A stretch of 38,188 bases of DNA. It comes from Omnitrophica bacterium GWA2_41_15 (GTDB lineage Bacteria; Omnitrophota; Gorgyraeia; Gygaellales; Profunditerraquicolaceae). The notes beneath the pieces are model-generated. The model ran no database searches. It saw only the letters and a list, made by a program, of their open reading frames with translations, and was not told where the DNA came from. Of this stretch, positions 1 to 38,188 are shown piece after piece (position 1 is the stretch's first letter; the number at the start of each line of letters is the position of its first letter). Both the position numbers and the translations under genes were made by a program. The stretch covers positions 7,871 through 46,058 of the forward strand of contig CAKKQB010000012.1 of assembly GCA_919901915.1 (NCBI GenBank), in the 5' to 3' direction.

Positions 1-93
1 AAAAGAGAATTAGAGTTAAAGCAGGCGGAAGAGGCGCGTCAAGCAGCCGCGCAGGCAGAACCAGAAGAAGTTAACCATCAAAAAGAAAAATAA
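1..93 (+). CDS. 3' end of an unidentified gene (partial)
   Basis: Frame 1 is open from the window edge to a TAA at 91-93. It gives 30 residues rich in Glu, Ala, Gln and Lys, ending NHQKEK. This is the charged, probably disordered tail of a protein whose body lies outside the window. It is followed by a hairpin terminator, which supports a real gene end. The tail alone does not identify the product. Confidence 0.5.
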   Translation, partial: KRELELKQAEEARQAAAQAEPEEVNHQKEK

Positions 94-104
94 AACTTCC
101 ACTT

Positions 105-144
105 ACAAGAAAGCGGGGCAGGTTTTTCCTGCTCCGCTTCTTTG
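105..144 (+). terminator. hairpin terminator after the partial gene
   Basis: An 11-bp stem, AGCGGGGCAGG at 112-122 with CCTGCTCCGCT at 128-138 (one G:T pair), closes a five-T loop. The stem can extend imperfectly outwards to about 105 and 144. Only a short, interrupted T run follows, so termination strength is uncertain. It separates the partial upstream gene from the MetRS-like gene. Confidence 0.65.
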
Positions 145-255
145 TAAATAAATATATCCGCTTCGCTTGATTATCCCCCGTTCGTTACTCGTTATCGGCC
201 AATTCAGTTTAATTCACTAAGTTTTATACCTGAAAGATTGTATCAGGAGGTTTTT

Positions 256-576
256 ATGATTACCATAGAAGATTTTAAAAAAATGGAGTTAAGAATTGCT
301 GAAATTAAAGATGTTACTGATCATCCTAACGCGGATAGATTATACGTAGTTGTGTTGGATTTTGGAGATAAAACCAAGCAGGTTGTGGCTGGGATAAGGA
401 ATTTTTATAAAAAGGAAGACTTGGTTGGTAAGCAGGTTGTGGTGGTGGATAATTTAGAGCCGGTAGTATTACGGGGCGTAGAAAGCTATGGGATGCTTCT
501 GGCTGTTTCGGATGAAACAGGACTGGTGATTATAAGCCCGGAAAAAAAGATGAAACCAGGGAGCGTTGTTAAATGA
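256..576 (+). CDS. free-standing tRNA-binding domain protein, like the MetRS C-terminus
   Basis: This is a 106-residue OB-fold tRNA-binding (EMAP-II/Trbp111-like) protein. It starts MITIEDFKKMELRIAEI and contains GKQVVVVDNLEP and the GVESYGMLLA signature typical of the C-terminal appendix of bacterial methionyl-tRNA synthetase. The appendix helps capture tRNA. Here it is a separate gene, so it probably acts as a detached MetRS beta-like subunit or a general tRNA-binding chaperone. An in-frame TTG at 238 is possible, but AGGAGG at 245-250 sits 5 bases before the ATG at 256, which decides the start. The last base of its stop codon is shared in an ATGA overlap with the next gene. CsaA is a related alternative, but the GVES..GMLLA core fits MetRS better. 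Confidence 0.85.
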   Translation: MITIEDFKKMELRIAEIKDVTDHPNADRLYVVVLDFGDKTKQVVAGIRNFYKKEDLVGKQVVVVDNLEPVVLRGVESYGMLLAVSDETGLVIISPEKKMKPGSVVK

Positions 577-1091
577 AACAGTTGAGAATATTAATTAAGC
601 AATTCGTGCCGAGTGAGGTTTGTTTGAAATGCCAGGGTTGCTGCAGGTTCAAAGAGCAGGATTCTGTTTGGGCGCCTTGTCTTTTAGATGAAGAGATTCA
701 GGATTTAATTGATACGGATATATCGAAAGTTTATCTTACATTAGGTAAAAGAATTTCACCTGTGGCGAGCTCTTCCAATAAGGACACGGAGGCAGGATTT
801 ATCTGCCCTTTTCTAGGCCTCGAGGATAATAAATGTAAAATTTATATGAAAAGGCCGTTTGAGTGTCAGTTGTACCCTTTTCTTATTAATTTAAGAGGGA
901 AAAAGGTTATCTTAACCGTAGATCTTAATTGTCAGTATATAAAAGAAAGATTAAATACTAAAGAATTTAAGGAATATGTAGGATACTTAACCGCGTTTTT
1001 TGATTCGCCCGCGCAAATAAAACTCTTAAAGGAAAATCCCCAGATTCTGCAGGCTTATGAAGAAGTTTCAGAGGTTGTTGAATTGTTTTAG
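573..1091 (+). CDS. YkgJ-family cysteine-cluster protein
   Basis: This 172-residue protein of the YkgJ/CxxCxxCC family (putative zinc- or iron-chelating domain) has the family signature near its N-terminus: VCLKCQGCC at residues about 17-25. A second Cys group follows, ICPFLG...CKIYMKRPFECQLYP, at residues about 77-102; the CxIYxxRPxxCxxYP pattern is diagnostic. The biochemical role of the family is not established, and a metal cluster is likely. It overlaps the stop of the upstream tRNA-binding gene by 4 bases (ATGA), which suggests translational coupling. No membrane segment or signal peptide is visible. Confidence 0.85.
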   Translation: MKQLRILIKQFVPSEVCLKCQGCCRFKEQDSVWAPCLLDEEIQDLIDTDISKVYLTLGKRISPVASSSNKDTEAGFICPFLGLEDNKCKIYMKRPFECQLYPFLINLRGKKVILTVDLNCQYIKERLNTKEFKEYVGYLTAFFDSPAQIKLLKENPQILQAYEEVSEVVELF

Positions 1092-1109
1092 AAATTTTTA
1101 ACCGCGCAG

Positions 1110-2045
1110 ATGAGATTCAATAAGTTATCTGTTAAAGATAAAACGGTATTCGATAAATATATGGCTTTAGGCTGCCATGAGTTATCCCCTTATGCCTTTG
1201 AGAATATTTATATCTGGAAAGGGCTTTTTGATATTGAGTGGTTAATTCTCAAGGGAAGTCTTTGCGTATTTTTTAGAGATAAATTCGGTTGTTTTTTATA
1301 TTTATCGCCGCTGACAGAAAAAATAAATCCAGGGATTGTTAGGGGAGTTTTTAAGATTTTAGATAAGTTTAATAAAAATAAGGAAATATCGCGCATAGAA
1401 AACGTAGAAGCTAAAGACAAGGTTTTTTATGAAAAGTTAGGGTTTGTTTGTAGGGTTAAATCAAGTGATTATGTTTGCGAAAGGCAGAGTTTAGAGAATT
1501 TAAAAGGAAATAGATTCAAATCTAAACGCGCGGGGTTTAATTATTTTGTTAAGCGCTATAAATTTGAATATCTGCCATTTTCTTCAAAGTATAAGGATGA
1601 ATGCCTGAAATTATATGATGCCTGGAAAGGTGAGCGAAAATCACAAAATAAAGATTTAATTTATCAGGGAATGCTTGAGGATAGTTATACTTGTCTTGAG
1701 AATGTTTTAGGCGCTTATAAGGATTTAGGCCTTGTTGGAAGAGTAGTTAGAATTTTGCCAGAGATGAGTTTGGTTGAAAGTAATTTAGAGCCGCTTAAGA
1801 GCGCGTCTTTAGCAGGGTTTACTTTTGGGTTTAAATTAAATTCTGATACATTTTGCGTATTATATGAGGTAACTAATCTGGCCATTAAGGGTTTGGCGCA
1901 GTTTATTTTTCGCGAATTTTGTTCTGAATTAAAGGGTTACAGGTACATAAATATTATGGATGATTCAGGGTTAGAGAATCTTAAAAAAGTAAAACTCTCT
2001 TATCATCCGGAGAGGTTGGTTCCGGCGTATATAGTTACGAGATAG
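1110..2045 (+). CDS. DUF2156 / LPG-synthase C-terminal-like protein
   Basis: The 311-residue protein resembles stand-alone DUF2156 proteins, which have a tandem GNAT-like fold related to the C-terminal catalytic domain of MprF phosphatidylglycerol lysyltransferase. Supporting motifs are HELSPYAFENIYIWKG near residues 23-38, a lone ENVEAKDKVFYEKLGF stretch, and the C-terminal YRYINIMDDSGLENLKKVKLSYHPERLVPAYI, which is strongly family-like. It lacks the MprF membrane domain, so direct lipid lysylation is doubtful; an aminoacyl- or acyl-transferase role is inferred from the family only. It starts 18 bases after the YkgJ gene with no clear Shine-Dalgarno sequence. Confidence 0.75.
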   Translation: MRFNKLSVKDKTVFDKYMALGCHELSPYAFENIYIWKGLFDIEWLILKGSLCVFFRDKFGCFLYLSPLTEKINPGIVRGVFKILDKFNKNKEISRIENVEAKDKVFYEKLGFVCRVKSSDYVCERQSLENLKGNRFKSKRAGFNYFVKRYKFEYLPFSSKYKDECLKLYDAWKGERKSQNKDLIYQGMLEDSYTCLENVLGAYKDLGLVGRVVRILPEMSLVESNLEPLKSASLAGFTFGFKLNSDTFCVLYEVTNLAIKGLAQFIFREFCSELKGYRYINIMDDSGLENLKKVKLSYHPERLVPAYIVTR

Positions 2046-2069
2046 GCTAAGCCTAAGCCTTATTTCTAA

Positions 2070-3446
2070 ATGACAGCATACTACACCTCTAAATCATATA
2101 AATTAAAAGTAGATCCTTTTTGGATTTTTGAAGCCCTTAAAGATACAAGAAACTGTTTTTTCTTAGATAGTAGTTTAAATTCAAAATCCACAGGCAGGTA
2201 TTCTTTTTTAGGAACAGATCCTTTTTATATTTTAAAAACAAAAGGTTCGAAACCTTTTGAGAAGTTAAGAGAATTTTTAGAGAAATACAAATTTAGTCCG
2301 TCCAAAGCGCCTTTTCCTTTTATTGGCGGGGCTGTGGGGTATCTTGGTTATGATTTAGGTTTTCTTTTGGAGGAAAAGCTTAGAAAGAAAACCAAAGATG
2401 ATTTAAATATTCCGGACTGTTTTTTCGGTTTTTATAACACTACGGTTATCATTGATAATTTAAAAAAGATTTTTCATATTTTTGCGATTGGATTTCCTGA
2501 AAGATCCTGCCAATTACAAAAGGCCCTTTGTGAGCGCAATTTAAGAAAAATAGAGACCTTGCTTTCACAGATTAGGCCTGATAATAAAATTGATATAAGG
2601 AGAGAATCTCCGGGCATGATTACGCGGTTGAGGCCTAATTTTACAAGGCAGGAGTATGTATCCAAAATAAAGAAAGCTAAGGAATATATAAAGGCTGGTG
2701 ACATCTATCAGGTCAATATTTCCCAGAGATTTAAAGGTCGGACGAATTTGAGCAGTATTGAAGTTTATAAGCGCCTGCGAAGCTTAAGCCCGTCGCATTT
2801 TAGCGCTTATTTTGACGCGGGTGATTTTCAGATTTTGAGTTCTTCTCCGGAAAGATTCCTGAAGCTGGAGCACGACAGAGTAATTACGCGGCCGATGAAA
2901 GGCACGCGGCCGCGCGGGGAAAATAAATTAGATGACAGGCGTTTTAGAAAACAGCTTTTAAACAGCTCGAAAGATAAGGCAGAGCTTATGATGATTATAG
3001 ATTTAGAGAGAAATGATTTAGGCAGGGTTTGCGATTACAATTCAATTTTAGTTTCGCCCTTAAGGGAGCTTGAAGAATATAAGACAGTTTATCAAACTAC
3101 GGCTACTGTTAAGGGTAAGTTATACAAAAATAAAGACAGAGTTGATTTATTATCCGCGTGTTTTCCCGGCGGATCAATTACCGGTTGCCCTAAGATACGC
3201 GCTATGGAGATTATTGAGGAGATTGAGCCAACCAGGCGTTCTATTTATACAGGTTCTTTGGGGTATTTGAGTTTCTGCGGGAATATGGATTTTAACATTT
3301 TGATCCGCACTATATTAAAGAAAAAGGCTCAGGTTTATTTTGGCGTAGGCGCCGGGATTGTGGCTGATTCAGAGCCGGAAGATGAATATGAAGAAACCAT
3401 GGTTAAGGCAAGGGCAATGATGGATGCGGTATTAGGGAAAAATTAA
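2070..3446 (+). CDS. pabB: aminodeoxychorismate synthase component I
   Basis: This 458-residue chorismate-utilising enzyme makes 4-amino-4-deoxychorismate for folate. The N-terminal domain has GRYSFLGTDPF. The catalytic domain carries TRPMKGTRPRG, LMMIIDLERNDLGRVC and FPGGSITGCPKIRAMEIIEEIEP. The Lys in PMKGT is the residue that distinguishes PabB (PIKGT) from anthranilate synthase TrpE (PIAGT), and the pabC-like gene directly after it agrees. No glutaminase partner (pabA) is visible in the window, so ammonia must come from a PabA encoded elsewhere or from free ammonia. The start has no strong ribosome binding site. TrpE is the main alternative and is less likely. Confidence 0.9.
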   Translation: MTAYYTSKSYKLKVDPFWIFEALKDTRNCFFLDSSLNSKSTGRYSFLGTDPFYILKTKGSKPFEKLREFLEKYKFSPSKAPFPFIGGAVGYLGYDLGFLLEEKLRKKTKDDLNIPDCFFGFYNTTVIIDNLKKIFHIFAIGFPERSCQLQKALCERNLRKIETLLSQIRPDNKIDIRRESPGMITRLRPNFTRQEYVSKIKKAKEYIKAGDIYQVNISQRFKGRTNLSSIEVYKRLRSLSPSHFSAYFDAGDFQILSSSPERFLKLEHDRVITRPMKGTRPRGENKLDDRRFRKQLLNSSKDKAELMMIIDLERNDLGRVCDYNSILVSPLRELEEYKTVYQTTATVKGKLYKNKDRVDLLSACFPGGSITGCPKIRAMEIIEEIEPTRRSIYTGSLGYLSFCGNMDFNILIRTILKKKAQVYFGVGAGIVADSEPEDEYEETMVKARAMMDAVLGKN

Positions 3447-3454
3447 AAATTACA

Positions 3455-4306
3455 ATGCAAAATTTAAAAATGAGAGAAACTGTTTTTTTTAACGGAGAAT
3501 TCTTAGATGTTAAAGATGCTAAAATTCCGGTGGTGTCTCCGGGATTTTTGTATGGCTGGGGCTTGTTTGAAACGATGCGTTCGTGTAATGGAAAAATAAT
3601 CTATTTAGATCAACACTTAAAGAGATTAAAAAATTCTTGCGTATTAATTAATCTAAAATTAACTTATTCAACGGTAAAATTAAAAGAAATAATCAGAAAG
3701 GTTGTTTTAACAAACGCCTCTAAAGAAGCTCTTGTAAAATTAATATTATGGAAAAGCAAGCTAAGCACGGAAATTGCTATTTTGGCTAAGAAATATGAAG
3801 TTTATCCGGAGCAAAAATATAAAAAAGGTTTTAAGGTGAAAGTTTCTAGTTTTACGCAAAATAGGGATTTTTTGGTTTCTCGAGTAAAAACTACAAGCCG
3901 CCTTATGTTAGAATTGGCCTTTCAGGAAGCGCTGGCCGGCGGGTTTGATGAAGCGCTTCTTTTTAATTCAAGTGGTTGTATTGCTGAAGGGACCAGAAGC
4001 AATATATTTTTCGTAAAAAATAAAACAATATTTACTCCTTCTTTAGATTGCGGCTGTTTAAACGGTGTTACCCGGAAGGTTATATTTGATTTTGCCCAGG
4101 AGGAAAAAGTAAAAATAACTGAAGGAAAATTTAACCTGCAAGATTTATATAACGCGGACGAGGCATTTTTAACTAATTCTTTGATGGGTGTTATGCCGTT
4201 AGTAACGGTAGAGAATTATAAAATCGCGAAAGGAAAAAGAGGAATGCTGACTAAGTATTTTATAGAAAAGTATAACTACCTGCTAGAAGGAGCTTCTGGA
4301 AAGTGA
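3455..4306 (+). CDS. pabC: aminodeoxychorismate lyase (class IV aminotransferase)
   Basis: This 283-residue PLP-fold type IV protein would convert aminodeoxychorismate to p-aminobenzoate and pyruvate. Family features are VFFNGEFLDVKDAKIPV, GFLYGWGLFETMR, the conserved EGTRSNIFFVKNKTIFTPSLDCGCLNGVTR block, and an acceptable catalytic Lys in the VKTTSRLML region. It follows pabB by 8 bases, which argues for the lyase over a branched-chain or D-amino-acid transaminase. Two starts are possible, ATG at 3455 or ATG at 3470 (MRETVFFNGE). Neither has a clear Shine-Dalgarno sequence, and the second fits family length better. Confidence 0.82.
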   Translation: MQNLKMRETVFFNGEFLDVKDAKIPVVSPGFLYGWGLFETMRSCNGKIIYLDQHLKRLKNSCVLINLKLTYSTVKLKEIIRKVVLTNASKEALVKLILWKSKLSTEIAILAKKYEVYPEQKYKKGFKVKVSSFTQNRDFLVSRVKTTSRLMLELAFQEALAGGFDEALLFNSSGCIAEGTRSNIFFVKNKTIFTPSLDCGCLNGVTRKVIFDFAQEEKVKITEGKFNLQDLYNADEAFLTNSLMGVMPLVTVENYKIAKGKRGMLTKYFIEKYNYLLEGASGK

Positions 4307-4386
4307 AACTTTTATGCCCCGCCTTGACGGGATACCAATAAGAATGAAAATCGTGTTGTTTTAACTCATTAATTTTGAACGAGTCT

Positions 4387-4544
4387 CGGAGATTTTTAAG
4401 TGAAAAAGGGTGGGCAAGCCTACCCCTACGCGGCAAAACACGTAGGAATTAAGTAATGGTTCTCGTAGGGGCGAGCTTGCTCGCCCAAAACAGAAATTAT
4501 AAGATAATTTCTAAATTAGTTGCGGAGATTTTCAGATGAAAAAG
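4387..4544 (+). repeat. imperfect direct repeat flanking a palindromic element and covering the next gene start
   Basis: About 22 bases starting CGGAGATTTT occur at 4387-4408 and again at 4523-4544, each running into TGAAAAAG. The second copy is the actual ribosome binding site and start of the lipoprotein gene at 4536. The first has GTG in place of ATG and leads nowhere. The copies bracket the palindromic element at 4408-4486, as if the gene start was duplicated when the element entered. Confidence 0.55.
4408..4486. repeat. palindromic repeat, GTAGGGGCGRGC family, copy 1
   Basis: Two 23-base arms at 4408-4430 and 4464-4486 are imperfect inverted repeats with the core CCCCTACG / CGTAGGGGC, separated by 33 bases. 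The same arm sequence recurs at 14217-14290, so this is a dispersed family of small non-autonomous (REP or MITE-like) elements. The rest of the 4307-4535 gap holds a small CCCGCCTTGACGGG hairpin near 4317 and an 8-bp inverted repeat GAAATTAT..ATAATTTC at about 4493-4511, with no gene. Confidence 0.8.
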
Positions 4545-6929
4545 CTATTTTTTAGATTTATTATTTTTTTCGTCTTTTCTTATTTCTTAATTGGTTGTGG
4601 AAAGAATCATGATTCAGACCTGGCGAGAGATTTTACCAGGCAGGGTGGTATCTGTTACCAAAAGGCAATAAAAGAATACGAAAGATTAATTTCTCAAGGG
4701 GGAAATTCAGGTAAGTTATATTTTGAATTAGGCCGGTTGTATTTTAGTCGGGGAGAATTTAGAGCCGCTCAAGAATCGTTTAAAAAATCCGATGTTTTGG
4801 ACGCGAAGAAATTTTTGGGTATTTCGTATTTTCGATCGGGCGATTTTACCGATGCCTTGGAAGTCTTTGGTAAAGAGCCTATTTTTTCTGACGATGAGTA
4901 TCTGTATTATTATGGATTAACCTGTGAGAAATTGAATCTGTTTGATAAGGCGGTAGAAAATTATAAAAAAATTACCGCTCTGGGCGGTAATTTTCTACTT
5001 AAAGCGCAAGAGCGTGTTGGGCTTATTGAGAAACAGACCGGCGTGCTTCATATAAAGGATTTAGACGCGAAAATAGATAAGATTTTAACTCAAGCCCCGG
5101 GCAGTGAACAGTATCCGCAGGCAGGAGCTTTAATCTTGTCTTGTGATGAAGAGATTGAAATAACGGTTCAAGGAACGCAGGTTTCTTCATCGCATTATTT
5201 GATCAAGATTTTAAATGAAAGGGGAAAAGAGGATTTTTCCGAGGCCAAGATTTCTTACGATTCTACTTTTGAAAAAGTAGAGTTAGAATATGCCAGAACC
5301 ATAAAACCTGACGGCACGATCGCGGATGTAGGTACCCGCCACATAAGAGATGTTTCCAAATATATGAATTTTCCGCTTTATAGCAATGTACGCGTTTACA
5401 TAATCTCTTTTCCTGAAATTGTTGAAGGAGCGGCAATAGAGTACAAGGTAAAAATTTATCGAAATCAATTGCTTAATAAAAAAGATTTTGTAATAGATTA
5501 TCCTTTAGAGTCATCTGAACCGATTGTTGCCGCTAATTTTACTGTAATTACTCCCAAAGAAAAGCCTTTAAACATAAAAATTGTAAATGAAAAATATAAT
5601 AATTTCGGCGCGAATCTTAAAGCCCAAATAGAAATAAAAGAACCGAATTTAATTTATCGTTGGCAGTTTAAGGATTTGCCTCAAATAATCCCTGAATCGG
5701 GAATGCCTCCCATGGTTGAAGTAAACCCTACCTTGTTTATTTCTACATTTAACAATTGGCAAGACATCTATAATTGGTGGTGGGATTTAGCCAAGGATAA
5801 AATAAAGCCAGATGAAGCGATAAAGGAGAAAGTAAATCAACTGATAAAGGATCAAATAAGTGATGAATTTAAACTTAGGGCAATATATAATTTCTGCGCT
5901 CAAAAAATTCGTTATGTGGCGGTTGAATATGGCCATGCGGGTTACGAGCCGCATAAGGCGGAGGATATATTTAAGTATAAATACGGTGATTGCAAAGATC
6001 AGGCAATATTTTTAGTTACTATGTTAAGGGAGGCTGGATTTTCTGCCTGGCCCGTGCTTATTCCCACAAAGGAATGTAATAATCTAAACGAAGATTTCCC
6101 GTCAGTGTTTTTTAACCACTGTATTGCCGCGGTAAATTTTAGGAATGAGATTGTTTTTCTTGACCCTACCGCGGAAACCTGTTCTTTTGGCGATCTTCCG
6201 CCGGGTGACCAGAATCGCCGGGTTCTTATATTTAAGGACGATGGGTATAAAATATATCAAACGCCTTTGTATCAAGCTGGGCACAATCTTTTAAAACAGG
6301 ATTTAAAAATAAAAATAAATGAAGATGAGACTATCGACGCGCAAAAAACAGTTTTTAGTCATGGCATGCATGACCAGGGACAGCGTTATTGGTTGCTTTA
6401 CACCCAGCCAGAATTAGTTCGGGAAATGTTGAATAAAAAAATACAGGATGTATCTATAGGCGCCAGATTAATAGATTATAAAACTACAAATGTGGACAAT
6501 TTGAATTTACCGGTAACGTTAAGTTATTCATTCAAAGGCCCTGAGTATTTTACGACTGCCGGCAATTTAAGAATTATGCCGCAATTATGCAGTCTCGATA
6601 CTTCTGTAGTGGCAAAAGATAAGCGAAATTTCCCTATTGATTTTGGTGTTTTAGGCAGTAGGGAGGTAGTTTTAGATATTGAAATTCCTCGAGGGTTTGT
6701 TATAAAATATATGCCTGAAAGCGTTATTGAGGATAGTCCATGGTATACATTCGCGTCAAGTTATCTTCAAAAGGCGCGGAAAATATATTTTAAGCAGAGC
6801 TCCAAAGAAAAGAAAACAGTAATCACAAAAGAAGAATACGCGGAATTTAAGAAGTTTTTTGAAAGGCTGGCAAAAAAGATTAAGCAAAGGGTTGTGTTAG
6901 AGGTTAAACACGGATATGCGCGGATTTAG
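4536..6929 (+). CDS. TPR / DUF3857 / transglutaminase-like lipoprotein
   Basis: This 797-residue predicted lipoprotein has the signal sequence MKKLFFRFIIFFVFSYFLIGC, with a lipobox LIGC at residues 18-21. Residues about 40-150 look like TPR units (KAIKEYERLISQGG, YFELGRLYFSRGEF). Residues about 190-370 fit DUF3857, the beta domain usually found in front of transglutaminase cores. The transglutaminase-like core has a full papain-type triad: C486 in YGDCKD, H528 in FFNHC and D543 in FLDPTAE. A beta-rich C-terminal region follows. Family members are surface or periplasmic; the substrate is unknown, and cross-linking, peptidase or binding roles are possible. It is followed after 5 bases by the PilZ gene, so the two are probably co-transcribed. 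Confidence 0.85.
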   Translation: MKKLFFRFIIFFVFSYFLIGCGKNHDSDLARDFTRQGGICYQKAIKEYERLISQGGNSGKLYFELGRLYFSRGEFRAAQESFKKSDVLDAKKFLGISYFRSGDFTDALEVFGKEPIFSDDEYLYYYGLTCEKLNLFDKAVENYKKITALGGNFLLKAQERVGLIEKQTGVLHIKDLDAKIDKILTQAPGSEQYPQAGALILSCDEEIEITVQGTQVSSSHYLIKILNERGKEDFSEAKISYDSTFEKVELEYARTIKPDGTIADVGTRHIRDVSKYMNFPLYSNVRVYIISFPEIVEGAAIEYKVKIYRNQLLNKKDFVIDYPLESSEPIVAANFTVITPKEKPLNIKIVNEKYNNFGANLKAQIEIKEPNLIYRWQFKDLPQIIPESGMPPMVEVNPTLFISTFNNWQDIYNWWWDLAKDKIKPDEAIKEKVNQLIKDQISDEFKLRAIYNFCAQKIRYVAVEYGHAGYEPHKAEDIFKYKYGDCKDQAIFLVTMLREAGFSAWPVLIPTKECNNLNEDFPSVFFNHCIAAVNFRNEIVFLDPTAETCSFGDLPPGDQNRRVLIFKDDGYKIYQTPLYQAGHNLLKQDLKIKINEDETIDAQKTVFSHGMHDQGQRYWLLYTQPELVREMLNKKIQDVSIGARLIDYKTTNVDNLNLPVTLSYSFKGPEYFTTAGNLRIMPQLCSLDTSVVAKDKRNFPIDFGVLGSREVVLDIEIPRGFVIKYMPESVIEDSPWYTFASSYLQKARKIYFKQSSKEKKTVITKEEYAEFKKFFERLAKKIKQRVVLEVKHGYARI

Positions 6930-6934
6930 TTAAT

Positions 6935-8941
6935 ATGATAAATAAAACTGATTTAAGGGGGCATGAGCGCAGGAAATATGTTCGTTTGTCGACAGTTTTT
7001 CCTGTTCAATTTCGTTTGGTTTCTTTAGATTTAAAGTCGTATCTTTCGGATTGGCTGCAGGGCTTTACTAATGATGTAAGCAAAGGGGGTATGTGCCTTT
7101 CAGTTAATATTTTAAAATCAGAGTTAGCCGAATTGATAAAAACCAGGCGCGTAAAAATAGATTTACAGATAGAGCTGCCGTTTTGTAAAGAGCCTCTCCA
7201 CGCGCAGGCGAGCGTAGCCTGGGTAAAAAGTTTATCTGGCCAGCAAGGCCTGTCACAAGATAGCGGTTTAGCTCTGCAAAGTCATAAATATCTCATTGGT
7301 TTAAATTATGAACAGATTAATTGGAGCCAGAGCAGGAGGATTATTTTTTACGCGTACTTGAGAAAATTATTTGTGCCTGTAGTTTTTTTAATAATTATTT
7401 TATTAGGGGCTGGGTTGGCGATTAATGGGCGCGTAAATTCAAGATTAATTAAGGGGAATAAGGCTCTTGTTGAGCAGTTAGTTAAGATTAAACAGGAATC
7501 AGATGCCGCCAAACAGAAAATAGAGGAAATTGGCAAAGGAAGGGAAAGCCTGCTGGTAAAGATTAAAAAATTAGAGCAACGCATACAATCTGCCCAAGAA
7601 GAAAAATTAAAAGCAGAAAAAGAAGACATTCAGGCGAAAAAAGAAAGTAGTCAAAACCATGATTTAGTAAAAAAGACTGAAGGGTTGAACGCTATAATAG
7701 ACCAGCTGATAAAAGACAAGGAGTCTTTGCGGGGACAACTAGCCTCTCTTTACCAAAAGGAAAATATTGCCGCTAAAGAGCTTTCTGGTTTAGACGAAAT
7801 AAGGGTAAAATTAGAAAAAACGAACTTTGATAAGATGTATCAGTGGCTTAGGGCGCATCAGAATCCGCGCACCGGCTTGGTAATGAGTTTTGAGGGTGAC
7901 AGCGATATCGCGAATTGGGCTTTTACCTATGATCAGGCCTTAGCGGTTATCGCTTATACGAAATTTTCTGATTTCCAATGCGCCCGGAAAATATTAGATT
8001 TTTTTGATAAAAAAGCCAAGAGGCAAAACGGAAGATTTTTCAATGCCTATTATGTTACCGATATGGAACCTACTGAATATACTCTACATAGCGGCCCTAA
8101 TATTTGGGTAGGCATCGCGATCATGCAGTATACTCAAAGCAGTAATGATCAAACATACATTGCGCTTGCGCGTGATATTGCTCGCGCGGCGATGGAGCTG
8201 CAAAACCAGGATAAGGATGGCGGCCTGCGCGGCGGCCCGGACGTGGTATGGTATTCTACGGAACATAATCTTGACGCGTACGCGTTTTTTAATATGCTTT
8301 ATGAAATTACAGGGAGGTTAGAATATCAAAACGCGGCCGATAAGGTTTTGAATTGGTTAGTTAAATACGCGTATGACCGGCAGGATATCCCGGTTAGGCG
8401 GGGCAAGGGAGATTCTACTATCGCTACTGATACCTATGCCTGGTCAATTGCCGCTATTGGAGCGCGAAGATTAGAAGAACTAGGGATGTCTCCGGATAAT
8501 ATTTTAGATTTTGCCCAAAAAAATTGTGGTTTAGAGGTTTCTTATGTTCGGCCAGAGGGTAGAACTGTTAAGATCAAGGGTTTCGATTTTGCTCCCCAAA
8601 AAAATATTGCCAGGGGCGGGGTTGTATCTTCAGAGTGGACCTCTCAGATGGTTGTGGCGTTTAAGGTAATGGGTGATTTTTATCAGAAAAAGGGCTTAGA
8701 AGAGAAAGCAAAATTTTATTTCCTTAAAGCCGATGAATATCTGTCGGATTTAAGCAATATGATTATCTCAAGCCCTTCTCCATCTGGCCAAGGCCAAGGA
8801 TGTCTTCCTTATGCTACGCAGGATAATGTGGATACAGGCCATGGCTGGCGGACTCCTAAAGGTAAGTCCACTGGTTCAGTGGCAGGGACAGTTTACGCTA
8901 TTTTCGCGTATTACGGATATAATCCGTTAGAATTAAAATAA
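6935..8941 (+). CDS. PilZ-domain membrane protein with alpha/alpha-toroid-like domain
   Basis: The 668-residue protein begins with a cytoplasmic PilZ domain. The c-di-GMP-binding RxxxR motif is R13-R17 in ERRKYVRL, and the (D/N)xSxxG motif is D47-G52 in NDVSKGGM. A single membrane helix lies at about residues 145-165 (VVFLIIILLGAGLAI), followed by a coiled coil at about 170-290. The large C-terminal domain (about 300-668) has repeated helical hairpins with aromatic and Gly-rich loops (WLRAHQNPRTGLV, TYDQALAVIAYTKF, HNLDAYAFFNMLY, TATDTYAWSIAAI-like stretches) that resemble six-hairpin glycosidase or lyase folds. Topology predicts a cytoplasmic sensor and an exported carbohydrate-active or binding domain. 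The catalytic residues and substrate cannot be named. The start lies 5 bases after the lipoprotein gene without its own strong ribosome binding site. Confidence 0.72.
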   Translation: MINKTDLRGHERRKYVRLSTVFPVQFRLVSLDLKSYLSDWLQGFTNDVSKGGMCLSVNILKSELAELIKTRRVKIDLQIELPFCKEPLHAQASVAWVKSLSGQQGLSQDSGLALQSHKYLIGLNYEQINWSQSRRIIFYAYLRKLFVPVVFLIIILLGAGLAINGRVNSRLIKGNKALVEQLVKIKQESDAAKQKIEEIGKGRESLLVKIKKLEQRIQSAQEEKLKAEKEDIQAKKESSQNHDLVKKTEGLNAIIDQLIKDKESLRGQLASLYQKENIAAKELSGLDEIRVKLEKTNFDKMYQWLRAHQNPRTGLVMSFEGDSDIANWAFTYDQALAVIAYTKFSDFQCARKILDFFDKKAKRQNGRFFNAYYVTDMEPTEYTLHSGPNIWVGIAIMQYTQSSNDQTYIALARDIARAAMELQNQDKDGGLRGGPDVVWYSTEHNLDAYAFFNMLYEITGRLEYQNAADKVLNWLVKYAYDRQDIPVRRGKGDSTIATDTYAWSIAAIGARRLEELGMSPDNILDFAQKNCGLEVSYVRPEGRTVKIKGFDFAPQKNIARGGVVSSEWTSQMVVAFKVMGDFYQKKGLEEKAKFYFLKADEYLSDLSNMIISSPSPSGQGQGCLPYATQDNVDTGHGWRTPKGKSTGSVAGTVYAIFAYYGYNPLELK

Positions 8942-8960
8942 TTTTGAACAAGATACTGAT

Positions 8961-9596
8961 ATGGTTTCAGATCTCTACTTAATTTATAAAAAACTCTATT
9001 CTCATTTCGGGCCGCAAGCATGGTGGCCGGCAGAGAGCCCTTTTGAGGTTATGATTGGGGCGATTCTTACTCAGAATACAAACTGGCAAAATGTGGAAAG
9101 GGCGATAGATAATCTTAGGAAAAAGAGTTTATTAGAGCCAAAAAAGCTTTATAATATACCTGTAGAAGATCTCGCCCGCCTTATTAGGCCGGCAGGTTAT
9201 TATAATGTTAAGGCAAAACGCCTGAGAGAGTTTTTGAAATTTTATTTTGATGCCTGGAAGGGTTCTCTTAAGAAGCCATCTTTACTTAAAACTGCCCGAT
9301 TGCGCGAACTTCTGCTTTCTGTGAAAGGGATCGGTCCGGAGACTGCTGATTCTATATTGCTTTACGCTTTAAAGAGGCCGGTATTTGTGGTGGATGCCTA
9401 TACAAAAAGGGTTCTTTTTAGGCATAATTTTATAAAAGAAAATGCCGGTTATGATGAAATACAAAATTTATTTATGAAAGATTTAAAGAAAAATGTAAAA
9501 ATGTTTAACGAATATCACGCGCTTTTAGTAAAATTAGGTAAAGTTTATTGTCTTAAAAGGAAGGCAAAGTGCGAAATATGCCCTTTAAGAGAATGA
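8961..9596 (+). CDS. endonuclease III-family HhH-GPD DNA glycosylase with truncated Fe-S motif
   Basis: The 211-residue base-excision glycosylase has FEVMIGAILTQNTNWQNVERAI, a helix-hairpin-helix LLSVKGIGPETADSILLYAL, and the catalytic Asp in VFVVDAYTKRV. The Lys of classical Nth (GVGRKTA) is Glu here (GIGPETA), which points to the monofunctional MagIII-type (3-methyladenine glycosylase) branch rather than Nth. The C-terminus has C197-x6-C204-x2-C207 of the C-x6-C-x2-C-x5-C iron-sulfur motif. The TGA comes two residues before the expected fourth Cys, just where a repeat block begins. The enzyme may therefore lack a normal 4Fe-4S cluster. Confidence 0.82.
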   Translation: MVSDLYLIYKKLYSHFGPQAWWPAESPFEVMIGAILTQNTNWQNVERAIDNLRKKSLLEPKKLYNIPVEDLARLIRPAGYYNVKAKRLREFLKFYFDAWKGSLKKPSLLKTARLRELLLSVKGIGPETADSILLYALKRPVFVVDAYTKRVLFRHNFIKENAGYDEIQNLFMKDLKKNVKMFNEYHALLVKLGKVYCLKRKAKCEICPLRE

Positions 9597-9625
9597 AATC
9601 AGAACATCGAGCGTATAGCAAAATG

Positions 9626-9658
9626 AGCGTAGAGCGTAGAGCGTATAGCGTAGAGCGT
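9626..9658 (+). repeat. heptanucleotide tandem repeat (AGCGTAG)n
   Basis: Heptamers AGCGTAG, AGCGTAG, AGCGTAT, AGCGTAG and a partial AGCGT run end to end. The palindromic element starts at 9659, and AGCGTAG resumes at 9789-9795 on its far side. This is a short tandemly repeated repetitive (STRR-like) block, related by single-base change to the CTATCCG heptamers further on. Confidence 0.85.
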
Positions 9659-9788
9659 GGGACTGTTACAAAATGGACAGAATATGTCATTCCCGCGGAA
9701 GCGGGAATCCATAACTTCATTAGCCTTAAAGCGTTCTGGATCCCCGCTTTCGCGGGGATGACAAAAAATGGAGTTATACAACAGCCCC
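9659..9788. mobile_element. nested palindromic element (MITE-like), copy 1
   Basis: Outer arms GGGACTGTTACAAAAT (9659-9674) and GTTATACAACAGCCCC (9773-9788) are imperfect inverted repeats. Inner arms at 9686-9710 and 9738-9762 form the familiar GTCATTCCCGC..GCGGGGATGAC palindrome. AGCGT flanks both ends and is an apparent 5-bp target duplication, although the surrounding repeat is itself built from AGCGT. Homologous copies are at 19768-19886 and 24435-24564. It encodes nothing convincing; the IPAEAGI..WIPAFAGMT reading through it is the usual false ORF of such palindromes. Confidence 0.75.
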
Positions 9789-10516
9789 AGCGTAGAGGGC
9801 GTGATAAACTATCCGCTATCCGCTATCCACTATCCGCTAGAATACTTTTTTTCTTGATATTTGCATTTTACGCTTTGAGTTATTCTTGTTACGCTGCTCC
9901 TTCTTACGGTACAAAGATGCCTTTAGAAAAGCAATTTTTTGCCGGATTTCAGCAGCATTCTATTTTTAAAAGATACTTGGAACATGAAGCGGGTAAGATG
10001 CGTAGTTTTCAAGAGCTTGTGCTTGTTTCATACGGAGTTTCTGACTGGTTTTCAATAGATTTAAAAGGCGCTTTCGGAAACATAGAACAGCAGTCTGATA
10101 ATGGCGATAAGCTTAAGTATCAGGCGTTTCTTGGCGGAGGATACGGATTTCGCTTTAAATTTTATGATAAGGAAAAAGTAAAAATGGTTTTTGGTTTTCA
10201 GCATATCAGTATTCATCCGGACTCTAAATTTAGAGATAACGTAAAGCATAAAGGAGTTTTGGATGATTGGCAGTTTTGCGCGTTAGCTTCCCGCGATTTT
10301 AAAAAGTTTGTTCCTTATCTAGGCGCGCGTTGGTCTAGATGCGATTACATTCATTGGGAAGATAAAGAGCGCGACAGGATAAAATCAGATGAAACAAAAT
10401 GTGTTGGCCTAATTTTAGGCCTCGATATTCCTTTGGCAGAGAAACTTTGGATTAACCTTGAAGGCAGTGTCTTTGATAATGAAGCGGCTGCTGTCAGCTT
10501 AAACTTTGTTTTCTAG
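9758..10516 (+). CDS. outer-membrane beta-barrel protein; start region built from repeats
   Basis: The mature part after residue about 50 reads as alternating beta strands (VLVSYGVSDWFSIDLKGAFGN, FLGGGYGFRFKFYD, VPYLGARWSRCDYIHW) and ends AAAVSLNFVF. A terminal Phe is the usual barrel assembly signal. A signal peptide RILFFLIFAFYALSYSCYA ends at an S-C-Y-A cleavage-like site. The frame is open from 9569, but upstream it only translates repeats. ATG at 9758 lies inside the right arm of the palindromic element, and the next 28 codons run through heptamer repeats (KLSAIRYPLSAR). TTG at 9854 is another candidate. No clear ribosome binding site exists, so the native start may have been replaced. 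The function is unknown: an unclassified barrel of about 200 residues. Confidence 0.65.
   Translation: MTKNGVIQQPQRRGRDKLSAIRYPLSARILFFLIFAFYALSYSCYAAPSYGTKMPLEKQFFAGFQQHSIFKRYLEHEAGKMRSFQELVLVSYGVSDWFSIDLKGAFGNIEQQSDNGDKLKYQAFLGGGYGFRFKFYDKEKVKMVFGFQHISIHPDSKFRDNVKHKGVLDDWQFCALASRDFKKFVPYLGARWSRCDYIHWEDKERDRIKSDETKCVGLILGLDIPLAEKLWINLEGSVFDNEAAAVSLNFVF
9809..9839 (+). repeat. heptanucleotide tandem repeat (CTATCCG)n, copy 1
   Basis: Four adjoining units, CTATCCG, CTATCCG, CTATCCA and CTATCCG, are followed by CTAG. The same heptamer occurs in pyrK at 16330-16350 and 16411-16440. Here it is translated as LSAIRYPLSA at the start of the beta-barrel precursor. Confidence 0.85.
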
Positions 10517-10538
10517 GGGGAGATTTTATTTTCTAAAA

Positions 10539-11711
10539 ATGGTAAATAAAAAGCGGCTTATAAAACTTATGAGGGATTTAATAAAGATAGATTCGCAAAA
10601 TCCTCCCGGAGACGAATTCCGCATTGCTGATTTTGTAAAAAGATATCTTGATAAATTAGGAGTAAAAACAAAAATTTATGAATTTAAAAAATCGCGTTCC
10701 AATGTGGTAGTATATTTTCCCGCAAAAGCGGGATCTTGCCAGAAATTAATAGATCAGCGGGGAAAAAGGAAAAATACTGATAAGACGCTTTTGCTTACTC
10801 CTCATTTAGATACTGTGCCCGCGGGGAAAAATTGGAAGATAAAACCTTTTTCGGGAGAAATTCTAAAAAATAGAATTTATGGTTTAGGCGCTACTGACTG
10901 TAAGGGTAACCTTGCTTGCGCGATGGAGGCGATAAATAGTATTCTTGATGATAAAATAATTTTGAGCTATAATTTGATCCTTGCCGCGACCGCGGATGAG
11001 GAGAGTGGTTCATCTTTAGGGTTGATTCCTTTGCTGGAACGTGGTATTCTTAATCCGGATTTAGCTGTTGTTTTGGACGCGGATGATTTTAAAATTATTA
11101 TTACGCAGAAAGGCCTTATTCATCTTAAGATAAAGTTAAAGGGTAAGCGTAGCCACGGGGCATATCCGGAAAGAGGGGTAAATGCTATAGATATCGCGGT
11201 GGACATAATTCAGGATATAAAAAAGCATAAGTTTTGTTATATAAAAAATAAATATCTTTTGGCTCCTACAGTTAATGTCGGCACTATTAAAGGTGGAGAT
11301 AAGGTTAATATTGTGGCTGATTGGTGTGAGTTTGAGTTGGATTTTAGATTTTTACCGGGAATGTCGGCAAACAATATAATCAAGGCTATAAAAGAGATTG
11401 CGGGTAAGCATACTAAAAAATATAAGTTAGAGATAAGTGACCTGCAAGAGCCATATTATATAAATGAGAAACATCCTTTGGTCAGCTCTCTTTCGGAGGC
11501 AATGAAGAATTTTAAGGTAAATCCTATAATTGGCGGTTCTGAGGGCGCAACTGTAATCACTTTTTTTCAAGCTAAGAATATACCAGCAATTGCCACGGGT
11601 TTTGGTTCAGATGGTTGTGCTCATACAGCGGATGAGTATGTGAGGATAGATGACCTTTATAAAGGCGCGCTGGTTCTAGAAGAGTTTTTGAAAAATTACA
11701 AGTTCAATTAA
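10539..11711 (+). CDS. M20-family metallopeptidase (ArgE/DapE/ACY1 type)
   Basis: This 390-residue di-zinc amidohydrolase has H and D ligands in LLTPHLDTVPAG, the bridging Asp in GLGATDCKGNLA, the Glu pair in ADEESGSS, VVLDADDF for the second zinc, and the last His in SDGCAHTADEYVRIDDL. A dimerisation (lid) domain occupies about residues 200-310 (KGKRSHGAYPERGVNAIDIAVDI). It removes acyl groups or amino acids from small peptides; DapE, ArgE and carboxypeptidase-like roles cannot be separated here. ATG 10539 fits the family start (MVNKKRLIKLMRDLIKIDSQNPPG); an upstream start at 10506 would overlap the barrel gene. A palindrome-derived insertion sits at about residues 57-80. Confidence 0.85.
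   Translation: MVNKKRLIKLMRDLIKIDSQNPPGDEFRIADFVKRYLDKLGVKTKIYEFKKSRSNVVVYFPAKAGSCQKLIDQRGKRKNTDKTLLLTPHLDTVPAGKNWKIKPFSGEILKNRIYGLGATDCKGNLACAMEAINSILDDKIILSYNLILAATADEESGSSLGLIPLLERGILNPDLAVVLDADDFKIIITQKGLIHLKIKLKGKRSHGAYPERGVNAIDIAVDIIQDIKKHKFCYIKNKYLLAPTVNVGTIKGGDKVNIVADWCEFELDFRFLPGMSANNIIKAIKEIAGKHTKKYKLEISDLQEPYYINEKHPLVSSLSEAMKNFKVNPIIGGSEGATVITFFQAKNIPAIATGFGSDGCAHTADEYVRIDDLYKGALVLEEFLKNYKFN
10719..10733. repeat. palindromic repeat half inside the M20 gene
   Basis: CCCGCAAAAGCGGGA is the same hairpin as the inner arm of the nested palindromic element. It is followed by ATC as in GCGGGAATCC. It is read in frame as FPAKAGS within the M20 peptidase, between the strand NVVVYF and TLLLTPHLD, where relatives usually have a short loop. 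Confidence 0.6.
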
Positions 11712-11737
11712 TACAGCATAAAATACGAGGTGATAAA

Positions 11738-12763
11738 ATGGACGGTGTAAAGATTTCTAAATGGCCGAGATTAAAAAATCCTTGGCTGATAGTTGTTTGG
11801 CCGGGAATGGGCGATGTGGCATATAAGGCAGCCGCTTATTTAGTAGAAAAACTAAAAACTGAAGAGTTTGCGTCTATTCCGCCGGAAGAATTCTTTTATT
11901 TAGTTGGGAGCGTTATTCATGATGGCGTATTGAGTATCCCGGAGCTTCCTTGCGGAAAATTTTATTATTGGAAAAACCCTGCTGCAAAGTCTATCAGAAG
12001 ACGCGGGGGGAGCGCTAATCATTGCGGCGAATACACAAAGCCCGCGCATGATTTAATTATTTTTATTAGTAATGCCCAGCCGGATTTGGCTAAAGCGGAA
12101 GAATATTCCAAGAGGATTATTAAGGTTGCCAAAGGTTTTAAGGTAGAAATGATCGTAAGCTTTGCTTCTATGCCGCAGCCTATTGATCATACGCAAGAAC
12201 CTCGTGTATGGGCTGCCACTACTTGTTTAGAATTAAAGGATAATTTTAAGAAACAAAATCTTAATATTTTGTCTAGCGGTCAAATCAGCGGAATGAATGG
12301 TTTGATATTGGGTATAGCTAAAAGAGATGGTTTTAAGGGATTTTGCCTATTGGGAGAGATACCGTTTTATACTATCCAGATAGAAAATCCCAGGGCAACG
12401 CTGGCAGTGCTTAGGGTTTTAACAAAGTTATTAAATATACAAATAGATTTTACCGGGCTTAGCGAGCAAATACATACAATAGACACTGAGATCAATAAAC
12501 TTTTGGATTATCTAAAAATAGGTGTTGAAGGCCCTGATCCAATTGGTGAGGAAGAGATAGAGAAAATTAAGAAAATTTTAAGCCAGCTTACAAAACTGCC
12601 TGTTTCAGTGAAAGATAAAATAGAGAAACTTTTTGAAATGGTAAAAACTGATACTTCAAAGGCAGCTGAATTAAAAAATGAACTGGATAGGTGGAATGTC
12701 TATAAAGAACACGAGGACAGATTTTTAGATTTGTTTAGAAAGAAAAATAAGAAGGAGAATTAA
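11738..12763 (+). CDS. PAC2-family protein
   Basis: The 341-residue protein matches the PAC2 (proteasome-assembly-chaperone-like) family. It has WLIVVWPGMGDVAYKAAAYLVEKL at residues about 16-39, VGSVIHDGVLSIPELP, HDLIIFISNAQP and a SGQISGMNGLILGIAKRDGFKGFCLLGEIPFY block followed by NPRATLAVLRVL. The last 80 residues are helical and charged. In archaea the family includes chaperones of proteasome assembly; bacterial members are usually of unknown role, and no proteasome gene is visible here. GAGGTG at about 11727 lies upstream of the ATG. The downstream HAD gene starts immediately after, so the two are likely one transcript. Confidence 0.82.
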   Translation: MDGVKISKWPRLKNPWLIVVWPGMGDVAYKAAAYLVEKLKTEEFASIPPEEFFYLVGSVIHDGVLSIPELPCGKFYYWKNPAAKSIRRRGGSANHCGEYTKPAHDLIIFISNAQPDLAKAEEYSKRIIKVAKGFKVEMIVSFASMPQPIDHTQEPRVWAATTCLELKDNFKKQNLNILSSGQISGMNGLILGIAKRDGFKGFCLLGEIPFYTIQIENPRATLAVLRVLTKLLNIQIDFTGLSEQIHTIDTEINKLLDYLKIGVEGPDPIGEEEIEKIKKILSQLTKLPVSVKDKIEKLFEMVKTDTSKAAELKNELDRWNVYKEHEDRFLDLFRKKNKKEN

Positions 12764-13405
12764 TTGAGTAATAACTGTATAAAAGCGGTTATATTTGATC
12801 TGGGCAATGTTCTGATTGACTTTGATCATCGGATTTCCGCGCGAAAAATATCTAAATTTACGGATAAAACCGCGCCTGAAATATTTGATCTTTTTTTTGC
12901 TTCGCCTATTACCGCGCTTTTTGAAGAAGGTAAAATTTCTTCACGCCAGTTCTTTTTGAAAATAAAAGAAATGCTTAATTTAAAGATAAGCTATGAAAAA
13001 TTTGTGTCTATCTGGAATGAAATATTTTTTGTCAGTAAAAAAAATCTGGGAGTTTATAATCTCGCGCGTAAATTAAAAAATAATTATAAGGTAATGCTTT
13101 TATCGAATATCAATATTTTGCACCATGAATATATTAAAGAAAAATTTTCTCTCCTTGATTCTTTTCATAATATTGTGACTTCTTATGAATTGGGAATCAG
13201 TAAACCAGACCATTTAATTTACCAGAAAGCGCTTGAGATTCTTCGAGTTCAGCCTGGGGATGTTTTTTATACCGATGATAGGCAGGAACTTGTGGAAAGC
13301 GCCAGGGGGTTGGGCATAAAAGGTTTTGTTTTTAAAGGGTTAAAACAGTTAAAGGATGATCTTTTGGGCGTGGGAATTAGTTATCCGTATGGAGACGCGA
13401 AATGA
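12764..13405 (+). CDS. HAD-superfamily hydrolase
   Basis: This is a 213-residue HAD subfamily I hydrolase of the YihX/epoxide-hydrolase-N-terminal-like type. Motif I is FDLGNVLIDFD with nucleophile Asp at residue 12, an alpha-helical cap follows, motif II is VMLLSN, motif III is the Lys in LGISKPD, and motif IV is VFYTDDRQE. The second Asp of classical DxDGT is replaced (DLGNV), as in dehalogenase-like members, so the substrate is uncertain; phosphatase activity is only one option. It uses a TTG start with AAGGAG about 8 bases upstream, and overlaps the next gene by ATGA. Confidence 0.85.
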   Translation: MSNNCIKAVIFDLGNVLIDFDHRISARKISKFTDKTAPEIFDLFFASPITALFEEGKISSRQFFLKIKEMLNLKISYEKFVSIWNEIFFVSKKNLGVYNLARKLKNNYKVMLLSNINILHHEYIKEKFSLLDSFHNIVTSYELGISKPDHLIYQKALEILRVQPGDVFYTDDRQELVESARGLGIKGFVFKGLKQLKDDLLGVGISYPYGDAK

Positions 13406-14148
13406 AGGCGGATAAATACCAAAGAAGATTTTACAGAGATTGGGCAAAAGCAAGGAATCTTTATTTAACTCATATTATCGCTAGAGAAACGGACGTGCAG
13501 ATTTTTACAGATAAGCCGATAGATAAACAATTTGCCCAGGAGAGAATAAAACATTATCGTTGGCAAATAGAAAATTATATAATTAAAGATGCCCGATTCT
13601 TGGTGAGCTTAAAGCCTATTCCGGTTGAGCTTAATGCGCCCGAGATTATAAAAAAAATGTCAGAGGAAGCAAAAAAAGCTAATGTTGGGCCTATGGCTAC
13701 AGTCGCGGGGGCAATTGCCGAATTTTTAGGCACGGATTTAATAAAAAAAGGATGCCGGCAGGTTATCGTAGAAAATGGCGGAGATATATTTATGAAAATA
13801 ACCAGGAAGCGTAAGGTAGGAATTTACGCCGGCAGGTCGAAATTATGGAATAATATTTGTGTTAAAATAAAGCCTAAAGATACGCCTCTTGGTATTTGTA
13901 CTTCTTCGGGCACGCTTGGCCATTCATTAAGTTTTGGCTGCGCGGATAGCGTGGTAATCATATCCAAAAGTACAACCTTAGCAGATGCCGTGGCCACTGC
14001 TACCGCTAATAGAGTAAATTCAAAACAAGATTTGCAAAAAGCCCTGGATTTCGCGCGTTCCGTAAAAGGGGTTCTGGGAGTGGTGATTATACTGAAGAAT
14101 AATCTTATAAGTTGGGGGAAAGTGGAGTTTGAGGATTCCACCGTGTAG
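13402..14148 (+). CDS. UPF0280 (ApbE-like) family protein
   Basis: The 248-residue protein matches UPF0280, a distant relative of the flavin transferase ApbE. Motifs are KKANVGPMATVAGAIAEFLG, QVIVENGGDIF, PLGICTSSGTLGHSLSFGCADSVVII and TLADAVATATANRV. The last resembles the metal-binding D-A-x-A-T-A segment of ApbE. No signal peptide is present, unlike periplasmic ApbE. The biochemical role of this family is unproven. The 4-base overlap with the HAD gene suggests translational coupling, and PAC2-HAD-UPF0280 look like one operon. Confidence 0.85.
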   Translation: MKADKYQRRFYRDWAKARNLYLTHIIARETDVQIFTDKPIDKQFAQERIKHYRWQIENYIIKDARFLVSLKPIPVELNAPEIIKKMSEEAKKANVGPMATVAGAIAEFLGTDLIKKGCRQVIVENGGDIFMKITRKRKVGIYAGRSKLWNNICVKIKPKDTPLGICTSSGTLGHSLSFGCADSVVIISKSTTLADAVATATANRVNSKQDLQKALDFARSVKGVLGVVIILKNNLISWGKVEFEDSTV

Positions 14149-14216
14149 ATAAAACGGATATTTTGGTTCTTTTGTGTTTAAGGTAATAAGCATAGATTTA
14201 GTTTGCGTAAGTATAT

Positions 14217-14290
14217 GGGCGGGCAAGCCCGCCCCTACGGGTCGTTCATAGTCCCGGTAGATCGTCGCGTAGGGGCGGGCTTACCCGCCC
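14217..14290. repeat. palindromic repeat, GTAGGGGCGGGC family, copy 2
   Basis: Arms at 14217-14239 and 14268-14290 match in 22 of 23 positions as inverted repeats, around a 28-base centre. They share the arm of the 4408-4486 element. The rest of the 14149-14430 gap is AT-rich with no gene. An ACGAAAGAACC-type sequence appears at both of its ends, inverted near 14160-14177 and direct at 14411-14421. Confidence 0.85.
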
Positions 14291-14410
14291 AGATACCATA
14301 GTCCCTGCAGATTGTTATTATAAATAAATTATATCAGTTTTCTTTAACAATTGATGTTTTTTATTTTCCCTTATGTTTCAATGCTTTATAACTATTACTT
14401 CACATTAATT

Positions 14411-14421
14411 ACGAAAGAACC
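14411..14421 (+). repeat. ACGAAAGAACC dispersed motif
   Basis: ACGAAAGAACC occurs here and again at 28012-28022. A near copy lies inverted at about 14160-14177 (TTTTGGTTCTTTTGTGTTT). The copy here lies 9 bases before the coiled-coil gene start, but the 28012 copy precedes no gene on its strand, so a ribosome-binding role does not explain it. It may mark the end of a small decayed element. Confidence 0.35.
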
Positions 14422-14430
14422 GAAAATCTT

Positions 14431-15138
14431 ATGAAGTTATTACTGGATGTAGTTTTATTGTTAGTTATATTCGCGGGAGTCATTCTAATTTTATATGTTA
14501 TCTATGGCGTGTTTTTTCCCGGAGCAAAAGAATCAAAAAAAAGAATGCCTTGCGCGGCTCCTTCTAAAGAACAAAATACCCAGAGGCTTCAAGCGAGAAT
14601 TCTTTCTTTAGAGAGTGAATTAGAAAAAGTAAAATTGTCTTATGCTAAGACAAAAGATGAATTGGGGGCGATAAAAAGCAGAGACAGTCAGTTTGATGGT
14701 GAGTTAGCCAAAATGAAAGATTGGGCGGCAAAAGACGCGGAAGTTATAGCTAAGCTTAAAGAAGAGGGTGTTGATTTAAGAAATAAATTTAAGGCAAAAG
14801 AAAAAGAACTGCAAGATGCCTTTACTAAAAATGTAGATTTAAATAAGCGTGTTCGGGAGTCAGATGGAAAAACTCTTGAATTAGAAAAAGAGCTTAAGGA
14901 AAAATCAGATAAAATTGAATCGCAAAAACATAGAACAGAAGGCCTCCTAAGCGAGGTCAAGGAACTCAAGGCGGCTGTTGATGAATTTAAGAAAAAGGAA
15001 GAAAATAATGAGTGGGTTCCTAAAAAAGAATTCAATAAATTGAATGAAGAGTATTCTAAATTAGAAAAAGAATTAGAAAAGACAGAGGAAAGACTAAAAA
15101 ATTTGTCTGAAGAGATCGCGCGGTTAAAGGAGTTATAA
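14431..15138 (+). CDS. membrane-anchored coiled-coil protein, unknown
   Basis: The 235-residue protein has one N-terminal membrane helix (residues about 5-27, VVLLLVIFAGVILILYVIYGVFF). From residue about 50 to the end it is an almost unbroken coiled coil rich in Glu, Lys and Leu (LQARILSLESELEKVKLSYAKTKDELG, NKLNEEYSKLEKELEKTEERLKNL). The topology suggests a single-pass protein with a long rod, probably cytoplasmic. Low-complexity composition prevents family assignment, and any scaffold or tether role is guesswork. It ends 7 bases before mutM. Confidence 0.7.
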   Translation: MKLLLDVVLLLVIFAGVILILYVIYGVFFPGAKESKKRMPCAAPSKEQNTQRLQARILSLESELEKVKLSYAKTKDELGAIKSRDSQFDGELAKMKDWAAKDAEVIAKLKEEGVDLRNKFKAKEKELQDAFTKNVDLNKRVRESDGKTLELEKELKEKSDKIESQKHRTEGLLSEVKELKAAVDEFKKKEENNEWVPKKEFNKLNEEYSKLEKELEKTEERLKNLSEEIARLKEL

Positions 15139-15145
15139 AGAACAT

Positions 15146-15946
15146 ATGCCTGAATTACCCGAAGTTGAAACTATAAGAAGAGAATTAGAAAAAGCGGTTT
15201 TAGGCAAAAAAATTATTGAGGTTATTGTCCATAATTCCCGGGTAATTAAAGAGCTAAGTCAGGAAGATTTTATAAAGAGCCTAAAAAATGCGACTATAAA
15301 AAATATCTTAAGGAAGGGGAAACTTCTTATCTTTGAATTATCCCCTGAAAAGTTTTTGACTATACATCTTAAGCTTACTGGTCAGCTTATTTATCCGGGA
15401 GACGCGAAGCGAAGCAGGGTAAGTTTCAAATTATCTGATGGAAATATATTAGATTTTAATGATTTGCGTCTTTTTGGCGAGTTGAGATTATTGGATGATT
15501 GGCGGTCAAAAAAGTTTATTCAAGAATTAGGTCCCGAGCCATTTGATTTAACTTTTTTTAAGTTTAAAGAGATGCTCGCTACCAAAAAAACTAAAATTAA
15601 ACCTCTTCTTATGGACCAGGCATTTATTTCAGGAATAGGTAATATTTACGCGGCAGAGGCGCTTTTTAGGGCTAAGATTTATCCGGAAAGGCTTGCCAAT
15701 GGGCTTTCCGAAATAGAAAAAGAAGCGCTTTTTAAAGAAATAAATGATACTTTAAATGAGGCAATAAAATATAAAGGTTCTTCCATAGACCAATACCTGC
15801 AATTATCAGGTTCGCCTGGCGATTATGTTAAGTATCATAAGGTTTATGATCGCAAAGGTAAGCCTTGTCTTGCATGTAAAACACCAATAAAAAGAATCTC
15901 TTTGGCTGGCAGGGGCACTTATTTTTGCCCTTGCTGCCAGAAGTAA
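15146..15946 (+). CDS. mutM: formamidopyrimidine-DNA glycosylase
   Basis: The 266-residue Fpg/MutM has the catalytic N-terminus MPELPEVETIRREL (Pro2 nucleophile, Glu3), the conserved Lys in RKGKLLIFEL, HLKLTGQLI, NDLRLFG, LLMDQAFISGIGNIYAAEALF with the helix-two-turn-helix, and a C-terminal zinc finger CLACKTPIKRIS..GRGTYFCPCC. It removes 8-oxoguanine and formamidopyrimidines from DNA. The length is typical. The start is fixed because Pro2 must follow the initiator Met. It probably shares a transcript with the coiled-coil gene before it and pyrK 12 bases after it. Confidence 0.95.
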   Translation: MPELPEVETIRRELEKAVLGKKIIEVIVHNSRVIKELSQEDFIKSLKNATIKNILRKGKLLIFELSPEKFLTIHLKLTGQLIYPGDAKRSRVSFKLSDGNILDFNDLRLFGELRLLDDWRSKKFIQELGPEPFDLTFFKFKEMLATKKTKIKPLLMDQAFISGIGNIYAAEALFRAKIYPERLANGLSEIEKEALFKEINDTLNEAIKYKGSSIDQYLQLSGSPGDYVKYHKVYDRKGKPCLACKTPIKRISLAGRGTYFCPCCQK

Positions 15947-15958
15947 TTTTCTGGCGCT

Positions 15959-16819
15959 ATGATTTTTCAAACAAAAGCAAAACTAATTAAAAATATTGCG
16001 GTTACGCCAAAATGTTATAAGATATTATTGCTCTGTCCGCAGATAGCCAAAAACGCGAATCCAGGGCAATTTGTGGAAATTAAAATATCAGATGGATTTG
16101 AGCCATTTTTAAGAAGGCCTCTTAGTATTCATAATGTTGTTAGCCAGTTTCCGCCGGAGGCGGATCAGCCTTTGGCTGAAGCCGGTAAGCCAGTCAGCCG
16201 GTACGCCGCAATAGAAATTCTTTACAGAGTTATAGGCAAGGGCACCAAGCTTTTATCTGAGAAAAAGCCGGGTGAATTACTGGATATAATAGGTCCCTTA
16301 GGAAATAGTTTTAATCTATCTACTACTCATTATCCACTATCCGCTATTTTAGTCGCAGGCGGCATAGGCGTCGCGCCGCTATTTTTTCTGGCAGAAAAAC
16401 TTAAACAAGACTATCCGCTATCCGCTATCCGCTATCCGCTTGTTTTAATTGGAGCTAAAACAGAAAATGAGGTTTTTTGTAAAAAAGAGTTTGAAAAAAT
16501 AGGTTGTGATGTTAAAATAGCTACAGACGACGGCTCAAGAGGCTTTAAAGGCAGGGTTATGGATTTGTTAGGGAATATTTTACGCGCGACGCACGACGCA
16601 CAACGCACGACGATTTATTCCTGTGGTCCCCGGCCTATGTTAAAGGAAATCAGCCGGATTTCCAAAGAATACAATATCCCGGCGCAAATCTCTTTAGAAG
16701 AACATATGGCTTGTGGTATCGGCGCTTGTTTAGGTTGCGTAGTGGAAACTAAGCAGGGGTATAAACGGGTCTGTAAAGAAGGGCCTGTGTTTGACGCGGA
16801 TGAGATAATATGGGAGTAG
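15959..16819 (+). CDS. pyrK: dihydroorotate dehydrogenase electron-transfer subunit
   Basis: This 286-residue PyrK passes electrons from the PyrD flavin to NAD+. FAD-binding RRPLSIHNV lies at residues about 52-60, LVAGGIGVAPLFFLAEKL is the NAD-binding start, IYSCGPRPMLKEI follows, and the 2Fe-2S ligands are in HMACGIGACLGCVVETKQGYKRVC (C-x4-C-x2-C-x11-C). Four repeat-derived patches interrupt an otherwise standard protein: PPEADQPLAEAGKPVSR, TTHYPLSA, DYPLSAIRYPL and RATHDAQRTT. All keep the frame and avoid the cofactor motifs. The glycosyltransferase gene separates it from its partner pyrD. Confidence 0.92.
   Translation: MIFQTKAKLIKNIAVTPKCYKILLLCPQIAKNANPGQFVEIKISDGFEPFLRRPLSIHNVVSQFPPEADQPLAEAGKPVSRYAAIEILYRVIGKGTKLLSEKKPGELLDIIGPLGNSFNLSTTHYPLSAILVAGGIGVAPLFFLAEKLKQDYPLSAIRYPLVLIGAKTENEVFCKKEFEKIGCDVKIATDDGSRGFKGRVMDLLGNILRATHDAQRTTIYSCGPRPMLKEISRISKEYNIPAQISLEEHMACGIGACLGCVVETKQGYKRVCKEGPVFDADEIIWE
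16150..16205 (+). repeat. palindrome plus octamer repeat inside pyrK
   Basis: TCCGCCGGAGGCGGA (16150-16164) and CAGCC-TTT-GGCTG (16166-16178) are hairpins. They are followed by three octamers CCGGTAAG, CCAGTCAG and CCGGTACG (16182-16205). The octamer is the same unit that is repeated in pyrD at 18482-18577. The block is read in frame in pyrK. Confidence 0.75.
16330..16440 (+). repeat. two blocks of CTATCCG heptamers inside pyrK
   Basis: TTATCCA, CTATCCG and CTATTTT lie at 16330-16350. Four perfect CTATCCG units lie at 16411-16438. Both are translated in frame (YPLSA and YPLSAIRYPL). The same heptamer flanks the beta-barrel gene at 9809-9839. Confidence 0.85.
16582..16612 (+). repeat. ACGCACG heptamer repeat inside pyrK
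   Basis: ACGCGCG, ACGCACG, ACGCACA, ACGCACG and ACG run in tandem. They are read as RATHDAQRTT just before the conserved IYSCGPRPM strand of PyrK. Confidence 0.8.
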
Positions 16820-16823
16820 TACG

Positions 16824-16865
16824 ATTAACAAATGACAAAACAAAAGTTTTGGTATTTGTCATTTA
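16824..16865. repeat. inverted repeat / possible terminator after pyrK
   Basis: AAATGACAAA near 16830 and TTTGTCATTT near 16856 are 10-bp inverted arms around an A/T-rich centre, directly after the pyrK stop and just before the glycosyltransferase ribosome binding site. It could terminate or attenuate transcription, or be another dispersed palindrome. Confidence 0.5.
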
Positions 16866-16880
16866 ACAATGGAGGTTAAA

Positions 16881-18032
16881 ATGTCTCAAAACCCGTTTGT
16901 TTCAATCATTATTCCGGTAAGGAATTTTGAACGCACAATTGAAAAAACATTTGAATATTTGCTCAATGTGGATTATCCGCGCGATTGTTGGGAATGGGTA
17001 ATTGCCGATGGTGGCTCAACAGATAAAACAGGAGAAATTATTAAAAATTGGCAAGCTAAGTATCCTTTTATTAAATTGGTGGAAGTACCTAATTGTCCCT
17101 CTCCTGGTTTTGCCCGCAATAAAGCCTTAGAAGTAGTAAAAGGAGAGTATTTATTTTTTACCGATGCTGATTGCGCGCCAAATAGGGAATGGATTACTGA
17201 AATGTTAAAACATTTTCAAGCTGATCCTAAAATTGCCGCAGTGGGCGGAGAAGTTTATACTCTAAAGGTTGACCCTGATAATTTAGTTGAGGCGTGGTGC
17301 CAGCATTTTCGTTTTAATATGGTTTCTCCGCGTTACGGGTTTATTAAAGAAGGTTATTATCCTGATTTTCCCAAAGATCCTAAGCCAACAGATATCGGCG
17401 GGCACAAAGGTTATTTTTTTGGCACTTGTAATGTCGCCTACCGCAAGTCAACAATGGATGAAATTGGGGTCCGGTTTTGGGATCGGCCAACCGGAGAAGA
17501 TATGAATTTAAGTTATGAATGCAGGAGGGCTGGTTATAAATTTTATTTTGCGCCTAAGGCAAAGGTTGACCATATGCATAGGGCAGATATAAATCTTTTG
17601 CGCAAGGTTTGGGTTACTTATGGTCAGGCGCATCTGCCTTTAATTGATAAATATGTGAAAAAGAATGGGGGCTTAGAGATTATTTTGCAGTTTATAAAAG
17701 GCGGCCCTTCGTTTACACTGCCTTTTCCTATTAGAGGGTTTGTTTATATAGGCAATTTTCATCTAATGCATCTTTTTGGGCTCCTTTTTATTCTGTCCTT
17801 GATTTCAAGTTTGTTCTTTTCCCCGCTTTGGTTTAAGATAACCATACTTGCGTTTTTCTCGCTCGCGTTTTATTTCGCTTATCAATATGTAAAATGGAAC
17901 TTTGATATGGAGCCAAAGAGTAAATTCCCCGTTTGGTGTAAGATGAAGTATCTGACAAACTTAAGTTTTATTCAAGGGGGATTAAAGGATTTTAAGAAAT
18001 ATAAGATCCTCTGTATTGAGCCAAGTTTTTAA
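16881..18032 (+). CDS. family 2 glycosyltransferase, membrane-associated
   Basis: This is a 383-residue GT-A fold GT2 enzyme. It has FVSIIIPVRNFERTIEKTFEYLL, ADGGSTDKTGEII for nucleotide binding, FFTDADCAPN as the DxD metal motif, and GEDMNLSYECRRAGYKFYF with the acidic catalytic residue. Two hydrophobic helices at about residues 290-340 (LFGLLFILSLISSLFF, FFSLAFYFAYQYV) anchor it to the membrane. The sugar and acceptor are unknown; cell-surface polysaccharide or glycolipid is likely. GGAGG at 16871-16875 sets the start at 16881 rather than the in-frame ATG at 16869. It splits the pyrimidine genes pyrK and pyrD, with which it has no evident functional link. Confidence 0.88.
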   Translation: MSQNPFVSIIIPVRNFERTIEKTFEYLLNVDYPRDCWEWVIADGGSTDKTGEIIKNWQAKYPFIKLVEVPNCPSPGFARNKALEVVKGEYLFFTDADCAPNREWITEMLKHFQADPKIAAVGGEVYTLKVDPDNLVEAWCQHFRFNMVSPRYGFIKEGYYPDFPKDPKPTDIGGHKGYFFGTCNVAYRKSTMDEIGVRFWDRPTGEDMNLSYECRRAGYKFYFAPKAKVDHMHRADINLLRKVWVTYGQAHLPLIDKYVKKNGGLEIILQFIKGGPSFTLPFPIRGFVYIGNFHLMHLFGLLFILSLISSLFFSPLWFKITILAFFSLAFYFAYQYVKWNFDMEPKSKFPVWCKMKYLTNLSFIQGGLKDFKKYKILCIEPSF

Positions 18033-18071
18033 CCGTTCTACATCTTGGGCGAGTATTTTTTATTGTATAAA

Positions 18072-19076
18072 ATGAAACCAATTCTTTGCGTTAATATAGG
18101 TAAATTAAGGTTAAAAAATCCGGTGATTGTTGCTTCGGGGACTTTTGGTTACGCGGATGAATTTAAGGGGTTTGTTGATTTAAAAAAAATAGGTGGTATT
18201 GTTAGTAAAACCATCACTTTAAGCCCCAGAAAAGGCAATCCTCCTCCGAGAACCTGTGAAACTCCCGCGGGAATGCTTAATTCTATTGGTTTGGAAAATC
18301 CCGGGGTAGAGGTATTTATAAAAGAGAAACTGCCTATTTTGAAGAAAATAGGGGTTCCTGTAATCGTGAGTATTGCTTCCGAAGGCGATCCCCGGGAGTT
18401 TGTCGCTCTGGCTAAGCAGTTGGATAAAATAAAAGACATAGTGGCAATAGAGTTAAATATTTCCTGCCCGAATGTGGTTAGCCGGTTAGCCAGTCAGCCG
18501 GTGAACCAGTTAGCCAGTGAACCAGTTAACCAGTTAGCCGGTTTAATTGGTACACCGGCAAACCGACATACCGGCACACTCATTTCTCAGGACTCTAGTT
18601 CCACTTATGCGTTAGTAAAAGCAGTGCGTAAGGTTACAAAAAAAACTTTGATTACTAAGCTTTCGCCCAATGTTACTGATATTACAGAAATTGCCATGGC
18701 GGCAGAAAAAGCTGGTAGCGATGCGGTTTCCTTGATCAATACCTTGATAGGAATGAGTATAGATGCAGAAACTAAGAGACCAAAACTTGCCGTTATCACC
18801 GGCGGTTTAAGCGGCCCGGCAATTAAGCCAATCGCGTTAAGAATGGTTTGGGAGGTTTATCAAAAAGTAAAAATCCCTATTATTGGAATGGGTGGTATAA
18901 TGGATACGCAAGACGCAAGAGAGTTTTTTCTTGCCGGCGCTACAGCGATTGCAGTGGGCACAGCCAATTTTGTTAATCCTAGGGTAAGCATAGAGATTAT
19001 TGAAGGTATAAAAAAATATTTGCGCGAGAATAAAATTAAAGATATAAAAACTTTTATCGGCGGTTTAAAATTATGA
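18072..19076 (+). CDS. pyrD: dihydroorotate dehydrogenase, class 1B catalytic subunit
   Basis: The 334-residue FMN enzyme oxidises dihydroorotate to orotate together with PyrK. Motifs are VIVASGTFGYADEF, GGIVSKTITLSPRKGNPPPR, SIGLENPG, ELNISCPNV with the catalytic Cys, TKLSPNVTDI, INTLIGM, GGLSGPAIKPIALRM and GMGGIMDTQDAREFFLAGATAIAVGTANF. The loop after CPNV, normally a short GG..FG.DP-type lid, is replaced by about 30 residues encoded by an octanucleotide repeat (SRLASQPVNQLASEPVNQ and on). ATG 18072 is the natural start; TTG 18045 is also open. It overlaps pyrF by ATGA. Confidence 0.92.
   Translation: MKPILCVNIGKLRLKNPVIVASGTFGYADEFKGFVDLKKIGGIVSKTITLSPRKGNPPPRTCETPAGMLNSIGLENPGVEVFIKEKLPILKKIGVPVIVSIASEGDPREFVALAKQLDKIKDIVAIELNISCPNVVSRLASQPVNQLASEPVNQLAGLIGTPANRHTGTLISQDSSSTYALVKAVRKVTKKTLITKLSPNVTDITEIAMAAEKAGSDAVSLINTLIGMSIDAETKRPKLAVITGGLSGPAIKPIALRMVWEVYQKVKIPIIGMGGIMDTQDAREFFLAGATAIAVGTANFVNPRVSIEIIEGIKKYLRENKIKDIKTFIGGLKL
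18482..18577 (+). repeat. octanucleotide tandem repeat (CCAGTTAG)n inside pyrD
   Basis: Eight good 8-bp units (CCGGTTAG, CCAGTCAG, CCGGTGAA, CCAGTTAG and so on) run from 18482 to 18545. They then decay through ATTGGTAC, ACCGGCAA, ACCGACAT and ACCGGCAC to 18577. Twelve units make 96 bases, exactly 32 codons, so the frame is kept. Three units give an 8-residue protein repeat (QPVNQLAS / EPVNQLAG). Confidence 0.9.
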
Positions 19077-19804
19077 AACGGAAACAGAGCATCAAAAACA
19101 GAACATCGAAAATAATTCTTGCCTTAGATGTGGATAATTTTGATAAGGCAAAATATTTTGTTAATAAGCTTTATCCTGAAATTAAAATCTTTAAAGTTGG
19201 GATCCATCTTTTTATTTCTTGTGGAGTAAAAATCATTAAATATATTCACAAAATTGGTGGAGAAGTTTTTTTGGATTTAAAATTTTTTGATATACCAAAT
19301 ACTACTGTTAATGCTGTTCGTCAGGCAGTGCGGATGGGGGTTGAAATGCTTACCTTGCATATCTTAGGTGACGCAGAAATGCTTAAAAGCGCGCTTGAAG
19401 CGGCGCAAGATGAAGCGGATAAATTAAAAATAAAACGCCCTTTGTTAATCGGTGTAACAGTTTTGACGAGTAAGGATGCTGCTTCAAGCGATGTTCTGAT
19501 ATTAGCTAAAATGGGCCTTGATTGCGGATTAGACGGGGTGGTTTGTTCAGCCCAAGAAGCGGCATTGTTGAGGCGGAAAATAAAGAAAGACTTTGTGATT
19601 GTAACTCCCGGGATAAGGCCAAAGACAGCAGTTGTTGGCGATCAAAAAAGGGTTATGACGGTGGAGGAGGCAATTAAAGCCGGAAGCAATTTTTTAGTTA
19701 TTGGCCGTCCAATATTAGAAGCACAGAATCATCTTGAAGCAGCAAAAAAGATAAACTTGGCAGCTAAGGACTGTTGCAAAATGCCAAACTTTGCGTCATT
19801 CTGA
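19073..19804 (+). CDS. pyrF: orotidine-5'-phosphate decarboxylase
   Basis: This 243-residue enzyme catalyses the last step to UMP. IILALDVDNFDKAK lies at the N-terminus. The catalytic K-x-D block is in GGEVFLDLKFFDIPNTTVNAV; DGVVCSAQEA, VTPGIRP and NFLVIGRPILEAQNHLEAAKKI (phosphate-binding) follow. It overlaps pyrD by 4 bases. Its last dozen residues (DCCKMPNFASF) are encoded by the left arm of a nested palindromic element starting at 19768, which also supplies the stop codon. The native C-terminal end has therefore been replaced, downstream of all conserved motifs. Confidence 0.95.
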   Translation: MKRKQSIKNRTSKIILALDVDNFDKAKYFVNKLYPEIKIFKVGIHLFISCGVKIIKYIHKIGGEVFLDLKFFDIPNTTVNAVRQAVRMGVEMLTLHILGDAEMLKSALEAAQDEADKLKIKRPLLIGVTVLTSKDAASSDVLILAKMGLDCGLDGVVCSAQEAALLRRKIKKDFVIVTPGIRPKTAVVGDQKRVMTVEEAIKAGSNFLVIGRPILEAQNHLEAAKKINLAAKDCCKMPNFASF

Positions 19805-19886
19805 GGTCGAAGACCGAAGAATCTCGACGATGATAAGATCCTTCGCTTCGCTCAGGATGACGAAAAAGGGCATTTCGTAACGGTCC
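19768..19886. mobile_element. nested palindromic element (MITE-like), copy 2
   Basis: Outer arms GGACTGTTGCAAAATGCC (19768-19785) and GGGCATTTCGTAACGGTCC (19868-19886) are inverted repeats. The inner arms are GCGTCATTCTGAG..CTCAGGATGACG. The flanks CAGCTAA and CAACTAA are near-identical 7-mers and may be a decayed target duplication. The element spans the pyrF end and ends 28 bases before the V-ATPase E subunit start. Confidence 0.75.
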
Positions 19887-19913
19887 CAACTAAGATTAGG
19901 CAAGGAGATTTAT

Positions 19914-20537
19914 ATGGCAGAGAATATCCAGGCATTAATTGAAAAAATAAATCAGGAGGGTGTGCAGGCAGCTGAAGAAAAAGCCAAAGAAATTGAGTTT
20001 AAGGCAAGGCAAAAAGCAGAAGAAATTATAGAAAAGGCAAGGCTTGAGGCGCAAAGGATGCAACTTGATGCCCAAGAGAAAATTTCAAAGATGCGGGAAA
20101 GAGAGAAAACGCTCATTACCCAGGCTGGCCGCGACCTTTTATTAGAATTAAGGGAAAAAATAAACGCGATGCTAATTTTGCTGATTGAAAAGGAGGCGCA
20201 TGCAAGCCTTAGCGCGGAAAATATGTTTAAGATTTTAACCAATATTATCCAGAATACCTGTAAGCAGGAAAAATCAGAGATAACTATCGTTTTAAATAAA
20301 GATGACCTGTATGCCTTGGAAGCGGATTTTTTGGTAAAATTAAAAGAAGAAGTAAAAAAAGAAATAATTTTAAAACCCTCAGAGGTTATTCATGGAGGTT
20401 TTATCATTAGTTTTGACGCGGGAAAATCGCAATTTGATTTTAGCGATAATGGGCTTGCTGAGTATATCGGCACATTTTTAAAGCCAAGGTTAAGAGAAAT
20501 TTTACAGCCCTTCACAAAATACGTTCAGGGCTGTTGA
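19914..20537 (+). CDS. atpE: V-type ATPase subunit E
   Basis: The 207-residue peripheral-stalk subunit has an N-terminal coiled coil (IQALIEKINQEGVQAAEEKAKEIEFKAR, residues about 4-75) and a C-terminal alpha/beta head (EVIHGGFIISFDAGKSQFDFSDNGLAEYIGTFLKPRLREIL). This is the pattern of NtpE/AtpE. It ties the A3B3 head to subunit I. AAGGAG sits at about 19901, upstream of the ATG. It is the first gene of an E-DUF2764-A-B-D-I-K operon. No gene for the usual stalk partner G/H is visible. Confidence 0.88.
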   Translation: MAENIQALIEKINQEGVQAAEEKAKEIEFKARQKAEEIIEKARLEAQRMQLDAQEKISKMREREKTLITQAGRDLLLELREKINAMLILLIEKEAHASLSAENMFKILTNIIQNTCKQEKSEITIVLNKDDLYALEADFLVKLKEEVKKEIILKPSEVIHGGFIISFDAGKSQFDFSDNGLAEYIGTFLKPRLREILQPFTKYVQGC

Positions 20538-20599
20538 TTACAGTGATTTTAAAAAGATTACAGCGATTTTTCGTTGAGATTTAATGCGCTCAGATTTCT

Positions 20600-20725
20600 C
20601 GTCGTTTCACTCCTCGAAATGACAAGGTTTAACTTTATGATATGCGTTAATGTTACCCCCAGACTGTCATTTCGATCGAATGGAAAACCGCTAACATCTC
20701 AGACTGTCATTTCGATCGAAGGGAG
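20600..20725. repeat. palindromic and direct repeats between V-ATPase E and DUF2764 genes
   Basis: CAGACTGTCATTTCGATCGA is present twice as a direct repeat, near 20662 and near 20700. An inverted partner TCGAAATGACA lies near 20616. These are the same GTCATTTCGA-type arms found in many dispersed bacterial palindromes, here partly decayed. The 219-base gap has no other content. Confidence 0.7.
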
Positions 20726-20756
20726 AAATCTTAAACTTGTTTTGTGAAGATTTAAC

Positions 20757-21281
20757 ATGCCTAAATATTACGAATATCTTATTTCAAGCCTGCCTATGCT
20801 TCATTTTGAAGCACAGCCGCCGTTTTCTTTTGAAAGTTTTTTAATAAGATGCGCTGAGCTTATTTCGCAAAAAGATATGCAAACACTACAAGGCGTTTCT
20901 TTACTTGAGCCATCTTCGACAGAAAACTATTTGATAAGAAAATGGATAGATTTTGATATCGCTCTTAGGAATGAATTAGTTAAGGTTAGGGCAGTTTATA
21001 AAAAAGTTGATCCCGCTAAATATCTGCGTTCTGAAGGTTACGCTTCCGCGTCAATATATCATATTGCTATCGCGGCGCATAGAAACCCTTCTGTGCTTGG
21101 AGGGGAAATGTTTCTTGACCGTCAAAGATGGAATTTTTTGGATGAATTGGCTATCGGGCATTATTTTGATCTGGATTTTTTGATTGTCTATGCCTTGAAA
21201 ATGGGGATTCTTGAACGCTGGAAAAGAATCCATACCGCGGACAAAGAACTTCTTTTAGAATCTACTTTGACCGCTTCGTAG
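20757..21281 (+). CDS. DUF2764 protein of the V-ATPase operon (C-subunit-like)
   Basis: The 174-residue protein begins MPKYYEYLISSLPMLHFEAQPPFSF, the DUF2764 opening. It is helical throughout (LIRKWIDFDIALRNELVKVRAVYKK, FLDELAIGHYFDLDFLIVYALKMGILERW). DUF2764 genes sit between E and A in chlamydial, spirochaetal and Bacteroidetes V-ATPase operons, where a C (AtpC/d) gene would be. By position it probably serves as the central-stalk-to-ring adaptor. This is inference from context; the sequence does not obviously align with classical C subunits. Confidence 0.8.
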   Translation: MPKYYEYLISSLPMLHFEAQPPFSFESFLIRCAELISQKDMQTLQGVSLLEPSSTENYLIRKWIDFDIALRNELVKVRAVYKKVDPAKYLRSEGYASASIYHIAIAAHRNPSVLGGEMFLDRQRWNFLDELAIGHYFDLDFLIVYALKMGILERWKRIHTADKELLLESTLTAS

Positions 21282-21311
21282 GCGGACAGGGTAATTTATG
21301 AATAGGATAAT

Positions 21312-23039
21312 ATGGCTGAAAAGAGAAAAGGTTTTATTACAAAGATAAACAGTAATATGGTTACCGCGAGTTTTGACGCCTTTGTTATTCAGAATGAGGT
21401 TGCGTATATACTTCATGGTGAAGAGCGTCTTAAGGCAGAGGTAATTCGCGTACGCGCTAATACCGTGGAAATGCAGGTTTTTGAGAGCACGACAGGGCTA
21501 AGGGTTGGGGATGAAGTGGAGTTTACTGAAGAGCTTCTTTCTGTTGAGCTTGGACCGGGGCTCCTGGGCCAGATTTTTGATGGCTTGCAAAATCCACTTC
21601 CGCAGTTAGCTGAAAAATGCGGTTTCTTTTTGAAAAGAGGGGTTTATTTAAATGCTCTCGCGGAAGATAAAGAATGGGAATTTAATCCTTTAGTTAAGAC
21701 AGGAGATAAAATCCGGCCGGGAGAAAGAATCGGTTTTGTTCCGGAGAAAATATTCAGGCATTATATAATGACGCCATTCGCGCCACAGGGTATTTCAGAG
21801 ATAATAAAGATAAGCAGCGCCGGAAAATATACTTTGAAACAACCTGTTGCCCGTATTAAGAATCAAGACGGAAATGAAAGTGATGTTTTTATGTCTCAAA
21901 TCTGGCCGGTAAAAATTCCTATCCAGGCATATTCGGAAAAATTAAAACCATTCCAGCCATTGGTAACCAAGATGCGGCTTATAGATTCTCTTTTTCCCGT
22001 TGCTCTTGGCGGCACATACTGCGTTCCTGGGCCATTTGGCGCGGGAAAAACTGTTTTGCAGCAATTAACCTCAAGGCACGCGCAGGTGGACGTGGTAATC
22101 ATTGCTGCTTGCGGGGAGAGGGCAGGCGAGGTCGTTGAGACATTAAAGACTTTTCCGGAATTAATTGACCCGCGCACAAATAGGCCATTGATTGACCGCA
22201 CAGTAATTATTTGCAACACAAGTTCCATGCCTGTAGCGGCAAGGGAATCAAGTGTTTATACCGCGGTAACTATTGCCGAATATTACCGGCAGATGGGATT
22301 AAGTGTTTTGCTTTTGGCAGATTCTACGTCTAGATGGGCGCAGGCAATGCGCGAGATGTCCGGCAGGCTCGAGGAAATTCCTGGAGAAGAAGCGTTTCCC
22401 GCTTATTTGGAATCGCGTATCGCGTCATTTTATGAGCGTTCGGGCGTGGTGAGATTATATGACGGCAGTATCGGCTCGATTACAATAGGCGGGGCAATAA
22501 GCCCCGCTGGCGGAAATTTTGAAGAACCGGTAACGCAGGCAACGTTAAAAGTCGTAGGCGCTTTTCATGGTTTATCGCGCGAACGTTCCGATGCCAGAAG
22601 GTATCCGGCGATAGACCCGCTTATTAGCTGGAGTAAATATAAGAGTTTCATTGACGAAAAGCAGGAGGAGAGGGGCCATGAAATACTGCGCAAAAGCCAC
22701 GAGGTAGCGCAGATGATGAAGGTTATCGGTGAAGAAGGTATATCGCTTGCCGATTACAACAATTATCTTAAGGGTGAGTTTTTTGATTTTGTTTATTTAC
22801 AGCAGGACGCCTTTGATATAGTGGATGAGGCCACTACGGAAGAACGGCAGAAATATGTTTTTAATTTTATATACAATATTTTAGAAATTGATTTTTCTTT
22901 CGCGGGTAAAGAAGAGGCGCTGCATTTTTTTCAGGCGTTGCGGCAGTTTTTTCGTGGCTGGAATTCTTGCGCCTGGAATAGCGAAGAGTTTAAAAAGGCT
23001 GAAAATGAAATATTATTATTGTTACATCCTGTTAAGTAA
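21312..23039 (+). CDS. atpA: V-type ATPase catalytic subunit A
   Basis: This 575-residue catalytic subunit has the Walker A motif GPFGAGKT at residues 240-247, the Glu-bearing AACGERAGEVVETL, VLLLADSTSRWAQAMREMSGRLEEIPGEEAFPAYL (Walker B and substrate contacts), and the A-specific bulge (non-homologous region) at about residues 115-200. The length fits the short bacterial A type. It hydrolyses or makes ATP in alternation with B. Its ribosome binding site (AGGA about 8 bases upstream) is weak compared with that of K. Confidence 0.96.
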   Translation: MAEKRKGFITKINSNMVTASFDAFVIQNEVAYILHGEERLKAEVIRVRANTVEMQVFESTTGLRVGDEVEFTEELLSVELGPGLLGQIFDGLQNPLPQLAEKCGFFLKRGVYLNALAEDKEWEFNPLVKTGDKIRPGERIGFVPEKIFRHYIMTPFAPQGISEIIKISSAGKYTLKQPVARIKNQDGNESDVFMSQIWPVKIPIQAYSEKLKPFQPLVTKMRLIDSLFPVALGGTYCVPGPFGAGKTVLQQLTSRHAQVDVVIIAACGERAGEVVETLKTFPELIDPRTNRPLIDRTVIICNTSSMPVAARESSVYTAVTIAEYYRQMGLSVLLLADSTSRWAQAMREMSGRLEEIPGEEAFPAYLESRIASFYERSGVVRLYDGSIGSITIGGAISPAGGNFEEPVTQATLKVVGAFHGLSRERSDARRYPAIDPLISWSKYKSFIDEKQEERGHEILRKSHEVAQMMKVIGEEGISLADYNNYLKGEFFDFVYLQQDAFDIVDEATTEERQKYVFNFIYNILEIDFSFAGKEEALHFFQALRQFFRGWNSCAWNSEEFKKAENEILLLLHPVK

Positions 23040-23059
23040 AGGATACCGGGAAAAGATAA

Positions 23060-24355
23060 ATGCAGAAGACTTATACTAATATTATTCATATCGCGGGAGA
23101 TGTTATTACGGTTGAAGCTACGGGTATAGGATACTCGGAGATTGCGCAGGTTGTATTCAGGAGAGGTATATCATTAGCGCAGGTTATTCGTATTGACGGA
23201 AAAAAAGTATCTTTGCAAATTTTTGCAGGCAGTAAGGGGGTTTCCACTGGAGACAAGGTAAGGTTTTTAGGGCATTCGATGCGTACTTCAAGCGGAGAAA
23301 ATCTCCTGGGCCGCATCTTTAACGGGAGCGGCCTTCCTTTAGATAAGGGTCCGGAACTTTTTGACAATATGATTGATATCGCGGTTCCTTCAGTTAATCC
23401 TGCCAAAAGAATAATTCCGCGCAAAATGATTCATACCGGATTGCCGATGATAGACGTTTTCAATTCACTTGTTGAATCGCAGAAACTGCCGATTTTTTCA
23501 ATCGCCGGTGAACCTTATAATGAACTTATGGCGCGCCTCGCGATTCAGGCAAAGGTTGATATTATTATTTTAGGCGGCATAGGCCTGAAATATGATGATT
23601 ATCTTTTTTTTAGGGATACACTTGAAGAGCATGGAGCCCTTTCGCGTTCTGTTTTGTTTATTCATACCGCCTCTGACCCTGTTGTTGAATGTTTACTCGT
23701 GCCTGACATAAGCCTGGCAGTTGCCGAGCAATTTGCGCTTGGGGGTAAACGTGTCTTAGTGTTATTGACAGATATGACTAATTTTTGCGACGCCTTGAAG
23801 GAGATTTCTATTACTATGGAACAGGTCCCTTCAAATCGCGGTTACCCCGGAGATCTTTACAGCCAATTAGCCAGCCGTTACGAAAAAGCGGTAGATTTTC
23901 AAGGCGCAGGGTCCATTACAATTTTATCCGCGACTACTATGCCCGGAGATGATGTTACCCATCCTGTGCCGGATAATACCGGTTATATTACTGAAGGACA
24001 ATTTTATTTGAAAAATGGCGTGATTGAGCCGTTTGGTTCTTTAAGCCGTTTAAAACAGCAGGTAAATGGAAATACCCGCGATGATCATCGCGCTATTATG
24101 AATACTATGATTCAGTTGTTTGCCAGTTATCGCGAGACGCTGGAAAAACAGGCAATGGGTTTTCAGATGAGCGTTTGGGACAAGAAATTACTTTGTTACG
24201 GTAAGCTTTTTGAGGCTAAAATGATGTCTTTGAAAGTGAATATCCCGCTTGAGAAAGCGCTGGATCAAGGCTGGGAAATTCTGGCAGAGTGTTTTAGCCC
24301 CGAAGAGACGGGAATTAAGAAAGATATAATTGAAAAGTATTGGCCGAAAAATTAA
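23060..24355 (+). CDS. atpB: V-type ATPase regulatory subunit B
   Basis: The 431-residue non-catalytic head subunit has [46 protein letters not shown], the B-type [13 protein letters not shown] in place of a P-loop, [16 protein letters not shown], and the [16 protein letters not shown] and [24 protein letters not shown] blocks. It pairs with A to form the A3B3 ring. It starts 20 bases after the A gene, with GGGAAAAG as a modest ribosome binding site. Confidence 0.96.
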
Positions 24356-24370
24356 GCGGATAGTAAGATG

Positions 24371-24434
24371 AGCGTAGAGCGCATAGGACGTGGTGAACTA
24401 AGCGCTACCCGCTATACGCTCTACGCTATACGCT
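24371..24434 (+). repeat. heptamer repeats between atpB and atpD
   Basis: AGCGTAG at 24371 is followed by the opposite-strand form of the same heptamer: CTACCCG, CTATACG, CTCTACG and CTATACG from 24405 to 24432. The array is interrupted at 24435 by the nested palindromic element. It resumes as ACGCTCT, ACGCTTT and ACGCTAA at 24565-24585, right before the D start. Confidence 0.8.
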
Positions 24435-24564
24435 GGGACTGTTGCGAAATGCCATTTTTCGTCATTCCGGCGAAAGCCGGAATCCAGAACTCTTTGATTT
24501 CAATAGGCTTATGGATACCGGCTTTCGCCGGTATGACGATTTTAATGTATTTCGCAATAGTCCC
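24435..24564. mobile_element. nested palindromic element (MITE-like), copy 3
   Basis: The outer arms are GGGACTGTTGCGAAAT (24435-24450) and ATTTCGCAATAGTCCC (24549-24564), matching in 15 of 16 positions. The inner arms are GTCATTCCGGCGAAAGCCGG..CCGGCTTTCGCCGGTATGAC. ACGCT flanks both sides, the reverse complement of the AGCGT that flanks copy 1, consistent with a 5-bp target duplication at the same target. It lies between atpB and atpD. Confidence 0.82.
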
Positions 24565-24587
24565 ACGCTCTACGCTTTACGCTAAGA

Positions 24588-25205
24588 ATGGGACAGGTAA
24601 AACTAACTAAAGGGGAATTAAAAAGACAGCGCGACTGCCTAAGGCAATATGAGAGATACTTGCCCACTTTGCAGCTTAAAAAACAGCAGTTACAAATGGA
24701 AATTCTTTGGCAGGTAACGTTGCTTTCCGAAAAAAAACACATTCTTAATAAGAAAAAAGAAGCGGTATTGGTCTGGGGAGGTCTTTTAGCTGAACCGGTG
24801 ATAAATCTAAAGGGTTGGCTTGTTCCCTCGAATATTGTAACCACAGTAAAAAATATCGCCGGGATAGAACTGCCGGTTTTTGAACGCGTGGATTTTCTTG
24901 AGGCGGAATACGATTTATTTGAAACAGCCCCTTGGGTGGATTTTGCTATTGAAGCATTAAGGCAGGTTGTTTCTTCGCGAAAAGAAGTTGAGGCGCTAGA
25001 AGAAGGGATTGGGATTCTAAAATACGAATTGCGTATTACTACGCAGAGGGTAAATCTCTTTGAAAAAATAAAAATTCCGGAAGCGCAAAAAACAATACAC
25101 CTGATTAAAATTTATATTGGCGATCAGATGGCTAATGCTGTAGGCCGTAGTAAAATAGCGAAAAGGAAGATAGAAGAAGGGGTTCTTGAAGGGGCGGGTG
25201 TATGA
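24588..25205 (+). CDS. atpD: V-type ATPase subunit D (rotor shaft)
   Basis: The 205-residue central rotor shaft has the family N-terminus MGQVKLTKGELKRQRDCLRQYERYLPTLQLKKQQLQ and a matching C-terminal helix (QRVNLFEKIKIPEAQKTIHLIKIYIGDQMANAVGRSKIAKRKIE), the two long coiled-coil arms that insert into A3B3. No Shine-Dalgarno sequence precedes the ATG; the upstream bases are heptamer repeat. Translation may therefore be weak, which suits a subunit needed once per three A and B. It overlaps atpI by ATGA. Confidence 0.92.
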   Translation: MGQVKLTKGELKRQRDCLRQYERYLPTLQLKKQQLQMEILWQVTLLSEKKHILNKKKEAVLVWGGLLAEPVINLKGWLVPSNIVTTVKNIAGIELPVFERVDFLEAEYDLFETAPWVDFAIEALRQVVSSRKEVEALEEGIGILKYELRITTQRVNLFEKIKIPEAQKTIHLIKIYIGDQMANAVGRSKIAKRKIEEGVLEGAGV

Positions 25206-26974
25206 TTGTAAGGATGAAAAAAATCGCGTTGATTACGCAGGCTAAAGACGCGCAAGATGCTCTTAAGTCTTTGCGCTCTCTTGGTGTTGTGCATGTAGAG
25301 CATAGCCAGTTACCCAAAAATAAAGATATTAATCTTATTCAGGATGATTTGTCCTTGATTAATCAGGCGCTGGATGTTATTTTGAAAGCAGAGTTTAGCG
25401 TTGGCCGCGAAGGAACTCTTTGTCGTAAGGATGTTACTGATTGGAAGGCTGCCGCGAGGCATATTATTGATACTTGGAAGAGGATTGATCATCTGCAGGA
25501 ATTTTCTAAACAGTTAAATTCAGAAATTAAGGAGTGGGGACCATGGGGAGATTTTGACCCTAATGAAGTCCGGAAATTAGCTCAGAAAAATATTTATTTG
25601 AGGTTGTTTCAGGTTCCGGCGAAAGAAATGAAGAATTTTCCTCTTGCCGCGCGGGTAAGTAAGATATTTACTAAAGGCAATGTTGTCTATTGCGCTGTTT
25701 TTTCGCGTGAAAAATTTGAGTGCGCCTTTAAGGAGATAGGTTTACCTAAGATGAGCCTATCACAAATGCGAGGGCGTATTGCCGAGGATTGGCGTATTAT
25801 AGAATCTCTTAATGATGATTTGAGGAGTTTTTTTAGTTACCGGACAAGCCTTTTTCAGATAAAGAAATCATTGGAAAAAGAACTTGGGTTTCAAGAGGCG
25901 TTAGGAGGGATGGCGCAATCCAAAACCCTTACTTATTTATGCGGATTTGCTCCATTTGACAGTGAAACAATGCTGGTAAGTCTTGCCAAGAAAGAGAGAT
26001 GGGGGCTTTTTATTACTGATCCCGGCGAAGATGAACTAGTGCCGACCCTAATTCGCAATCCCGGATGGGTTTCTATTATTACTCCGGTTTTTAAACTCTT
26101 AGAAATAGTTCCCGGATACCGGGAATTAGATGTAAGTATGCTATTTCTTATATTTTTTAGTTTATTTTTTGGGATTCTTATAGGTGACGCGGGATATGGC
26201 ACAACCTATTTATTAATTACTTTTCTGGCACATAAAAAATTATGTAAAAAATACCCAAATAATAAAGTTTTTTTTCTCTTTTATATTTTAAGTTTTTGCG
26301 CTATTATATGGGGAGCATTGACTGGTTCTTTTTTTGGTCAGGAATGGCTGGTAAAAGCAGGAATTAAGCCGCTTATGCCCAGCCTAAATAATACTAAAAA
26401 TATTCAGGCTTTTTGTTTTTTTCTGGGGGCGCTGCATTTAAGCATTGCTCATTCATGGAGGGTAATTTTAAAACTTCCTTCATTAACGGCTTTAGCGGAT
26501 ATCGGCTGGGTACTTATACTTTGGGCGGCATTCTTTTTCGCGAAGCTACTTATTTTATCGCAAGGTCTGCCTTTTTACGCTACTTGGCTTCTTATCGCCG
26601 GGATGATTTTGGTTGTATTCTTTACTAATCCGCGGAAGAATATTTTAAAGGCTGTGGGTGAAGGCTTAGGCGCGTTAGCTTTAAGCTTGATGAATAATTT
26701 TACTGACGTGGTTTCTTATGTTCGTCTTTTTGCTGTGGGGCTAGCCGGCGTAGCTATCGCGGATACTTTTAATAGTATGGCTTTTAGTGTAGGAACTGGG
26801 AGTGTTTTGGCAATAATAGCCAGCGGTTTTATTATTATAGCTGGGCATAGCTTAAATTTAATATTAGGTCCGATGTCGGTTTTGGTGCACGGAGTCAGGC
26901 TTAATGTCCTTGAGTTTTCCGGGCATGCTAATGTTACATGGAGTGGGGTTGCTTATAAACCGTTCAAAGAATAA
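25202..26974 (+). CDS. atpI: V-type ATPase membrane stator subunit I (a)
   Basis: This 590-residue subunit forms the ion half-channels. The N-terminal 300 residues are cytoplasmic, with the ferredoxin-like opening MIVRMKKIALITQAKDAQDALKSLRSLGVVHVEHS. Membrane helices follow from about residue 310 (MLFLIFFSLFFGILIGDAGYG, VFFLFYILSFCAIIWGALTGSFFG and so on, about 7-8 helices). The essential Arg is in the conserved MNNFTDVVSYVRLFAVGLAG helix. The C-terminus FSGHANVTWSGVAYKPF matches the family. An alternative start at 25214 (MKKIALI) is equally plausible. Confidence 0.94.
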   Translation: MIVRMKKIALITQAKDAQDALKSLRSLGVVHVEHSQLPKNKDINLIQDDLSLINQALDVILKAEFSVGREGTLCRKDVTDWKAAARHIIDTWKRIDHLQEFSKQLNSEIKEWGPWGDFDPNEVRKLAQKNIYLRLFQVPAKEMKNFPLAARVSKIFTKGNVVYCAVFSREKFECAFKEIGLPKMSLSQMRGRIAEDWRIIESLNDDLRSFFSYRTSLFQIKKSLEKELGFQEALGGMAQSKTLTYLCGFAPFDSETMLVSLAKKERWGLFITDPGEDELVPTLIRNPGWVSIITPVFKLLEIVPGYRELDVSMLFLIFFSLFFGILIGDAGYGTTYLLITFLAHKKLCKKYPNNKVFFLFYILSFCAIIWGALTGSFFGQEWLVKAGIKPLMPSLNNTKNIQAFCFFLGALHLSIAHSWRVILKLPSLTALADIGWVLILWAAFFFAKLLILSQGLPFYATWLLIAGMILVVFFTNPRKNILKAVGEGLGALALSLMNNFTDVVSYVRLFAVGLAGVAIADTFNSMAFSVGTGSVLAIIASGFIIIAGHSLNLILGPMSVLVHGVRLNVLEFSGHANVTWSGVAYKPFKE

Positions 26975-27026
26975 TTTGTATTTAAGGAGAAAAATATTTT
27001 AAGTTTTAAGCTCTAAGGAGGATGAT

Positions 27027-27485
27027 ATGGAGACGGGGGTTTTAACGCAGTTTAAGGATTTGGGCGCGATTATGGTTATGGCTTTTTCAGCAGTAGGCTC
27101 GGGTTGGGGCGCGGGTATTGCCGGAATGGCCGCGATTGGGGCGTGGAAGAAAAATTTTTCCCAGAATAAGCCCGCTTCTTTTATGTTAGTGGCTTTTGTA
27201 GGCGCTCCTTTAACTCAGACGGTTTATGGGATGATTGTAATGAATAAGATGTTTGAGATTGCTTCTAAGGGGCAATATCTTTGGGGAATAGGCGCGTTTG
27301 CTGGTTTAGCCATAGGCCTTTCCGCTCTTTGGCAGGGAAAATGCGCGGCTTGCGCCTGCGATGCTATGGGGGAAACTGGCAAAGGATTTGGGAATTATAT
27401 CGTGATTTTAGGTATTACTGAAACAGTAGCTTTATTTGTGATGGCCTTTACTCTCGGGCTTTTAGGAAAATTAGCGACGGGTTAA
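27027..27485 (+). CDS. atpK: V-type ATPase ring subunit K (Na+-type proteolipid)
   Basis: This is a 152-residue, four-helix duplicated proteolipid. Helix 2 has PLTQTVYG (L62, T63, Q64), helix 3 has WQGK (Q103) and helix 4 has ITET (E132). Together these match the Leu, Thr, Gln, Gln and Glu ligands of the Na+-binding site known from Enterococcus hirae NtpK. The ring probably carries Na+, one carboxylate per four helices. An excellent AAGGAGG sits 6 bases before the ATG, the strongest site in the operon, which fits the need for many copies. It is the last gene of the operon. Confidence 0.93.
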   Translation: METGVLTQFKDLGAIMVMAFSAVGSGWGAGIAGMAAIGAWKKNFSQNKPASFMLVAFVGAPLTQTVYGMIVMNKMFEIASKGQYLWGIGAFAGLAIGLSALWQGKCAACACDAMGETGKGFGNYIVILGITETVALFVMAFTLGLLGKLATG

Positions 27486-27508
27486 TAATCGGGCGGTTGT
27501 AAAAAGTT

Positions 27509-27585
27509 GGGCGGTTAGTTCAGTTGGTTAGAACGTCTCCCTTACACGGAGAAGGTCAGGGGTTCGAGTCCTCTACCGCCTACCA
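27509..27585 (+). tRNA. tRNA-Val (anticodon TAC)
   Basis: The full cloverleaf is readable. The acceptor GGGCGGT pairs with ACCGCCT (one G:U), the D arm contains AGTTCAGTTGGTTAGAAC, the anticodon stem TCTCC/GGAGA holds the loop CTTACAC (TAC), and the T arm has GGTTCGAGTCC. The 3' CCA is encoded. It starts 23 bases after the atpK stop. Confidence 0.95.
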
Positions 27586-27594
27586 AAATATTTA

Positions 27595-27623
27595 TTGCAA
27601 GTATCATTGTTTTACACTATAAT
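27595..27623 (+). promoter_or_regulatory. sigma-70-type promoter of tRNA-Asp
   Basis: TTGCAA (27595-27600) and TATAAT (27618-27623) are separated by exactly 17 bases. The predicted start near 27630 lies about 10 bases before tRNA-Asp. Confidence 0.75.
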
Positions 27624-27640
27624 CTAGTTTCTATGTTATT

Positions 27641-27719
27641 GGGGCCGTGGCCTAGCCTGGTTCATGGCGTCTCCCTGTCACGGAGAAGATCGCGAGTTCA
27701 AATCTCGTCGGCCCCGCCA
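27641..27719 (+). tRNA. tRNA-Asp (anticodon GTC)
   Basis: The acceptor GGGGCCG pairs with CGGCCCC. The anticodon stem TCTCC/GGAGA holds CTGTCAC (GTC). The T arm is CGAGTTCAAATCTCG, and the final CCA is encoded. The D loop is slightly long. A strong terminator follows at once. Confidence 0.95.
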
Positions 27720-27722
27720 AAT

Positions 27723-27757
27723 AAAAAAACCCTACCGATAATCGGTAGGGTTTTTTT
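27723..27757. terminator. bidirectional rho-independent terminator
   Basis: A perfect stem ACCCTACCGA/TCGGTAGGGT with a short loop is flanked by seven A on the left and seven T on the right. It ends the plus-strand tRNA transcript and the convergent minus-strand tRNA-Leu transcript. Confidence 0.92.
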
Positions 27758-27766
27758 ATTTAATTA

Positions 27767-27849
27767 TGCGCGAGGAGGGAGTTGAACCCTCATAGTCTTG
27801 CGACCAACAGCCCCTCAAACTGTCGCGTCTGCCATTCCGCCACCCGCGC
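27767..27849 (-). tRNA. tRNA-Leu (anticodon GAG)
   Basis: On the minus strand the acceptor GCGCGGG pairs with CTCGCGC. The anticodon stem ACAGT/GCTGT holds TTGAGGG (GAG). A long variable arm (TTGGTCGCAAGACTA) marks a class II tRNA. The CCA is not encoded, unlike the two tRNAs beside it. Confidence 0.92.
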
Positions 27850-27878
27850 GTTATACTTTTTCAGAAGTATTCATCGGT

Positions 27879-27953
27879 GTCATTGCGAGCCCCTTTAGGG
27901 GCGAAGCAATCTATCTTAAGATTGCTTCGTCGCTTGCGGCTCCTCGCAATGAT
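27879..27953. repeat. CATTGCGAG-type palindromic repeat
   Basis: CATTGCGAGC near 27881 and GCTCCTCGCAATG near 27939 are inverted arms. An inner inverted pair, GCGAAGCAATCT and AGATTGCTTCGTCGC, forms a second hairpin. It is a common dispersed palindrome type. The rest of the 27850-28098 gap shows no gene, only one copy of the ACGAAAGAACC motif at 28012-28022. Confidence 0.8.
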
Positions 27954-28011
27954 ACGGTTACTTCCAAGGGCTGAGCTGTTATGATAATTGTCATTCCTTA
28001 CTACCTTAAAT

Positions 28012-28022
28012 ACGAAAGAACC
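28012..28022 (+). repeat. ACGAAAGAACC dispersed motif, second copy
   Basis: This matches the motif at 14411-14421. Upstream context also agrees with the inverted copy near 14160-14186 (TACCTTAAA before AC.AAAGAACC). No gene follows it on the plus strand. Confidence 0.35.
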
Positions 28023-28098
28023 ATAAATTCCTATTTGTTATTTTACCACCGATATTTTTATATTCAATGATTTTTTCTTCTTTTACAACCTCTTGTGA

Positions 28099-28410
28099 TT
28101 ATGCCCCAACGTATTTAACTCTTTTACTTATTGTTGCTGATACTGCTACCATTATTCCCCACATTAAGAAAATAACCAAGGTCATCGGAACGCCAACCTT
28201 CATCATTTCCGGAAAAATTTCGGGAAGGCTAGCAGTTAAGAAGGGTGGATAAAAAACAATTTCTCCATGCGCGATATGTTCGACTGCTAACATTGCCACC
28301 CCACCCCAAAACATTGAATTTAACCAATTTAAATGGTATTTCTTAGGAACCTTTTTTCCTACAACAGTTGTAAGTATTGCTACACTCATAGGAACAACAA
28401 AACAAGCCAT
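28099..28410 (-). CDS. small membrane protein B of the nikR locus, unknown
   Basis: The 103-residue protein starts MACFVVPMSVAILTTVVG and has about three hydrophobic helices (residues about 3-18, 28-46 and 70-95). AAGGAGG sits 5 bases upstream of the ATG at 28410, inside the end of the preceding gene, whose stop lies 2 bases before this start. It is a paralogue of the 92-residue protein: both have a second helix ending W-G-G/A-V-A-M..V-E/D-H-I, then a 15-25 residue loop, then a third helix with V-x-x-W-G. The conserved acidic-His pair could bind metal. I do not recognise the family. Its place behind nikR suggests nickel or another metal. Confidence 0.72.
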   Translation of the reverse strand: MACFVVPMSVAILTTVVGKKVPKKYHLNWLNSMFWGGVAMLAVEHIAHGEIVFYPPFLTASLPEIFPEMMKVGVPMTLVIFLMWGIMVAVSATISKRVKYVGA

Positions 28411-28412
28411 TT

Positions 28413-28691
28413 TTACCTCCTTTTTAAATTTGAGATTAATAATGAAACTCCCCAAATCACAAACACTGGCACTAACATTACGATGCCCAGCATAGCGCTA
28501 TTTGCAATCATTCCGTCAGTCGTCTTCTCTAGAAATGCGTTTCCTTCATATCTCAATATATGATCGACAAGAATCATTGCTACCGCGCCCCAAAGCATTA
28601 GAGCTAAAAAACCTAGCTTGTATTGCCTGGGCAAAATAAATTTTGCTACAGTCGCGCTTGTTGCCACGACAGAAGTCGTTACTAACCACAT
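28413..28691 (-). CDS. small membrane protein A of the nikR locus, unknown
   Basis: The 92-residue protein MWLVTTSVVATSATVAKFILP has about three membrane helices (residues about 3-18, 26-44 and 63-86) and ends SNLKRR, which is positively charged and probably cytoplasmic. AAAGGAGG lies 6 bases before the ATG. It contains LWGAVAMILVDHI, matched by FWGGVAMLAVEHI in the adjacent protein, so the two arose by duplication. It is separated from nikR by 126 bases that could carry an operator. The family is not recognised; a role in metal uptake or sensing is inferred only from the neighbouring regulator. Confidence 0.72.
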   Translation of the reverse strand: MWLVTTSVVATSATVAKFILPRQYKLGFLALMLWGAVAMILVDHILRYEGNAFLEKTTDGMIANSAMLGIVMLVPVFVIWGVSLLISNLKRR

Positions 28692-28771
28692 CGTTTACCT
28701 CCTTTCATTTTTGGGTTAAAAATCTGCCTGCGCCTTATACTACCAATGAATATATCGTCTATCGCATTGTT

Positions 28772-28788
28772 ACGAATATAATAATCGT
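28772..28788. promoter_or_regulatory. candidate operator upstream of the small membrane proteins
   Basis: ACGAATATAATAATCGT is a palindrome matching itself in 14 of 17 positions, within the gap between nikR and its downstream genes. It is surrounded by GTTAC on both sides in the same orientation. It does not match the GTATGA..TCATAC site of enteric NikR, so assignment to NikR is speculative. Confidence 0.35.
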
Positions 28789-28817
28789 GTTACTATTTGG
28801 TAAAAAAATAATACTCT

Positions 28818-29234
28818 CTATGCTACTTCTTTGCCCGTTGTTGACATACTCAATGTTGTATGCCTCACGCCTTTGACTGCCTTTAGCATATCGGCTAATT
28901 TACTCACTTCTATAGGATTTCCTTTGACCGCGATTATTTCCAAGCAATTGTGGTGATCCAGATGTATATGTTGAGCCGAGAGAATAGCTTTTTGAAAATC
29001 ATGCTGGGTATCCGTGATTTTATTAAGCAGTTCTCTTTTATGATGATCATAAATGAGGGTAACGGCTCCGGCTACTTCATGCCCTTCATGCCATTCTTGA
29101 TCTACCAAATCTTGCCGAATTAAATCACGAATAGCTTCAGAGCGGTTTGAGTAACCTTTTTTCTTAAGGCGGGCATTAAACCTTCGAGATAAATCGCCGT
29201 CTAACGATATTCCAAACCTAATTATTTTAGACAC
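28818..29234 (-). CDS. nikR: nickel-responsive regulator NikR
   Basis: This 138-residue ribbon-helix-helix/ACT protein has the N-terminal RHH domain IIRFGISLDGDLSRRFNARLKKKGYSNRSEAIRDLI. In the C-terminal domain H78, H89, H91 and C97 have the same spacing as the H76, H87, H89 and C95 nickel ligands of Escherichia coli NikR (TQHD, AQHIHLDHHNCLEIIAVKG). The site is complete, so nickel sensing is expected. The start is GTG at 29234 with AGGAG four bases upstream. Targets are probably the two small membrane genes downstream on the same strand; no NikABCDE or NikMNQO transporter is present in the window. Confidence 0.93.
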   Translation of the reverse strand: MSKIIRFGISLDGDLSRRFNARLKKKGYSNRSEAIRDLIRQDLVDQEWHEGHEVAGAVTLIYDHHKRELLNKITDTQHDFQKAILSAQHIHLDHHNCLEIIAVKGNPIEVSKLADMLKAVKGVRHTTLSMSTTGKEVA

Positions 29235-29314
29235 CGCTCTCCTTTTATTACGATTTCAACTTACCTAACAAAATACCTATCCCAAAAGCCTAAACCCTAA
29301 ACCCATAGCAAGAG

Positions 29315-29572
29315 TTAACTATATACGTCTTTTCTGTTGTTAATACGTAAAACAAGAATCAAAATCTCTCGTTCTGATATCTTATAGATAACGCGATAAT
29401 CGCCCCAACGGTACCGCCAATATCCTTGAAATTCGCCTTTTAATGGCTTTCCCAATCCTTTGGGATCTTGAACAAGGTATGTCTCGATACGGGTAAGAAT
29501 TTTCTTAATTGTAGATTTATCCAGTTTCTTAAGGTCTTCTTCAACCTGATCAAGATACACAATCTTATACAC
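29315..29572 (-). CDS. RelE/ParE-family toxin
   Basis: The 85-residue RelE/ParE-fold toxin has MYKIVYLDQVEEDLKKLDKSTIKKILTRIETYL, then LGKPLKGEFQGYWRYRWGDYRVIYKI, where the Arg and Tyr residues usually lie in the active or target-binding surface, and ends EILILVLRINNRKDVY. RelE-type members cut mRNA on the ribosome, while ParE-type members poison gyrase. The KPLKGxxxGYWRYRxGDYRVIY pattern is nearer the RelE group. It overlaps the antitoxin gene by 8 bases, typical of antitoxin-first operons. Confidence 0.9.
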   Translation of the reverse strand: MYKIVYLDQVEEDLKKLDKSTIKKILTRIETYLVQDPKGLGKPLKGEFQGYWRYRWGDYRVIYKISEREILILVLRINNRKDVYS

Positions 29573-29783
29573 CGAGCTGTTTCCTTAGTTCTGCGCCTGA
29601 AATAATCTTGGATTTGGGATCGTTAAAACGGTCTTTGGCAATTTGCGCATCAGCGTAATCTTCTAAATAGTGGGCTAAGGCATCAGTAACATAAAAAGTT
29701 TCGCTACGATGCGTGGCTTTTGCCAATGAAGCCAACCTATTAACCAATCCAGTCGGTAAACGAAACGCTTTTAATAAAGTCAT
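29565..29783 (-). CDS. ribbon-helix-helix antitoxin
   Basis: The 72-residue protein MTLLKAFRLPTGLVNRLASLAKATHRSETFYVTDALAHYLEDY has an N-terminal RHH DNA-binding strand and helices. Its charged C-terminal tail (AKDRFNDPKSKIISGAELRKQLGV) should wrap the toxin. The open frame extends upstream, but GAAAGGAG just before the ATG at 29783 and a promoter-operator at 29801-29837 fix this start. It is expected to neutralise the adjacent toxin and repress its own promoter. Confidence 0.88.
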   Translation of the reverse strand: MTLLKAFRLPTGLVNRLASLAKATHRSETFYVTDALAHYLEDYADAQIAKDRFNDPKSKIISGAELRKQLGV

Positions 29784-29800
29784 AATCTCAGTCTCCTTTC

Positions 29801-29837
29801 GCAATATAAGTATAACATTGTTATACTTATATTGCAA
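29801..29837 (-). promoter_or_regulatory. toxin-antitoxin promoter within a perfect palindrome
   Basis: GCAATATAAGTATAACA (29801-29817) and its exact reverse complement (29819-29835) surround one central base, a perfect 35-base operator. On the minus strand, -35 TTGCAA (29837-29832) and -10 TATACT (29814-29809) are 17 bases apart and lie inside it. Antitoxin bound here would block RNA polymerase directly. Confidence 0.85.
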
Positions 29838-29911
29838 GAGAAATTTCTGACTTCGTCGAGAATATGCGATCCTGCAACGATGAAACAACTCTCAAAATCT
29901 TCACCGGCAGG

Positions 29912-30529
29912 ATTACAAGACGCTTTCCATGCTAATCGGGACAGTGTCCCTTGACTGTGCTGGAAGGTGTCTTATGCCCACAGGGCCACGTTTACTTATC
30001 ACAAATGCTTGCTATCACATTATCACACGGGGTAACCAAAGACAACAAATTTTCTGGGAGAAGGTAGATTACAATGTATACTTCTCAAAACTAAAAAAGC
30101 ATAAAAGACGGTATGGATTTTTATTTTATGGCTTCTGCTTTATGCCAAATCATATCCATATAATAGGCGAACCAAAAGAATCTAAAAATCTAGCTAAATT
30201 TATGCAAGGTCTTAATCGTGCTTATACTGCTTACTTTAATAAACGCTACCAGAAAGCTGGTCATCTCTGACAAGACAGATTTAAGAGTAAAATTATAGTC
30301 AAAGACAACTACCTTATAGATTGCATTCACTATGTTGAGCTGAATCCAGTAAGAGCAAATATGGTAAAAACAGCCCCTGACTATGAATACTCAAGTTGCA
30401 GAGAAAGAATACTTTCTTTAGGTGAAACCGGTAAGTTGCTTGATGCATTTCAACTTTAGACTCAAAAAGGATACTTTCTATCTTAGAGGGGGTACACTGT
30501 CCCGATTGGATGGGAAAGCGTCTGTTAAT
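29912..30529 (+). mobile_element. REP-associated (RAYT-type) transposase element with inverted ends
   Basis: Inverted arms of about 36 bases lie at 29912-29947 and 30494-30529. The inner 13 bases (ATCGGGACAGTGT / ACACTGTCCCGAT) are identical, and the outer part (GACGCTTTCC / GGAAAGCGTC) is mostly so. The arms enclose a Y1 transposase pseudogene on the plus strand. The right end coincides with the point where the neighbouring helix-turn-helix gene loses homology to its family, so the element disrupted that gene. Small GGGACAGTGTCCC-bounded single-gene elements of this type are common. Confidence 0.78.
29974..30459 (+). pseudogene. Y1 (HUH) transposase, RAYT family, nonsense-mutated
   Basis: The frame starting MPTGPRLLITNACYHIITRGNQRQQIF carries the HUH motif in FMPNHIHII and the catalytic-Tyr helix LNRAYTAYFNKRYQKAGHL. 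A TGA at 30268-30270 (codon 99) stands exactly where relatives have Trp in GHLWQDRFKS. The frame then continues QDRFKSKIIVKDNYLIDCIHYVELNPVRANMV to a TAG at 30457. A single TGG to TGA change explains it. Such single-strand transposases process REP-like hairpins. This copy is probably inactive unless the stop is read through. Confidence 0.88.
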
Positions 30530-30666
30530 TTTCGAAAACGCCACTGGCCGCCTGCGCGGAAAGCCGGGATTTTCTTTTCCCTGGCCAAGCGGCGTATCGT
30601 GTAGGGATGCAGGCGTAAATATTCCGCTATCTCTTCTGCAGTAAATACTTTAACGAGATCTTTCAT
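30478..30666 (-). pseudogene. excisionase-family helix-turn-helix protein, truncated by the RAYT element
   Basis: MKDLVKVFTAEEIAEYLRLHPYTIRRLAREKKIPAFRAGGQWRFRK is a complete MerR/excisionase-type winged HTH. Family members continue with an acidic helix (for example DIDxWL). Here the codons after WRFRK enter the inverted arm of the transposase element and read LTDAFPSNRDSVPPLR to a stop. The DNA-binding part is intact, so a shortened product of 62 residues could still be made. GGAGA lies 8 bases before the ATG at 30666. It lies downstream of the giant gene on the same strand. Confidence 0.7.
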
Positions 30667-30729
30667 TGCAATTCTCCTCTGTTACATTTTGAAACATATT
30701 ATATCAGAGAAGAATCGCTATTCAATAGA

Positions 30730-30750
30730 AATTGTCCGCGATGGACAATT
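30730..30750 (-). terminator. possible hairpin terminator after the giant gene
   Basis: AATTGTCC (30730-30737) and GGACAATT (30743-30750) form an 8-bp stem with a 5-base loop, 47 bases beyond the giant gene stop. No convincing T tract follows on the minus strand, so it may equally be an operator. Confidence 0.35.
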
Positions 30751-30796
30751 GGAAGATTGGAAGATAAAGGCGGGGGAAAAATCAAAACAATCGAAA

Positions 30797-33700
30797 CTAC
30801 CGAATACTGCTGACCTGCATAGTGTCTTCTGCTTTTTTAGTCCCCATCAACATCGGCAAATTGGTAGGGATGATTTGAAGAATTACTGGGGAGAATCCAT
30901 CGATTTGAATAGTCTGAATTGTTTGCAGATTAACGGGAACATTAAAATCGATTCCTTGCCCCTGTTTTTCTATGCTTAACATGTTTGGATTAAAATCAAT
31001 ACCGCCGAGATTTTCTGCTGTCTTGGCAGGAGAAGAAACTGAACCCTTATCTTGTCCTTGATTAATAACGCTATCTAACTGATCGGCTTGAACAAAATCC
31101 TTCTGCGCTTCATCAGTTACCAACGGGCTAGAGCTTCCGCGATCAAATAAAGCCTGACCTGTGGCAAAGAAACGCATAATGTTTAACAATTCATTTGGCA
31201 TCGCAATATGATTTTTTTCGAGAATATGGAAAAACCATAATAATTTTTGTCCAACACTAGTCTTTGATTCCAATACCTGATCGGTTAGTTCCGTTCGAAT
31301 GTTGCCGGTCAATATTCCGCCGAGCTGTTCAACGATACCTTCCAAGACATCTTTTTGACCATCCCGAACAGCTACCATCAATTTCCCCAGCAACCGGCGA
31401 TTATTCTTGCTAAGTTCAAAAGAAGCACCCGCATCAATTAAAACAATACGAACCCGTCCATCCTCGCCCTTCTGCACAAGAATATTTCCCAAATGAGGAT
31501 CCCCGTGGTAAAAACCTTCGTAAAAAATCTCTCGCAGTAATTCATTAGCTACAGCCAATTCAATATCCTTCTGATCAAGCCCAGCCTCATTTACGCGTCT
31601 TTCACTCGAAAGTTTAATGCCCTCTATATACTCCATAACGATTGCCGAATTATTGATAACTTTAATTATTTGCGGGACATAAAATTCATAATCTCCCTGT
31701 GCCTCTCCTAATCTAGTGTCGCCAAATAATTTCTTTAGGGAAAACTCCTTGATCTTCTTCAATACGGTTCGTTGAACCCGGGAACCCAATTCAGCGGTGT
31801 TCTTTGCTTCCTGTTCAAAATTCAATTCCGACCTAAACCCTTTTTCTATCTGTGCGACAAAGTTGTCGGGGATAACAATTCCCTCGGCCATAAAAGCTGA
31901 CCGCAAGTCATCATCGAAAACATCCTTAAAAAATTTCATATCTGCTTCAATCGTTTTATCTACTTCGGGTCGTTTAATCTTAATGGCTACTATCTTACCG
32001 TCTCGCATCTTGGCGCGATAAACACCGGCAATTTTTGCGCTTCCCAAAGGCTCTTCAATACTCTCAAATTCTTCTGTTAGTCCGAATTTTTCCAACATAT
32101 CAAAGACTACGCCTTTATCCATCCGGCGAGCACTGTCTTGAACCAAAGATAATTCATCTCGCATAAGCGGCCTCACCCACAAAGAACGAGCAAGCACCTG
32201 AGCAAGCTGACGTCCAACCAACCCAAGAGATTCCAAGAAAAGACGCACTGCCCGCGCCTCTTGCCTTTCCGCTGTAACGCCCTGTTGACCAGCTTGCATT
32301 TCGCCACGCTGTAACGACAATGTCCAAACCAACGCTAAAAAGATTTCCTCGCGACGAGTTTGATCAGCTTTCTCAAAAACTTTGTCAAAAACCTTTTTAA
32401 GAACGCTTTTATTAGGGCCGTCTTTGATCAAATAATCAAACATTCCACCCAGTAAATTTGACATGGCAATCGGATCGTTAAAGACACCTTTTTCACCGTA
32501 CAGGAACGGCTCCAGAGCCTCCCGTTGTGATGATTGTCCGGCTAGAGGATAATATTTACTCTGTCTCCGACCAAAGTCTTCACGCATATTATCAGCGTTA
32601 ACATGGAAGTTATACTCGAAATCAACAAGGAAAAATGGTTTCTCATCTGTGATACCCATAAGCCAGAGAAGAAAATGTGTCTTTTCCTCAGGGCTACGAT
32701 TCTTTGTCCATGCACGAAATGCGTCGGCATTCATTGCCGTGCGCGCAGTTTCTTTGAGATCCAAATCTTTAGCTTTTTTAAAAGGATCGAGGTAAAGCGC
32801 CCTGACTTGTTCATATTGCTCGCGTGTCTTAGTCAAGAATTGCGCTGTTTCTGAAAGAACGTCGTCCCTAATCAATGAGGCTTCCGGGAAAAATCTTTGA
32901 ATTAGTTGAAGCACGTCGCCAAGTGTTCCGAACTCCTCAGGATGTTCTGTGCGATATTGATCTAATGCACCCAATGCCAAATTATCCCGCAAATTACGAT
33001 TGTGAACCATCGTAAGCAGTTTCTCAATCTCCTCAACAGTCCTACCTCGACTCTCCGAATGAATTGCCGCTTTGATCCACTTATCCCTCGCCAATGATGA
33101 TTGTGGGTAATATTTCTCAATAAATTCTCTTTTAGAAGCTAAAGGTAGCACTGAAAAACCAATAATATTTCTTATTTCCTCCTCGGCTAAACGGCTAATA
33201 AACACATATAGTTGCGCAACAGGGCCCCCTGGAACAGAATACATCATTTCATCATAATCGCCGTTTTCCTGACTATGCTCTTGGCGAATAGCAGTCTCAT
33301 CTAATCTGGGAGCATTTTTGGCATATCGTTCCTTCCAATAAGCTGCCACCGTCGCTTCATTAGATTTCTCCATTACCTCGTCATGAACAAAATGTGGTGC
33401 GATGACCGCTATTGCCGACATGATACTTGCTCTTTCAGCTGCCGACATCCCTGCAAGATGCGCCTGTATTCTTTTAAAATCAAAAATCGCATTATTATCG
33501 CTAGTATATCCGGCCTGATTTAACGCCCGTCTAACAAAAAGAACATAGAGGACAAAATTACGAAATATGGACGGCGGAATTCCCCTTACTACCGTATCCA
33601 CTGCATCTTCATAATTTACAGGAAGCAACGTAATAAAGTCAAATAATTGCATAAAATCATCAAAAGCGATATTTTCCCGCATAAAACGGACAGCATTTCT

Positions 33701-36700
33701 GGGACGTAGTTTCTCGGCTTGTTCGGCATATTCAGCTTCTTCAGAAACTCCCTTTCGAGCAATATCCCCAGCAAATACATGCCAGGCACTACTTCCAAAT
33801 CTAACATCATCTTCTTTAAGTCTTATATTATAGCCAAGCTCGACGAGCAGTGTCTGAAAATAAATCGGCGCCACATATTGTCCAAAAACCTCTTCCTGCT
33901 GTTCCGGAGTTGAATCTTCTTCGGATAACAACCGCCCTATTTGATAACGATAATGTTCAAGAAGCGACTTAATTAAACCAAACTCATCATTATTAACATT
34001 TTCAATTCTCCGCTTAGGATTAATTTGATCCCAGCGGTCATGAATACTGTTCCTGTCCTCATAAGATAAAGCATTGTACCGTTCTGATATATCCTCCTCG
34101 TCATAAACTTCGCGTTCAGGCTTAGCGTTTTTGATAAGCGCAATGATTTCCGGATTAGAAAGCATACTCCCTTGTCTTTCCCTAACGCGCAATGCGCCAA
34201 AAATAAAATCTCTCAAATCTTTGCCTTCTGGGATTCCATCCAAAGCAATAATATAAAAAATCGGCTTTAATTCACGCCGACTCTTTTCAACTAAAGGCCT
34301 CAATTCCACCGGAATGCTCTCTAATAAAGTATTTTCAAAGGCATCACCCACAAACATTGTTGAGTTTTGACGGGACATCAACCAAAGATCACAAAAAATA
34401 CCCAAATCATTGTTAATATGTTGTCGCCTAAATTCGGCGAATATTTTCTGATGCATAATAGCCATGTCTTCAAAAGGAACCTTATTGGATTCTTTATGAG
34501 CAGCTGCAACAAATGCCTTTAACACATTTTGCATATTCCGAACAATATTCTTATTGGACAATAACTTTTCAAGATATTCCACCTTGCTCCCATGGAAAAC
34601 AATTCCCTGACCATCCTTGGATGCTGTTTCAATATCGAGCTTGAGGAACTCGGCTCTCAATGAATTCCACCCGTCATCGCGAAGAAGAAGCCAATCCATA
34701 AGCTCCTTTTTTGCATCCAGTGGGACATCTCGCGCAAGTTCATACAAACTTTTTGCGAGTCCGTCTGCCTTTAGCGCATAATTAATTTTTGTACCTAAAA
34801 TCTCATAAACTCTGAGTAAAAGTTTGATGTCTTCCGGTCGCATCTGACCTCGATAAACCTTTGATGAGCTAAAGGCATCGGCCATGTCCTTTAATGGCTG
34901 GGAGAATAAATATTCTTCAAAATAGCCCTGTGAGTCCTGCATATTGACTAAATCGACGAGAAATCTTCGAGCTCGCTCCAGACTTAATGCCCCCTGTTTG
35001 GCATCGTTAATCATTCTTGTACACAGTCCGCACAAAAAACCGCTTGCATACATTTTGAATCGATCGCTTGGACGAGATCGACCATTTAATGAGTATACGG
35101 CAGAGCGAAGCCGCTGAATAACACCTTCAGCTTGTTTATATCGTTCGTTTTTCTGTAGCTTATCAACGTCAAGCGATAAAGAGAAAATATTTGGAACACC
35201 CAGCTCATAAATACGGAGAATTGTTTCAACCGATAATTGTGCGCCTAATCGTCGAAAAGTATCCAAATTAGGTTCTGCGATAAATCCCAGCATTGTATAA
35301 ACTTCATTCTTCATGTATTCAAACAAAACCCTCTTGGCTTCGTCTTCGCCAACAAGCTGGCTTATTCGTTGTTCAAACGTCATTTGAATTTGGCTCTGTG
35401 TTTGTTTTTCCCCATCTGGCAAAACCTCAAACCCAATTAGCATTGCAAAATGTAATTCCTCAATAGATTTCGCCTCATTCAACAAAGAAATAAGGTCTAC
35501 CGCAGTTGTGACGTTAACGACTCGATCCTGAAATTCTCTGAACCGCGTTCTTTGTTGAGAATTTGAGACCGCATTAAACACAGAAGGCGGAACATCTTGG
35601 TTTTGCCAATGATAGGTCAGGATCTGATGCTCCAACTTTCGTAAACGCTCCTCTATCTGGGGATGAGTACCCCAGGTAGCATCTCGGTCTCCGCGTGCCG
35701 TCAACCAATGATCCATACCTGTAAGGATATGCGGAGCTGTCCTCACTGAAAAACCTCCGCGATCCATCAACCACAACGCCAACAAGTCACTTTGATACTC
35801 CTTCCCTCTATCTTCCGCATGCCGGTCGACCAATCCCTTCTTTTCATCAACACGCCCCTCATCAATTTCCCTGCGATTCTGTACAATATGTAAGATTTCA
35901 TGCGACAACACCCAAGCCAATGCATCTTGTGTTACGTCGATGTTATTGGCTTTGGCATATTCTGCCAACATGCGAATCAATCCTAAATTGACGACGATAG
36001 CATTGTAATAATTTACAACGTAGGCATTCGGGTCAACAGTATCAGCGAGGAAAAGTTGAAACTCATTTGGATTCAGTCCTTTAGCAATTAATAAACGATC
36101 GATAATGTCGCGCACCTCATCATATAGCGGTTGCAGTTGTTCAAAGCCTTCTCTTCCGGGGGTAATAAAACGATCAACGATATCTTGTTTTTTTAAAAAC
36201 TTTTCTTTACGCTCAACATCGCGATTATATTCGTTCTGGGATTTTAAAGGTACTCCCGGAATGGTTTTCCCAATTTTTTTTCTATCTGATGCAGGAACTC
36301 TACGGATACTGGGACCGATAATATCTTTTCTTGCTACTTCGTATTGTTTTTGGGCGCCTTCTTGATCGATTTGTTGATCTCCACCTCGTAATTTTTGACG
36401 CGCATTATTATGGGCAACAATCCAATGATTTCCTGCTTTGCGTTCTTTCACTTCCTCACGTTCAAGATCAAGTTGCTGATCGATATCACTCTCAAAACCA
36501 ACAATCTTCCAGATGCCATCCGTCCCTTTAAAATTAATAGCCCTTACACCGCCTCGGGGCTCCATAACCCATCGCTGGACGGCTCTGCCTATTTCAGATT
36601 CCTTGACCTCATCCTTGATGACAAAAACTTTTACATCTGTGGAATCGTCTCTAACCTCTTTTATCAGACCTTGAGCCTGTAAATGATTTAACACAAACTC

Positions 36701-37990
36701 CAAAATAACATCTTCCGAAGCGCCTTCCGGTACCTGAGGAACTTTATCGCTCTGCGCTAAAACATTCAGAATCCGACGCAAACGATCCAAATTCTTAACC
36801 GGGTCCAAAACCGCGGAAACCGTTTGTAATTTTCCATCTGTTGTCTTAGTAACTTTTGCTTCTGTTTCCTGTGTTGTCCTTTGCTCTACCGAGAGTGCTT
36901 TATCAACTGCCTTAGCTGTGAATTCCATCCCGCCGGAGAAATATTTTCGGGGGATTATCCTCTGGGTTACAGGATCGTAATCTTCCTTGATATAGTTGTA
37001 GACACCTTTTTTAAAGGTCTCCAAATACTGCTTGTAAATTTTTTCTTTGACCCGCTTATCTGCTACATCGACCCCGGAAATTTTGTTTTCTCCCACATAA
37101 ATCTTGCTCAATAAATTTTCTTTTAAATTGCGCTTAAACCAAGTGGCGAGGATCATTGAATTATAAACTTGGCGCAAGGATACAAAGATATTCCCGGTAT
37201 TAACTTCTTTTTCAATCTCCGGAAGAATCACCTCTTTAATAATGTCCGAGGAAACATCATTAATCTGCTGAACGTCCTCTTGCTTTAATTTTTTGACTTT
37301 TATTTCCCCCATATTTTCTTTAATGGCAAGATAATCGCTTTCGAGCATGACTTTTAAATGAGTGGACACAATAAAAGCTGTATCGCCGCTTTCATACACA
37401 ACCGCTTTATCCGGAACGATCCAAACTTTGTTAAAAGTATTGACTGGCAGGCGTGTTGTGCCGTAAAGCTGGTGAACCTTTGCGTAAACTTTGTCCCAAA
37501 ACTTCTTGCCCAAATCTTTTTCCGGATAAATCAAAGAAGCGGTCAGTTGCTTGAGAACATAATCTTGCGCTAAAAGATCGCGCCCCATTTCCGTCTGACC
37601 AAATTGATCGGCTATGATTCTGTCCTTTTCATAAGGAGACAGGTTTACCCAAAGGTCATCTTCGGGAATCGTTAAAGTAGCCAAAAAATACTTGATTAGT
37701 TTCGCGGATTCTGTTTTGAGGGCATTATCCGCCAGCTTAGACTGTCCTGTGTCAATAATGAAATCAAACCGTAACGGATTATCCGGGAAGATTTTTATCC
37801 CCTTCATTACAGGCGGGATAAAACTTGGGGTCGGAGTGGCTATAACGCCCGATGCAGGTAAATTGAGCGCATTTTGGGCGTAGGCTCTGGACGGCAAAAC
37901 TATTGAGTTTGATAAAAAAGACAGGATAGTAAAAAATGCGCCTATCCTAAAAAGTAGCCTATCTTGTTTTTTTCTAAATGGTTGAGACAA
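30797..37990 (-). CDS. giant secreted-type protein: M48-like metalloprotease plus UbiB/ABC1 kinase domain
   Basis: The protein is 2,397 residues. A signal peptide (residues about 10-39, ending AYA before QNALN) is followed by an unrecognised N-terminal region to about 360. The protease-like domain has H697-E698-x2-H701 in LSHEILHIVQ, third ligand E731 with D735 in EYQSD, and the M48-style tail THPQIEERLRKLE. Residues about 850-1900 are helical and unassigned. A UbiB/ABC1 kinase follows: loop GSAKIAGVYRA (1983-1993), Lys2004 in VAIKIKRP, ELNFEQEAKN, H2162-GDPHLGN and D2186-A-G in place of DFG. The family's KxGQ motif appears as QLAQ (1928-1931). A TTG start is set by AGGAGG at 37995-38000. The function is unknown; a signal peptide on an ATP-dependent fold is contradictory. 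Confidence 0.8.
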   Translation of the reverse strand: MSQPFRKKQDRLLFRIGAFFTILSFLSNSIVLPSRAYAQNALNLPASGVIATPTPSFIPPVMKGIKIFPDNPLRFDFIIDTGQSKLADNALKTESAKLIKYFLATLTIPEDDLWVNLSPYEKDRIIADQFGQTEMGRDLLAQDYVLKQLTASLIYPEKDLGKKFWDKVYAKVHQLYGTTRLPVNTFNKVWIVPDKAVVYESGDTAFIVSTHLKVMLESDYLAIKENMGEIKVKKLKQEDVQQINDVSSDIIKEVILPEIEKEVNTGNIFVSLRQVYNSMILATWFKRNLKENLLSKIYVGENKISGVDVADKRVKEKIYKQYLETFKKGVYNYIKEDYDPVTQRIIPRKYFSGGMEFTAKAVDKALSVEQRTTQETEAKVTKTTDGKLQTVSAVLDPVKNLDRLRRILNVLAQSDKVPQVPEGASEDVILEFVLNHLQAQGLIKEVRDDSTDVKVFVIKDEVKESEIGRAVQRWVMEPRGGVRAINFKGTDGIWKIVGFESDIDQQLDLEREEVKERKAGNHWIVAHNNARQKLRGGDQQIDQEGAQKQYEVARKDIIGPSIRRVPASDRKKIGKTIPGVPLKSQNEYNRDVERKEKFLKKQDIVDRFITPGREGFEQLQPLYDEVRDIIDRLLIAKGLNPNEFQLFLADTVDPNAYVVNYYNAIVVNLGLIRMLAEYAKANNIDVTQDALAWVLSHEILHIVQNRREIDEGRVDEKKGLVDRHAEDRGKEYQSDLLALWLMDRGGFSVRTAPHILTGMDHWLTARGDRDATWGTHPQIEERLRKLEHQILTYHWQNQDVPPSVFNAVSNSQQRTRFREFQDRVVNVTTAVDLISLLNEAKSIEELHFAMLIGFEVLPDGEKQTQSQIQMTFEQRISQLVGEDEAKRVLFEYMKNEVYTMLGFIAEPNLDTFRRLGAQLSVETILRIYELGVPNIFSLSLDVDKLQKNERYKQAEGVIQRLRSAVYSLNGRSRPSDRFKMYASGFLCGLCTRMINDAKQGALSLERARRFLVDLVNMQDSQGYFEEYLFSQPLKDMADAFSSSKVYRGQMRPEDIKLLLRVYEILGTKINYALKADGLAKSLYELARDVPLDAKKELMDWLLLRDDGWNSLRAEFLKLDIETASKDGQGIVFHGSKVEYLEKLLSNKNIVRNMQNVLKAFVAAAHKESNKVPFEDMAIMHQKIFAEFRRQHINNDLGIFCDLWLMSRQNSTMFVGDAFENTLLESIPVELRPLVEKSRRELKPIFYIIALDGIPEGKDLRDFIFGALRVRERQGSMLSNPEIIALIKNAKPEREVYDEEDISERYNALSYEDRNSIHDRWDQINPKRRIENVNNDEFGLIKSLLEHYRYQIGRLLSEEDSTPEQQEEVFGQYVAPIYFQTLLVELGYNIRLKEDDVRFGSSAWHVFAGDIARKGVSEEAEYAEQAEKLRPRNAVRFMRENIAFDDFMQLFDFITLLPVNYEDAVDTVVRGIPPSIFRNFVLYVLFVRRALNQAGYTSDNNAIFDFKRIQAHLAGMSAAERASIMSAIAVIAPHFVHDEVMEKSNEATVAAYWKERYAKNAPRLDETAIRQEHSQENGDYDEMMYSVPGGPVAQLYVFISRLAEEEIRNIIGFSVLPLASKREFIEKYYPQSSLARDKWIKAAIHSESRGRTVEEIEKLLTMVHNRNLRDNLALGALDQYRTEHPEEFGTLGDVLQLIQRFFPEASLIRDDVLSETAQFLTKTREQYEQVRALYLDPFKKAKDLDLKETARTAMNADAFRAWTKNRSPEEKTHFLLWLMGITDEKPFFLVDFEYNFHVNADNMREDFGRRQSKYYPLAGQSSQREALEPFLYGEKGVFNDPIAMSNLLGGMFDYLIKDGPNKSVLKKVFDKVFEKADQTRREEIFLALVWTLSLQRGEMQAGQQGVTAERQEARAVRLFLESLGLVGRQLAQVLARSLWVRPLMRDELSLVQDSARRMDKGVVFDMLEKFGLTEEFESIEEPLGSAKIAGVYRAKMRDGKIVAIKIKRPEVDKTIEADMKFFKDVFDDDLRSAFMAEGIVIPDNFVAQIEKGFRSELNFEQEAKNTAELGSRVQRTVLKKIKEFSLKKLFGDTRLGEAQGDYEFYVPQIIKVINNSAIVMEYIEGIKLSSERRVNEAGLDQKDIELAVANELLREIFYEGFYHGDPHLGNILVQKGEDGRVRIVLIDAGASFELSKNNRRLLGKLMVAVRDGQKDVLEGIVEQLGGILTGNIRTELTDQVLESKTSVGQKLLWFFHILEKNHIAMPNELLNIMRFFATGQALFDRGSSSPLVTDEAQKDFVQADQLDSVINQGQDKGSVSSPAKTAENLGGIDFNPNMLSIEKQGQGIDFNVPVNLQTIQTIQIDGFSPVILQIIPTNLPMLMGTKKAEDTMQVSSIR

Positions 37991-38026
37991 AATACCTCCT
38001 TATTAGAAATAAATATTTCCATATTA

Positions 38027-38055
38027 AATATACCATATTATTAAGGGAAAAACAA
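38027..38055 (-). promoter_or_regulatory. promoter of the giant gene
   Basis: On the minus strand TTGTTT (38055-38050) and TATATT (38032-38027) are 17 bases apart, in an AT-rich stretch, and about 35 bases upstream of the AGGAGG and TTG start. Confidence 0.6.
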
Positions 38056-38074
38056 CCCCGACGGGCGGTTTAGA

Positions 38075-38086
38075 GAAAGCGCTTTC
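38075..38086. promoter_or_regulatory. GAAAGCGCTTTC palindrome, possible LacI/CcpA-type operator
   Basis: A perfect 12-base palindrome with a central CG step lies about 20 bases upstream of the -35 box of the giant gene. It resembles operators of LacI/GalR-family regulators and cre sites. It could serve either the giant gene or a divergent plus-strand unit beginning near 38110, where AAAGGAGG is seen. No such regulator is in the window. Confidence 0.4.
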
Positions 38087-38188
38087 ATTTTGATAAGGTG
38101 CGACGATAAAATGAAAAAGGAGGTGGAAAATTCGAATCATTCGTAATAAGGGCGAAGGAATTGCTATAAAGGGTTGGAAGTAATGGGG

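Follow-up and report, generated by a model that had tools for sequence, protein, structure and literature searches.

We find that a single gene of an Omnitrophota bacterium encodes a 2,397-residue protein in which a signal peptide, an M48 metallopeptidase domain and a UbiB/COQ8-like (ABC1) kinase domain share one stop-free frame, and that the same fusion recurs in related genomes. The fusion, its recurrence, the predicted export signals, two terminal tag domains, the putative catalytic residues and a depletion of cysteine are read directly from the sequences; the enzyme activity, the substrate, the source of ATP, the role of the tags and the final location of the giant are what we infer. Our best reading, to which we assign a probability of about one half, is an exported protease-kinase giant working beside an exported branch of carbon metabolism.

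Gene and domains of the giant protein

The window, by which we mean the whole stretch of 38,188 nucleotides analyzed, is the end of contig C12 in a 1.47-Mb genome (96% complete, a 66-contig metagenome assembly); all sequence compared here comes from metagenome assemblies. The coding sequence occupies 30797..37990 on the minus strand, as do all of its parts given below, with a TTG start at 37990, a GGAGG ribosome-binding site directly 5' of the TTG and a stop at 30797-30799. Composition-shuffled copies of the giant-gene stretch hold stop-free runs of at most 185 codons, against the 2,397 observed. An original prediction, made from the letters of the window, had placed a signal peptide, M48 and UbiB in this one frame; the frame, Pfam and the motifs confirm the arrangement, and every motif that it named lies at the residue it gave.

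The chain opens with a signal peptide (residues 1-38; 37877..37990; predicted cleavage site SRAYA/Q), called by a simple rule rather than by SignalP, and continues with an undescribed N-terminal family domain, the NTD (residues 39-354; 36929..37876), defined by profile searches and a structural model. A second N-terminal segment, found by profile search (residues 390-555; 36326..36823), is common to three further NTD proteins. There follow the M48 domain (residues 620-850; 35441..36133), a long middle region of about 830 residues without a family match in Pfam or our profiles (851-1683; 32942..35440), a segment termed mid3 that profile searches place directly upstream of ABC1 in relatives (1684-1888; 32327..32941), the kinase domain, supported by Pfam, Foldseek and alignment (1921-2290; 31121..32230), and an undescribed C-terminal family domain, the CTD, which reads GGIDFN... 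and was delimited by profile and C-terminal alignment (2322-2385; 30836..31027). The NTD (~315 aa) and the CTD (~65 aa) were absent from the original prediction.

The M48 identity of the peptidase domain is supported by Pfam and by the conservation of HExxH and ExxxD among relatives. As the original prediction anticipated, a profile search matched Peptidase_M48 from residue 625, at 41.4 bits against the Pfam cut-off of 20.3. Motif and alignment place the predicted zinc-binding and catalytic HEILH at residues 697-701 (35888..35902) and EYQSD, which would contain the third zinc ligand, at 731-735 (35786-35800); THPQIEERL spans residues 775-783. Both HExxH and the Glu-ligand region ExxxD are intact in every complete M48 domain aligned among the relatives. 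A PDB sequence search with the window M48 region gave no match at E<=0.01, and Foldseek with the model of this region found a weak match to BepA (probability 0.87, E=0.26). In two genomes, stand-alone M48 lipoproteins with a lipobox-like AGC or GGC lie close upstream of NTD giant genes (L110:4962-5750, L137:8420-9277), an arrangement that fits a processing or quality-control role for M48.

The profile search for ABC1 was likewise in agreement, with 145.7 bits at residues 1971-2213 (cut-off 22.9). For a model of residues 1900-2397 the best Foldseek match is COQ8A/ADCK3 (4ped, E=1e-9), so that the kinase fold expected around Lys2004 is indeed predicted; the first ~160 residues of this model are mostly at pLDDT 70-93, and later parts, including the kinase C-lobe, are of low confidence. 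By motif, the domain keeps Lys2004 (within 31967-31990), the HxDxHxxN loop as HGDPHLGN (2162-2169; 31484-31507) and the Asp of DxG within LIDAG (2184-2188; 31427-31441). This retention disfavors, at the level of sequence, the nucleotide-independent kinase module that had been raised as an option. The canonical KxGQ and Ala-rich loop are missing, and QLAQ (1928-1931; 32198-32209), a degenerate KxGQ, and GSAKIAG (1983-1989) stand in their places.

Across the giant-type kinase domains that could be read, the HxDxHxxN loop is always kept, and the beta-3 Lys is kept in most (it is Arg in L112), with DAG, DCG, DRG, DLG or DRN at the DFG position. An exact KLGQ occurs in L155, L226, L227, L229 and L237, and elsewhere the motif reads KVAQ, KIAQ, QLAQ (window) or RFLQ (L112, L191); the Ala-rich loop reads GSAS, AAAS (L155), GSAK (window) or GGGS (L112, L191). 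The original prediction that KxGQ, the Ala-rich loop and DFG are altered therefore stands for the window protein and fails as a trait of the group, since several relatives keep KLGQ. KxGQ and the Ala-rich loop are features of the UbiB/COQ8 family, and in ADCK3 the restoration of one Gly in the Ala-rich loop reversed ADP preference and allowed autophosphorylation, an effect on autophosphorylation that was stronger with the KxGQ motif removed (review, PMC4718504). Judging by their motifs, some natural giant-type kinases appear to resemble this double change of Ala-loop Gly and KxGQ loss. The natural series from KLGQ/AAAS to the degenerate QLAQ, RFLQ and GGGS bears on the purpose of the inhibitory features of UbiB/COQ8.

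The giant-type domains are set apart from ordinary UbiB in several respects. The window protein scores 145.8 bits with the UbiB equivalog TIGR01982, below its cut-off of 487.55, and a tree splits giant-type ABC1 from stand-alone UbiB of the same class with support of 100/100. Among the 58 close relatives searched we found no typical stand-alone UbiB; their few ABC1 hits sit in longer frames, bar one weak hit in a 427-aa frame. Within 246 genomes of the class, 12 hold a stand-alone UbiB and 10 only the giant form, with an overlap of 0. Two candidates were set aside: the "ABC1" hit of G026 (L193), which judging by its N-terminus is an ordinary Ser/Thr kinase-like protein outside the group, and a self-match of the ABC1 model at window residues 1133-1290, which arose in an iterated search and is not relied on.

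Read from translations, the rest of the window includes a V/A-type ATP synthase-like operon on the plus strand, opposite to the giant gene (19914-27485), and between the two a NikR-like regulator (28818-29234, minus strand) and a transposase-like fragment (29929-30270, plus strand). The ATP synthase-like genes have no obvious link to the giant gene. Dispersed repeats translated within genes (VIPAEAGI..WIPAFAGMT; DTRYEIRDTRYE) occur at about 9600-9800 of the window and at the ends of contigs C24, C10 and C31 (loci L032, L033 and L034); such repeats, located both at the ends of contigs and within some NTD genes, may be a cause of breaks in the assembly.

Recurrence, terminal tags and predicted export

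Using profiles built from the M48, mid3 (1640-1920) and ABC1 regions of the window protein, we found the order M48, conserved linker (mid3), ABC1 in about 16 giant proteins of about 12 Omnitrophota genomes, nearly all with export signals, although one or two cases may reflect overlapping contigs from different collections. All three occur in order in L111 (the same gene as L238), L134 and L155, in five different genes of genome G224 (L226, L227, L228, L229 and L231), in L233, L234, L236 and L239, and in the frameshift-split pair L232; M48 plus ABC1 are present in L112 and L191. The last of these, from G007, carries the pair in a frame of 7,604 aa that lacks a signal peptide and has an ordinary cysteine content. 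NTD and CTD are both absent from the members of G224, G271 and G381, most of which start with a signal-like N-terminus, and the M48-mid3-ABC1 module therefore does not depend on the tags. Whether related genomes share the fusion order had been posed as a check on the original prediction; they do, and this recurrence refutes the reading of the gene as an assembly chimera. The anti-phage defence models of PADLOC gave no match for the window protein. Outside preprints and most subscription papers, we found no literature on an M48-UbiB fusion or on exported glycolysis.

The genome itself has the NTD at 19 places. The domain was also found in 42 of 58 relatives and, of 237 genomes sampled from the phylum, in 69, all of the same class. 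Overall it is present in hundreds of Omnitrophota loci, and nearly every named relative of the domain comes from a metagenome-assembled genome of Candidatus Omnitrophota. Pfam gave no match to it; a model of residues 1-880, in which the NTD is partly covered by high-confidence blocks (pLDDT 85-96), gave no significant PDB match in Foldseek. The CTD (consensus GGIDLNPxLLDLQIKRDGNGxPLPxxxQxIxNMxIxGFxPVIINIxPxxNLPxLLG) lies at the extreme C-terminus in 53 of 62 complete NTD proteins, that is, those whose end falls inside a contig, and several of the 9 exceptions are broken by runs of N or truncated. Glycolytic paralogs of the same genome have a divergent GGI(N/D) tail without a significant match to the CTD model, and were not counted as CTD-positive. 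With signal peptide, NTD and CTD all present, the window protein belongs to the Omnitrophota SP-NTD-cargo-CTD family as defined here. From the positions of the two domains and the variety of cargo between them, NTD and CTD are likely to act as sorting tags. Besides the enzymes treated below, NTD cargos include WD40 propellers, SNF2, ankyrin, PP2C, protein kinase, HEAT, GH116 and a PLP-enzyme (e.g., L101:9959-21067, L103, L130). That the giant belongs to an undescribed system, for which the original prediction had named it the best candidate, is supported. The wider setting of two tags, exported glycolytic enzymes and a lack of stand-alone UbiB in the 58 close relatives searched goes beyond what a single window can show.

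Several features of the sequence argue for real export. The window N-terminus has an n-region charge of +3, a hydrophobic core and the cleavage site noted above, and no further transmembrane segment was found in the 2,397 residues. By the simple rule, signal-peptide features occur in 82 of 85 NTD proteins versus 55 of 334 control ORFs, and AxA followed by Gln in 63 of 85 versus 14 of 334. Cysteine makes up 0.10% of NTD proteins versus 1.15% of other ORFs of the same loci; the window protein contains 3 Cys (0.13% of its 2,397 residues), and the other window ORFs of at least 200 aa have 1.36%. The signal-less relative L191 stands at 1.15%, so that cysteine content appears to track predicted export. 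The charge pattern, the frequency of AxA-Gln and the cysteine depletion thus argue against the suggestion, made with the original prediction, that the signal is a membrane anchor with the C-terminus inside.

Predicted exported enzymes of carbon metabolism

The same genome encodes exported enzymes of central carbon metabolism. On contig C53 (L020:402-15568), tandem NTD genes on one strand encode a GatZ/KbaZ-like aldolase, a TIM-enolase and a PGK-PPDK; C23 (L023) holds NTD proteins with phosphoglucomutase and iPGM, and C14 (L031) one with 4-alpha-glucanotransferase. In relatives the set extends to PGI, both classes of fructose-bisphosphate aldolase, FBPase and GAPDH. A 2,026-aa protein of G015 (L184:3519-9596) joins PGK, GAPDH, TIM and enolase behind a signal peptide without an NTD match; the sequence after its signal reads LRPP and that of L187 is similar (LRPSS), which suggests a second tag type. 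No exported GAPDH was found in the window genome, so the exported set there is not a complete pathway. PFK domains were seen inside a 7,890-aa frame of this genome (G000:C17, L243-L245), beside a 9,373-aa frame with runs of N, and inside a 42,913-aa open frame of a relative (G024:C2:397105-397647).

The exported enzymes are second copies, as the genome also holds PGK, TIM, GAPDH, PFK and PPDK of normal size. They are mostly 31-51% identical to the cytosolic copies and carry insertions within the enzyme domains. For iPGM (TIGR01307), 40 relatives yielded no stand-alone form, only giant ones. Catalytic or active-site residues are kept at 69 of 77 positions in TIM, 64 of 72 in PGK and 15 of 15 in GAPDH, against 32, 27 and 6 expected from overall identity, a generous null given that catalytic residues of any homolog exceed average identity. 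This retention speaks against drift to pseudoenzymes; one TIM (L188) has lost its catalytic residues. The exported enolase of the genome retains the GAST loop and the GDEGG, SHRSGETED and KTG motifs, and the exported PPDK scores 1237 bits, above the TIGR01828 equivalog cut-off of 843. The exported PGK and TIM are almost devoid of cysteine (PGK, 0.06% vs 0.83%; TIM, 0.27% vs 1.40%), and exported GAPDH keeps its catalytic Cys and few others. For the system as a whole, export and active-site retention are supported by sequence.

Some exported copies are rearranged. The exported iPGM (L023:15751-19410) is circularly permuted, residues 642-896 corresponding to 1ejj 219-481 and 960-1151 to 22-207, and retains NSEVGH, DMVGH and TADHGN; the halves are swapped in G001, G005 and G048 as well, making four genomes in all. 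TIM in L147, L184 and L189 also appears permuted, its C-terminal half running into an NWK-type N-terminus. A PGK tree is too long-branched to tell one origin of the exported copies from several.

Proposed role and relation to known systems

In the reading we prefer, Sec would export the bifunctional giant, and cleavage behind Ala38 would take off the signal peptide; no dedicated transporter beyond Sec was identified. The two terminal domains, NTD and short CTD, would be a matched tag pair for sorting or assembly that serves dozens of different cargos, the cargo here being an M48 zinc peptidase joined through the long linker and mid3 to a UbiB/COQ8-type ATP-binding domain. Its site of action would be extracytoplasmic, either the periplasm or material derived from a partner or prey cell, and would be shared with the exported glycolytic set. 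Most likely the protein would process or maintain that set or partner-derived material, with cleavage by the peptidase and consumption of ATP by the kinase-like domain. This ATP might be supplied on site by the exported forms of PGK and PPDK, both capable of forming ATP; ATP outside the cytoplasm is an assumption of this scheme. An ATP/ADP translocase search gave no match in 58 relatives, but none in the control genomes either. The giant and exported glycolysis are linked by shared tags only, and no shared operon was seen; L191, with its M48-ABC1 pair and no signal peptide, counts against the scheme. We put at slightly less than even odds the wider proposal that these Omnitrophota have a second, working extracytoplasmic branch of central carbon metabolism, made of dedicated, cysteine-poor, sometimes permuted multi-enzyme fusions carrying both tags, with the M48-UbiB giant as its protease and ATP-dependent maintenance or control enzyme.

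The main rival is delivery into another cell. NTD proteins would then be effectors or predation factors reaching a cytoplasm where ATP, NAD and sugar phosphates exist; M48 would cut and the kinase modify host or prey proteins, and the glycolytic enzymes would redirect prey metabolism. The WD40, ankyrin, PP2C, protein kinase, SNF2 and HEAT cargos favor it, and Omnitrophota include predatory or host-dependent members, with giant ORFs proposed for cell contact in the sections of PMC10066038 drawn on here. We nonetheless judge both the delivery and these roles unlikely: our analysis identified no injection machinery, chains of 1,000-4,000 aa would have to cross into a foreign cytoplasm, and the tags resemble envelope sorting as much as delivery. 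A further step down in probability is the view that the enzyme domains are structural or binding modules of an adhesive coat, pseudoenzymes whose activity is lost: it would account for the insertions, the low identity to cytosolic copies and the L188 TIM, but sits poorly with catalytic residues kept well above overall identity in TIM, PGK and GAPDH, with the intact enolase motifs and PPDK score, and with a GAPDH that keeps little Cys besides the catalytic one.

The remaining alternatives concern the giant itself. An uncleaved N-terminal anchor, with the chain and its kinase in the cytoplasm as in E. coli UbiB, would easily explain the ATP, since UbiB and COQ8 work on whichever side of a membrane contains ATP; the positive-inside n-region, the frequent AxA-Gln, the lack of a second TM segment and the strong cysteine depletion make it very improbable. 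Still less credible is a normal quinone-biosynthesis UbiB fused by chance, which has the ABC1 fold and the COQ8A structural match in its favor and the equivalog score, the separate clade, the M48 partner and export against it. That an assembly or frameshift artefact joined separate genes, as a gene at a contig end of a 66-contig metagenome assembly might suggest, can be practically discounted given the uninterrupted frame and the same domain order in other genomes.

Both enzyme families, and large exported proteins in this phylum, are already known. Without counterpart in the libraries and papers searched are the M48-UbiB exported module, the NTD/CTD pair and the dedicated exported glycolytic copies with kept active sites, and we see the novelty in the system rather than in its individual domains. 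If the preferred reading is true, the bacterium would perform central metabolism beyond its inner membrane, for which we know of no precedent. This would raise questions about the extracellular source of ATP and sugar phosphates, about a possible metabolism of prey contents outside the predator, and about the role that the giant proteins of Omnitrophota play.

Among known systems, the M48 metallopeptidases of the BepA/LoiP/HtpX group share HExxH plus ExxxD with the window protein, and two relatives encode separate M48 lipoproteins of periplasmic type next to NTD giant genes. The window M48, in contrast, forms part of a giant soluble chain that also includes a kinase. The UbiB/COQ8/ADCK proteins share the ABC1 match, the best-matching COQ8A fold, the catalytic Lys, HxDxHxxN and the DxG Asp, and some giant-type relatives even keep KLGQ and the AAAS loop. 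The giants differ in being exported, mostly 2,000-7,800 aa long, fused to M48 and in a separate clade, and the window protein further in its QLAQ and GSAKIAG and in falling under the UbiB equivalog cut-off. T9SS substrates likewise carry a signal peptide and a conserved C-terminal domain on diverse cargos, but belong to another phylum; the window protein matched no T9SS CTD model in Pfam or NCBIfam, and we know of no T9SS counterpart to the conserved N-terminal domain. Surface moonlighting enzymes and glycosomes also place glycolytic enzymes away from the normal cytosol. Glycosomes of trypanosomes, however, are eukaryotic organelles, and a moonlighting surface enzyme has no signal peptide and comes from the very gene that gives the cytosolic enzyme, whereas the exported Omnitrophota copies each come from a dedicated second gene and show signal peptides, fusions and permutations. 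Also comparable are the giant Omnitrophota ORFs of more than 20 kb with few annotated domains (Seymour et al. 2023, PMC10066038), which share with our family the phylum, the large size of the proteins and a possible link to symbiosis or predation; the sections of that report drawn on here make no mention of an NTD/CTD pair, metabolic-enzyme cargos or an M48-ABC1 module, the features that distinguish the proteins described here.
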